Source: Tetmemena sp. SeJ-2015 | Taxonomy: Eukaryota > Ciliophora > Spirotrichea > Sporadotrichida > Oxytrichidae | Length of the DNA: 64,000 nt | Reading direction: 5' to 3' | Assembly: GCA_027382625.1 (NCBI GenBank) | Contig: JAJKFJ010021349.1 | Coordinates: 1 to 64,000 of the forward strand | Shown: piece by piece, positions 1 through 64,000 of the stretch | Numbering within the stretch: the first letter of the stretch is position 1 | Layout: each line of letters begins with the position of its first letter | Position numbers and translations under genes: made by a program | The notes under the pieces: model-generated | Database searches by the model: none | Told to the model about the DNA's origin: nothing | The model's input: the letters and a program-made list of their open reading frames with translations, nothing else

Positions 1-333
1 ATTTTTAAAAAAATTTGGGGAAGTCTATAAGCGCTTCATCGATTCACAGTTTTTGTACGTTATGCCATTTCAACGATAGATGTTTGCTACAGTCTACGGA
101 GAGATCTTGGATAAGGAAACTATCTATGGAAGATTTCGCGCGCTACTCAAACTGAAGTGCGCTTAGTGGCGAAGAGTTTGAGGATCAATCAAATAATTGA
201 TGTGCACATCTTGAAACTTAGAAGTGCGATGAGGAACAGCTGCAACTCCTAACTTTCTCATCTGCAAAGCAACTTTCAAATGCGAGAGTATAGGTGCGCG
301 CTGGCACTCTCAACATTTTTGCGATGGAGTTGA
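1..333 (+). CDS. Open fragment at window edge, possible kinase-like piece
   Basis: With TAA/TAG read as Gln the frame starting at base 1 stays open to a TGA at 331-333, which lies inside the first copy of the 207-bp direct repeat. The stretch is GC-richer than its surroundings and looks like coding sequence. A segment with the pattern RRDLGQGNY followed about 20 residues later by a VAK motif weakly recalls the glycine loop and lysine of a protein-kinase N-lobe, but spacing and other motifs are not convincing. It may be one MDS of a gene lying mostly outside the window. Identity is a guess; coding nature is moderately supported. Confidence 0.25.
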
Positions 334-517
334 TGTTGAGAACTGGCTATTACTACTATAAGGGTGACTACATCCATCCTTAGAGTCAAAATGAAACTGA
401 GATAGGATGGATCATGTAGTTATTTTTTAGTAATTTCGCGTTTGACTCGCTTGATTATAAGTATTAATAAAGAAATTAATTATACACAACTTATTTTCAC
501 TTTCTTATCATATTATG
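311..517. repeat. 207-bp direct repeat, copy 1 (with foldback)
   Basis: Nearly identical to 3799-4007, same orientation, differing at only a few positions and small indels. Inside it, CTACATCCATCCT (about 368-380) and AGGATGGATCATGTAG (about 404-419) are inverted complements with one bulge, so the unit can fold into a hairpin. CAACAT near its start pairs with ATGTTG about 20 bases on. The copy lies at the 3' side of the FAN1-like gene, whose minus-strand frame runs into it. Confidence 0.85.
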
Positions 518-519
518 GG

Positions 520-3503
520 ATTTTGAATGTAATTGCACTTAAGTTGTAAACTTTATTTTTTTCTATTATCGGAAATAGTGCATCCAGAACTCTATAAATT
601 GACCACTGTTGCTTGTATCGATCTATGAATTCATGCTTATCATCTTCTATCTTAGTTCCATTCTCAGAATCTACATTCGAAGTAACACATGGTTCATAAA
701 TTACCTTAAATGAGCTCTCTCAAGTTATTGAAGAGAATGAAATCCTGGTCATTTTTCGAGAAATTAACGTTCAGCATCAAAAGGGCTTTCTTAATTATCC
801 TTTTCGCAATTTTTGAAGCTAAATCCTTCTTCTTCAAACCTAATTGGATATACTCAAATGTACTACCTATTACTTGCAATGCCTCGTCAAAGCAAATGAA
901 ATCCTCCCTTGACTAAAATATCGGCTTCAGATTAGGATTATCTGGCTCTGCTTCTCTATGAGCTAAATAGTTTGTGAAGTTTTCATATCAATAGAAGCCG
1001 TAATCATGATCCAATAAGGTTTCATAAGTATCTTTCTTCTGATAAAAGAAGAACAGTCTCAAGCACCTGTAAAAGAGTGCTCAGCTTTTCTCTTCTAGGT
1101 AAAAATAAAAGTTATAAATATAGGTAATAAGATCTGCTTGAGTTCGCCTTGACAAATGCATCTAGGATCTTTGATTTCAATAAGTTATCGCCGCCTCCTT
1201 ATCTATTCCTTTAGAAAGTACCTGTCATATTATAAGGCCTCTCTTCCTTTTTGATGAAAGAGAATAAGGACATAGGAGCTTTTGGTTGAGCCTTTTACTT
1301 CATCTCTCAACTATAGTTTCCTTCTCCCATCATAGAAATAAGCTTGTTTATAAGTCTATTCGATAGTTTCAGCTTTTCTGTCTGGGCGTTATCTCTAAAG
1401 AATAGGATTTTTTTGCCTATGGTCATACTCTCGTTACTCATTTCTCTTATCCATTTGGATATCTTCTCTGAAATTTTTTCGCATACCTTCTTATAATTAC
1501 CTTCTATAGTCATTTTCTACTGATAAAAGGGATTAACTCTTATAAGATCGAAATCGTGCTCATACTCTAGATTCTAGTTTCCTCCTTTAATGATCTTCTT
1601 AAGCTCTATCTCAAGTATCTTTAACCCTTAAACGTTTATTCCATTTTCAATTAGCTCACTCAGCCTTTCAAAGTCAGTGTCATTTACAGCATCCTCATCG
1701 CTTCTTAAAAAGCCATATCTATAGAGAGCCTAAATGGATTCCTCTAAGTGATCCTAATTTTAAGTGTATTTTGATAAAACTTGGTGGCTGAACCAAAAGC
1801 GCTATCTAAAAAACATACGAGCATAAATCGTCTTTGCCTTGCCATCTAAGGTAAGGAAAAGTTATATGAGGCATTTTTCTTCATCAGTGAAGAGATTGGA
1901 GTAACTAAACACAGTTTTGAGAACAAGGTCGAAGTTGCGGACATACCTAAACTAAATCTAAATAAATAGAGATGAATATACGTACCTGTTGTCTTAATCG
2001 ATGGGAGCTCTGTAACTTTACAAATTTTGCAGATGACTACTTTAGCTTTAAGACTCAGTCATTGTAGATTGTTAGGAGACTTATGATGATTGGATTTCTT
2101 CCTTTATTTATTGAAGCGCTTCTTCGCTTACTGAAACTTGAGAGATTACCATATCATCTGGTGGCACATATTCCTTGAAATAGTCAAAAACCTCCTCCTC
2201 TAATTCTTCCTATTCAGTTTTGCAAATTTAAGATTTTTCTTTCGTTTCTTCGATTGGGTCTTTCATACTAAACTCAAACCCGACTTCTCTATTTATGTTA
2301 TCTTTGTTTATATTCTGAAATGCCTTAATGAGGGCCTTTGGCATATTTTGAAAGTCTTTAATGCTGAAACTTTAGCATTCTGAATCAATTTTATCATTGA
2401 CAGCCGAATCTTTAATCCTCTAGTCTTTCAAAATATGCTCAAGAAAACTCACTGCTATATCCACTCTATCAGTCTTTCCTGGTATAGTGAATTTACTTTC
2501 TATCTTGAAGTAATCTCTATTTTCGCTAATGATTGTTGAGAGATTAAACGAGAAATCAACTGCAAGATAACCAAGCTCATACATTTCGATAAGTCCTTTC
2601 TTTGACTAATCAATTTTACCATCCAGCTATGCGAGGTCAACTTAACACACTACTTTAATTGCATGCTCGTATCTTTATCTGCTCTTATCTCTCTCAAGAA
2701 AAACTTTTATAGCAGATTCCTTCGAACTCTGTTCTTATTAACCCTCATTAAGGGGCATTCACTTGATTTTCATCTTCTCTCTCACTTTCTTATGATTTTC
2801 CCAATAAGATTGTGCAAGAAGGATCTTCTGTCTAAATACCATAGGAAATCGATAGTAGATATGCTTTGGTTTCCCGAAATTTCCAACTCCAGTTGAGCCA
2901 TTATTTCCTTATTTAGAGTTTAAATTAGATTTTGAATTAGAAGTTGATGTGTCAGTTCAACTTGAAGAGTAATAGTCGAAGTAGGGATCTTAGTCTTCCT
3001 GCTATTATTTTTGAGAAGGGGTTATTTAAACAAAGCCATCTAGGCTCTTTTACCCAGAGGGTTTTTCCATAGGTCTTAATAAAGGCTAGATTTTAGTTAC
3101 AAGTAGAGAATTTCCTGAAAATTAATTAAGGCGTGATTGATCCAAGAGTAATTTTAAAATTATTTTTCACAATAAAATGCAAAGTTGATCTCATTTAAGT
3201 ATTTACTTATAGTAATACAACAACAAACGATATATTCAAACTTTAAAACTGCTATCAAGTCACTAAGTAGTATTATTGGTTAAATTTTGGCTTCCCTCAC
3301 TTTGGAATGTGGTGGAATACAATTTAAGGATGCTGTTACAAGAATTGTTGCTGGTTTTGCTGCTACTGCAACTTATTGCCATTCTAAGTTTTACTCCAGA
3401 CAAACAAGTTACCTGAATTCATATGACTAAAACCATTGGAGCTGTTGCCCATCATAGATATCGTATTTTAAGCCTTCGATGCTGAAGCAGAGTTTGTGTT
3501 CAT
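520..3503 (-). CDS. FAN1: FAN1-like nuclease gene, C-terminal nuclease part not seen
   Basis: Minus-strand gene with ATG at 3503. The first 150 residues are Asn/Gln/Ser-rich. From about 2000 downward it carries the FAN1 hallmark region: RNFDLVLKTV, then a segment ending in YARMFFRQRFWF and a helix with YRYGFL, as in the FAN1 SAP/central region (DNA interstrand crosslink repair nuclease). A later part (about 1050 down to 760) matches the region before the FAN1 TPR domain. Introns at 1947-1985 (39 nt) and 671-704 (34 nt) join in frame. In-frame TGA codons occur at 2959-2961, 2759-2761, 1307-1309 and 988-990; each can be removed with a frame-neutral 18-bp repeat-bounded insert. About 3060-3300 is AT-rich and probably a larger IES. 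The VRR-NUC catalytic domain expected at the C-terminus is not found before the reading frame enters the repeat at 517, so it is either elsewhere (scrambled or outside) or lost. Confidence 0.7.
976..997 (-). other. Candidate 18-bp IES in FAN1-like gene (pointer CTTC)
   Basis: GAAG (CTTC on the coding strand) at 976-979 and 994-997 are 18 bp apart. Removing one copy plus the spacer keeps frame and deletes the TGA at 988-990. Confidence 0.55.
1305..1326 (-). other. Candidate 18-bp IES in FAN1-like gene (pointer GAGA)
   Basis: TCTC (GAGA on the coding strand) at 1305-1308 and 1323-1326 are 18 bp apart. Excision is frame-neutral, removes the TGA at 1307-1309 and joins two open blocks of the same frame. 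Confidence 0.55.
2946..2967 (-). other. Candidate 18-bp IES in FAN1-like gene (pointer TCAA)
   Basis: TTGA (TCAA on the coding strand) at 2946-2949 and 2964-2967, 18 bp apart; excision is frame-neutral and removes the TGA at 2959-2961. Confidence 0.5.
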
Positions 3504-3798
3504 CTTACCACTATTTCCAAAAATGCAGATAAATAACTATGCAGAATAAAATTAATCATTTTTCCTTAAGCGGCATGAAGTGAATGCTGGATTTACTAAC
3601 CATTAAAACCTCAGAAACTCTTAAAATTGTAAAAATATAAATACTTTCAAAGAGCAAGTAAAATTTAAGTAAAAGTGTCCAAATAGAATGATTTTGAGTT
3701 AATACGAAAGATAATTAAAAATCAAAAGGACTCTTAGTAAATTTCTTAATTTTTAAAATGATGGAATTAGTTTAGCTTGAGATAGTACTAGAACTCAT
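3504..3798. promoter_or_regulatory. AT-rich 5' flank of FAN1-like gene
   Basis: About 300 bases between the presumed FAN1-like start and repeat copy 2. No coding sequence is recognised; probably 5' UTR/promoter and germline spacer. No specific element can be named. Confidence 0.3.
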
Positions 3799-4007
3799 CA
3801 ACATTTTTGCGATGGAGTTGATGTTGAGAACTGGCTATTACTACTGATAAGGGTGACTACATCCATACCTTAGAGTCAAAATGAAACTGAGATAGGATGG
3901 ATCATGTAGTTTTTTTGAGTAATTTCGCGTTTGACTCGCATGATTATAAGTATTAATAAAGAAATTAATTATATACAACTTATTTTCACTTTCTTATAAT
4001 ATTATGG
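3799..4007. repeat. 207-bp direct repeat, copy 2 (with foldback)
   Basis: Second copy of the unit at 311-517, same orientation and about 3.49 kb away, with the same CTACATCCAT / GGATGGATCATGTAG foldback. It lies directly at the 3' end of the minus-strand low-complexity reading frame at 4010-5160, which reads into it and stops at TGA 3876-3878. The two copies flank the FAN1-like gene like ends of a mobile or duplicated segment. Confidence 0.85.
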
Positions 4008-5160
4008 AGTTTGATTGCTCATACTCCTTAATCCGTGATTAGGTTAGAAATCTAAAACTTTAGGTTTCAGGAAATTTCCGACATTCTAATCTTTTTAAGC
4101 TTGCCCTGGTCTCAGACTTTACCCTTAAATTATTCCTATAGATCCTGAACCAGTATGCCCATTTGACATTCCTGTAGCTAATGGACCTTGAGATTATGAT
4201 ATAACTTCATTGCCATTAGACTAGCGATTAATGTGAAAATTTCTGGTATTTTATATTACCTGAAGCCCTCCACTAGACTTGTACTCTTTTCTTTTCGCGT
4301 TCGTATTACTGTGCTGCATGAACATATTTAAGAAATGAAAAAATTAATCTCAATTTTCTTGATTGAATTCTAATGCGTTTTAATGCGCACTCGAATTACC
4401 TCCTCCCCCACTCAAGCTATTCTACTTAACCATTCTGAATTTCTTCTTTTTAAATATTGGAGAAGATTAGGCTTGGACGGCGGGTCCCCCATTTTAAAGT
4501 AGGCTTTACTAAGCTATCAAATAATTTTATGTCCCGTTTCTAATGTTCATATGCTGGTGATTCATGTTAATTAAGTTTTAGAAATGAAAACTATTATGAA
4601 CCTAATATAAAAAAGTTTTTGCTATTCAAATAAGTCTTAAATTAATTTCCCCCAAGGGTCTTAGAAAAGAGGAGCGGGGAACTTTCCTCATCTAATAGTG
4701 ATGACTGTAGCTATTTAGCCCAGTCCTTATTTTAGATCTATTGGTCTTTATTGCCTTGCATAATTTTGTTTATCGAACTTCCAAGGGGTGGTCGACTAGC
4801 AGCCACACCTAAGCTCGTTGCTCCAGATTCATTTTACTTGCTGAAATTTATAGCTTGATGATTCTAGCTCTATAGCTTTTAAGTTTCCTCTGGGGTTAAA
4901 CTATTCTGATTATTGGAATTAGTTTTCAAGGTGCTGAGACCATCTCCAAAGCGAGTGGAGTGGTTATGACTAGTCACATTTTAATTCTTAGAAATTATAG
5001 GTGTGTTAAATTCGTTTCCTTTCTCAGCGTAATTTTGAGATATTGCTCCAAAAATATTTTAAGAGCCTGCTGCTACTTTATCTTTGCTTTGCTGCTATTC
5101 TTCTGCCTAATTAATGCTATAGAAGAGAATATATTGGAATAAAAATTAATAAATTTTACT
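3876..5160 (-). CDS. Low-complexity Q/N/S/G-rich reading frame, probably C-terminal part of the TTLL gene
   Basis: On the minus strand the sequence from about 5150 to 4010 is open in code 6 in long blocks, rich in Gln, Asn, Ser and Gly, with many TAA/TAG glutamines, typical of disordered tails of ciliate proteins. Frame breaks occur near 4580 and 4320. A GT..AG intron of about 40 bases is possible near 4220-4260. The last frame runs into repeat copy 2 and ends at TGA 3876-3878. No domain is recognised. It continues the direction of the TTLL C-terminal tail upstream (higher coordinates), so it is most simply the end of that protein, but the AT-rich gap at about 5160-5330 could also separate two genes. 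Confidence 0.5.
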
Positions 5161-5330
5161 TAAATTAGAGAATTTACAATTTTTTTTCTTCAAATACTTC
5201 TCTTAACTTCTTAAATAGTAAAAGGGACTTTACTTTTAAATTTTTATGAGATCATCTCATAGAGTAATAAGTGACAAACTTCAATATAAAATCCTAATTG
5301 TGATTAATACCATCTTCAAAATTCTATAGA
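5160..5330. other. AT-rich gap (IES or spacer)
   Basis: About 170 bases of AT-rich sequence without usable reading frame between two minus-strand low-complexity coding blocks. Either an IES within the TTLL tail or a short intergenic spacer. Confidence 0.4.
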
Positions 5331-6741
5331 TAGAAATTCCTCATTTTAATTTAAATTGTTGCTATATTAGTTTTAAGAGGCTGGAGCTCCAAAGCCTAGG
5401 CTCGCTTGTTCAGAAGTTTATTTTGAGTTTGATTTTTAGTTTCTGAAGACTTGCCCTCTGCAAGTGATTGTGATTTCCCGATTGCTTAATTTTGTTCAAA
5501 CATTATTCTTTACTCAATAACTTATTTAAAAAATGTAAAACTTATGGAATCCCCTATTTCAAGCTCTCCTTTGCTTGCATAATCAGTTGCTAAATTTACT
5601 GAGTGTTATTAAAATTATTCGATCCATTGATAACCAGTTGTTGCTCTTGATACTTCTGAAATCCATTAGTCAGACTGAAAGGCTTCTAAAAATTCTTGAT
5701 CATCATTGGGAAGAACTCTTTCACCATTATGCAGCTTCCCTTCTGTTGAATTTGCTTTAATTACTGTTGCTATTGTAAATTTTACTAGGAGGAATCAGCA
5801 CTCGCATTTTGAGCTGCCAAAGCTGCGAGGAGTAATTGTTGAGACTGGCTGTGATTCTAATTTATCAAAAGTGAAGGTTAAGAATTCAACTTGTGCGTGG
5901 AGTTCTCAAAGAAAGGTTGAGATACAGAGTTAACCTAGAGCTATAAGTTCAGCTTTTATATCTATTGATAGCTTGCTATCTATTTTAGAAGCTCTTGCTA
6001 ATTTTAGAAGGTTTGGAAATCTATGTAGTCAGATACTCCATTAGTCCTATTAAGTAAAGCCTTGTGATTAATCTTTGCTAGAAGTAACTGAGATTCTAAA
6101 GTCCTTAGTTGGTCTTGATCTGTGGCTTGTCTCCCTAGAATATGATCATAGGATTAATTTCCACCCAAGGCCATTAATGGATTCACTTTTACATTTCTGT
6201 TGAATCTTTGATTAACGTTACTTGAAGCCGCCAGAGATTGTCTTTTATGAGTCCTACTCTAATCAAAATTTTAGAAAGCATTAGTCCGAGAAAACTGCCT
6301 CTGTATTTAATTTAAGTCATTTTACTCTGTAGGAACCTTACTTATTTGCTTGCTCTTTGCTTTGCTATTAGAAGTGGATAGTTGCTATCATCTTGGCCAG
6401 CATTACTAGACTATTGAGTGTCTTTGCTGGGGACTTTGATGCTATCATAGTCCGAATTATTGAAGAAGTGTTCCTTCGTTTAGTTGTAGTTGCTTTATAA
6501 ATTTGTCGAGTTTGCATTTGTCTTGGTTACTTATCTTTAAACTGGTAGAACTTTGAAGCTGTAGATACTACAAAAGGCTTAGGCTTATTTTCTAAAGATT
6601 CTAGACGCTTTTTCCTCCCAAAGCACCCAGTTTGAATCTCCCAGATTTCCTTAGAATGGTCCATCAGCTTTTAATACTCTTTCATAGATTCTTCGTATTC
6701 ACTGGGATAGATTAACTCGTAACCTCCGAGATTCTTGAGCT
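5330..6741 (-). CDS. TTLL: TTLL MDS 18 and C-terminal tail
   Basis: Begins at pointer AGCTCAAGAATCT (complement of 6729-6741) with NLGGYELIYPSEYEE, the conserved end of the TTLL domain, then a basic region and a long Ser/Asn/Gln-rich tail. The frame shifts near 6470-6520, and some blocks are open in two frames, so small IESs remain unsolved here. The tail is unlikely to be catalytic; such tails in TTLL proteins usually hold targeting or microtubule-binding stretches. Confidence 0.75.
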
Positions 6742-9700
6742 ATAAATAATCATAATAAAGCTCATTAGGATTACTAAATCTTTCACATTCATGAAATCAG
6801 ACTTGAGTTTATCTTTGAAAGTTCCCTAAGGCTTTTAAGATTTGCCTGTTAGCATTCGTTTCTCCATGTCTTCTTGCATCTGCTATTTATAAAAGTTCTT
6901 CCTCTTAGCTGAGAGTCCCAATAACTTGAAAGTGTCTCTAATTAACTCACTCTTTATCTTATAGTCTAAAGGTGAATCAGTAGAGAAACTAGGACTGTGG
7001 TTCACCTCTAAGAGTATGGGTTTGCATCTATGGTCGATCATATATTTATAAACTCAATTCAGGCTGGCTTGCTTATAATCTCCAGATGATGTCCTTGATG
7101 TTGTCCCAGAGAGTTATAGTAAGTTATAATTTATCAATCATAGTGTATTTTAAACTTCGCTTATGACCCACAGAGTGTTAACATATAAAACAGATCCACT
7201 CCATACACTAGAACGTAAATTTTCAATAAATTTCAATTATAAGCCATCCATTAGGTAAGGCTTATTTACATACCTCTAAACTACACAGTGCTCAGATAAC
7301 TCAATCTCACTGATGTTCCTTGTCAAAAAGATCCCTTTGCCAATAAAATATCAATATAAAATTACCTACTATAAGTATAATTTGAGTGATGATAATTTCT
7401 GTTTCTAAAGTTGAAATTAGTTTCATTTCCTGATTCGTTTTCAAGAACTTAGTCACTCACAAACTCCGATGCCCCTTCTTCAGAGAGATAGTTTTTACTT
7501 TGATACTTTGCTTCACTTTGCTGCGAGCTTTCGAACTTCTGATTATGACTCGCTGCTCCTCCAACTACCTTCATCTTTTCTCTGGTATTTTTACTACTGT
7601 TACTGTGAGGCAACTATACAATCGATTTCTCACTGTGCTTAGCTGATGAAGAAGCCCTCGATTAAGACTATTTCGAAGATGATCCAAGATCGAGCGTTCT
7701 TCTTGGCAGCAAAAACTAAGATTACTACTCTTAATCAGTAGCTCCAATTTTAGAAGCATTGGGCTTATTTTAGTTACCATTATTCGATTATTCTTCACCG
7801 TCCTATATGTAAGATGAAGGCTTTGCCTATCTGAGAAGGAGCTGCAGATTTTGCTTGGCTGGGGAAGATTCTGAAGGAAGAGAAAATTTCTGAGCTGGAC
7901 TTGAGGATGTTTATGTTGGCCTCTTTTACAACATTATAGTGTTTTCTAATCTGTCATTCTTTACATAAATAAAATTAAATGCTTGTATAAAGTTTAAATT
8001 CTTTTAGGTGTGAGAACGAGATGGTTAGTGTGAGTCTTGTCAATATTATTGTGAATCCAAAATATTGGTGCTGCTTTGCTTACTAGAAGGAGTTTGAGAA
8101 ATTTGGTTTACAACTGAGATAGTCTATTGTGGCACTTAAAATAGATAATATTAACTTTAGCAAGATCTTGCTTAATCGGATTTCTTTCCGCCTCTCTTGG
8201 GATATTATTGTTATTCTGGTTTTGAGGAGCTACTTATAGCGTAGTTAATTTTCCATTATAAGTGAATTACTTTTATAGAGAGAAAATCATTTAACTTACA
8301 TTATATTTTAAGATTTATAATTTAATCAACGTTAATTAAAGTCTTGTCTCCTTTTTTTAATTTCTTCTTCTATAAAATTCAATAGTTGATAATTAATTAT
8401 TTTTATTAAATTTTAGATAAATTTACATTTTTTTTGTCTATATTGAGAGGAGGCTAAGATGTCATATTTAATTTTAAGTATTCTTTAATTAAGAGTCTAT
8501 CAATCAATTCCTCTTCTTACTACTACTATTGCTCCTATTAAGTTCGTGATAATTAATTTTAACATGGGATTAAATTTGGTAAAAATTAAATTTATCAAAG
8601 AATAGAGGGACATATTATATCAAATGACAAGCCATAATTGCTAAATAATGGTAAAATAGCTCTGACTAAATGGAGTTAAGTTTTTATTGCTTCTAAGCGA
8701 AAAAATTGTTGAGATTTTTAATTTATATTTTATGTTTGATTTATAAGCAAATAAAGAATCATTATATCTTTGCAGTTTGAAATTATCATCACAGACAGAG
8801 AAGCTTAGTCAAAAGAGGGTCAAAATAAGTAAAGCAGAACATCAAATCAGACGATGAAGATGAAGAGGAGGAGGGATGGATGATGATGATGACTAAATCG
8901 ATGCTGTGGATTTTGATGAGGAGGAGGAGCCAGATGAGGGAGATGAAGAGGAGGAAGAGGGCGGAGAGGCTGCAGAATATGCAACTAACAGTGCTTGCTC
9001 AGAGGAGGAGAGCATGATACTTGAAGAATCATTTGACTGCTTTGGAGAGATCACAACTTCGCTCAAGAAAGACACTCTCTAATAGTAGGAGCTATTCAAC
9101 TAGAAGAAAAAGAGCGTAAATTTATAAGAGAAAGAAAGGAATGATTATATTTTGCTTCTCTACTTATCTTATTAGGAAGATTAATAGGCCCACAAGCAAA
9201 TCTAAAGTGACTGGCAGTGATATATTGCTCAAGGGTAATTGAATAATTCCAGAGTAATAAGAAGTTAGTAGCCCCCACTTTCAGGCAGTCAGAATTCAAA
9301 GAGACAAACTATTCAGAACTAGGAAAGTGGCTTAATGAATAAGAGTAGCAGTAGCTTTAATCAATCAAGGTAAAGTTTGCCCAACAGCCACCAATAGTAG
9401 CAATAGTAAAATAAGCTCACCTCAGTTTACCAAAAAGATAGTCAACTGGAGTCAGGACAGCAAAACATGCTCTCAACTTAGCTCACTTCACAAGAAAATA
9501 CCAGCAAAGACACTAGGTTAACTTTGAATAGTAGCACCTCTACTAAGACTCCTAGAGTTTCGACTAATCTGGGTAATGCATAAAACGTTTAAGGTAAATC
9601 CAGTTCGCGTCTAGGAAAGTAGGGTGAATAGATTAAAAGTCCCACAAGCTTGAATAAACAAGAGGAGGCAAGACTTGCACAGTACTTAAAGCTTGGTCAA

Positions 9701-10891
9701 GAAATGAAGAACAATCTCAATGACAGTGCAACTGCAGGGGTAGAAAATCAGGAACTTTAAAATAGCTAAATTGCAAAGAACAATAAGCAAGTGAAAAGAC
9801 CAAAGCTGATCATAAATGTTTTCTACACAAAGTATGACATAGTTCGAGAAGTTGCGAGAGACTACTTTCAAATGAGAGTGTGTTATATTAATCTCTTATA
9901 TGCCAAAATTTTTAATAGAAGATGGCTTAAAGTTTGACCTGAGAATTTACGCATGTAGAATGTTTCATAATAAGCATTCCTTTTAATCCTCTTCGCATTT
10001 TCTTGTACAAGGATGGACTATACAAAGAATACTATCAATAAGTCTAGCCTGATGACTTAGAGAATTCCCTCTGCTTTGAAATTCTGGGATTTGACATTAT
10101 GCTCGACCATATTTTATTATACTATTAGAGAGGTCTATTGTTTTTGAGAGTGTGTGAGGATGATGTAGAGGAGTTTGACCTATTTTGGTCTGATACCGCA
10201 ATGGCACCTGAGAAGTTACAAAAGCTGAAGCCCTACCAAAGATTAAACCACTACCCTGGTATGTATGTACTAGCGAGAAAAAATAATCTAGGAAAGCATC
10301 TCAATAAAATGGCTAAGAAGTTTGAGTAAGAGTACTCCTTCTATCCTAAGACGTGGATGCTCCCTAGTGAAATGAGTGAGTTCAAGAATCATTACAGCCA
10401 AGCAATTGATAAAAACCAAAAGGCAGTTTATATAGTTAAGCCTGAAGCTTCTTGTTAGGGCAAAGGGATCTTATAACTTAGATCATAATGGAGTGGATCC
10501 TCTTTGAAATAATTGGACTATGCAGGTTAGCAACTTAGCCCTATCAGTAGGTTAACAGCAACAATATAGAGGAGATGTGCATGCATCTCACTAATTATGC
10601 AGTCAATAAGTTTGCTACTAACTTTGTTCAGAATAAAGATGCCAAGCTTGACTCTGTGGGATAAATGTGCATTAAAAAACTATGAAGTACCTTAAGAATG
10701 TTAAAGGCGAGGATACTGAAACTCTTTATGCTAAATCATTTGCTAAATGTTAGATCAATGACATCATCGTAAAGACACTTATTGCCGGTCATCCAACTCT
10801 TGGTCACGTTTACAGATCTTGCCAGCCTAAATTATAAAACTTTTGAACATCATAAATTGAATGTGAGGGACCATTATGAGCTCAAGAATCT
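5330..10891. CDS. TTLL: Scrambled germline gene for a tubulin tyrosine ligase-like (TTLL) enzyme, at least 18 MDSs on both strands
   Basis: TTLL enzymes are ATP-grasp ligases that add glutamate, glycine or tyrosine to tubulin tails, acting on ciliary and cortical microtubules. The recognisable motifs, FDLRIY, MHLTNYAVNK, CFEILGFDIMLD, LLEVNHSPSF and NLGGYELIYP, are present but in the wrong order and on both strands. Matching pointers gives this order: 1(-)8256-7386, 2(+)8779-9883, 3(+)10145-10472, 4(-)7341-7240, 5(+)9921-9951, 6(-)7221-7193, 7(+)10490-10504, 8(+)9986-10021, 9(+)10514-10660, 10(-)7176-7138, 11(+)10679-10725, 12(-)7115-7085, 13(+)10760-10828, 14(-)7068-7059, 15(+)10046-10111, 16(-)7037-6783, 17(+)10858-10891, 18(-)6741 downward. 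Every join is in frame and restores the canonical TTLL domain. N- and C-terminal tails are Q/N/S-rich. Further small IESs remain unsolved in segments 1, 2 and 18. Confidence 0.92.
6783..7341 (-). CDS. TTLL: TTLL minus-strand MDS cluster (4, 6, 10, 12, 14, 16)
   Basis: On the minus strand these six MDSs lie in correct relative order, separated by IESs of 18, 16, 22, 16 and 21 bp, each joining to plus-strand partners at both ends. MDS 4 encodes the GKGIFLTRN to KPYLMDGL segment, MDS 6 the IYVLVYGVDP segment, MDS 10 a basic linker before MKYLKN, MDS 12 LWDNIKDII, and MDS 16 the start of the C-terminal lobe with ILLEVNHSPSFSTDSPLDY. MDS 16 ends at pointer TGAATGTGA (6783-6791), and 6742-6782 is the IES before MDS 18. 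Confidence 0.9.
7386..8256 (-). CDS. TTLL: TTLL MDS 1 (inverted, N-terminal)
   Basis: Likely start ATG at 8256-8254. The reading frame is Ser/Asn/Gln-rich, with an internal AT-rich insert at about 7935-8030 and frame changes near 8040 and 8230 that indicate further small IESs or an intron. It ends with the pointer GAAATTATCATCAC (plus-strand complement at 7386-7399), shared with 8779-8792 on the plus strand, where the frame continues without shift. Confidence 0.75.
8257..8778. other. AT-rich segment at an inversion breakpoint
   Basis: About 520 bases between the divergent starts of MDS 1 (-) and MDS 2 (+). No open frame is recognised. It probably holds the promoter of the TTLL gene on the MDS 1 side and otherwise germline-limited sequence. 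Confidence 0.45.
8779..9883 (+). CDS. TTLL: TTLL MDS 2 (acidic and Q/S-rich N-terminal region up to the domain start)
   Basis: Starts with pointer GAAATTATCATCAC and ends with TGAGAGTGTGT (9873-9883), which recurs at 10145-10155. It encodes an acidic run (Asp/Glu), a Gln/Ser-rich linker and the first TTLL strand (KRPKLIINVFYTKYDIVREV). The acidic part has a frame break near 8860-8885 that an IES between repeated GATGA motifs (8859 and 8879, 20 bp) would repair. A TGA near 9213 requires removal of about 9116-9268 (GT..AG ends, 153 bp, divisible by 3), an intron or IES. Confidence 0.8.
9921..10891 (+). CDS. TTLL: TTLL plus-strand MDS cluster (two interleaved series)
   Basis: Left to right this tract holds MDSs 5, 8, 15, 3, 7, 9, 11, 13 and 17, so two ordered series (5-8-15 and 3-7-9-11-13-17) lie side by side. 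Pointers seen twice in the locus: GATGGCTTA (9921), AATTTACG (9944), ATCCTCTT (9986 and 10497), TGGACTAT (10014 and 10514), AGCCTGA (10046), TCGACCATA (10103), GGCAAAGGGATCTT (10459), GGAGTGGATC (10490), ACTCTGTGGG (10651), ACTATGA (10679), AACTCT (10720), GACATCATC (10760), GCCAGCCT (10821), TGAATGTGA (10858) and AGCTCAAGAATCT (10879). The spacers are 9-35 bp IESs. MDS 3 encodes the part from FDLFWSDT to KPEASCQGKG. Confidence 0.9.
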
Positions 10892-10968
10892 AATCAATAT
10901 TATTGACCTTAATTCTGAATTGCTTTAGTTTTGTGTATTAATTATAGAAATACACTTAAGCATTCAAT

Positions 10969-13255
10969 ATGAGTACCAGTCCTAAATAAACCTCTAGAAA
11001 GTAATCTCTAGTAAAAAATTGCAGCTGAGGAGACAGCAACACCAAAATTTGATCCAGTCTAGCCTCACCATCATGATAAAGCTCCTCCTCAGAAAGAAGG
11101 CAAGATTATCGTTAGAAATCTTGGCTTTGACTTGAAGGAAGTGCATCTTTAGAAGGAATTCCCTAAGTTTGGCCAAATTGTTTCAGTTTCCGTGCCCATA
11201 AAGAATGAGAACAATTTGAACAGAGGATTCGGTTTCGTAGAGTTTGCCTCCAAAGAGGATGCAAATAAGGCAATCTAAACTATGAATGGAGCTAAGTTCA
11301 AGGGTAGAGTGCTAGCTGTTGAGCTTTCAGCCCCAAGCAGAAAGTATGAGCACAGAGTACAGAGTATAGTAGAGCACACTAAGATGAGTAGACAGGATGC
11401 AATTCAGCCATAGGTCTTAAGACAGGAGAAGGAAACGCAATAGAAGGCTAAAGAAGAGAAATAGAAGGCGCAAGAAGAAGCAAAACAACTAAGAGATAAG
11501 AATAAGGTGGAGCAGACTAAATAAAAGGAGCTAGAGAACAGTAAGAGACAGGATAGAAATGCAAAGACCAACAATAAAAAGGATGGTACTACACTCTTTG
11601 TGAGAAACATCGGCTATGATACAGATGAGCAGCAGTTTAGACAGTTTATGGAGAATTTTGGAGAGCTGAAATACGCAGTGCTGTGCAAAATAAAGGAGAT
11701 GCGACTTAATGCTGAAGAGAATGGAGGTCTCGAAGGTCAGACTACCCACAAGGGAACTGGGTTCGTTCAGTTCAAAGACGAAGCTGTTGCATAGCAACTG
11801 ATTGAGCTTTCTTCAAGTATTGAATTAAAGCTTGATGAGGAATGAAAGGCCAGCAGACTCAAGGCAAGGAGGGAAAAGGAAAAGACAGGCAAGGATTCAC
11901 TCATAGATAACAAAGGCATTCTTAGTGTTATCACTGGTGAACTTGAACTGAATGGAAGAAGACTAGTTTATTTTTCTCTCCTAGTTATAAAGGAGGCTTT
12001 AAATAGAGCTGAGGCAGTTGAGAGGTAGCAAAATGAGTAAAAGCAAAAGTTGCAAAAGGAAGACAAGAGAAATCTTCATCTCAAAAAGGAAGGTCTCCTT
12101 AGTGAGGAGAACTGGATACACAAGCAACCTCGCCCTTCTTAGAAAGATCTAGAACACAGACAGCGCTTGTTAAAAGAGAAGGAGACCGCCATCTCCAAGA
12201 ACACTAACTTGTTTGTATCTAAGACCAGAATCCAAATCAGAAATCTGCCCCGTAGAGACTTCTTTGAGAAGGAATTGAAAGAGCTGATGATGGTTGTGAT
12301 AGAGGAGTGGATTAAGACTCTCAGAGATAAGTCCGTTTTAAAGGACACTAAGAAAAAGAAGCTTCTGAAGCAGGTTAAAATCTTAAGAGATTAGGAAAAG
12401 ACTGATGTAGGTGGAGATAGCTTGGCTTCTGGATTGGGTTTTGCTGAGTTTGAGACACATGAGCTTGCTCTCTTTGCACTTCGTTATCTGAATAATATGC
12501 AACTAGTGAGCCACAAGGGTTTGATCTCAGACTTCTCTTTGGAAGATGCTAGAGCACTCCACAAAAGAGAACTCAAGCATTAGAAGCAACTGCAGCTTGC
12601 TAAGGAAAAGAAGAAGGTAGAGAAAGAAGAAAAGAAAGAGCGTGATGCCAAGGAGGCTAAGAAGGTGCAAGTGCCTGCTTCTGGAATTGTTGAACTTGGC
12701 AAGCGCAAATCCCCTGAAGGTGAGACAAAGGCAGAGAAGGAAAAGAAGCCGACTGTTGATAAAATCACCGATATGGAGTTACTGCATAAGATGATGCGCC
12801 AAACTAACAGCAGAGGAAAGAGACAGAGAATAAAGAAGAGAATTGACTAGCTAGAGGGTAAAACTGAGTCTACTGAATAGACAAACGAGACTAAGGAGAA
12901 GAAGGTAGCAGCAGTTGTGGATACTCCCAAGCCTAAAATCAAGGAGGCTAAAGAGGTGAAGCTAACTGCTCAAGAGAAGGTGTAGAAACTGCTGAAGAAA
13001 AGAGATGAGAAGCTCAAGCACAAAGAGGAGCGCAAGCGCCCACATTTATTAGAGGAGGATAGAGAGATCCTGAAGAAGTTGAGAAACTCCAAGAAAGATA
13101 AGAAGAAGGAGAAGGCAAGAGAGACAGATGAGTTTGATGATATGCTCAAAACTTACAAAAGCAAGGTACTCAAGAAAATGAAAAAGGGTCTAGAAGGTGC
13201 CAGCGAGAAGCAAATCAAAGAGGGAGACTTTATGGAGGTTGAACTCAGTGATTGA
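10969..13255 (+). CDS. RBM28: RBM28/Nop4-like multi-RRM ribosome-biogenesis protein
   Basis: ATG at 10969 (78 bases after the last TTLL MDS), stop TGA 13253-13255. At least three RRMs are visible: one with IIVRNLGF and RGFGFVEF (about 11100-11330), one with LFVRNIGY and KGTGFVQF (11590-12005), and one with IQIRNLP and LGFAEF (12220-12560). The linker RNLHLKKEGLL and the block SKTRIQIRNLP are diagnostic of the RBM28/Nop4 family, which acts in nucleolar assembly of the large ribosomal subunit. The C-terminus is Lys/Glu-rich and ends with a DEFDDMLKTYKSKVLKKMKK type motif, like the family's tail. Two 18-bp inserts (11827-11848, 11963-11986) interrupt the second RRM. A frame break lies in the first 25 codons near 11000-11030, so the exact N-terminus is uncertain. 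Confidence 0.88.
11827..11848 (+). other. 18-bp IES in RBM28-like gene (pointer AAAG)
   Basis: AAAG at 11827-11830 and 11845-11848. The insert carries an in-frame TGA (11842-11844) in the middle of a conserved RRM; excision of 18 bp is frame-neutral and removes it. Confidence 0.7.
11963..11986 (+). other. 18-bp IES in RBM28-like gene (pointer CTAGTT)
   Basis: CTAGTT at 11963-11968 and 11981-11986. Removal changes a six-residue-too-long strand into GRRLVIKEALNRAEA, which has the normal RRM beta-4 spacing of the family. Confidence 0.75.
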
Positions 13256-13446
13256 TAATACACAAAGCTTAATGCTTTAGCCACTAATTAAAATAAGTTA
13301 AGAATTACTAATGAAAATTCTCATAATATTTGATATCAAGATTTGAACGAAACTAGTCTATGAATAAGCCTGAAGATAAATAATCCCTCATATTAGAAAT
13401 ATCATTTTATCAGTTTGTCTAATTTAGTAAAATTTAACTTACAATA
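13256..13446. promoter_or_regulatory. AT-rich intergenic spacer
   Basis: 190 bases between two genes on the plus strand. It should contain the 3' UTR of the RBM28-like gene and the promoter of the next one. No specific motif is recognised. Confidence 0.35.
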
Positions 13447-16400
13447 ATGGAGGAGAATTCGAGGCCACCGATTCATAAAGGCTTGACCTTGAACAGCTTA
13501 TTGTTTGGAAATCAACGTTCACCCCAAGCTATAAATAACTTAAACTCACCTTCGATGAGAAACATTAGTTCTTCAAACCGCAACTCCCGCTCAGATGTTG
13601 AAGGCCAGAATAGCAGCAGGAACAGATTACCAGGTGTGAGTGGCGGAGGAGGCGGCCAGTAAATTGACATGCCTACCTCAACCTTCGCAGCTCATGCCAG
13701 CAGATAAAATTCTAGAAGAAATGTTAGTCAGCCAGAGAAAGAAAGCTCCGAGGATACGGTTAGTGATACTTTCCTGCTCAAGAAAATTATAAAGCAGAGT
13801 CTTATGGAATTTAAAGCTGAGGTCATTACTAGAATGAAAGATGACTTCGATCAAAAGCTTAACGCCATGCAGCAGTCTCAGTCTACTCTACAGAAGAAAG
13901 TATCACCAGTGATAGACGAGATGACCCAGATTCAAAATATGGGCAAGTCCTTTATCCAGTCTGTCCTAGAACAAGTTAAGGAAGCTTTAGAGATAGATAA
14001 AAAGATGGACAAGTTAAGGAATGAATTCATCTCTAGAGATGAACTGTAGCTTACTTTATCTGCCTCTGATTTTCTTACTAAAGAGGATTTGAAAACTACG
14101 CAGGAATAATTGCAAGAGTCAGTTGATTAAGTAAATACCAAGCTTATGGAGCTTGACTCTCAAAAAAGAGAGTTGGATAACAACTTAGTTTTACTTAGAG
14201 CTAAAATGGAGGACAAGCCTGATTCTAGTCACATAAGAGATCTACAGAGGAAGATTAGTGAATGTGCTTCTTGGGAAAGTGTGAGGTAGATATATACTGA
14301 GCTTGGAATGTATGTGAAGAGAGATCTCTTCGAAGGTCTGCGTGCTGAGATGAATGAAAAGATTTCAAGCACTAAGAATGCGATTGGTATGTTATTCTTC
14401 ATTAACTCATTTATTGATTGGCAAGCTTATCAAGTACGATGAAGCCATGAGTGAAATAAAGAAGCTGAATGATTCGATTCAAGATCAAATAAAGATGCTT
14501 GTTGGCAAAGTAGATTACAAAACTGACTAGCAAGAAGTTTAGACAAGACTCAGAACTTTGAGAGAGGAGGACGCTGAAATCAAGAAGAACTAAGTCAGGT
14601 TTGAAAATGAAATTGCTTATATCAAGAAGCAACTAGCAAATAAAACTGACGATAATGACTTCTAACAACTAAGAGAGAAGGCTTTTACATTTACTAATAA
14701 ATTGGACTTTACCAAATTAGAGAATACTGTGCTTCCTGTGAATAAATTAAATCCTTATATTTTTTGTGTGATATCTGAGTTTAAGATAGAGTTCGAGAAG
14801 TTTTCTAATAAAGCCAAGACTCATGACTAGGTAATCATGCGCTATGATGAAATCCTGAGTGAGAAGGCTTCCAAATGGTCTTTGGCCTAGTTGGATGACT
14901 AGATTCAGAGAAACTACGCAAGGGCCGTAGTCTCGAATTAGCATACAGAACAAATTCAAAGTTTAGAGTCTCAGCTCTCTGAGTTGAAGAGCAGCTCAGC
15001 CGAGTAGTTTGATAACATTATACTCATTAGAATTTAATTTCAAAATCTTAAAATTTCCTAATTCGAGTAATAACAGAGCAATCTCGTATGAAATCCTGAA
15101 AGCTGTAAAGAAAGTCTAAAAGTAATCTATGCTCTCAGGAATGAACCCAGGAAATGCCTCTTTGGATTAAAAGTTGCTTCAATAAATACTTTAAATGAAG
15201 GCTAATCAGTAGGATGTAGAAACCTTGTTCCAAACTAAGAGTAATAAGAAAGACTTTGAGGATTTGCTCTTGTCTTTAATGTCGATGGCAAAGCAGATCA
15301 AATTGCTGATAGTACTTTTCATTGAGCATCTCAGATCTCAAATCAGTGGAGGAGGGCAAGACACGGCTCTCAACAAAGAAAATAAGAAGCACTTCATCCT
15401 CAATTAACTCAACATCATTTCAAAGTGGGTCCTTAGGTTCAATCCCTCTGAGCCTGAAACTAACGCTTTTGAAAACGAAACAGAAGCCAAGACTTTGGAG
15501 AGATTCGCTAGCTCCTTAATTCTAGATTAGTAGCAATCCCGTTAAGGCACGCATACTTCAAATGGTACGGCTTAGAAAGGTCATCCTAGTACGAGAATGC
15601 CTAGCTTAGGAATTAAGCACAACTCTTTCACTTCTTAAAATCCTAATCTAAATTCCTCAAATCATTTCCAAACTATCTAAAGCCCCTAGAAGCTAAATCA
15701 AAGCAGCGCGCACTATTTCAACCCAGATAGAAGCCTGAATAATCAAAGCAATCTCTCTAATAAAAATTAGTAAACGCAACCAGCTATGAGTTTACCTCAG
15801 GGTCAGAGTTGAGTGACTCACACAGGAGTGGGAAGCTTCAGAAAGAAACGATTCACTGCTTTTGGAGAGAGAAAGCTTACTTACAACAACACTTTGATTA
15901 GTGAGGTTTCAATGAGTGTTAACAAAGATAACTAATCTCCATCCTAGAAAGTAATAAATACCCATGACACATCAGCAGAGTACCAAATGGTCCAAGATAG
16001 ATTTAATAAAGTCAAGACTAAGGGTAATAGCAGCTAATATCTAAAATATGCTCATCTAAATTCTTCAATCTCGTAAGCTAGCAATTCATTATAACTTTAC
16101 ATGCATAGTATGCCGAATAGTCCTCTAAATCAGCAAAATGAGAAGAGAGAATAGAAAGCCTAAAGTTAACTTAGAAATTAGATAGATCCCATTGATTTAG
16201 AGCTAATCAATGATAGAAATGAAATCTCTATCACCACCACGCCTCAAACTCAAAATACTCAAACTGTAAGTATCTATGCATATTTTTGATAATTTTAGAA
16301 CAGAACAAAGTCTGACAATTTAGCACCAATGCATTTATACAGCAAAGAGTATCCACTTTGAGATTAAATTTCATATAATGATCAATTAATATTTTTAACT

Positions 16401-16600
16401 GGTTTCTCTTACTCTGGATTCTCCATCTGAGTCAGAGTATAATTAATATAAAGTTGGTTGGTGTGCCAGAGATTGAGTGTGAGATTTTCAGCTAAAGTAA
16501 GTAGAGTTTAAATACTATAGAAGTAAGGGTTAGTAATTAGGAAAGTCACTTGCTCAACTCTTAGCAAGCCAACCACGTCTGGAGATCTGCCTCGAGATGA
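13447..16600 (+). CDS. Coiled-coil protein of unknown function
   Basis: ATG at 13447. The first 120 residues are Ser/Asn-rich and disordered. From about 13790 to 15400 comes a long, charged, heptad-like region (many Lys/Glu/Gln/Leu, few Pro/Gly), then a Ser/Asn/Gln-rich tail. Interruptions: a 34-bp IES at 14382-14421 (pointer GATTGG) that restores frame; an AT-rich insert at about 15015-15090; an in-frame TGA at 15811-15813 that a 15-bp TCA-bounded insert could explain; and an intron at 16266-16298 (GTAAGT..TTTTAG, 33 nt). The frame then ends at TGA 16359-16361. A further coding-looking block follows at 16412-16600, so the true stop may be 16598-16600. I do not recognise a family; the architecture suits a cytoskeletal or ciliary structural protein, which is only inference. 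Confidence 0.7.
14382..14421 (+). other. 34-bp IES (pointer GATTGG)
   Basis: GATTGG at 14382-14387 and 14416-14421, with AT-rich sequence between. Excision moves the reading frame from a TGA-terminated frame to the open frame that continues the coiled coil. Confidence 0.8.
16266..16298 (+). other. 33-nt spliceosomal intron
   Basis: GTAAGT donor, TTTTAG acceptor, AT-rich, containing a TGA; joins two open blocks. Confidence 0.65.
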
Positions 16601-16711
16601 GCAGCTCTATGAAACAGTAGTAAACTTGGTCATTTTTAATTATAACTAAGGTCGAGCAGCGACTGCTCATAAGAATATGTCTTAGTTGGAGCTAGAAAAA
16701 GCCAACCAACT
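16601..16711. other. Convergent intergenic spacer
   Basis: Short spacer between a plus-strand gene and the minus-strand gene ending at 16712; presumably both 3' UTRs. Confidence 0.35.
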
Positions 16712-19428
16712 TCATCTCTTCTTGGATGAAGCTTTCTTTGATTAAGGCCTTTCCTATCTTTTATTTTATACAGGAGTCTTAGTCTTCTTAATTCCGTTGA
16801 CCTTTTTCCTAGATGGAGAAGATTGCTTTGGCTTCTTGTTGACTCTTTTCTTCTTTGCATCTTCTTATTTATGATCACTTCTTTTGCTCTGAGAAGGTCT
16901 TTTTTAGACTTTATTGTTCTTGCTATTACTTTTAAATGTTGAGACTGCCTTTTTAGAAGAAGAGACTTTGCAGGGCTTGTCTTTGGGTGCTTTGAACTTG
17001 CGGGGAGAAGAGTCGCCCGATGAATTGAAGAAGCTGAAGGCCTCTTGCAATGATTTATGGTTAAAGTCCTATGAATCTGCGGTAGAGTTGCTCTGCGCTG
17101 ATTACATTAAACTGGGGGGACTTCTGATTTGAATCATATCTTTACCAGTTTAAATTTTCTTGAGAGAAATATCTTGGAAAAGCCGCTGCTCCCCCTTATT
17201 AATTCTCAATTATTAGGTACTAATTTTATTTGGGCTTCCATACTCGCCGGAGTTCCCTCTCTGTGATAGTGCAGGCTGAGTTAGTGTCTTCATATCAGTC
17301 GGAGTCTCTTTAACTTAATTCTCTTGTTCTTTTAGATAGCCTCGATAAGAATAAAGATAAATTAGATGAGATAAGCTTGTTAGTTTCCTTGAGAGCTTAG
17401 CCATACTGATCTCCAGTCACACTCAGCTGCGATAAGTAACGCCTGTCCTCTTACTCGTCATAGCTAAAAAAGAGAGTATGTGTATTTAATTAATAAGCTT
17501 TGGAAGTCTGATAGGGTAGAATTTGAATTAAAGTTGATTGAGTCCAGCTTTGTGGCCAAGTTTTAAAGAGGAATATGAATGGTTCGCGGTATGTGATCAT
17601 AGAAAAGGTAAGACCTCGGATCCTGTCCGATTATTTCCTCCATGAAGAGTGTGCGCGAGTTGGCGTATTAGCGATCTGAATCACCATCTTTGAGTACGTA
17701 TGAAGAGATTCGACATGTCCTCACCACTCGTTCGAAGTTAGACTAAATTCAAAAAACGATGAAATCATCCTCATATGTTTTTTTGCTAAATTCTCAAGTC
17801 CACAAAGTTGGTTGAATGTGCGAGTCTGTCGAGGAGTTTAGAGGGCTGCTTGTTAAATTTGGAAAGTTCCTTTATGCTATTTGATATCAGCTACCCCCGC
17901 ACTCGCGTAAGTTGGTCTTGCCTCAAGCACCGAGTGCAAAAGCAGCTGCTTTTGCAACACGGACAATGCCAGTCTCTGTCATTCTACGCATCTATCAAAT
18001 AGATGCCATCTCATCATAAACGATTTTAACCTCTCTTATGAAAGATGTCGTAGATGTTTTTCAAACAGAAAGAGCAAAAGAGTCTATCGCAGCTTGTCTC
18101 TAACTGCTCAATAAGCGCCTTCTTCTTTTTCTTATCTAATATAATCTTGTCTTGGATATAGTGGTTAATCAACTCAGTTCTCTGTGGCTCTACGTTTGGG
18201 ATACTCAAAGTGTTGATTTCTAGTTACTATGGCAAGTTAGATTCATGGCGCTGGCTATTATATTTGCACTCAGCCAAGATGTACTTTTAAAATGAAAAGT
18301 TATCGTGAATATCAACTACTAAACTTAGCCTTGTATTGCTTGCAGTGATGGCAGAAGCCCATACTCTCCTCTTAGAAGATTTCTTGTCGGACTTGCCGTC
18401 GCCTGATGTCCTGTTCTTAAGCTTTCCTGAACTTCTTAAGCTTGCGAGCACTTGACTAGCGGATGGTTATATTCATATCCTCTCTCAGCTGATTGAAATA
18501 GTTCAGCTCATCAGCACTTATCCACTGATCGTCCAGACGAAGCCAAGGATCGAACTCAAGCAAGAACTGCCGTCCAGCCATAGCTAGAGGTACTTCTTGC
18601 CTCTGAAATCGCTCCTCTTCAAAGAGAGTCGGTAAATACACTTAAGACTTAAGATACAGAGATATACTCATTATAAATCTCCAGTCTTGAAATATTGAGG
18701 TCTTGAAGCTTTTATTCGAACGATTGACTCAGCAATTTATTTGGTCTCCAGGTTAATAAGAAGATTGATTTGCGCCTATCTGACTCCCTCTTGGCGCTAT
18801 TTGGTGAAAAGCTCCCGCTCCTATTCCTATGCGTTGGTTTGGTGAATATTTTGCCTGAGTTAGGCAGCATTTTTCTTGTTTTATTGTTTGACTATAGTAA
18901 GTTCTTTAGTGAGTAGTGACAGCTGCTCGTCAATTGAGAGTGATTGCTAGTTGAAGATTAAATTATTGTGCAAGAAAAAGTCTGGGGAAAAGCCCTCGTT
19001 TTCCTCAGCGCGGATCATATCAAAGCCGAGGAAACGCTTGGCCGTGGGCTGACGCACATCTAGGTGAGGGTCGTACACTAAGTTATCGTGAAGAAGTTTT
19101 TTCTCATCCTCATCTAAATAAAGAAACGGTCAGGGGCAAAGATATTGAAATGGAGGGAGTCTTACCTTTCAGATCGACCAAAGCCGCCAGCTCGTTCACT
19201 CGATCTTAATAGTAGTCGTGGAAGCTGAAGAGCTAGTCGTAGTGAGAGAAGCGCTCTTCTGAGCTTTGACTGGAGGGGGAGTCTCCTCGCTTCGGGAGCT
19301 AGAAGCTCTAGGCTAAAGAAGGGAATGAGAAAGAGAGCCAACATACCTTTGACTGGGGCGAAGTAGGTTGAAAGTAGGGATCTATACTCTTGAGGCAATA
19401 GAGCCAACTTAAATTAATTCTCTTTCAT
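16712..19428 (-). CDS. CDCA7-like protein with zf-4CXXC_R1 zinc finger
   Basis: ATG at 19428-19426, stop TGA (complement 16712-16714). The N-terminal third is helical and charged. The zinc-binding region runs from GFCHHCKQYKAKF (about 18360-18320) through ECKY and FCSFCLKNIYD (about 18080-18050) to WHCPCCKSSCFCTRC (about 17975-17930). Its CxxC / C / CxxCL / WxCPxCxxxCxCxxC order is the CDCA7 (zf-4CXXC_R1) pattern. CDCA7 proteins recruit the HELLS/LSH remodeller to nucleosomes and support DNA methylation maintenance. Compared with animals, a long charged helix is inserted between the C4 halves. Introns at 19313-19346 and 19114-19165 join in frame; a 42-bp IES (18001-18047) splits the finger. 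Frame breaks near 18320, 18660, 17760 and 17320 indicate more IESs. The C-terminus is Lys/Ser-rich. Confidence 0.72.
18001..18047 (-). other. 42-bp IES inside the zinc finger (pointer CATCT)
   Basis: CATCT on the coding strand (plus-strand AGATG at 18001-18005 and 18043-18047). The insert contains two consecutive in-frame TGA codons. Frame-neutral excision places the WHCPCC block at the spacing expected after the FCSFCL motif. Confidence 0.8.
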
Positions 19429-19542
19429 ATTATTTAAGTACTTATATTAACTCAAACCTCCACTCGCAGATCTATCTACACTCTTGACCAGGAATATAAA
19501 GTCAAGTGCAGGAAAATTTTAAAGATTTCTTTGAGAGTTAAT

Positions 19543-20646
19543 TCACTTCTTTCCTCCACTGAGAGATAGTTTAGTGTTATTGATAGACTTCTTTGAGGGA
19601 GAATTGCTGAGAGAGCCTGAACTCATAGTGCTCTTGTTCTATCCATTCTTCAACTGCTTGTCTATTTTAATTCTCTCTATGTTCTATTAGTTTTCCAACT
19701 CCTTTCTCATGTTTTGATATCTTTAGAGCAGCTTAAATTTCATCATATAATATAAGACTAAGTTAATAGCTTGTTCTGCTCTTGCTCTCTGAGCTTTTGA
19801 TTCTCCGAAGCCTGTCTCTCTATTTTTTTCTTAAGTGCATTCATCTCTATGGCTTGCTTGTTCATGAGAGTGGCTTCCAATGCTACTATCTTCTTTTGCC
19901 TCTCGTTCAAGTAAATTTCAAGCTCCATTTGCTCTTTCTTCTGCACCTCAATCTGCATCTTGTGGGCTGCTTGATAACTACAAAGAAGGAATTTAATCAC
20001 ACACATTACCCCTTTAATTAAATTTGACCTCAATGTTGAGGGTTTTAAACTTACTCTCCTTATACACCTAGCTGCTCTTGCATTTTTCTCATGTTGAGCA
20101 CCTCCGAAGAGTTCTTAGGCACTGTTGGCAACTCAGCATCCAGTTTATGTCTGTTCTCCTCAAGTTCTCTGGTGTGTCTCTGCTCTAGATCTTCAAGCTG
20201 ACCTACGATGCTCTGTCTCCATCTAAAGAGAGGACTCATCCCATTGCTGATTGAACAATTAGTACTCTGCGATATGTGCTTGCTCCAACTCCTATCTCTC
20301 TTGCTCCTGACGTGCAAGCAGCTAATCCCATCTGCTAGTCTGCAAACGCGACTTCAACTCATTCACTCTGTTTCTAGCCATTTCAGCCTCTATAAGCTAA
20401 TTAATATCCACTTGCATCCTTCTCTTAATGAAGATTTTAAATCCATTGTCAGCTACACTTACCTACGTATCTCTGCTCTTTCACGCAAACCTTTTGATGC
20501 TCCTCCAATAGCTTGCTAAATTTAGTTATAAGAAACTTTCAAGTAGGGAATAGTGCAACAGCTTACATGACGTTATCGAGATCATCTTCTTGTACTGATT
20601 GATTAAGGAGCTTGCTAGGGCTCTGCTGCGATGGTGATCTTTACAT
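19543..20646 (-). CDS. Conserved short coiled-coil protein
   Basis: ATG at 20646-20644, stop TGA (complement 19543-19545). After a short N-terminus it is almost entirely helical: a segment with EAEMARNRVNELK, then PTVPKNSSEVLNMRKMQEQL, YQAAHKMQIEVQKKE, and near the end LLQRYQNMRKELENQQNIE. This order of motifs is one I recall from a protein family widespread in ciliates and other protists, but I know no established function. Introns: about 20514-20564, one ending before EAEM (about 20400-20465), and about 19981-20056 (with an AG acceptor before YQAAHK). One frame break near 20210 suggests a small IES. It is transcribed divergently from the helicase gene. Confidence 0.75.
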
Positions 20647-20826
20647 TTATTTCAGATTTATATTTCTACTATCAAACTTGGAGGAGAATTTACAAAATAT
20701 TAGCATCTTATTTTTATCTTAAAATCCTATAGGAAATGACTATAGGTGGTCGGAGGAAATATAAATTAAAGCAGAGAGGATTCGAGTGATAACTATAGTA
20801 ATTAATTTCATATCTTATAAGCTATA
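20647..20826. promoter_or_regulatory. Divergent promoter region
   Basis: 180 AT-rich bases between the start of the minus-strand coiled-coil gene and the plus-strand helicase gene. Both promoters should lie here; no motif can be assigned. Confidence 0.45.
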
Positions 20827-23800
20827 ATGAATCTTGACAAGTGGGAGGAATTTACCTTCACCGACAATCTCTGCCAAGCTTTTCAGAACTACAAACCGAC
20901 AGAAAGCATTGATGCAAGGCAGCAAACTACTTATCTCTAGTCTAGACTTGATCTCTACACTGCCAAAATTAACGAGTAAGTAAATAGAAATCACTTTAGA
21001 AGAATATGAATTCTGATTATTCCATTGATGCAAATATATTCATTCGAATCAATTCTGATGTTCATTTTTAGGATGAGAAAGTCTTACTGCGTACAGAACG
21101 GCCTCAATCCAGAAGAGTTCAAGGTCAATTCTAGCCAAGAGGCTTTCTAATGCTACTTCTCCTCACATAATGATGCAAAGAACATAGACTTCGATGGAGG
21201 CGGTTACCACGCCGCTTCAAGACCCATTGACTTTGTCGAGGATAAACTTTTAGACCTACTCTCAAAGGCCAAGACCAAAGAAGAGTCCTTCAAGCTAATT
21301 AACCACATGGCTTATATACAAGTCTCTTTCTTTGGCGACATAAAGACTGAGTGGGACATCAGAGCAAGTGAGTCCTTCCTCAAGGAAGTTTTGAAACTTA
21401 ACCCACAGGAGTTCTAGGGACTGCTTTTCTATATCACTTTGATTGCTAGAGGCATTTTCACGCTCCACAAGTGCATCGGAGGTAACTCCAGATACTAAAA
21501 CTGGGGTATCGACCCTTCAATAGGCTTCTGTGTCATCATAGCAGAGGCCTTAACAACTGAAAATCACATTGTGACTGCTATCTTACCAGAGAGAGTGCCC
21601 GTGTGTGATGCTTAGGACACTTTACATCATTTTGCTTACAGACAGTATGCTCGCCTCACTAGCTTCTAGGATCTATCATACTTGAGATATAACAGGAAGA
21701 GCTACTATGACCAGCACAAAATAAACATCAGAGGCGACCCTGACAAATTTAACGCCTTCACTTACACTAACTGCAACTTCAGAAGTTTAGCTTTATATAT
21801 ATTTAAGAGACGCCCCTTTTAACGAACTACAGATAGCAGTGCAGTACAAGCATATCTTCTAGGGAGACATAGTCTCATATCTAATCAAGCCACTCAAGAT
21901 TTTCAAGTGGATGCTTAAGGAGTAGCCAGTAGTTATATTATCCTTTTTGCAGTAACTGCCTTTAAATTCGACAGGGACTCTCGCAGATGGTACTACAACC
22001 AAGACAACTCAGTCAAAGCTTAGAAACATATGAGAATATCTTATTATAAAGCAGTAGCTCAGCAGCAAGTAAAGGTAGAAACTAAGGTCATGGCTCAGAT
22101 GGACAGCACCAAATAGACTAAGAAGCTAGTGCAGATCTTGGATATGATGCCCACCCTTAATATCAAGCTGAGTTAGCTACAGAAGAAGGTGGTTCCTCCA
22201 ATCAGAATCTGTTGTGCCTGGGTAGATCAGGAACTGGTAAGACTACCACTTCAGTACTCAGACTCTTCGCCCAGGAGGTCTTGTATTCTGTGCTAAGACG
22301 CTTCCACGAAGAGTAGGAATTGAAAGCGAAAGAAGAGGAAAAGAAGAAGTTTCTTCTCTCCATCTAAAAAGACGACGAAGCAAAAGAGGAGGAGAAAGAA
22401 ACCAAGCCCAAGGAGAAGAAGCCTCTGATTAGTATTTGCTTTTGATAGAGTCCCATGACTTGAGCAGGAACACAGGCATGAAGATGGTTTTCATCACTGC
22501 TTCACCTGTGCTTACCACTGAGGTGCGTCGCTTTTACAACTCTATCAAGACCAAGCTCATCAATCACCTCTTGAAGAAGGAGGAGGCAAGAAAAAAGGCC
22601 ATCGCCTCAGGAGAGAGTTACCAAGAAGGTATAGAGATAGACGAAGATGATGCAATTGAGATAATTGAAGATTCCATGGAGGAGGAACAGAGCCTTCAAG
22701 AGCAAGAGGAGAAGTTGGGCAAGAAGAAAATCGAAGATCACGAGTTGAAAGAAATGCTTGACTTCATCAAGAGGGAGGAGAAAGACCTCATCGACGATTT
22801 GCATGTTCATAAAATAACTTTATAACATCCAATCAATCAATAATTAAGACTTTTGTTGAGAGTCAGCTGCAGATCCCCAACTCTTATGGCGATTTAAAGT
22901 CTGCTCACTTCCCTCTGTTCGTCACTGTGAAGAGACTTATCTACATGTTGGATGCCTGCCTCAGCTACTCCTTTTCTTCTCCAGAGATCATAACAACAAC
23001 TTTATTATCGGACTTGACTCTAACTTAGGATGGCACAATGAGTCCAAGGGAGTTATGATGATCAACCACTATTACAAGGAGAGCATCGACTATGACGACT
23101 AGATAGCCAAGTTCGGCAAGGAGTTGCTCGAGATGGACAAGGAGGCTGAGATCGACGACAACTTCCAGGACGACAGCGATGGCCGTAACTTCGTCATGTT
23201 CTCAGAGAAGACTCAGGATAGCTAGTCAGCCCCTCAAGCTAAGTACGTTGGCAACTACCACAACAGAGCCAACGAAAAGTATCTACTAGAGAGGCAGTAA
23301 CTGTCCTTCGAGGTGGACTACGATATTTTCGAGCAGAAGTTTTGGCCTAAGATTAGAACTAGCAAGACTATGAGGAAGATTTCTCCCAGCTTAGTCTGGA
23401 CTGAGATCTTCTCAACTATCAAGGGAGGCATCAAGAGTTGCAACTTCTACATGGGCTACCTTCCCAGACACATTTACATTGGAAAAGAGGGCTCTGAATT
23501 CTTGTTCCTCAACGAGAAGAAAACCATTTACTACATCTTCCTTGAGTACGAGAAGTGGAAAGCTGAACAGAGAGCTTATGATTTCATGGATGTAGTAAAC
23601 CACATATAGAAGAGGCTCTGGTACGGAGAGACTCTGAGAACAATGAAGATGGACTTCCTAATGGTAGATGAGGTGCAAGACCTTACTCCTAAGACTCTAC
23701 AGGTGCTTCTCAGACTCACTACTCATAATGTCTTCTTTGCAGGTGATACTGCACAGACTATCGCTAAGGGAGTGGGAGCGAGATTCCTAGATCTCAGACA

Positions 23801-26800
23801 TCTTTTCACCGATCTGGACTTTAATGTTCCCAAGATCATCTAGCTCACTAAGAACTACAGATCTCATGGAAAGATTCTTGACCTCGCCAACTCTGTGGTC
23901 AGTCTAATTGAACTCTTCTTCCCTAAAACCATTGATAAGCTTGTGAAAGAGGAGTCAGATAAGGATGGCATGAAGCCACTAGTTATTATGCCTCTGGATG
24001 GCAGAATGATGCGTTCTTTGTTCAATGGTACTGCAATAACAAGTGATAAGGAATCCTAGATGTCCTCTCCTTAGTTCGGCTGCAATCAAGTGCTTATAGT
24101 TAGAGATCAGCAGGCAAAGGAATAGATCCCAGACATCTTCAAGAATATGCTGGCACTCTCAGTTTACGAAGCTAAGGGCTTAGAGTTCGACGATGTGATC
24201 CTCTACAACTTCTTCCATCTTGGAGACATTTCAAAGTCAGAATGGAAGCTTTTAAACGATATCATCTACGAGGAAGTTTAGAGGGTTAAATACTCCCAGG
24301 AGATTCTAGACTTCGACTGCCTAGATGTCACAAACTTTGACTAGATCATGAAGCAGATTAAAGAGCTGGAGAAGAGAGACTCAGTTGAGCAGGAGTACGA
24401 GACTGACTTGCAACTTTCAGTAAGTCGCAAGAGAGATGAAGTCTATCGCAAGTTCTCTACTCTTTGCATCGAGCTTAAGTTCTTATATGTGGCAATTACC
24501 AGACCCAAGCGCAGACTCTTAATCTATGACGACATGGCTGAAGGAAGAAAGCCCATTCAAAATTACTGGGAGAAGCTTGGAGTTGTGAACGTTGTAACGA
24601 AAGAAATGATAAAAGAGCCTGAGTCTCTTCCAGAGAATGTAAGGAATATCTTCATGAGTGGAGCTCTGCAAAGCGAGAGATCTAGTCAGGATGAATGGAG
24701 AATACAGGGTATCAAGCTCTTTAAGAAGAAGTACTATGATGCAGCTAAGAAGTGTTTCGAAAATTCTCAAGATGATGAACTAGTCAAGAGATGCATGGCT
24801 TATCAAGAGGCAGACTTGGGCCAGACTAAAATGGGAGAGGCTGACAACAAGGCATGGAGAGCTCAGGTCCTCAAGCATTTGACTAAACAAGACAAGAAGC
24901 GTCTCATTAAAGAAAGCAAGAAGGAAAAGTTGCATGCTAAGAAACATTTCAAGGCAGCTGGAACTCTTTTCGAGAGCATTGGCATGCTGAAGCACTCAGC
25001 AAGTTGCTATTATACCGGCCAGGATTACGAGAAGGCTGCTTTGATCTTCGAAAAGCTAGAGCAGTATGGTTAAGCAGCTGAATGCTATATGCAAGTCAAC
25101 GAACTCAAGAAAGCTGCAAAGCTCTATGAGGCTGCTAACCTAATTACAAAGTCAATCGAGTGCTTCGAAGCCTGTGGAGAGTGGGAGCAGCTGCTTCACT
25201 GTCTGCACAGAAACAAAGACTTCTTCAAGCAAGAGGAAAGACAGTCACTCATCAACAAGTACGTACCTGTCGCTCTTAACTGCCTGTACAAGCTCTACTC
25301 CGAAGAAGACGAGGAGAATGAGCTAGACGAGTAGAACAAGGGTAAAATGTAGGAGATGAAGATCAAACTCAAGTATCAGAAGAAGGTAGACGTGATCAGA
25401 GAGGAAGATGAAGAAGATGGACTCGATGAGGACGAAGAAGATGAAACAGTTGAGGATGAGGAGGAATCAGAGGCAACTTAAACTTTCTAGAGAAAGGAAG
25501 GAGAGGCCAGAAGAGACTCAAATGACGATGAGTAGGAGATCGAGCTGCTTGAGGAGCAAGACGAGATCCCAGACCTCTTGGAGGACATTTTCCAACTGAA
25601 GAAGAAGCAACAAAGTATGAGAGAGGAAGAGGAGAAGAAGCAAGCTGAATAGAAGTAAGCAGTGGCTAACGAGCAGGAAGGTGAAGGTCAGCTTAACGAC
25701 TAATCCCAAACCTTTGAAATCATAGACACAACTCAAGAGTGGAAGCAAGCCGAAGATGGAGAATAGGAGGTTGAGCAGGATGAATAGCAGCAACAAGATG
25801 AGAAACAAAATCATCAGGCCTTCGTGGACGATTTCGAACACTTGAGTTAGTACGACCCAGATGATGAGTTCCTGCGCTCTAGCAAGAGTGTGTCCATCAT
25901 TGAAAGCATCCTAAGTAAGAAGGCAATCTCACAGACTTCAGACTTCTCAATCATCTCCTCCGCTAAGAGCAAGAGAGCAAGTTCAATCATCAGCATGAGC
26001 AGCATCAAGAAGAGTAAAGCGGGCAACGCAATTGCCTTTGTGGAGTCAAACAGAGATATCCAAAATTTAAAGCATTTATAAATAGATTGAGTTATTTTCT
26101 TATCTACGCTGAGGATGTGATCACACAGAAGATCATCTATTACATATCCCTCTTCTCAGACGATGTGTCTTCCTACCTCAAGAACATCAGGTCAAAGAAG
26201 ATGCTCCACTCTCTTCAGCCCAATGCCCAAAAGGAAGAACCTATCAAGGAGGACGACTTCATGATCGACCTAGATGACGTGGACTCAGACTTCGTTAACC
26301 TCATCCTTGATGTCCTTGAGAATAAATATACTAATATATTTATTTTATTTTATTTGAGTACTTCGAGCTGTTCAGACTGTGTTTGATGATCTGTAACAGG
26401 TATCACATGAGTGAGCGACTAGGAAGATACATTTAAATCCTTGTTATTGACTATATGCATGTTCTTACATTATCTCAATCTGCTCCAAGTACTCCAACCT
26501 TCACAACCACAGATTCCAATTGCAGCAGCACCTTAAGAGCTCTCACTTGAACAACTTGTGGAAGGAAAAGCAGAGATTCGCATCCATCCTAGCCCATGAA
26601 GCCATCCACAATGTGTTCACTCTCATCGAGCCTAAATTCCTAGAGATCAAGGCTCTCACTGAAGCTCTCTCACCCTCCAACTCTTTGGGCAATGAGACCT
26701 ACAGAATGATGCTCGACTTGGGCTTCTGGAAGAAGATCGTCTATACTCATAATGGCCTCACTGGCCTGCAGCTCTGCCATAAGTTCTTCGACAGAGACAA

Positions 26801-29800
26801 CTTTGAGATCCTCCTAGAGGCTTAGATTTAGACTCACTCACCAACAGTCAGCTTGAGTCCAAGGAAGCCTTGAGTGCAGTTTAGAGATGGAGACACCAGC
26901 TGGTCTATAGGGAGTTCCTGAGTAAGATACAAGGGCTGCGTTGCAAACCTAGCTGTGCAAGTGGATGGCCACAACATTATCGAAGAGATGAAGCAAGATT
27001 ATGAGGAGACTCCTGAGATTAACTCACTAGCCAAGCTATATGAGTGGATGTTCGTCCCTCTCAAGAGTTTCTAAGACCATTTGAAGAAGCAGAAAATGTC
27101 AGGAGAATTAGAAGAGAAGATCAACGAGAAGATGCACAGGGAGCTTGAGCAAAGAATGGACAAGGTCTATGAGATCTACAACAAGGAAGTCTACGAGGAA
27201 AAGAAGTAGACTTTTGAGAAGTACCTATACGCATTCTAGCTTGCTATGCTACCTGGCAACTCAAACTACTCTAGAGTGTTGAATAATATCCGACACTACT
27301 TCGACTCGGATGTGTTGGGAGAAATAGTCAAGACTGTGCTCTAGGGAGTTGAGGTGCTCAGTATGGAGAAGTCAAGCGGTCCAAAGGAGACTATTAGAGA
27401 TGCTCTGTTTTCCACCTTCCTGTTATCAAACTTGGAAGATGAAGTCACTTTGGAAGAGTCGAGCATTTTCAAGCACTACAAGCACAACTACTATATCATG
27501 AACGTCAATTCAGTACTTCTCAAAGACGTTCTACTACTCTCGCAAGCCATGGACTCAGTTAAGATTAACGAATTCATAGCTGCCAAGCTGGTTGAACTTA
27601 GACCCAAGTACTTCATGGTTAACAATTTCAAGCAGGCCTTCCAGAGGTAGTTCAAGGATTTCTTAAATCGTAAGCATTACTTCAATTCCATTAATCGATT
27701 TTAGAGTTCAATCAGAGACACGCCCTCTTCATGGAGAAGACTGAAACTGCCTTCATACTGGATATGGATGCTCAGTTCTTGATGGTACCCAAGCAGTGGA
27801 TCACCAAGTTGCTTGTATTGAAGTTGCTCAACCTCAGTCTCTCCCTTGCTACTGAGCTTAAATAAATCTGCAATGGAGAAGGAGAGGGAGCTTTGGAAGA
27901 GACAAAGGATTAAATGAATGGAATGACTAATGCATCCTACACAGCAAGGATTAAGGAGATCCAAATCTTCGCTAGAGTAAACAAACTCGCCATACTCTCT
28001 CACCAATTGCACAATCAGTACGCAGTACAAATAGAGACACAGCAAACTTAGCTCATGAAAAACCTCTGCAAGAAGGAAGATCCTATTTTTTATAGTAGTA
28101 GTTATTGTTGATGTTTTTGAAGACTTTAAGCATCTAGTTGAGTAGAACTGGCAGCGCTTCAACCTAACTTGCATTAGATTCTCATCACTCAAGAACAGCT
28201 CTAACAGTCAATCCCGATCTCCTTTCACTTTCATCGACAGGTACTATATGATGTTCCATCTAGGGCTAGATATCAACCGTTCAAATGCTTTCTTTGGCCC
28301 AAAGAAGTACTGTAGCTTGAAGAACGGAAGGAATGAGATATTGGAGTAAGGCTTTAAGAGGTTCGGCGAAGTTGTCTAAATTGATGAGTCTAGAAGTCAC
28401 ATCCTATTCTAATACATTGCAACTAAGAGCAAGGATGAATATCTGGAGCTGGATTTAAACATAAGACTTAAGAATCTCATTAAAAGTTTCGAGTACTTCA
28501 TCTTCGCAGATGCTTATGAAGTGTTCCTAGGGCTCGTCAAATCCTATACCAAGTATTTCAAGAAGCAGAAGAGTATTCTCAAGCAGCCACCTTAGAATGC
28601 TTCTACGATGCAGCAAGTGACATTCGAGTTAACTCCATGTTTGTGGCAAATGCTTAAGAAATTCTTGATAGCCATCGATATCCATGCCTATTTGAAATTA
28701 GGCAGCATCACTGGAGCTATAGACTCTATTTTTGAGTTCATCAAGACTTTCCAGACCAGAATCGAGCAGAGTGATCAAGTAAAGCTCCTTGAGACTGCTG
28801 GCTACTTAGGCATAAGTGTCTACCTACGGGAAAATCTACTGTCCTGATTATGTTTTGAAGTTAAAAATTTTATGTTTTAAATTTAGAAGCTTGTAGATGC
28901 AGACTTTGATTTACGAAGTTATCATAACTATGACAAGTACACTTTCCATTTAAATGGCTTTTATTAGTGTGGATTTATGATTTAGAAGGAGACTATAATA
29001 TTGAGGAGGTAGTAATCGACCAGGAAGAGAGGGAAATAATAACAAGAGACATTCAAAGTAATTAATGTAAGCATTGTTATTATAATTCAGGACACTCTCA
29101 TTGAAAAGTTTGAGGGACAGAACCTAATTACCAAAGTATTGAAACAAGCAAATGCAATGATTGAGAGAATGAATTAAGACGAGATGGCAGCTTCCTTCAA
29201 GCAGCAATACGTTGCACTCTTCAACCTCTTCATGAGCATGCTAGTCAACAACCCAGATGTAACAAAGAATGCAAATCTGCTAACTGAAGGCTTCGAGCTT
29301 ATTGCCAGCAGTCCATTTGAAGATTTCTTCAACTACAACGGCCTGCTGGAGTTCGACTACACCTCTCCTAAGGGACTCAAGGAACTGAGGAAGCAGTTCT
29401 TAGAAGCTGAAGACTCCTACAAGCACCAGTTCTTTGGAGTAAACGTCCAAGGAGGCAATTTTGTTGCCCTTATCGATGCATCTACCTGCTCTTAATAATA
29501 TTTGCTTTTGCTAAACCAAAGAGGCACAGGTCCAAATTGCATCAGCTGTGAACAAGTCTCTGACTATTGAGGCAAAGACTCTTTCATATATTCATTGCAT
29601 ATTACGACACTTGCAAGTCACATGTATTTGAGAATGAAGGTGAAGAAGCTCATCGACAACCAGCGCTCCAGCTACTTCAAACAGCAGAAGCTCAGGACCT
29701 ACCATTTCGAGGACCGCAACTTGGTGGACGAACTTAACATGACTGAGATGCTGCTCATTCCTCAACTTCCAGGTCTCTAAGTGTTGAGCTAGCTCAGAGC

Positions 29801-30258
29801 TATGTCCAAGAAGCAAGTCACTCTCAGACAGATGGTAGTCTCCAAGTACGCTACCAACTCCCTCGACATTCACTACATCCTCTCTAAGGCTATAGAACTA
29901 TCTTATTCTCAGGATGCTTTCGTTAAGCAAGTCTTGTCATTCCTCACTGAGAAAGGTGCTATCCTCAAGGAATTCGAGGATCTCAAAACTAATGAAAAAA
30001 ATATTCTACTATTCACATAGCTTATGTAATGACGAGGGAAGTGTGGAGCAGAGGCTTGAAGAGTCAAGAAAAGTTTACAACGAGATCACTCACGACATAA
30101 ACGAGTGGATGAATGTCAAGGCAGAGCCAAACTTGATCGAGGTGGAGAGAAAGAACACCAAGTTCAAGATCAAGTGGGAGTCACTCAAACTATTCGAAAA
30201 GAAGGAGAGACTCATCGCAGTCATGCGCAAGAAGCAACAGCTCCTTCAAATGCAGTGA
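20827..30258 (+). CDS. TRANK1-like giant SF1 (UvrD-type) helicase with helical repeats
   Basis: ATG at 20827, stop TGA at 30256-30258, about 2,900 codons before removing inserts. Intron 20976-21071 (96 nt) joins in frame. The helicase core shows Walker A GRSGTGKTT (about 22227), ITASPVL (about 22495), DEVQDLTP with the GDTAQTIAKGV block (23665-23780), NYRSHG (about 23853), YEAKGLEFDDV (about 24170) and YVAITRPKRRLLI (about 24487), in SF1 order. The long acidic and TPR-like helical regions after it, and the combination DEVQD plus GDTAQ(T/S)I, match the TRANK1 group (TPR/ankyrin helicases) rather than UvrD or PIF1. At least four repeat-bounded 16-23 bp inserts break the frame before the core, and more occur later (for example 22815-22855, 26075-26090, 26320-26520, 28850-29090). 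Function unknown; presumably an RNA or DNA translocase. Confidence 0.82.
21786..21805 (+). other. 16-bp IES (pointer TTTA)
   Basis: TTTA at 21786-21789 and 21802-21805; excision restores the frame that continues as LRDAPFNELQIAVQYKH. Confidence 0.7.
21927..21954 (+). other. 23-bp IES (pointer CAGTA)
   Basis: CAGTA at 21927-21931 and 21950-21954; excision brings the frame back to FKFDRDSRRWYYN. Confidence 0.7.
22180..22207 (+). other. 23-bp IES just before Walker A (pointer CAGAA)
   Basis: CAGAA at 22180-22184 and 22203-22207; excision puts LLCLGRSGTGKTT in frame with the upstream exon. Confidence 0.7.
22426..22446 (+). other. 17-bp IES (pointer TGAT)
   Basis: TGAT at 22426-22429 and 22443-22446; excision removes a TGA stop and joins KKPLI to ESHDLSRNTGMKM. 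Confidence 0.7.
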
Positions 30259-30418
30259 TCACTCACACAGATAGGATGAAGAAGAATCTATATCATAGTG
30301 TGATTACTAAGTTCTAATTCGATTTCAAACTTTAATTTCTCTTTAATTCTTAATGCAAGAGTTATGTCATCTATAATAACTTAATAATCGAAAAAAATAA
30401 GTTTAATCTTATGCTCTT
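30259..30418. other. Convergent intergenic spacer
   Basis: 160 bases between the helicase stop and the minus-strand PLAA-like stop, AT-rich, presumably two 3' UTRs. Confidence 0.4.
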
Positions 30419-33180
30419 TCAAAGTGAAGAGATCTGGATTCCCATGCCCTCGATGAGATCCTTAGCATCAGAATCTCCAATTGATAAGTTCTTGAGAGTT
30501 GTCTTGATCCTAAGTTTGTTCTAGTCGTCACTCTCCTTTGATAAAGCCTCAACCAAGGCGCTGATTATCTGAAGTCTGCCCTCTGAATCGTTCTTGTCCA
30601 AAAAGAAGATAGAGTAGTTGAGCATCACAGTGATGGCTGCGTTTCTTATATTCTTGTTATCGCTGAAAGTGAACTGACTGATGTTGTCGAGGACGAATTA
30701 TCTCTTCTGAAGCATCAAGTATACGGAAGCATAATAAAAGGAGGAATTAATAAGGCAGAATTGAAGAAGAGGTTAGCGATGCAGCGAAGAGCTGTAAGCT
30801 GAGTAGGCTGAGTCGATCTATCGTCTTTCAAGAAAGAAATGAGGGTGCTTAGGTACTCAATTCCAATTTCAAAGAGCTTATAGTTTTCGGAGGACTGAGG
30901 ATGCATAAGGAACATTCTATAAATGTCAAGCTTGGGAAACCTTTGTCAGCTGAAAAAAATATTTCGTACTTCAAGAGTTTCTTGACTAGCTCATAACCTT
31001 GCTTCGAGACCTTTGATGAATGGTAGAATGGCTTGTTTTTAATGAGCTCAAATAAACTCTCAAGAATGGTAAGATCTTGCTCAGAGAGTACTTGAGTCTC
31101 GGCATTAAATTCAAGAAGCTTCTTTTTAGGAGCTTCGAGATTGATTTGGTCAAAGAAGAGCAGGGTTTTCATACCTTCAATCTTAGCTTCAACTACCTTG
31201 GAAGTTTAGCCGAAGGAGGCGGCTCCAGCTTTAACTCCAGTCCTCTTTTGCTCATTTTCGCTAGTCACAAAACTATTTGAGTTATCCTTGATGAACTTTG
31301 AGATCTGTTCGCAATAAGCAATCAATGATTGTAATAATTTTCAAAGAAGTCCTTCTCTGAGGATAAATTTATCAGCAGCCACCAGTGGATTTGAACCATT
31401 ATCAAAGGGAAGTTTCCTCATAACACCATCTCCTAGATCTACATCGAAAATGTGATCATACTCTCCAGCCTCGAAAAGTCTATCTCCTTCGTAATGCTTT
31501 GCAGATTGACCACCTGGAGCATTTATAACATCTCCAATCTTCTCCCAGTTGCCATTTTTATAGCAGAATGCCTCTGCTGTTGTTCCATTCTTAAAGACCT
31601 TGATCTCTCCCTCTTTTCCCTTTGTAGACTTAAGAGTTGAAAGTTAGGGTAGTTTGTCCATATCGAGATTGCCTCCCATGCGAGGCTTTGCACTCATCTT
31701 CATATTCTTTCAAAGATTCTCCAGTTTCCTTCCTTGCATAGTCTCTAGTAAAGGTTCTGACCTTATAGTCTTCTCCACCGGTTATAAGATCACCGAGGTG
31801 ATTATGAGTGACCGACCAAATAGTTCTTGGATGCTCGATAGTCTAAACGCAAACATTGTCTCTCCAGATTTTGACAGTCTTATCATCACTGCAGAACTAA
31901 CTCTCCAGTGGGTAAGCGGTTAACAGAGAATACGAACCATTGTGACCTTTCAATTCTGAAAGCTGAGTTCCATCAATTGACCAGAGTTTTACAGTCTCAT
32001 CGTTGGAACAAGAAGCAAATCCTAAGCCCGGGATCTCACAGAATTATCTGATTATATAATGAAGAAATGAGGTATCTATTTCTTTCTCCATATGTCCATT
32101 ATACCAAAGTCTAATTTTCTTCCCATAAAAAATGAGAATGACCTTCAAGGGTGTTCTTGACTTTTCCTGTTTCCACATCCCATATTTTTGCGGTTCTAAA
32201 AGTTTAGAGTATATTTTTTGATAATTCCTCGGGAATGCATTAGCTTAGTGAGTTAATTGCTCATTATAAGATTTAAGTTTAAGGGAAATTTTAAGTTTGT
32301 TTATAATGACGATAGAGTAATAAGCAACTTTCATGATGGTGGTATCTTTGCTTCCATTATGATCTTCTCTAAAATAATTGATTTGAAGAAAGTTTACGAT
32401 GGCGCAATCGAGTAAATAAACCCACTGTGGTAAGCGAGATCTTTGTCTTGTTGAGTTATCAAGCATGTACAGCTTGGCTGTTGAATCAATGGACCCACTT
32501 AAGAGATAGCCACTATCTAATTCTATATGCCAATAAGTGAAATCATGAAGTGGATTCTAAGAGTACTAAGAGTGACAAATGTGTATATATAATTCATATA
32601 GAGAAGCTTGAGTCCATTTTAAAATCAAAAGATATAATTAACTTCTTCTCTCAGAATTCTCCAAATAAGGATAATATAATAATTTGGCTAAAGCTTATTC
32701 GATGACTATCAGTCACAAACTTCAGAGCCTCACTCTTTTAAATTGATGAAATGATTTCACATTTCAATAAACTCTTGGTTTCCATCAAGGAAGCGTAAGA
32801 GCTGTTGCAACATTAGACAGTGGAATTAATTTTATTTCGCTTTTACTATCTAACTCTACAGGAAGATATCACTTTGACAAAGATATTTCAAATTTCTTTT
32901 AGTGTGAACTAAGATGGATTCTTCACTGGAAGCAAGCATAAATTATTGAGATAATGAAGGTTGACTTAATGGGTAACCCTGTTAATGTGTATTCTGGCCA
33001 CGAAGGAGCAGTTAATGATAATTAAATTTCATCTGTTTGTATGAGGAATTAGTGAGCGGGTCTTGGGATGGGTAATTTGGTTAATTCTAAAATTTTTTAC
33101 ATCAATTTATATTTAAATGACCGCTTTAGTCATTCTCATGCGGTGGCAGTTCTCTCTCTACCAAACGGTATCATAATATA
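30419..33180. CDS. PLAA: Scrambled gene for PLAA/Doa1 (Ufd3)-like ubiquitin-binding WD40 protein
   Basis: PLAA/Doa1 binds ubiquitin and the AAA-ATPase Cdc48/p97 and sorts ubiquitinated cargo. Minus strand, from 32.5 kb down: WD40 blades (for example LLSGSIDSTAKLYMLD, TAKIWDVETGK, CSNDETVKLW, SDDKTVKIW), a PFU ubiquitin-binding domain (about 31660-31380, with EYDHIFDVD and NPLVAADKF), and an armadillo-like PUL domain to the stop at 30419-30421. Plus strand, 32.76-33.18 kb: the first blades (FHQGSVRAVATLDSG, DGFFTGSK, YSGHEGAVND, ELVSGSWDG, HSHAVAVLSLPNG). Pointers join the strands: TGGAAGCAA (32927-32935 + and 32348-32356 -), ATGAA (32330-32334 - and 32954-32958 +), GTCATTCTCAT (32132-32142 - and 33129-33139 +). 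Other joins are not solved. Confidence 0.85.
32330..32356 (-). CDS. PLAA: 27-bp inverted MDS of the PLAA-like gene
   Basis: Bounded by pointers TGGAAGCAA and ATGAA. It supplies the blade core between TGSK (plus strand, ending 32935) and the plus-strand piece from 32954, giving GSKDTTIMKVDLMGNPVNVY in frame. Confidence 0.75.
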
Positions 33181-33186
33181 GTAGAA

Positions 33187-33510
33187 AATTAAATTAAAAT
33201 CGGTGATTAGTAAAAATAATAAATGGTGAGTTCCAACTTCGTGGCAGTTGAAATCGTTAGAACACCCCTTGATCTGTTGAAATATGATGCTCGCAAATTC
33301 CATAACTCGTCTAATTTATAAAATATTTGTCGGAAAACTCTGTACTGAGGCTCCACCAAAAAGTTGCAAGGACATAAAGTTCTTAGAATTTTATACTTAA
33401 TCGAATGGTGTAAAATTTATTTAAATTGGAACACTTTACCTGCAGCCGATTTATTCCATTTTATTTTAATACTTTAATTTATTTATTTTCTATTAAATTC
33501 TCAGCTATAA
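33187..33510. repeat. Dispersed repeat family, copy A
   Basis: About 320 bp sharing long blocks with 59066-59473: TCGGTGATTAG.., AATAATAAATGG, CAGTTGAAATC, CCTGATCTG, a block with AAAAAGTTGCAAGGA, TTCTTAGAATTT, GAATCGAATGG, and the end ATTAAATTCTCAGCTATAA. Same orientation. No coding capacity. It begins right after the last PLAA-like MDS and marks the change to the AT-rich half of the window. Likely a non-autonomous germline-limited element; no terminal repeats were identified. Confidence 0.75.
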
Positions 33511-34624
33511 CGGGTAGTCAGGATAAGAAAATTAGATTCTCTTTTAGAATTAGATGCACATGAGGATATAATCATAGAAGAACTTCATAAGGCCTACTGC
33601 GAACCAAAATATATTGAAGATGTTTTAATGAATTGAAGTTCCCAGCTGACAAATTTCAACTTTCATAATGCACAAATATTTAGATGCAATATTTGTTAAT
33701 TATAAATTATATATGGTTACATAGAAATAATTACTTTTAAATTTAATTTTAAGTTATAAATTGAGCACCTAAAAACTTTTTGCAATTAAATAAGGTCAAA
33801 AGTAATTAATCTTTAAATGTAACTATTTAGTTCGATATTTTTTCAAATTAACATTATGGCTCCTTATATAATCTGATTTAAAAAAATATATATTAACCAA
33901 ATTAAAATTTCTATAAAATTACAAAAATATTCAATTTTAAATTTAAAGGGGGGAATAATATATTTAGAAAAAATTAAATATTAAAAGTGAAAAAGATATT
34001 TGTTGAGTTTTAGAAATTAATTACCAATGCATTTGTGCATTAATTTACAGCTTAGTATCAATAAATTAAATGCGAACACGCATATTAATTCAAGGCAGTT
34101 TTTTTATCTACTCCTCTATCATCTTCCTTCAAGTAAGAATAACATAAGTTCAATTGCTAAGACGAATTTTTACTACTGGACCTTCTTAATTTACAATTCT
34201 AGGTCTTTTTAAACCAGATCAAGGCTTTTGAACAGGATAATACTTGAAATATATATAAATATTATTATTTTTGCAGCATTGGAGACATTATTCTTAAAAT
34301 ATATTTAATTTTCTCTCATGCACTCTAATAAGAGTAAGGATAATTAAAATATTTTAGCTAGAGAGAATAATATTTTTATAGCATTACATTTTTAGATTTC
34401 CTTAATTTAATTTCAAAGCTGGGCTTCGTAGAGCTTGCCTTTAAACTTTTGACCATTTTTGCATTATGAGCTGCAGCTTATAAAGTTAAAAGAAACAAGG
34501 AAATAAAATAAGTGCTGAATTTTTATATTAGCATTAAACAACTATAATAAATATGAATGAATCTATATAGAAGTTTATTCAAGTAAAGACATTAGTAAGT
34601 AAAAGTAGAGAATATTAAACAATA
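33511..34624. other. AT-rich germline-limited stretch
   Basis: About 1.1 kb of very AT-rich sequence with no recognisable coding island. A short fragment at 33520-33640 is slightly GC-richer and could be a small MDS, but it has no match I can name. Confidence 0.4.
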
Positions 34625-35215
34625 TATAGGTTGAATATGATTAGTCTTTCGGAGGGTTGTGAAAAGTTGATCTCTAGGATGGAGAAGAAAGTGAGGTTTG
34701 ACTTTTAATATATTACGCAATTAGAGATATAGCTGTTTTTTTTTAAATGGCGGAACGTGCCAACCTTATTTAGAGTATCTCAGCAATGTATCTGTAGTAG
34801 TAACCAGCCATCTTGACGAAGCAAGTCTGATGTTTGTTCTTGAGGCTCCTTAAATATTTTTGGATCTTGCTCCATCAACTTATTCTTGTCATCAGCCTTC
34901 ATCTTGACTTTTTCTGTTTCCTTGTTTAGAGAGGATTCACTTCTGAGTTGTAGGTTTGGCATGTTGTTTGCTCTGATAAAGTTCCTAATTCCATCGCTAA
35001 AAAATGTGTTTCTTCTCCCTCAGACTATAGCTTTTGCTTTTTGTAGTACATGCCATCGAATCTTTCAGCCTGTTCGGAAACTGTCACCATGAAGTTGTTC
35101 TCTTTCATCTTAGATTGTGATTCAAAAATTAAATTTATTTAAATAAGTCACGCTCCATTTTCTTACCCACCCTAGAGATCAACTTTTCACAATCACTAAT
35201 CATATTCAACCTATA
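34625..35215. mobile_element. 590-bp inverted-repeat element
   Basis: TATAGGTTGAATATGATTAG (from 34625) followed by TTGTGAAAAGTTGATCTC recurs as its reverse complement at 35158-35215, giving imperfect terminal inverted repeats of about 55-60 bp. The left repeat has a short insertion near 34646. The outward arms read as a short open frame (M-I-S...C-E-K-L-I-S-R) on both sides, so the arms could also be an inverted duplication of an exon. The centre holds the 14-3-3-like fragment. Confidence 0.65.
34780..35108 (-). pseudogene. Decayed 14-3-3-like fragment
   Basis: From ATG at 35108 the minus strand encodes KENN..EQAERFDGM, which follows the N-terminal 14-3-3 pattern (E-N-V..EQAERYD-M). Downstream, after a frame break near 35005, comes SSLNKETEKVKMK, resembling the 14-3-3 segment SS.EQKE....VK. 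The two halves lie in different frames, the segments between are missing, and the stop is at 34780-34782. It may be a processed or fragmented copy inside the inverted-repeat element, or unsolved MDSs. Confidence 0.45.
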
Positions 35216-35414
35216 ATACAAAATTTATTAGTCATGAACTTTAAATTTTGCATACAATATCGAAACACATTTGTAACTTTTTGATTTTGAACCCAATCCT
35301 TTAGCTAAAAAAGCAAAGATGATAATCGAAACGACACTCAGTTTGATAAAGAAAAAATTTATGGCTTAGAGTCACATAGAAGTAAAATCCTCAGTCTACT
35401 ATTTTAAACTTTTT

Positions 35415-35660
35415 GAATGTAGGAAACTTATAAGCAACTTCTACTTGCCCAGATGGCACTTACTTCTTCCCTGTGATTATTGGAGGTACAGATACTGATT
35501 GCGCTTAAGACGTCTAACTCTAATGGGTGGATGTCACTACAGATGGCAGAACCTTGATTTCTGGATATGTGGACAGTTCCTTTGATGCTACATCATGCCC
35601 AACTTACACAAACTCATAAGCAGGGGTTTACAATTTCATCTCTATCGTAAACAACTAAGG
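35415..35660 (+). CDS. MDS-like island 1 of secreted repeat protein
   Basis: About 80 codons, open in code 6, GC-richer than the flanks. The translation has CPDGTYFFPVIIGGTDTDC and DVTTDGRTLISGYVDSSFD: Gly/Asp/Thr-rich beta-strand units of about 40 residues with paired cysteines, like the extracellular beta-propeller repeats of large ciliate surface proteins. It ends in AT-rich DNA on both sides without start or stop, as an MDS would. Confidence 0.6.
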
Positions 35661-36159
35661 TATAATTTAATTTGTATTTAATTGAAATATTTATTATTTT
35701 TTACTTATGCACAATAAATAATTTGGAATAGTAGAAATTATAGTTGTAAAATTAGTATAAGCTCTATAAGTATTTTGGCATCAGCAAAGCTAAATATTTT
35801 CGTTTGTTTCAATAAAATTTAGATCTGGAACACAAAGGCTAAATTTGAGGTGATAGATACAAAAATTATATAGCTAGCAAAAATTAAAACTTTATATGGT
35901 TAAATAAAAAGAAAAATTTCAGACTGTAGTAGAAGTAAATTATTTGTGTCCTTGTATGAATCACATCCATCTAAAAATATTCTATTTAATTAATCAGATT
36001 TCGTAATCTTGTTAAAGTCTTTTCTACATGATGATAATAATAATAATATTACTAAGGTTAGTATTTTCCTTCAGAAATAAATAGGAATGCCATTACATTT
36101 GTGATCGAACTTTCTATAGGTAATATCAATTGGATGAATAAATAAAAATCTATTGATTA

Positions 36160-36385
36160 AAATGATGAGCATCGCGCCTACGATATCTATACAATCAATC
36201 GCAGTCACCTCCTAATTTTCTTATACAGCTGCTTACAGTGATTCAAGCACTAATATCCTCAGAATCGCCTAGTTTTAGATTTCCATTATTCTTTTTTGAC
36301 TTCTGACGGTACTCAAACCAAAGAACTGAGTTTGGATTCTCTGCTTTTAAACTCAGGCAATTCAATGTCTAAGAATAGTAATTAG
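36160..36385 (+). CDS. MDS-like island 2
   Basis: Two adjacent blocks: TISIQSIAVTSQFSYTAAYS (about 36160-36265) and SDGTQTKELSLDSLLLNSG (about 36300-36380), separated by a frame break with TGA. Ser/Thr-rich beta-type sequence. Confidence 0.45.
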
Positions 36386-36879
36386 AGCGGATAATGTCAC
36401 TTCAGAGCTTTATGTATCAACTAAGATTATACCTCAAATATATTGAAAAATTCAAATCAAATTATTCGAATGAGGTTATTTTTGGAAATTTTTAATCAGT
36501 ATGCCTAAATTTTAGCAATAAGAAATAATTGCAAATTAATTTATTCATCAGAATAGAATAATGAAAGATAATAATAAAGCTCTTTAATGAACTAAAAAGA
36601 TAATTCAATCTATTGATTTATATAATATTTTAGGAATAATACTGGAGCTTTGTTTATATTATATAAGCTTTCGGTTATTCTGGGCTTAAAATATTAATTT
36701 TGGGCCGGAGCTAATATTCTTTAAGTTGAGTTCTAGCTTTTCAATTTTGTGGTTCTAACGAGTCCACGGAATTTCATCAAATCCAGTCTACGATATTCTC
36801 GACTGCATTTTTTAAAAAATCCATAAATTTTAATTCATTGTTGGGGTGGGAAATTTCTGGTAGTTGGTAAATTTTTATG

Positions 36880-37640
36880 CAGATGCCAGTACGAGGAAAT
36901 ACGCGATCTAGAAAATTTCTAAAGCAGATGGTACAATCACTAGCGAGCTAGTTTTCCCAAATAATTAGCCAACTCAGCCAAAAGGGCAAATTAGACTCAA
37001 CTCAAATGAAAGCAGTTGGTATACCGCATATAAACAATATATAATTTAAATCTATTGTGAGCAATGTCCTATGGCTCAAGCTCCAAGTAATCTGTTCAAA
37101 CCGGATCAACTCAAAATTAATTTAGCCATTCTCATTTTATTATTTTTGAGTCAACCTCGACCAATCGAATTAAAATAAAATGCTTTAATTTAAATATTAT
37201 GATCAAATATTGAATAAAATCTTATAGAACTTTTGGTCGAGTGACAGCTTCGCCTATGTAAGTATGCAAGTTTAATCAGGGACTGGAAACTGGCTCATTC
37301 TCTGTCGATTTAATGGTAAGATCTTTATTATAAAATGGCTGCCTTTAGACAAAATATTAATGATGGAGGTTGATTACTTCACTGGTGCTGCAAATAAAAA
37401 ACTTTACCTAGACCATGGAGGGCAAGCTTATTCTACTCTCTCGTAAGTTTAAGACTTTCTCTGAGTATGTTTTGTTTAGAATAAGATCTGGTTACTCAAA
37501 TGGAGTGGTAATTATGGCTGGATGCATTTCTTCCTATTTGAGTAGTACTCCTAAAAGTAGAATATTTTTTAATCGTTCTATTCAAAACTATGGATACTCT
37601 CTTAATTGGCGATTCAAGTATCATGAATACCACAATCGCA
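36880..37640 (+). CDS. MDS-like islands 3-5
   Basis: 36880-37060 gives DASTRKYAIQKISKADGTIT, a beta-propeller (SBBP-like) unit of the form ..A.I.KI...DG. 37215-37320 gives SFAYVSMQVQSGTGNWLILC. 37360-37640 gives EVDYFTGAANKKLYLDHGG followed by blocks open in more than one frame. AT-rich spacers separate them. Confidence 0.5.
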
Positions 37641-38284
37641 CCAGTTGCTGATTAATACAAAATTATTAATAGGATTCAGTCTAAAAATAAATATATATAT
37701 ATTTTTAAATAGAAAAATATGTCTTATTGTATGAATTTTTCATCTTATTTTATTAGAGATTAATTTTGTATTTACCCTATATGAGTTGCAGAGAATCATA
37801 TTTTTTAGCATAAATAATGATTAAATTCTAAAAGTTCTCCTATTAATTATAATTCGAGAAGACCTTAAAGACGATTGAAATAATGTATCTTACGTCTATT
37901 AGCATTTGTAATTTTATAAAATTTTGATCGGATTTCTGCGTTTAAGAAAGCTAAAACCATCTCTTAAGATAGGCATTTTGATGCAGAAATTTCTTGCTTG
38001 TGTCAAAACAATTTGAAATTCCCATAATTTATATTTATTTCTAGACAATCATACTTCTTGGTAATAGCGATAAGATAGAAGGAAAAAATGATGGAAAATT
38101 TTAATTGAAAATAATTTCAGCTCACTCTATTTTGTGAGAATTCAATTTTATCATTTGCCAAAATTATAAAATTGATATATATCTTGAATGAGATATGGTC
38201 TATACCCTAATTTGTAAATTGCTATTTATCTAACTCTTTATATTCTGACTGAGACTTTTTATTTAATTTTTTGATTACCTTGCC

Positions 38285-38425
38285 TAATCTGTTGGCGGGT
38301 TAACTCCATCAGCTACTCCTTTATACACTCCTATTTCTGAAACTTCTGCCTCAACCTATATTAACTCACCTTCGACAATGTCATTCACCTTAACCTCTTC
38401 CCTCCCTTACACTCTTAGAGGTATA
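38285..38425 (+). CDS. MDS-like island 6, Ser/Thr/Pro-rich
   Basis: One open block with LTPSATPLYTPISETSASTY and SPSTMSFTLTSSLPYTL. The Pro/Thr/Ser pattern with a terminal beta strand resembles the juxtamembrane or Ig/cadherin-like part of ciliate surface repeat proteins. Confidence 0.5.
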
Positions 38426-38949
38426 GGATGAATATGAAAAGATGATAGTCAATATATTTTCAGATATAAAAAATTGCACAAGTGTAGAATTTATCAGACA
38501 AGATATATAGAATAAGGTGATAGACTGCGCAGTATTGAATTTGAAGTTTACTGCCAAATTTGCATTCTTAGGTCATTCTGCAAAGTGATCTTTTATTTCA
38601 GTGCACATCCCTATTAGTATGGTTTGCCTGTATCGTTAATTAATATATGTAAAAGTTAATAAGGTGCTCTTCTTAAATCTTACCTTGTTAAATGAACTTC
38701 ATTCTAAGGATTTCTCATCGATTTTCTTATTCTTGAACCTTAGGATGAATTATGCAACTTGTCTTCTGTCTCCACGTCATGTTCAACTTAGCTGCTTGCC
38801 CATTTTTATATAAATTTGATTTAAAATGAATCATGCAAAACTAATTCAGGTAAGCTTTTACTAATCACATTTTTTTTATTTCTGAATTGGCTATCTTCTT
38901 TTCATATTTATCCTATAATAAAATCCTCTTAACTCTTAATTATCTGTAG

Positions 38950-39150
38950 ATACATTTAGTAGCTAGTATGCCGAACTCCCTCTATAAGTGAATCCTGAAG
39001 TGGTGCCTCACAACTTTGGACAAACAGATTTAAGAAATAGAAGCGTTTCAGTTAGTGATTGCACTGGCAAAACATATGCTATAACTGCAGTTTAATATGG
39101 AAATGGATTGGCCTAGACTAAGATAAACTTAGATTCTTATTCCAGCACAA
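38950..39150 (+). CDS. MDS-like island 7
   Basis: Open block with ELPLQVNPEVVPHNFGQTDL and SVSDCTGKTYAITAVQYGNG; beta-rich extracellular type. Followed by AT-rich sequence from about 39150. Confidence 0.55.
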
Positions 39151-40449
39151 TTTATTTTTAAGTAAATTCAGCATTTAAATTAAATTTTAAATCTTTATTA
39201 ATTCTAATCAGAACAATTATTCAGAAGATATCCCATAAAATTGATATCTTATTCTTATCAAATTATTCTAAAAATCCCTTTAAGTTCTTTTTTTTTTAAA
39301 TTTTTATATCAACTTGAAACTAAAAGTTATTAAACATGTAATTGAATTTCTTAAACACCTAGTAAATCTTAATGCTCTTGAAATATATCAATGAGAATAT
39401 CTTATATTTTATAATTGATTTAAAGTGAACTCTAAATAAATAAAACAATTTACACTTCATTCACAGCAACTGATGACAAACAGCTTTACACTTTAGATAA
39501 TTCATTTTCTATGCTAGTTAATACTCCAACAGGGCCCAAAAATGTCAATTTTCTAATAAGAGGCACTCAAATAAATTATAAATAGTTTATATTGTTGTAG
39601 TTTCTTAATTTAGCCTATTTGAATTTTAATGAATACAAAAGCACTTTAAATTATATAATTTCTTAAAATTAGAGAGCAAATTATCAAGTTTTTTTTTAAC
39701 AAATACATAATCATTCTTTTAGGTTATTTTATCATCAAAATTTATCTTAATCAAATTCTTTTGCCTTAATTTATATAAGAGCATTTCAAAAATGACTAGC
39801 AATATTTTAAATTATAAAAAATACGAAAATTTAAAATGATGACTCCAGTGTCTATTGCTAAAATATACTCAAAAGAGAATTTTAAATCTTATATAAATAT
39901 TTAATTAAAAATTTATAAATATAAAATGAATTGCCTCTTTCCATCTATTTAGGGCTTATATTGATTCCTTTTTTATATTTTAGGAACCACATTGAATAAT
40001 ACTCTTTTGGAGCTGCAATAAATTGGATACTAATCCTCATCTTCTTGAAATAATTTGATATAAAATTCTCTCTTTGGCAATACTAAGGCTTTGATTAATT
40101 TGTTAACTTATAACCTTTTAATTTCTCTTATACATTAATATCTAATATATTTTAAATAAAAGAGCACAAATTTCCCCTTTACTAAATTTTCATTGATAGT
40201 TTGAATGAAGTCATTTTATTTTCATTTCTTTTGCAAAATTTTTTTTATCTAACATCAAACTACTAGTAAATCAGGTGTAATTCTTTAAATATATACAAAT
40301 GAATTAATTTTTTCAAATTATTTATTTTTTTGATTTATTTTTCTATATAATAATTTTTACAATAGTTATTTGAGGGACCCTACTAATCCTAATCACAATA
40401 AACTTAATATTTGTAATATATTTAAATTATAATATGACTATTTTATTTT
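39151..40449. other. AT-rich IES-like stretch
   Basis: About 1.3 kb, very AT-rich. One short block near 39470-39560 (with TPTGPKNVNFLI-like reading) could be a small MDS; nothing else is recognised. Confidence 0.4.
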
Positions 40450-41650
40450 ATTACCAGTTGCCAGGAAAGTATTTATCCATAGAGTATTGGATTTGATTTC
40501 GATGTTGACTTGAAATATATGGATCTAGATGATTATATAATAAAGCATAATCTTTGCATTTTAATATGGGATGAATATGAATGATTGATAGTTGGAAATA
40601 GTTCTAGATAAACAAAAGAAATTGATTTAAAAAGTATCAGATAATAACTTAATTCATTAAATTAAAAATAAGTTATAGAAAAAAATGGGTTTTGAAAGAG
40701 GTCAGCTGTCTCATCAACTGTGTGAGAAGACAATATTAGCAGTATAAAGTTTCACTTCTAAAGTTGAAACAATTGAATGATCCCTAATACACTATTTGTG
40801 ATGGTAAGACAATATATTAGTAACTATATTTCAGTTCCATAGACTAGAGTTAGAATTGTATCTGAAACGCGAACTACTAAAGTGAAATGCAACTCTTCTT
40901 TTGCACAATAAAATATGAATAAACTTGGCAAGTAACTCTAATTATATAATAAATGCTTGATATCCCTACTACTACAGAGTAAATCTTAGTCAGTATACTT
41001 CTTCTTCAGCAAAATTTGTATTTCAAAATGTATTTATACCAATAACGCATACATATTCATCCCATAATATACCAAATGATTTTTCCTTTTTGAATATGGA
41101 TTCTAGAGATTATACATTATAAGTTTTTTTTTTTAAAATCCTAACGCAAAAAGTATTTATAATTTTTCTAAACTCAAATTGAATTAAGTAGAATGCAAAT
41201 CTACTTATTATTTATGCGATCATTCGAAACTTTAATGACTGTTTTCTAAACCTAAATGTCTAAAACTATAAATTTGCTAAAGGGGCTAATTAATACCGAA
41301 TTCCTTAAGATCCTGTAGAGTTGTATCAAATGCAAATGATAACCTAAAAATCTCTAAGATAAAAAATAAATAATAGAAAATTTTTTAAAATAACGATAAA
41401 ATCAAAGCAGATAATTTAATAAGCAAATCTAAAATACTCAACTAAAAATAATTTGTTTATTTAATTTATTCAGATTATTGAAATTTCCATTCATATTAAT
41501 AATTAAGACATATCAATAATTATGGGAACATTTTAACAGCAGGATAGGCCAAAAATATTCCTTATGGAATGGGAAGTAGTCTCGATATTTTATTTTATGA
41601 GAGGCTACCTTGCTCTCAAAGACTAACGTGGAGTCTTGTATATTTAAAAT
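40450..41650 (+). CDS. Cluster of small MDS-like islands
   Basis: Open plus-strand blocks at about 40450-40580 (CQESIYPQSIGFDFDVDLKY), 40690-40810 (VSCLINCVRRQYQQYKVSLL), 40835-40925 (RVRIVSETRTTKVKCNSSFA), 40960-41130 (ITHTYSSHNIPNDFSFLNMD) and 41520-41650 (NILTAGQAKNIPYGMGSSLD). AT-rich spacers with TGA codons separate them. Together they read as consecutive pieces of a beta-rich extracellular protein. Confidence 0.5.
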
Positions 41651-44600
41651 AAAAATGCTATTTTAAAATAACTAACTCATATCTTTAAAAAAAAAGATTT
41701 TAAAAAATACTAAAAAAATAAATGAATAAGTAACTGCATGAGATTGGCGGAAGTATCTGTGATGATTTAAATCATGTCAATTTTTAAAAACATTTCAAAG
41801 TATTTAAAAATATATAAAGCAAATATCAGAATAAAAAAGAATTATACTATTTTTTAAAATCTAAATATGAATAAGGTATTAGCATTTATAACTTTAAATG
41901 AAAATCAATTTAACCAGTTATTTTTCTAGAGCAAAAAGCGAAACTGAATATTTTTTTGCAGATATATTTATCTTTAAGAAATAAATCGAATTTATCGATA
42001 TAGAAGTTAATTATAAATAATATTAAAAATATTATATAAGAATCTTAATATCACGGGTAAATCTATCTTTGAGCAGATTAATTATGCAGCCTAAAAATAA
42101 CCTTAAAAAGAGATTTACTAATTAATATATTTCAATTGTTGAATTTAATTATTGTATTGGTTAAACACTGTGCAGTCAATCTATGGTACTTTATAAAATT
42201 AATATAAACAAATTGCCTTATTAAGAATAATCGTATATGTATATTAATGAGAAATAATAAGAAGAAATGAAGTTTGAGGTTAAAATAATTAATGTCTATT
42301 ATCTCATATCTTAGATTGCAATTAATTTAATGTTTATTGATTAAAATTAATTATGAGTTTAAATAAATACTAATGTTAGTCATTGCAGATATATGAAGTA
42401 AATTTCTGATTATGTATATGCTTCTTGCATATTTACAATTCAAAATCTTGACACTACAATTCAACAAAAACCCAATAAAAAATATTATAATCCTTAATTA
42501 TTATTTACAGTTTCCAAATGAATAGCCCGTATAGATATAGGAAGTTGAACCTTAACTTAAATACACCCTCACTGCTCAAATTCTAACTTAAAATCATTAT
42601 ATATCAAAAGTGTAAAGATGTTTTTCTCTTCCCTAAATCAAATTAAGGGATGCTTATTTTACTCCTCCACTTTAATAATTTGATGGAAAGATTTAGTTAC
42701 TATTTTTTAGCTCACTGATCTTATATTTTTTATTTCTTATTAGATTCACTAAATATCCTAAAAGAATAATTTAGATTTAAAGAAAATAAGAGAATTAAGA
42801 TATTAAACTTTACATACGAGGATAGAAATGTTATAATAAGCAAAAAATTGAATTTAAATTAAATATTCAGTTCATCTTAACTATATTTTTAAAATATAAT
42901 TAAATTAATTTGACAAAGAGGGTTTAAATTCTGTTTGAGCATATTCAAACCTTAATAATAGAAGGTTTTAAAATTTGATATTATAATATATTTTATTTAT
43001 AATAATTTTCGTTCATAATTGCTTCACTAAATTAAAAGTATGAATTTAATCTTGTAAGAATTTGATAATTTCTTAGGTTTTATTTCAAGCTAAAATAAAA
43101 TTTAAATATTTATATAATGGCGAATCATATATTTTAGCATGAAAAATTAATCTTTGAAGACATAGTTTATCTTTAATAATTATTTATTAGTAATTTATAA
43201 AATACTATTACTTATTACAAAATTGATTTGTATTTGTTTTTTTGGAATTAATTGTGAAGTTAGTGCATAAAACAGGAGTGTTTGTGTGGGTGAATAAAGT
43301 GCCTAATGATAAAACAAATCCAAGTTTAATATTATAATAGTTAACTACCGAATATATAATTTATTCAACAAGAAAATGATATTAGTTTTATTTATGAAAT
43401 ATTTTTTTAAATAAAAGAATTAGAAAAATAAGATTTTTTATACTAGGAAAATATAAATTATAGATCTTTTTCAAAAGGATACATTATAAATTTTTTATCT
43501 TTATCTATAATTATAAATTAAGATGAAGTTTGAACTAGATCTTCACTATTGAGGCCCTTTCAAATAACCAAGTTTAAATGTATAAAGAATTAAAATTATT
43601 GCTTTTATCTTCAAATTTAGTTAAATTTATCCTATAAAAGCTGAACATTTAAATAAAGCAGCGATGTTGCAGATTTAATGAATAATTAACTTTGATCCTT
43701 TTTTAAGAGAGTAATTGAAATTTAAATAAGATTGACTCACATATTTTTATTTTTTGCTTTCGATTATAATCCATTTGAAATAAAACTAATAAAATAAATT
43801 TAACACTTTTTCAAAAGGCTTTAAAATTCAGGGCTGGCAATAATCACTCAGAAATTCCATTTCACATGAAAGTTTATTCATTAGAGTATAAAAAATTTTG
43901 TTAGCAAAGGAGCCTTTCCTAGCAATTATTTTTATTCCTAATACTTTATAAAGTTATTTTGATAGCTAGGTTCTAAAGAGAAATTAATATTTATAATTCA
44001 ATTATTTTTCTTCAAAATAAATTTAAAGTTTTTATGGTAATGCAATCTACTTAGTCTGGTTTCTTTTCAATGTCAGCATTATAATTTTTAATCTAAATTT
44101 GTTAATAAAGGTTTTTTATAATTTATTTTTAACCGCTTTATATTTATAAGACCTTTATGAGACCCTAATGAGATAATTGAGTAAAATTGAATAAGGATTT
44201 ATAATTTCAATCTTCAGATTCTGTCTCGTTTGTTTTCAGGATTTATATTCGATGTTATAATTTATAAACTTTAAATAGAAATACTATTTCCATTTTTTAT
44301 ACTCCTTATTTTTAACTAGAGCTGTCCTAATTAAGAAATTTTTATTAAAAAGATTCAATTTGATATCTTAAAAATAAATAAACAACGTTATTAAATTTAT
44401 CTTTCATCACTCTGAAGTTATTATAGAGAAAATAATTGTCTTTATTCAAATCGTAAATTGAATTTAGATACTTCATTTTTAATTTGACCCAATTGAGGCC
44501 TTAAATGTTTCTTTAATAAAATGTTAATTATGTTTAGATTATTTTTCATAATTGATGGCCTCAGAAAAATATAATTTTGGGAATCATCATAATTTTCTAT

Positions 44601-44654
44601 AAACGAAATTAATTATAAATATTTAATATCGAAATTATTTGAAATGTATTGATT
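41651..44654. other. AT-rich IES-like stretch with one small island
   Basis: About 3 kb of AT-rich DNA. The only block that looks coding is 42505-42600 (FPNEQPVQIQEVEPQLKYTL), a Pro/Glu-rich extracellular-type segment. No repeat or RNA gene is recognised. Confidence 0.45.
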
Positions 44655-44830
44655 GCTGTACGATGATACGACTAACACCCCCATTTACAATAAATTCTAT
44701 AACTACAATAGCATGACCTCAACTTCAGTAGTTCAAAACGCCTTGTCTGATCCAGTGGCAGGTGTATTTTGGATGTTTAGATGGCAGCAAGCTTCCAAAG
44801 TAACAGTTTTAAGGGGAAGCATATCTTATT
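44655..44830 (+). CDS. MDS-like island, about 58 codons
   Basis: Single open block with DDTTNTPIYNKFYNYNSMTS and LSDPVAGVFWMFRWQQASK, distinctly GC-richer than its flanks; no start or stop codon needed at either end. It ends just before repeat copy B. Confidence 0.55.
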
Positions 44831-44867
44831 AATATTAATTTAGCATTTATTATAATTTATACATAAA

Positions 44868-45210
44868 ATTAAATAGTCGATGAATAATAATAAATGGGGA
44901 GTTGTAACTTCGTTCAGTTTAAATGGTAGTTTCGATAGTTAATTAAAATTAATATGAGTTCTATCTAAGATAATTTCCTAGATGAGAGAAAAGAAGTGAG
45001 CAATGAACATTTTCTCGATTAGCATTGAAGAGGGACTAAAGCGCATCTCTTTATGAGCTAATTATCACAAAATAAAAAAGAGATTCAATTTAAATACCAT
45101 AAAATTATTTGAATTCTTGGTAGTTGTATACTCTTTATTCGTTTTAGCTTTATTCACTTATTCTTTTTATATTCCAAAAAATCCATATCTATATTTAATT
45201 TACATATTAA
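44868..45210. repeat. Dispersed repeat family, copy B (diverged or partial)
   Basis: Shares AATAATAAATGG.GAGTT, AACTTCGT..CAGTT and AAAATTAATATGAGTT with copies A and C in the same order, but the 3' part is diverged or lost. Boundaries are approximate. Confidence 0.5.
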
Positions 45211-45394
45211 CGGGAGCAGTTACCTTAAAAATAGATTTGACAGATATGAATTCAGCAGATGCTTTATTTAGGGGTCTATTTAATTGAATCTTATTCTCAT
45301 GAGGTTTTTATAAATTTAAATTCGTATTAAAAATAAAAGAAAAATGGTATTATTTAGAAAACTAAATTCCCATTTATAAGCCTAACCATCTCTG

Positions 45395-46740
45395 TATGAC
45401 TCTAATAAACTAGTGGTACCTACTGTTTATAATTCAGCTAATGATGTGGTTCACTTATACACTCTAGATCGAAATACTCTCCAGGTCTTGAATACACTTA
45501 GGATATCAATCAATTTATATAATTTTAATAAAAATAAGAAGAATGAGAATTTAAAGGCAAACTAGCAATTTAAAAGAATAAAAAAACATAGAATGAAGAC
45601 TTAGAGCTTGTATATAACTAAAAAACAACACAAGGAAATAAAGTAAGAGAATATAAGGAAAATGCTAAATTTACCTTTAAAGGAAAAAGATAAAATTAGT
45701 AATTTTTGATTGGCTAATTTAAGTCTGCTTTATTTCATTCAAAATAGCGATTCTTGACCCAAAAAAAATACTTCCCAATAGAGGAGCATTTAACGATAAA
45801 GCCAAAATTTATTTAAGAAAGCCGCCTGAAAGGTAATTGGATAAAGATTAATGTGGAAAATTTTAATTGATCCTTCATTTTTAAGAAGAAAAGATGTTTA
45901 AAACGCATTTTTAATTTAATTAGAAATTAGGTTCTCCAAAACATTGTACTTTTTTCGTAAAATATTCGCTTAATTTTTAACTCTAGACTGTTAAATGATG
46001 ATTTTTATTAAACAATGGATAACTCTTCCATCCTCCTTCGATATGACATCTTTATCGATTTCTGTAGATGATACTCCAGCTAAATTTATAAAATTAATTG
46101 CTTATTATACTATTTATAGGAAAAAATTATATCAAATTATACTCTAAGCAAAATTGGTTTATATATCTTGTAATGGGAAAGAAATAGATTTTCTTTGCCA
46201 AATTTACAGGTACATATAATTTAGTATACTAGAGAATTTGGACTGGGAATGGTCAGTCTACTTTTTATGCAAATGTTTTATTTATTTGTGGTGGGCACAA
46301 GAATGTATAAGTGCGAAAATTATTATCAATTTAATTAACTTTTTGCTTTATTGGAAAATTAAATAAATAAAAGTTATAACAGACTAAAAAGAATTATCAT
46401 CATTTTATATTTTAATAATTCATCCAAAGAGATTTTAAACATGGAAATCATTTTCAAATATTTGTAAACAATACAAAGCTTTAGTTTAAAAAGCTAGATT
46501 TTTTAAATTAAAAATACATAAATAGTTATATTATGCGTTGCATCAACTGGATGTGCATCAGATGCTTTATTTTCAGGGTTTAGTGCATATCTAGGGTCTC
46601 CTGGATTTACAGCCAAAGGCCACTTAATTTTTAGAGGCACCAAGGAAGATAATTGCTTCGATATGTTTGAAACTGCTCCCACAAATAGCATAATTTTATT
46701 AAATAAAATAGAAATATATTTCGTAAAACGCATTTAATAT
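45395..46740 (+). CDS. MDS-like islands 45.4-46.7 kb
   Basis: Open plus-strand blocks at 45395-45500 (YDSNKLVVPTVYNSANDVVH), 46000-46110 (ITLPSSFDMTSLSISVDDTP), 46175-46325 (FAKFTGTYNLVYQRIWTGNG) and 46540-46740 (STGCASDALFSGFSAYLGSP, then GTKEDNCFDMF). AT-rich inserts of 70-500 bp separate them. The last block is also open in the minus strand but composition and the neighbouring islands favour plus. Confidence 0.5.
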
Positions 46741-47869
46741 TTAAATTATTTATAATTGCTACAATTTAATATAGTGTAGCACATGGTATGGTGTATATGT
46801 TAACATTTCATCAGCATCATCTCCGCCCTCCTCAATAAATGCTTTTTAAATCATTAATAAGGCTATGTTTAATAAAGTTAAAAATGTCAACTAGATTCTA
46901 ATCCTCTCTTCTATTTTTAACTAAAATATATAATCCATTTAGACTCAAATTTCATTTCTATAAGAAATAATTAAATAATAAAATATTCCTTTATAATTAA
47001 TTATTATATAATAATAATTAAATATTCTTTATTCAAATTATATTTTTAAATTGATCAATAACAGATATTGCAAACTTTAAAGCATTAATGTTTTAAAAGG
47101 AAAAAATACAGTGCAATACTCTGAAAATTTGAAGCTATAATTAATTTATCAAAAATATAGATAGAAATAATCGTTTCTTGTTTTATTTCAACAAAGGTTA
47201 TTTAAGTTTATATGTTTTTAGCTAATAAACCATTTTTAAATTATTTTTTAGAATATTGGAGTTGATTTTGAGAAGAATACTGATAATTACTATCCAATCT
47301 ATTTAAATATCATGAGAATAATTAAATTTTAATTAGGTAATAAATTTTCAGTGCAATATCCTCAATTCAAAAAATTAGGTGATTAAAAAAAACTTAAATT
47401 TGAGAAAGAAAAAGTGATAATAAAAGGTTTACCTTCTATTCTCTTTCTGTTTCTTTTGTATAATCTTAGAATTTAATTTCATTTAAATTTGAACCATTTA
47501 AAATTTAAAAGAGTATTTCATTAAATAAAGATTTAATTTATTATCGTTTATAAAATATGCTTTTAAAATATTAATTTATTCGCTCAAATAATCTCTTTAT
47601 CGTTTTTCCCAAAAGTATTCTATTAATATCAAATTGAAACTAAATATGTTAAGAAGGCTAACAACATTTTAAATTTAACTCTAATGACATAAAATTTTTC
47701 ACTTTAACTTCTCTAAATTTAAATTTAAAAATAAAGTAAAAAGACCATCATTACTAAAACTGCTTAATTTTATTTAATATTTCAATAGTTTCTATATTAT
47801 TGTAATAACAATAAGAAATAGTATGTTTGCAAATTAATTATTTGTAAGAATATTTATTTATTATTTGAG
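46741..47869. other. AT-rich IES-like stretch
   Basis: About 1.1 kb without recognisable coding except a doubtful short block at 46800-46850. Confidence 0.4.
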
Positions 47870-48945
47870 TGTTGGGTACTCAGCCTAAACTTATCCTTAT
47901 GCAAATGATGCAATGTTAAGAAGCTATACTGCTGCAACTGATATTCCAGGCTATATGAAAAGATATCCTATAGGGAGTGAGGGGTTCATAATTCTCTTAA
48001 ACATATAACTATCAATTTTCCATCAGAGATTAAAGCATTATACAAAATAAAAAAAGGCTAAATAGAAGAAATTTATTACATTGGTCTCAAACTTAATCAA
48101 TTAAAAAAACTATATTTCTCATCAGATTATTTAAAAATATCCCTTATTATAAATTTATATAAAATATGGATATTGAGAAGGAATTTGAGATGGTCGGACC
48201 TAATGAAAATTTTAATTTGAGTTTTGTCTATTTACAATTTGTTTCTCCCGTAACAAAATAGTTTCTATATTGAGAGTTAATTCTATAATTTGTACTTTAA
48301 AAATGGCTTATACATAATTAAAGATGAAGACTCTCCAATCATTTTAAAACTCTCAAATCTAGATATCACAGGATGATTAATATAAAAATAATTTATATGA
48401 AATCCTTTTTCAGCAAATCTTTCTGTTTTAGCATATTTTAAAGAATTGAATATGAAGTATCTATCCCCTCCAAAATATCCTTATAACATGTACAAATGTG
48501 GTATGATATTTAATACACTAAAAATTATTATTTTTATCTTTAATTTATATTTAAATATTTTGCAATTAAAATTTGTGAAAATAACTTTTATATTTACTTT
48601 TATCCCCATAAATTAAGTTTTATAATGAGAATTAGTGTAAAATAGTTATGAACTTCTCGTCTATAAATATTGGATATACGAGTAATTCCAAATTTATAAT
48701 TGATAATGATAGCAAGATAGAAAATTTTAGAGTAATCAATATTTGAATTTCCTTACAGAGGTGTTGCTGGTGCAGAATCATTAATATCGCCCTACACTGG
48801 GGTCAACTGTTAAGATAGAACTGTAAGTGTAAAGATCTTAAATGGAATTAATGGCACTCAAACTCTAACTGCAGATTAATCCCTCACCTATTATACAGCC
48901 TCACCTACACAAATGTCATTTAAATAAGATAAATATACTTAGTTT
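47870..48945 (+). CDS. MDS-like islands 47.9-48.9 kb
   Basis: 47870-47990 encodes VGYSAQTYPYANDAMLRSYT and a Gly/Tyr-rich continuation. 48740-48945 encodes GVAGAESLISPYTGVNCQD and VKILNGINGTQTLTADQSLT, beta-rich with one cysteine. Between them is AT-rich DNA. Confidence 0.5.
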
Positions 48946-50329
48946 TGGCCTGAATACAGCAGTATTTAGATTAAAATTCATTATAAAAATGATGAATAAT
49001 TTGTCGTATTCATAAATATCCTAACAAGCAAAAGTCATGTTTTATAAGTTTGATACCACAAAGAAATTTTTTTTTGCGTTTAAATGCCCAAAAATCTCTA
49101 GGATTAGTTAAAATTCAAAATAAGTAATCTAAAGAAAGCAATAAATTCTAATCAAAAGTTTCTTCAATTTTTTCTGAAATCTTTTAGTTTATTTATTAAA
49201 AATAAATAAGAAGGAGAAGTTCTTTTCTTTCGATGATGATATGCAAAATAAATATAAAGCTTCAGGAGGTCTATGTTATATCTATATTATAGAGTTTAGT
49301 GTTATCGCAATTAAAACCATCATGGCTGTGTCTTGGACAAGATAAATTTAAATTCTAATGATCATTATGAAACGTATTTAAAATTTTCTATAGCTTAAAA
49401 AAGATTAGCATAAATTTATGCCTATATTTGCAGTTCTAATTTAAGCTAATTTTACGAAATTAAATAAAAACGAGATTATAATATAATTATTGAGCATAAT
49501 TTGCTCTTTTTAAAAAAAATATTTGCAGTGGTACACTGCTTATTAGAAATTTATAGATTAATATTACAAATATTATTTTTATACTAATAATACTTAATTT
49601 AAAATGTTTCTAAAGACTGACATAAATAATGCCTTTCATTCTCAATCTTGGTAATACAGAGTGTAGGATTAATACTTGCCCAACATCTATTATTCATTTT
49701 ATATTATTTAAAGTTTAATTTACATCTTCATTTAAAAATTCTTCGAAGAAATTATGAATTGTTTTTAATTTATTCGGAAGATGAATTATAAAATTATTCG
49801 ACATTTAAGTCAATGATAAATTTTTGATAAGATTTAAAAAAATAATGCTTTCCTTCAGTAATTAATAACAAACAATTCATTATGCCATTTCGGATATTTT
49901 TTATCATATATTAAAACATATTTCTCATGTTATTTATTTAAAATATATAAAATTCTTAATCATAAAATAAATATGCATAAAATTTTAAAAATAATTTTTT
50001 TTTCAAACTACATCATAGCAATATTAAATTGTGAAATTAATTTCCTAAACTATGCAAATTTATTTTAACCAATACTACGATCATAAGAATTGAATTATTT
50101 GAAATAATTTTATCAAGCTATACTTACAAGATATGTATCAAACACCAATTAATATACTCTACATAAATATAGTTAGTATTATAATTCATCTCAAGAATTA
50201 TTTTTAATAAAATAAATCAAAATGAGTTTAAATTATGAAAAGAGATTCATTTAATTTTAAATAAATTTATTCTATAAATGCCAAAAAGCTTTTAAATGTT
50301 TTTATATTTTAATTTGACAGACAACTCTA
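48946..50329. other. AT-rich IES-like stretch
   Basis: About 1.4 kb of AT-rich sequence; no convincing coding island or repeat. Confidence 0.4.
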
Positions 50330-50935
50330 AATATATGAATCTAAGCACCTGCGGGTAAAGTCCATTCCCAATGAGTCTAGGAGCGACTGATGGGAACTCT
50401 GCTATCTATGTCCAGACAATTGTCGGCAAAATAAATTAATCAACTAGACTGACTACTCCATGTATTTATCTCTATTTAATTTGGCTGGGCAGATAGCCAC
50501 AAGTGTTTCATTCCTGGCAAATAATTATGATGGTGATAGAGACGCCATCGTTTGCAAAATATCTGCAACTGGTGCCGTGCTCTGGTTCAACTAACTCAAC
50601 ATGGTGTATTTTATTTTATCATTAAATCATTTCAAGTCATTTTAACATTTTTTTATATCTTATTCAGAGAAAACCTAAGTATTTTATTTTGATGTACTTC
50701 TATACAAATAGATCCTCTCAAAATTTTAATTTCCTATTTTGATACTGAATAGTTAATTAAATTAAATGGGTTTGCTTGTATAAGATATCATTTATGCGCT
50801 AACTGAGGTCGAAGGATATGTGTACGCGGGATTGACTAATTAATCGCCCTATTCAGCTATGAACACTGTAGTCACAAAGTTTACTTACAATCCTTAAAAT
50901 AAATCATCTTATTTCTAATGACTAATCTATTCACG
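50330..50935 (+). CDS. MDS-like islands with clear SBBP-type propeller repeat
   Basis: 50330-50440 gives MNLSTCGQSPFPMSLGATDG. 50455-50615 gives a complete repeat core with DGDRDAIVCKISATGAVLWF, the form (S/G)xxDAxVxKxxxxGxxxWxxxx typical of SBBP beta-propeller units. 50780-50935 gives DIIYALTEVEGYVYAGLTN. This is the best evidence for the family of the fragmented gene. Confidence 0.65.
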
Positions 50936-53119
50936 CATATAAATCTTATAATGGAAGTAGAATAATGTATTTATAATTACAATAAAGAATGAGATTAAAA
51001 TAATTTAATATCTATTTAGTGTGGCTTATTTTATCATTTCATGCAATTTTTAATAAATAAGATCATTTATACTTAATTTTAAAAGCATATGCAAATCAAA
51101 TTTATTATAATGAATGAAGGCAAACTATTGCTAAAAATATCAACGGCAATTATGATATAAAAATAATTATTAATTATTTAAAAATCGTTATTTTCTCATT
51201 ATAATTAAAAAAATATAAAATAAAAGTAAATTAAATTAAAAGTGCTATATATATATATACACATTATTTTTAGATATAAATACATTTATATCATAAATTT
51301 ATTCTTCGATACCTTTTTCTAGTAGATTATTGATAATTAAAGTGTCTTATGAAATTTTATGTTGAGTTTAAATCAAAGTCAAAATTTTAAATATACAATT
51401 TATTAGTTAATAGTGTGGTCAAAAAAAGTGATAATTAGAAACTTGATAGATTCCAATGATCTGAGAATAGATATTGTTAAATTTACGTTTGAGTATATCA
51501 ATAAACTTCAATTTTTAAAAATACTATAGTTACTATAGCTAATTTTTAGGATATAATGAGAATGACTCAGTCTCTTACACTTTATTTAGAAAATAGTTGA
51601 ATTCTTTTTGAAAAATATTTTGGTTTATGATTTCGTGAGCAACCCTAAGAATTCTTCATTGTTTATAGCGGCATTACTATACAACAACTAAACTGTTTCA
51701 TGGAGATAAAAATATTATAAGATTTCCAGGCCATATCATGACAAAATAATTATTTTTCTTTAATTTTGATAAATTAAAATTATATAATTTATTGCTTAAA
51801 TTGATGATCATGTTCTATGATAACGGAACTGAGCTATCAAATATTATTTTATCTTCTCTTTGGGAATACTATTTCTCAAATTTAAACAATTCATGTGCAA
51901 TTTTTAAAAATTATTTAAAGCAATATTAAACTTAAAACTTAGTAATATAGGGAAGATAGGATTAGGTGATCATAATAATTTAGATTAATTAGATTTTACC
52001 CGATAATTAATCATTTGCATTATTAATACTCAGATTTATAAAAAATGGGTTATAGAAATACTCAAATAGAAACCGCATCAGATCATTTAGAATTACTGCT
52101 TCTATTGCTAGATCTTTTTCATCCAATAAAAGAAAACATGCCATATGAGTCAGAACTAAATATGATAAGCTTATTTAGTTTTCATAATTTATAGAGAAGG
52201 TAGCAGGCCTTGAGAACTTCTAAAGTTCAATGTTTCAAAGGGAATTAGTGAACTGATTAAAGAAGAAATCCTATAACAATTCTTCAATTCTCTGATAAGA
52301 TGAGCTTAAATAGATGACTTACGTCGGATACTTCCCAGTTACCTTAAGAGATTATTCTTCATTTGAATCTAAATTTTTTCGATAACCTATTTCTATCTTC
52401 CCTATATTTTATCTTTTAATTTAAATATAGTTGAAGATGTACTTTTATTTAGAGATAATGATAAATAATTTCAGCCAGTTTACTAATAAAGTTTTAAATC
52501 TGTTAAAGATTTTAATTAGAATAGATATATACTCCCGATGGTACAAACACCCCCAATATGGGGTAAAGTTACTTCGATCAAGTAAATAAATTAAACAAAT
52601 AATAAAAATAGATTAAGGTAATAAAAAATTAATATCAAAAAATAATTTCACTGTTTACACTTTAAATTTTTACGATCAGGATACGGATCATGTTTACATT
52701 ATAATATGAATTTTATCACAAATTTGAAATATTTTAAGTGTGTTATCTTTCAACATTTAATTTAAATTTTAAATTTAAATTTTAAAGAAGATAAGAAAGA
52801 GTAATCAAGAATAATTAAGTTTAATAAAAAATAGGCAATTATTATTTAGACTTTCCTTCTCTAATGAAAGGTTAAGAATAAAAAATTAATAAATAAGTTA
52901 TTGAGATATGATTTAAAAATTAATTTTTGAAGATTAAAAGCTTTAATCTAAATCTACGATTAAATCTTAAATCTATGACAGATTCAATCCCTTTATTTCT
53001 TTTTAAATTTTATCTAGCTTTAATAAAATACAACACATATTATAAAAATGCAAAAATATTAAATATATTCTAAATGAACCATAAATTTTATACCAAACTT
53101 AAAAAAAATATGAAGAATA
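50936..53119. other. AT-rich stretch with weak islands
   Basis: About 2.2 kb, mostly AT-rich IES-like DNA. A short block near 52535-52570 (YTPDGTNTPNMG) and a slightly GC-richer zone at 52050-52390 may be coding, but strand and frame of the latter are unclear. Confidence 0.4.
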
Positions 53120-53225
53120 GCTGTTAACTCTTAGTAGCCGTTTCTGTTAACTAGAAAGAATACTACTTGATGAAAATTAATGCAACTTCAGGAGCATAAG
53201 TTTGGGCCAGAAGATTAAGCATTAA
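53120..53225 (+). CDS. MDS-like island with second SBBP-type unit
   Basis: Open block with LLVAVSVNQKEYYLMKINAT followed by SGAQVWARRLSI, the same KI..TSG..VW pattern as at 50.5 kb. Confidence 0.55.
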
Positions 53226-54109
53226 TTTAAATACAAAAAATTAATTTTTTTATTTTAACTTAACCAATCTATGAGAAAAAAGTATTATAAATGACGTATT
53301 TTATCCAATGACAGCTAAAATCTTGTTTATTCGTTGTAAAAACGATAATATATTAAAATTAGTTTTTTTAACCTCTTCTTAAAAAAATCTGTTGAGTTGC
53401 TTGTCAAAAATATATAATATTTTTTACACAAAATTTTTTTAAATTTCCTTCACTTAATTATAAAAATGTTATTAGGGTTAATTATTTAATTTTGGTAAAA
53501 CAATTTTTAATTAATTATTAACTAACTTATAAATAATATAGGCTATCAATTTAATTATTTATCTTTAATCAGAAAATATTGATTATTTTAAGCATTTCTC
53601 AAGCCATATTAAAATAAATTATAATTTAATTATAAATCTTTAATTCTTCTAGATTGATTTAAATTTAAGAGAACCACAAATATATTTTTAATTTAGTATA
53701 TGTCTTTGTTGAAATAGTTTTAAAACAGCAAATTTTTAAGATTGGGTGAAGTTGTAAATATTTTAAAATTAAAAAATATAACATAGCTAAATCCAGTCGA
53801 TGGAAGAATTTTAAAAATGAAAAATGGAAGAGATTAGGGTCACTCCACTCAACACTTAAATAAATCAGCTTAAAGATTTATAATAAAGAATCCTAAATAT
53901 TGAGTTCTATGAGTTTTTAGTTTAAATAACCAATTTTCTGAATGAAAGAAAGAGAGGAAATTCTTTTAATAAGAGAGACCTAGCTTTTGACAAATTTTGA
54001 GAGTCCTCTTCTTCCTTAGCCTTCTACTAGATCTAAAAGTGTTTTCTAGAAACTAAAATTTAAAAATAGATGTGCAATTAATGATAGTTTTAATTTGTTA
54101 AGATTAATT

Positions 54110-54815
54110 TAAAGCCGCGGTGTCATCTCCTAGAGTTTAGGTTAACAATTTTACGAAATACGTATATGCAGCAGTCAGTACTAGTGGTGGGCTTATTCCT
54201 CGAATAATTAAAGCTTTAAATTTAAATTCCAATAAAAATTATTTTAAAAACTCTATAAGCCAATAATACTAATTAAATTGAAGAGATTAAATTACTTCTT
54301 TGATATGAAGTTTAGAGGTAATTTTTTTTATCATAATGTACTTAATATGTAACAAATAAATTTCAATTTTTATATAAGCACTGCATAAATATCATGAAGT
54401 TTACTCAACTGATGAATTTATTTAATTTCTTAATAATTAATCTAGATGCTTATTTATTACTTTAATTTGTAACTAATTTTGATAGATTATTTATGTAGTG
54501 CTTTTATTATTTACTCACATAATAAATAACTTGGTCATCGGGTGCTTTAATAAAAACGGCATCGTTATTGTGAGGTAAGCCTTTAATAATTATCTTAAGC
54601 AATTAATCTTTTTACATAAGAGTAAAAAAGGTTTAACTTTTGCAATTCACCCAAGACGGCAGTTATCAATCATTTGATCTGGCTAGCAATCAGGAAAACT
54701 ATATTAAGTTTATTTGTTATCACAAGAATGGAAACATGGTTGTCTTTGGAAGATCAAATAGCTTTAATTATTTATTTTCATTTAATAGCTACACAGAAGT
54801 CATTTATTGCTAACA
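54110..54815 (+). CDS. MDS-like islands 54.1-54.8 kb
   Basis: 54110-54205 (NNFTKYVYAAVSTSGGLIPR), 54515-54580 (VIGCFNKNGIVIV) and 54635-54815 (QFTQDGSYQSFDLASNQENY, then KNGNMVVFGRSNSF). Repeated G..NG.(I/M)V(I/V) strands again suit a beta-propeller. Confidence 0.55.
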
Positions 54816-56509
54816 AAAATTTATACAAGTTTTTTTGAATAGTTTTATATGTTTCATGAATACTTGACTGCCGATCTATAAACTGAACTTGGTGGCTCTT
54901 ATCGATTGCATAAAAAATAGTCGAATATTTTAAATATATTAGCTGCATTCTCCTTACGGTAAACTAATTTTTCATCTTTAATTTATTAAGAAATTAAATG
55001 GATAAATTATGATTAAATAACATGCTTTTTTATTTAAATGAAATCATTATTTAATTTGTGAGTCGCCTATTTATAATTTCTAAGTTAACAAATAAAATTT
55101 ATTTGCTCACATCCTAACTTATCTCAAGTATAAGGTCGGTATATTAAATCATTTTGCAGCACAGCAGGTGAAGTCAAATTTTTAATAGTTCGTTAATAAA
55201 ATATACTAAAAGCATAATGGTTATAACATATTGTAGATAATTGAAAACTATTAAACATTTAATTAAAAAAAATTGGATGAGATAATACCTTTAATTGCGC
55301 AAATTATCTCTCTTAGGCCTAAAAATAATTTTTCGCTTTAAGAATAATATAATAAACGACGTAATTCTTTTATTCTATTCGCGACTAAATTTTTTTTAAT
55401 ATAAATTATTTGTTATAATATAGCATATAGACTTTTAGACCCTCTATAATAAATAATTGTAAACATTAGTTTATAATATAGTGGTTATAAAGTTTAATAG
55501 TTAAGGTAGATTGATAGCTTAATTTGCAGACTGTATATTTTATTTGACTTCTTCTACATAGTTTATCAAGGGTAGAACTTTTAATTTTCTTCTAAACTTG
55601 AATGTTTGTTTGAAGAATGAATTGACTAATTATTTAATTTAAGCTGCTTAATATACAAGCATGATTATTCAAAAGAAATCCTTTAACTATTTAAATGTTA
55701 TAAATATTTAGCATCTATAAGTTAATGAATTAATAATAATTTCAGATTTTTATTGCCATCATTTTAGACAGATATGATATAAGATTAATGAGATGAATTA
55801 AATCTGATTTTATAAGATTTCTTAAATTATTAGAATAAAAGTGTAGATAAGTCATTTAAAAATTGATTATTTGCAATTAATTTTACAAACTAAATTATAA
55901 AAATATTTTTTAAAAAAAATCAGAATAGAAAACGACTAAAACATGTAATTTTTATCTTTTAATAAAGATAAATTTCTAAATGCTAGATCATGAAAATCAA
56001 ATGTGTAATAGAAGCCCTCAAAAGGAATTAGTTAAATAATTGTGATATCTTTTATTTAGATAGAAATATTTGAGTTATTCAAACGAAGAAAACTGAAGCA
56101 TGGCGTATTGGATGCGATAAAATCTAGCTAGAATTTTTAATGTAGAAAGCTTTATTGAATCAAAGAATTGGATGATGTAATTTTTTTGCGATAAATTATG
56201 TTTTTCAATCTATATTTTCCATCTCTTTATAATTCTTCATTATAACTAGTGGCTACTTTTAAGATAAATATTTTAATCCTAAAGATTAAAGTAAAGGCCT
56301 ATTTCTTCAAAAATATCTATGATTAATTTATAATTCGCTTAGTTTAATCAAATTTAATTTAAGTAAAGTCTATTATATAAATCTCTGAATAGTGTCTTTA
56401 AGTAAAATAAAGATTAATAAATTAAACTACTACGAAAGTTTCAAGTATGAATGTCATTATTATAGCGCAACAAGCTATTACAATATGAATTACGATTATC
56501 AAATATTAA
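54816..56509. other. AT-rich IES-like stretch
   Basis: About 1.7 kb with no recognisable coding island. Confidence 0.4.
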
Positions 56510-57225
56510 TTATGGTTCTACAACCTACACCTTCCCTTCTGCATAAATTTTCTTCACGAACGTCCCTATTGCCACTCAAGCAGATGCTTTAACTCGAAGC
56601 AGAATGCTCCACACTTATAACACTATAATTAAGTTAGGAGGTGACTATTGCTTGCAAATTTAATAAATGAGCTCTTACAATATTTATATGTATTTTTTCC
56701 TCAGTAATAAGTAGACAATATTTTAATGTTTTAATCTACAGTACTCAGGCTAATAGTAATCCCTATTTTGCTACTAGTATCAAGGTGGCAAAATACTTCC
56801 TCCCTCAGAATTTTCAAGAGGCATCGAAGTTGTGGCAGGATAAATGTTAACTTTAAATCTAGATGCTACGTTTTTTGGAATGACAAACTGTCAAGGAGAC
56901 TTAATGACTCCTACTGCAATTAAAGACGAGACGAAAGCTACAACCTCCAATATCAACAATACCTTTATCACCTTTAATACTTATTAAAAAAATGAGATAA
57001 TTACGAATTTTAAGCTCACCTACAATGATTATTTATGTTGCTTCAACCCCTCCTTAGATTACTCTATTTATAAATTAGTATTTGAAGCTTTGTTTTAGGA
57101 ATGCAATAAATTTTATAAAGTAAATTACTGTAGATGCTACTCATGCGAATTTTAAATGTAAAAATATCGTAGCTACATATATGCGGTTCCAAGTGTTCGA
57201 TGGATGTATGTCACCGTCTCATTGA
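56510..57225 (+). CDS. MDS-like islands 56.5-57.2 kb
   Basis: 56510-56650 encodes TYTFPSAQIFFTNVPIATQA and continues to GGDYC. 56800-57000 encodes PPSEFSRGIEVVAGQMLTLN and NCQGDLMTPTAIKDETKATT, one of the longest open blocks on this side. 57120-57225 encodes DATHANFKCKNIVATYMRFQ. Extracellular type with scattered cysteines. Confidence 0.6.
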
Positions 57226-57639
57226 ATACTTCTACAATTTATTAAACTATTTTTAATAAATTAAATAAATTTAAACTCTATAATTTAAAAATTTAATTTT
57301 TATTTCTTACTGGTAATATACTTTTGAGATATAAATAATTATGATCTTTAAATCCTTATCTTACCTTTTATCTAAAATAGGAATAAAAAAGGTGCTTTTA
57401 AAGCCGACGTCTTCTCTCTTTTTTCATAATTAGGAACGACAAAATAAAAAATTTATCATCATAAATGAAGAATAATTCTTAAAAATTCTATAATATGCTT
57501 GGTCTTTAAATTTTATATAGGAAAATAAATTTTTTCTAAAAATAATAAAATCAATAAAAATTAAAATGATCTCATAATGAAATTGTGAAAAGATTAAGAT
57601 TTGTTCAAAATCCTTCCAGGTATATTATATAATCAATTT

Positions 57640-58400
57640 ATTTTCAAGAATCTAATACTTACTCGGCAGACGTGATGCTCTAAGTGATAATTTATCCAAA
57701 CACAAGAAATCTAGCATCAATTGCCTTGCCTGATGAGGTATGCTCAGACTACACGCAAAAATATCCTAAAGTATTCGGGGGAGGACCTAATGGAGGAGAC
57801 TTCACAGTTTTAGGAGCAGAAATGGATTAAGATAACGGAAACTTGGCTTTATGCGGGTACACTTACAGTTTCTTATAAAAAAATAATTATAATAAAATAT
57901 TTTAAAGTCCAACATGGTAACCTACCTACTATAATCTCGGAGGCTAGAATTCAGGCTGGATTTAATATTTAAAGCACAATTGTTATATTTAATAAGATTT
58001 AAAAGAACTTAAGAGCATATTAATTCTGTCTTTTTATAGCAATATTAAATAAAAATTGTATATGGATTTTTCTGACAGATCTTAATAAATCCCATTAATT
58101 TAATTAACAATAACTCATTTTTGCATCGCTATTTTAATTAGAAAGAGGATTATTTTTCTACTGTCCACAGTTATTAAGATGAAAGCAACTTTAATATAAT
58201 TATTATTGCAAATTAATTTTTAAAAATCCTGTTTGAATGGAATGCTTGTATGGGGATATTCAGGAGTATCTTTAGATTCAACTAAACCATCTTCTCGTTT
58301 TATCGAGTGTGGCATCGGTGGTTCATAAAATGGAGTTTATGGCATGTTTGAAGTTGAAACTTCAGATCTAACTATATCTATCCTTTATTTAAACAATAAA
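57640..58400 (+). CDS. MDS-like islands 57.6-58.4 kb
   Basis: 57640-57885 encodes SADVMLQVIIYPNTRNLASI, then VCSDYTQKYPKVFGGGPNGG and ALCGYTYSFL, about 80 codons. 58225-58400 encodes LNGMLVWGYSGVSLDSTKPS and FIECGIGGSQNGVYGMFEVE. Both are Gly/Ser/Tyr-rich with cysteines. Confidence 0.6.
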
Positions 58401-59065
58401 ATAGCAGCAGAATAGTTTTTAATTATTCTTCTCAAATTATAAAATAAAATTTTTGTAAAATGATAATTATTACTGTGTGTGATAAAAGTAATATTTTCAA
58501 AATAAGAATTTTTAAAATTTAAAAGTATAAATTATTTTAGTGAATTTAATTTTTAAATGCGCTAAATATATTTCATTTAACCTAATTTAAACATAATTTA
58601 TTTATACATTACTGAATTACTATATTTTGACTACTACGACATTTTATAAGGTCATTAATTCTAACTTATTTAAAGTTAAAATATGAATAAATTAAAATAT
58701 AATACAACTTTAACTTAATATTAATTAATAAAATATGATCTATCCTCAAGTTGGACTTTTAAATAAATAATTTATATTAGTTAAGAGAAATCTATAATTT
58801 TATTGTAGACTATGTTACCGGAAAGATAGTCTACTTTAAATTATATCAAGATATTTAATATATTATAATATAATTATCTCAAACATAAACCGCATTTAAG
58901 ATATTTTATAAAATGCCTTAAGTAATTTTTAATGAGAGGTTGTTGAATTAAAGGTTTTATTATGATTAAATATAATTCCTTAAAATGTAACATGAAAAAT
59001 AAATATAGCCAAAAGTGTGAGCGCCGAAGTCACTGATAATGTTTCTACCTGAGTAATATAGTTGG
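58401..59065. other. AT-rich stretch before repeat copy C
   Basis: About 660 bases, AT-rich, no coding or repeat structure recognised. Confidence 0.4.
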
Positions 59066-59473
59066 AATTTTAATTAAAATCGGTGGTTGGTTAAAATAAT
59101 AAATGGAGAGTGGTAAAATGGTGTCAGTTGAAATCAATGATTCACCCCCTGATCTGCAGCTTGTTCGATAGACAATCAAAAATTAATATGAGTTTCTACT
59201 TTAATCATCTTCGTAGCTCCTCTCAGCAGCGAGATATGATTCACGCACTCTTCATCATCATTCATCATCTTCTTCATCTAATATTGTGTCGCTTATACTC
59301 TTGACTGAGCACTCCCACAAAAAGCTGCAAGGATAAAAAATTCTTAGAATTTGATGCTGAATCGAATGGTCCAATAATTATTCAAATTGGACACACTTAA
59401 ACTGTCATTGATTTATTCCATTTTAATTTAATATCTAATTTAATTCTCTTTTTTATTAAATTCTCAGCTATAA
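59066..59473. repeat. Dispersed repeat family, copy C
   Basis: About 400 bp matching copy A (33187-33510) over both ends, with an extra internal block of about 90 bp (59200-59290, CATCATTCATCATC-like). Same orientation as A and B. Short open frames inside are not conserved between copies, so it is not coding. Confidence 0.75.
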
Positions 59474-61849
59474 ATTAATAGATAAGTGATGTAAAGAATT
59501 TTAATTAAAGAGAACTTAAAAAATGAAAGGCTGAAAGCCGCCACATATGAGTACTACCTTTATAGCTTGATCTTACTTGCTCTTGATTAAAGATTCATTT
59601 TCAAGGATAAAAGGCCCTCTAGGAGTAATCTTTTATAGATTAAAGGAGCAGAAAGGGGAAAGGTAGTATGTAATTAGACATCATTTTTTTTTCTTATGAG
59701 ATTCAATTTCTAGCTGAGTCTCTTTAAATTTTTAGCACCATTCTTAAATTATCTATAATTCGTGCTCCATTCTTGTTAAGCGACTTATTGTCTGAAATTT
59801 AGAAGAAAGCGTAAACAAAACCAGTATTTAATCTGTCACCTCCATCAATAATATCACACGAAAGGGATAAATGACTCCTTAAATTTTTAATCTCAAATCT
59901 TCAGGCTATAAAGGTCTATGAACTGGAATCCTGCAAATGAATATATATAATATAATATATATATATACCATTTAATTTTATTTAATAAATGCTTATTTAT
60001 AATTTTTAATTTCAGATCGTAGGAATTTATAAGATTATATAATGAAAAAATAATTTTACTTAAGGCAATTATTGGGAAAATACCCTTCTGATATAACTCT
60101 ATTATAAAAAAGCCTCTAATTTAAATTATGAAGATTATAAATATTTTAAATACACATATAAAACATATAGAATAATACTCTTTAATTTTTATTTAACAAT
60201 AATTACAAGCCTTAAAATTGATAAGCAACAAAATCAAACCTAAATAAAATGTTCACTATAAATAAAGAATTTAATTTATTATTTATGTTCCATTAATCTT
60301 CAAATATTGCTTTCATTATTATTTTAATTATAATCATCAAATTTTAAAAACAAATTTTGCCTTATTAAATTAAAAAAATTTAATTTAAATCCTCAATTAA
60401 ATTATTCATTAAAAGATCTTATCTAGAATATTTACAAATTGATTTATTAAATCATTTATATGTATCACAAAGAAGAAAAGACTTATAGAAGATATTTTTA
60501 TTTACTTAAATGATGTTATTTTTAAATTAAAATGTTAATTATTGTATCAAATTATTTATTTATCTTTAGCCTATAGTACATCTTATTGGATTTATCAGTT
60601 TTAAAATAATTTATAAAATTAAAATTGCGGTGTCTAAATTATTAATTTATTCTATATCTATTTTTTTAAAATCTCAAAGTATTATATTAAACATATGATT
60701 TAATTAATTATTGTTGGATAATAATTATCATGATCATAAATAACAATAAATTTTAAGCGATAATGATTTTTATCCATATAAAAAGAGCTAAACTTGAGAA
60801 AAAGAGGTTCAGAATACTATTTTTTAATTTAGAATTAACATGAGCTATGCGGAAAATGTATTTAATTATTTTCCTAAATAAGAACGATAAAATGACTAAA
60901 CTATATTTTTAATAACTGTGCAAAAATTCAAACTCTAAATTAATGCGAAACGTTATCGTTGTTTATAACTTTGTTTTCATTAGGGTTTAAAGTAAAGTCA
61001 GAATTTAAGCTCTATTTCAATCCTATTTTAGCTTATCATATGATTGTTATAATGCATCAAACTATGACAAATATTTTTTTAAAAAAGAAAATTAAAAGAT
61101 AATTATTATCTCAATAATTAAATTATAAAGTAGATATACTTTCATTACTCAAATTAAATAAAAGAAATATTTGTTATATATTTAAATTATATCGGCAATT
61201 ATTTATTATTATCAGATAATGAAGATTGATATAGGTGGAGATTATCCAGTTTAATAATACTATACTAACTGTTTTATTTTAGTTTATTTACTTAAATTAA
61301 TTTAAATAAAATTAAAGAATGTGTCTAAATCAAAATCGAACTTTTATTTATTATTTTCACACTAAATTTAAATTAATTTTTTGAATTATTTCTTTAAAAT
61401 AGAATTAAAAACTTCAAAATAATATTTTATTTTATTTATTAATTTTATATTTACTGTAGGCACAGTCAATAAGCTTTATATTATCACTGAATTAAATTAA
61501 AAATGCTAATCATGTAAATTTATAAATAAAAATAAATAAAATTTGATTCTAATTCATTAATTTTATGTATAATTGTAATAGTACGGAGTTCAAAGCTTGG
61601 TAATTTTTCCAAACGACGATTACTTTCAAAATATTTTACATTATAAAAAAATATAGATATTTAACAAATGCCAAAGTTCCATTTAATAAAATATATTTTA
61701 AGGAAAAATTGTTAATTTGGATATTAAAACTATCATAGATATTCTAAACATCAATCAGTTTAGTATTTCTAATTGTTAATATTGTAATTTTTTTTGTCAA
61801 AATAATGAAATAATCAGAATATAATTTTTTTGAATGGCACAAAAATTTA
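59474..61849. other. AT-rich germline-limited stretch
   Basis: About 2.4 kb. Slightly GC-richer pieces at 59540-59680 and 59840-59930 have no recognised product. The remainder is AT-rich with nothing assignable. Confidence 0.4.
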
Positions 61850-61864
61850 TGGTTATTAAAGAGT

Positions 61865-62480
61865 AGGAAGCTTCGACAGACATTACTCAATGGCCCTTCC
61901 TCGTTGAGTTTAAATAGAGTCGCTCTTGTTTAGACATCTATCCCTTTAAATAATGATGAGTGTTTAATTGCCGTGAAATCGTTGAAAAGAATACTACTCA
62001 CAAAATTAGAATTCCTGACTCTAGAATCCTCACTCTTCGATTAGCAGGGCCCACAAGGAGTAAAAGATTTTGGCTAAAATCACCAAGGAAATTCATGAAG
62101 GGATGCAAAAAAATAGTAGATACTGATTTAGCATCTCCTGCGAAAATTCTTTTCTTGCTATCCCACTGCATGATTCTGCACAATGTCATCTGTAGGCGAA
62201 ATTTATCACCATGAAGCGTCCTCGACCTACCAGGAAGTTAAATCATTTTCTTCCGCCTATTGGTTTAATCAGCTACAACTAAGGTTTTTTGGGCTTTGCA
62301 TTATCCAATCAGAGTCAGGGACTTCATAAAATTTTGGAAGTATGGGTGCTAATTTGATTAAGTCCACCAGATTCCTGCATCCTAATGGAAGGTGTCATAT
62401 CCACTTGAGAAGTCATGGTTGCCATGCATTACTAGAGGTGGTAATTTTAGTAACGCATGTGTTTCATTTACACTATATTT
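61865..62480. other. GC-richer island, open in several frames, unassigned
   Basis: A 600-bp island distinctly GC-richer than the surrounding desert. On the minus strand one code-6 frame is open from about 62486 to TGA at 61998 (about 160 codons, possible ATG at 62429). Other minus frames carry plausible shorter blocks (DLIKLAPILPKFYEVPDSDW; AEENDLTSWQVEDAS), and plus-strand frames are also long. I cannot name a family. It may be one or more MDSs of an unrelated gene, or part of a germline-limited mobile element. Confidence 0.4.
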
Positions 62481-63054
62481 TAATCTAAAATTCAGTTAAA
62501 TTCAGATTTTTTTTGAATATATTAAAAATACTTTGCATCATTGTTCAACAATTATTACAATAGCTAATACTATTGATAGCATTTATTTTATAATAAAAAT
62601 GGCATTATAAAACTTATAATCAAGATCAATATAATACCTAGTTAAAAAAATAAATTATTTACAACTTGTCTTAATCATCGAAAATAATTAAGTTTTTAGC
62701 TCAAAAATATTAATTTAAAAGTGAACCAGTCTATTTGAGATAGTTAAATTCATAAATGATTGAATAAAAAAGCCAAAGTAAGTTAACACTTATAATATAA
62801 TTTCTCGTAAGTTTAAGAAATTAAGTTAAGGTTTTATTTGAAAATATTGATAATATATTGCATCAGATAAACCCAATCATTTGATTAAATCAGTCACTTC
62901 TCAAATAAATATATAGTCATCCTTTGGTGTATGACATTACATATGAATTCTTATAAGATATAATTGATACTTTTCGTTTGTTTTAATCTTGAATCACCAA
63001 AGTATAAAATAAGAATCTGTTGTGAGTCAAATGAAGAAGAACTGAAGATGAGAA

Positions 63055-63290
63055 ATAATATCATCGCCACTTATAATTAGATTAAAGGGCAAAACTCTCT
63101 TATTTAAGCAGCATTCGATTCTCCAAGGCATAATTATTGATAAGGTGGTTTTTCTATTTTAATTGTGATTAAAATAATATTTAAACATAAAATTTCTTTA
63201 AAAAAAAGATTTGATAATATGCTAATGTAGCTTTGTAATACAAAACAACTGGATTAGCAGTAGCCAATGCGTCTTTTTCACTTGGCACTT
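63055..63290 (+). CDS. MDS-like islands near window end
   Basis: 63055-63130 (IIATYNQIKGQNSLIQAAFD) and 63225-63290 (VALQYKTTGLAVANASFSLG), short open plus-strand blocks in AT-rich DNA, same composition as the other islands of the fragmented surface-protein gene. Confidence 0.4.
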
Positions 63291-64000
63291 CGGACTTTTT
63301 ATTAAAATAATTGATATTCTATCAAATGAAATATAGTAAAAATTATAGACATAATATTCTGAAATGCTTTATATTTCTTAAAGCATAATATTATTCAAAG
63401 GATACAAAAATAATTTAATTTAAAACGATGAAGAAGTATTGAAATGAAGAGTACTAATTTTATTAGATTTACAATTTAAATTTGCACTATTAAATTTTAG
63501 CAAAGTTTTTTTTAATTTAATTTGTTTTTTAAATTTTCCTGAATTGAAAATCTAATTAGAGGATTATCTTATTTTTGATTCTTCCTTTTTATAATTTTTT
63601 TTAAAAAAATTTGATAATAAAATTCATACATATTCATAAATGACTTTTCATTGACATTTATAGTTTATTTATATTTATTTTTGTAGATAAATTAATCATT
63701 AAAGTATATTTAGGGAAAATTCGCATTTATTAATTAAAATATTTTCTAAATTAAAGTTCGGCTACCATTCTTTATAACGATATTTAATTATTATTTATTA
63801 ATTGGTTAAATCAAATGGTTTTCTGGAAATTTTAAGATGAAAAAAGAGTAAATGATCTTGCTCAGCATATTAGGTAAAATCATTTTTGCGAGAATTTTTT
63901 AATGATTTCAACAACAAAAATTTAGAGTTTACTTTTATATTTTCATTAACTTAAATATTTAAAATATATATTCCTGAAATAATAAATAAGGATTTTATAA
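63291..64000. other. AT-rich end of window
   Basis: About 700 bases without recognisable feature. Confidence 0.35.

Follow-up and report, generated by a model that had tools for sequence, protein, structure and literature searches.

A scrambled locus that is very probably the germline version of a TTLL6/13-type gene in a spirotrich, with about 18 MDSs joined at 17 pointers

A region of the window (the whole 64,000-nucleotide stretch of DNA that we analysed) very probably represents a single TTLL6/13-type gene of a spirotrich in its germline (micronuclear) form, split into about 18 scrambled MDSs. As read from the sequence, some 18 macronuclear-destined segments are spread in shuffled order over both strands of a 5.5-kb stretch, and macronuclear development would join them at 17 pointer repeats, retaining one copy of each repeat and discarding spacers of 9-44 bp to give an intact gene. 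By analogy with Oxytricha, whose rearrangement is guided by template RNA according to PMC9797194, the cell would make the 17 joins itself and template RNAs may direct the joining. The locus is a clean instance of an already known phenomenon, the scrambled germline gene, and is nothing new in kind.

We re-derived 18 MDSs and 17 joins at ~5.3-10.9 kb of the window. Eight pieces lie on the minus strand and ten on the plus strand (m1 to m8 and p1 to p10, respectively, in reading order), which bears out the preliminary description's count of at least 18 MDSs on both strands. Along the window their order is -18 -16 -14 -12 -10 -6 -4 -1 | 2 5 8 15 3 7 9 11 13 17, so the pieces are inverted and out of order relative to the TTLL gene, as in a scrambled germline gene. 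By coordinates they form three monotone series, one on the minus strand (1,4,6,10,12,14,16,18) and two on the plus strand (2,5,8,15 and 3,7,9,11,13,17). The two interleaved plus-strand series had been described before; for the minus strand, six ordered pieces had been reported, and their order proved perfect while their number is eight. A perfect order of the minus pieces has a chance of 1 in 40,320, and at most one descent among the plus pieces occurs in 1,014 of 3,628,800 possible orders; the piece order is therefore non-random. Neighbouring pieces within a cluster are separated by spacers of 9-44 bp.

The predicted gene starts with MDS 1 (7386..8040, minus strand), for which the 5' limit at 8040 is an arbitrary choice (an in-frame TGA end; the next in-frame ATG is at 7934) and which carries its 3' pointer GAAATTATCATCAC at 7399-7386. 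MDS 2 (8779..9883, plus) encodes an acidic, Q/S-rich N-terminal stretch followed by the beginning of the TTL region and ends in the pointer TGAGAGTGTGT (9873-9883). This pointer leads to MDS 3 (10145..10472, plus; TGAGAGTGTGT and GGCAAAGGGATCTT, the latter at 10459-10472), from which the path alternates between strands through MDS 4 (7240..7341, minus; GGCAAAGGGATCTT and GATGGCTTA), MDS 5 (9921..9951, plus; GATGGCTTA and AATTTACG), MDS 6 (7193..7221, minus; AATTTACG and ATGGAGTGGATC) and MDS 7, a 17-bp micro-MDS (10488..10504, plus) with the pointers ATGGAGTGGATC (12 bp) and ATCCTCTT (8 bp). Two further plus-strand pieces follow, MDS 8 (9986..10021; ATCCTCTT and TGGACTAT) and MDS 9 (10514..10660; TGGACTAT and ACTCTGTGGG). 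The path then runs through MDS 10 (7138..7176, minus; ACTCTGTGGG and ACTATGA), MDS 11 (10679..10725, plus; ACTATGA and AACTCT), MDS 12 (7085..7115, minus; AACTCT and GACATCATC) and MDS 13 (10760..10828, plus; GACATCATC and GCCAGCCT) to MDS 14, a 10-bp micro-MDS GCCAGCCTGA (7059..7068, minus) with pointers of 8 and 7 bp, which lies between MDS 12 and MDS 16 in the sequence. MDS 15 (10046..10111, plus; AGCCTGA and TCGACCATA) is followed by MDS 16 (6783..7037, minus; TCGACCATA and TGAATGTGA), which codes for the EVNHSPSFSTDSPLD stretch, and by MDS 17 (10858..10891, plus; TGAATGTGA and AGCTCAAGAATCT). The first part of MDS 18 (6319..6741, minus) stays in frame 0 until a TGA with its first base at 6319, and the minus-strand stretch at 5250..6318, with Q/N/S-rich open stretches in a varying frame, is probably the rest of MDS 18, a candidate C-terminal tail. 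MDS 2 to 6, 8 to 13, 15 to 17 and the first part of MDS 18 were placed by a script check and by alignment with relatives, and the two micro-MDSs by the script check.

Identical pointers of 6-14 bp were found by script at both partner ends in 17 out of 17 joins, in agreement with the repeats previously found by eye; their lengths in reading order are 14, 11, 14, 9, 8, 12, 8, 8, 10, 7, 6, 9, 8, 7, 9, 9 and 13. The longest word common to the true end pairs averaged 9.5 bases and reached at least 8 in 14 of the 17, versus a mean of 4.7 and a maximum of 10 among the 261 false end pairs that remained after 11 of 272 had been dropped for overlapping windows; 4 of these 261 shared words of at least 8. 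Since words of at least 6 were also common to 43 of the 261 false pairs, the shortest pointers weigh little by themselves. None of 100,000 random pairings, with all windows kept, matched the observed sum of 162, the top random sum being 134. On both strands of 4800-11000, 13 of the 17 pointers occur exactly twice (counting pointer 9 as 9 bp), and the other 4, which are short ones, are present 3-6 times. Because MDS 1 lies outside the TTL domain, its join to MDS 2 is backed by the 14-bp pointer and the frame only.

A second 14-bp inverted match in the region (9501-9514 / 6430-6417) is used by no join. We considered a further join there, together with an adjoining 11-bp match (9513-9523 / 5938-5928), and rejected it because it would disrupt the frame, as judged by eye, and because MDS 2 is open at that position. 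Likewise, a 13-bp inverted match (9075-9087 / 10132-10120) is required by no join and was judged by hand to be at about chance level.

With TAA and TAG read as Gln and TGA as stop, as in the hypotrich/stichotrich code, the joined frame 0 is open for 726 codons across joins 2-17, and join 1 is in frame when its two sides are read directly, so the statement that all joins are in frame holds. The 435-residue core contains 9 TAA/TAG codons and no TGA; Euplotes woodruffi would not match this usage, since in Euplotes UGA is read as Cys, according to PMC9797194. The joined product is a putative TTLL6/13-type tubulin polyglutamylase. Its core scores 276 bits against Pfam TTL over positions 7-281 of 292, whereas six single ORFs taken separately gave 66, 37, 40 and 28 bits, with two lacking a match. 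The core includes a complete TTL domain with a TTLL6-like extension, scores 365 bits with TTLL6 versus 328 bits with TTLL7, and is colinear with the TTLL6 structure 6vzt over query residues 3-423 (E 4.7e-108). Unlike TTLL6, the predicted product of the locus carries Q/S/N-rich and acidic stretches beyond its core.

A database search with the core considered 6881 candidates and retrieved 2457 proteins at E <= 0.001. The first of the 120 listed shows 51% identity across 93% of the searched part, and among these 120 the highest identity is 53%, with no near-identical (macronuclear) version. We picked seven of the 120 for an alignment of the kind proposed in the preliminary description, in which the compared portion of MDS 18 stops at ~6626. 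The joined core is 47-51% identical to these relatives and colinear with them across the 16 core joins; this and the TTLL6 colinearity are in keeping with the standard TTLL domain order named in the preliminary description. The pointer residues are gap-free at all 16 core joins, and 12 of the 16 surrounding windows of 14-16 core residues also lack gaps, with gaps near joins 2, 9, 10 and 11. Identity to each relative is 25-100% in 13 of 15 core parts, 19-47% at the end of MDS 2 and 15-46% in MDS 11.

Outside the core, the frame changes in MDS 2 (at ~8866-8880 and 9110-9240, with a TGA at 9218) and several times in MDS 18 beyond ~6600, an observation absent from the preliminary description. These changes may reflect further IESs, introns, assembly errors or signs of decay. 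We weighed by eye an 83-bp direct-repeat IES at 8858-8940 (15-bp repeat), a GT...AG intron at 9116-9175 and single-base errors, and a codon-usage scan of these regions of MDS 2 and MDS 18 favoured none of these causes.

The frame changes would also suit a dead rearranged copy whose functional version lies elsewhere, as would the large TTL family of the assembly, where 134 of 204 candidates were scored and gave 144 matches. Random breakage, however, would not leave exact repeats of 6-14 bp at 17 in-frame partner ends, and every conserved segment is present in the joined gene. An intact unscrambled copy elsewhere, which would have spoken against the reading proposed earlier, was sought in the 146-Mb assembly; neither an intact nor a close copy, nor a macronuclear one, was found among the 5 candidates scored, in an assembly that may be incomplete. 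The joined DNA (1315 bases) gave 12 matches in the assembly, 9 of them within the window and 3 outside it at 67-74% over 117-223 bases. We regard a pseudogene as very improbable. Slightly less probable still is an assembly artefact in which reads of an ordinary gene were stitched in the wrong order: base errors could explain why the frame changes beyond the core, but some 17 breaks in ~4 kb would be needed, each with exact microhomology and with neighbouring cluster pieces only 9-44 bp apart, and three colinear series would not be expected. The reading as a pointer-bearing scrambled TTLL gene of a stichotrich-like germline, already put forward in the preliminary description, is consistent with the TTLL6 colinearity, the use of TAA/TAG as Gln, C4A4 telomere repeats at base 1 of 9 assembly contigs (7 of the 9 sequences were read) and a neighbouring gene whose best database match is from Stylonychia lemnae (61% identity).

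How the scrambled order arose is a separate matter. Our guess is that it probably stems from colinear gene copies, one in inverted and one or two in direct orientation, each of which would have retained different pieces. In its specific form, which we hold tentatively as a serious candidate, one inverted and two direct copies may have decayed reciprocally, each piece surviving once, along the lines of the duplication-decay model that PMC9797194 quotes from Gao et al. 2015. The three monotone series (one minus, two plus) agree with this, as does a different TTL gene, which in the contigs C2772 and C1287 has a partial, inverted copy of itself alongside. These two contigs may be one locus assembled twice. 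Sequence past the pointers showed weak similarity on the upstream side (p = 0.045) but not on the downstream side (p = 0.19), in windows that could extend into the next MDS; when the spacers were cut off where the next MDS starts and the two sides were pooled, four window sizes gave p = 0.23, 0.15, 0.10 and 0.05. Spacer length did not correlate significantly with the length of the replaced piece (rho 0.11, 15 spacers; rho -0.42 for single exchanges, n=8), and none of the several residual-similarity tests at the locus established homology of spacers to the replaced MDSs.

Alternatively, and slightly less plausibly, the order might have arisen by one inversion followed by repeated odd/even splitting through spacer-MDS recombination at short repeats, the path suggested in the preliminary description and attributed to Chang et al. 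2005 in PMC9797194 and PMC5940158. Using our own script, written after the description in PMC5940158, we found that removing return and repeat words twice over empties the pointer word: round one takes out the adjacent pair 1, the return words [17,16], [15,14], [13..9] and [5,4] and the repeat word [7,8], and round two takes out the return word [6,3,2]. The layout is fully reducible (recursive odd-even) and belongs to the common class, which comprises 96% of scrambled loci in Oxytricha trifallax according to PMC5940158; that paper also notes that reduction may or may not mirror evolutionary steps, and our analysis found no relative whose order is intermediate. The nested return and repeat words are compatible with inversion and splitting and also with the reciprocal decay of three copies.

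The two micro-MDSs (17 bp for MDS 7 and 10 bp for MDS 14) consist of overlapping pointers only. MDS 7 has no sequence of its own because its 12- and 8-bp pointers overlap by 3, and MDS 14, in which the 8- and 7-bp pointers overlap by 5, adds none either. As read from the sequences, joining MDS 6 directly to MDS 8 at ATC, or MDS 13 directly to MDS 15 at AGCCT, yields the same product. It is conceivable, though rather doubtful, that the micro-MDSs are the last remnants of earlier exchanges in the fossil of a triplicated gene, each segment of which was kept in one copy only. If so, they would be bridges that add no base and show where a scrambled junction passes over into a direct one.

The locus resembles the scrambled genes of Oxytricha trifallax and Tetmemena sp. 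described in PMC9797194 and PMC5940158 in its permuted and inverted MDSs, in its pointer lengths (2-20 bp there, longer for scrambled ones) and in odd-even clusters with one cluster reversed; it differs from them in being another gene and in having two plus-strand series and two pointer-only micro-MDSs. Similarly, Actin I of Stylonychia lemnae, with 10 MDSs of which two are inverted, has inverted or displaced MDSs, pointers of 3 to ~19 bp and short MDSs (27-43 bp without pointers), as given in PMC2394655, whereas the TTLL locus has 18 MDSs, the shortest of which measure 10 and 17 bp even when their pointers are counted. A literature search returned no paper on a scrambled tubulin glutamylase gene and none on Oxytricha short MDSs or overlapping pointers, which does not imply that none is in print. 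The known picture of the scrambling process is unchanged by the locus. It is a compact scrambled gene, with 17 precise joins, three colinear series and two micro-MDSs, and can be decoded without a macronuclear genome. Models of the onset and end of scrambling could be tested on it, as could unscrambling software that uses protein homology and pointers alone.

The telomere-capped contig C1030 was tried as a macronuclear control and dropped, a paralogue or allele being indistinguishable from a processed copy; it is ~94-95% identical to C1848 and C4981 and shows a single 45-bp difference close to its beginning. In the paralogue C2872, core residues 3-355 are coded in one unscrambled run with 52% identity. 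In the paralogue C2927, core residues ~299-306 were not found in 8.5 kb by motif search, and the tblastn pieces cover residues 3-27, 33-234, 217-298, 307-333 and 333-394. Two of the C2927 breaks fall close to joins 2 and 15 and the others elsewhere, a coincidence that may be due to chance.

The scrambled TTLL6-like gene at this locus is real and well-resolved. Within the assembly (146,216,379 bases in 5213 contigs), pieces of a tubulin-tyrosine-ligase-like (TTLL) protein, read with TAA and TAG as glutamine, lie on both strands of the window, which spans bases 1-64000 of contig C2428, at ~5.3-10.9 kb. Conserved stretches of the protein and repeats shared between piece ends gave the piece order, which was then verified by script; the order was worked out knowing the claim of the preliminary description (a TTLL gene in at least 18 MDSs on both strands, with 17 pointer joins) and not knowing the coordinates of single joins. 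We re-derived 18 MDSs and 17 pointers. With minus- and plus-strand pieces denoted m and p, the reading order is m1 p1 p2 m2 p3 m3 p4 p5 p6 m4 p7 m5 p8 m6 p9 m7 p10 m8, and the pointers of joins 1-17 measure 14, 11, 14, 9, 8, 12, 8, 8, 10, 7, 6, 9, 8, 7, 9, 9, and 13 bp. Along the plus strand the MDSs lie as -18 -16 -14 -12 -10 -6 -4 -1, then 2 5 8 15, then 3 7 9 11 13 17, with 15 within-cluster spacers of 9-44 bp. The minus-strand MDSs are in perfect order as described, numbering eight rather than six, and the plus-strand MDSs do form two interleaved series (2 5 8 15 and 3 7 9 11 13 17). Scrambling as such is already known; the interest of the locus lies in its pointer-only micro-MDSs and three colinear series.

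The longest word shared by true partner ends averaged 9.5 bases and reached at least 8 in 14 of 17 joins, versus an average of 4.7 in 261 false pairings (11 of 272 having been removed for overlapping windows), with at least 6 in 43 and at least 8 in 4. None of 100,000 random pairings, using unfiltered windows, reached the observed pointer sum. The joins are in frame, as had been claimed: the joined product runs through 726 open codons across joins 2-17, and its 435-residue TTL-containing core has no TGA and nine TAA/TAG codons. Support for join 1 consists of its 14-bp pointer and the frame. In MDS 2 the frame shifts near 8866-8880 and a TGA occurs at 9218; in MDS 18 the frame shifts past ~6600, and a TGA occurs at 6319. 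Additional IESs, introns, or base errors could account for these changes. MDS 2 also has two adjoining inverted matches, of 14 and 11 bp (9501-9523 against 6430-6417 and 5938-5928, minus strand), to separate sites in the tail of MDS 18, and neither serves an in-frame join.

The two micro-MDSs, MDS 7 (17 bp, pointers overlapping by 3 bases) and MDS 14 (10 bp, overlap of 5 bases), leave the product unchanged when MDS 6 is joined directly to MDS 8 at ATC and MDS 13 to MDS 15 at AGCCT. Each is correctly placed in its own series, which argues against chance occurrence; by a rough hand estimate from base composition, the chance of each is ~5e-6.

Against Pfam TTL the joined core reached 276 bits, covering positions 7-281 of 292, whereas four single ORFs scored 66, 37, 40, and 28 bits and two more had no match. 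When ~5.8 billion proteins were searched, 2457 of the 6881 candidates were hits, the first of the best 120 showing 51% identity over 93% of the searched part. The joined translation is colinear, as the preliminary description expected, both with the TTLL6 structure 6vzt (query residues 3-423, E 4.7e-108) and with seven relatives hand-picked from those best 120 (47-51% identity). In the seven-relative alignment, pointer residues are gap-free at all 16 core joins, and windows of 14-16 core residues around the joins are gap-free in 12 of 16, gaps falling close to joins 2, 9, 10, and 11. Thirteen of 15 core parts share 25-100% identity with each relative; the weakest are the end of MDS 2 (19-47%) and MDS 11 (15-46%).

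A paralogue on contig C2872 covers core residues 3-355 in a single run (52% identity), so this assembly also contains the standard order in unscrambled form. Of the 12 matches that the joined DNA (1315 bases) has in the assembly, nine are pieces of its own locus and three lie elsewhere, at 67-74% over 117-223 bases (5 candidates scored). An intact unscrambled copy elsewhere had been named as grounds against the scrambled-gene reading; none was found by this search of a possibly incomplete assembly. A TTL family search listed 144 matches, none on C2428, because the scrambled gene is cut into small pieces. The best outside DNA match (C2927:62500-71000; 74% over 223 bases) is a paralogue with interruptions around core residues 27-33 and 298-307, near joins 2 and 15, and at other sites as well; the short stretch that it lacks did not turn up in the 8.5 kb fetched. 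On C2772 (89386-89787 (-) beside 89985-90887 (+)) and, in the same arrangement, on C1287 (3864-4388 (+) beside 2620-3420 (-)), another TTL gene stands a few hundred bases from a partial TTL copy in inverted orientation (core residues 153-232, 32.5%), possibly an earlier stage of scrambling.

According to PMC9797194, pieces in Oxytricha and Tetmemena are joined at pointers in the developing macronucleus; one pointer copy stays, and template RNAs guide the process. By analogy, the TTLL MDSs would be joined at their pointers in the developing macronucleus, one copy of each pointer would be kept, and template RNAs may guide the joining.

The piece order is far from random: if random, it would arise in 1 of 40,320 orders for the minus pieces and 1,014 of 3,628,800 for the plus pieces. 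Double-occurrence-word reduction, with our own script after the description in PMC5940158, emptied the pointer word in two rounds; that source places 96% of the O. trifallax scrambled loci in the class so emptied. One inversion followed by repeated odd/even splitting predicts such a non-random, reducible order; three reciprocally decayed copies predict the same. Under duplication, spacers should resemble the MDSs they replace. At most a hint of this similarity was seen: with unclipped windows p was 0.045 on the upstream side and 0.19 on the downstream side, and the sequence upstream of MDS 2 gave a single weak match (E 0.045). With clipped spacers and both sides combined, p was 0.23, 0.15, 0.10, and 0.05 at windows of 12, 20, 30, and 40 bases. 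Nor did spacer length correlate with replaced-piece length, either over the 15 spacers (rho 0.11, p 0.70) or over 8 exchanges (rho -0.42, p 0.30), which speaks against the decayed copies.

The genetic code, the C4A4 repeats, and the best database hit of the neighbouring gene (Stylonychia lemnae, 61%) fit a hypotrich host. In the assembly the C4A4 repeat matched 24 times in forward and 43 times in reverse orientation, with contig C2828 alone holding many of these matches; the search control was uninformative, the pattern being the same when read backwards. It stands at base 1 of nine contigs, and the seven fetched (C1030, C298, C586, C672, C739, C1301, and C4311; 11-21 kb) all start with the 20-base C4A4C4A4C4; the assembly therefore holds telomere-capped sequences beside ordinary germline contigs. 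From ~32 kb, G+C falls from ~40% to 18-33%; three of the long open frames in that part (45830-47905, 52719-53864, and 57570-58460) have no Pfam match (E <= 0.01), and 33000-64000 is probably germline-limited DNA. Direct copies of ~230 bp at 301-529 and 3788-4017 (94-96% identical) flank an open frame at 1310-2758 (-) with a weak FAN1-type HTH match (27.8 bits, cut-off 27). This element, with 1622 candidates in the assembly and 40 of 40 scored ones matching (non-self ones at 97-98%), is a high-copy germline repeat.
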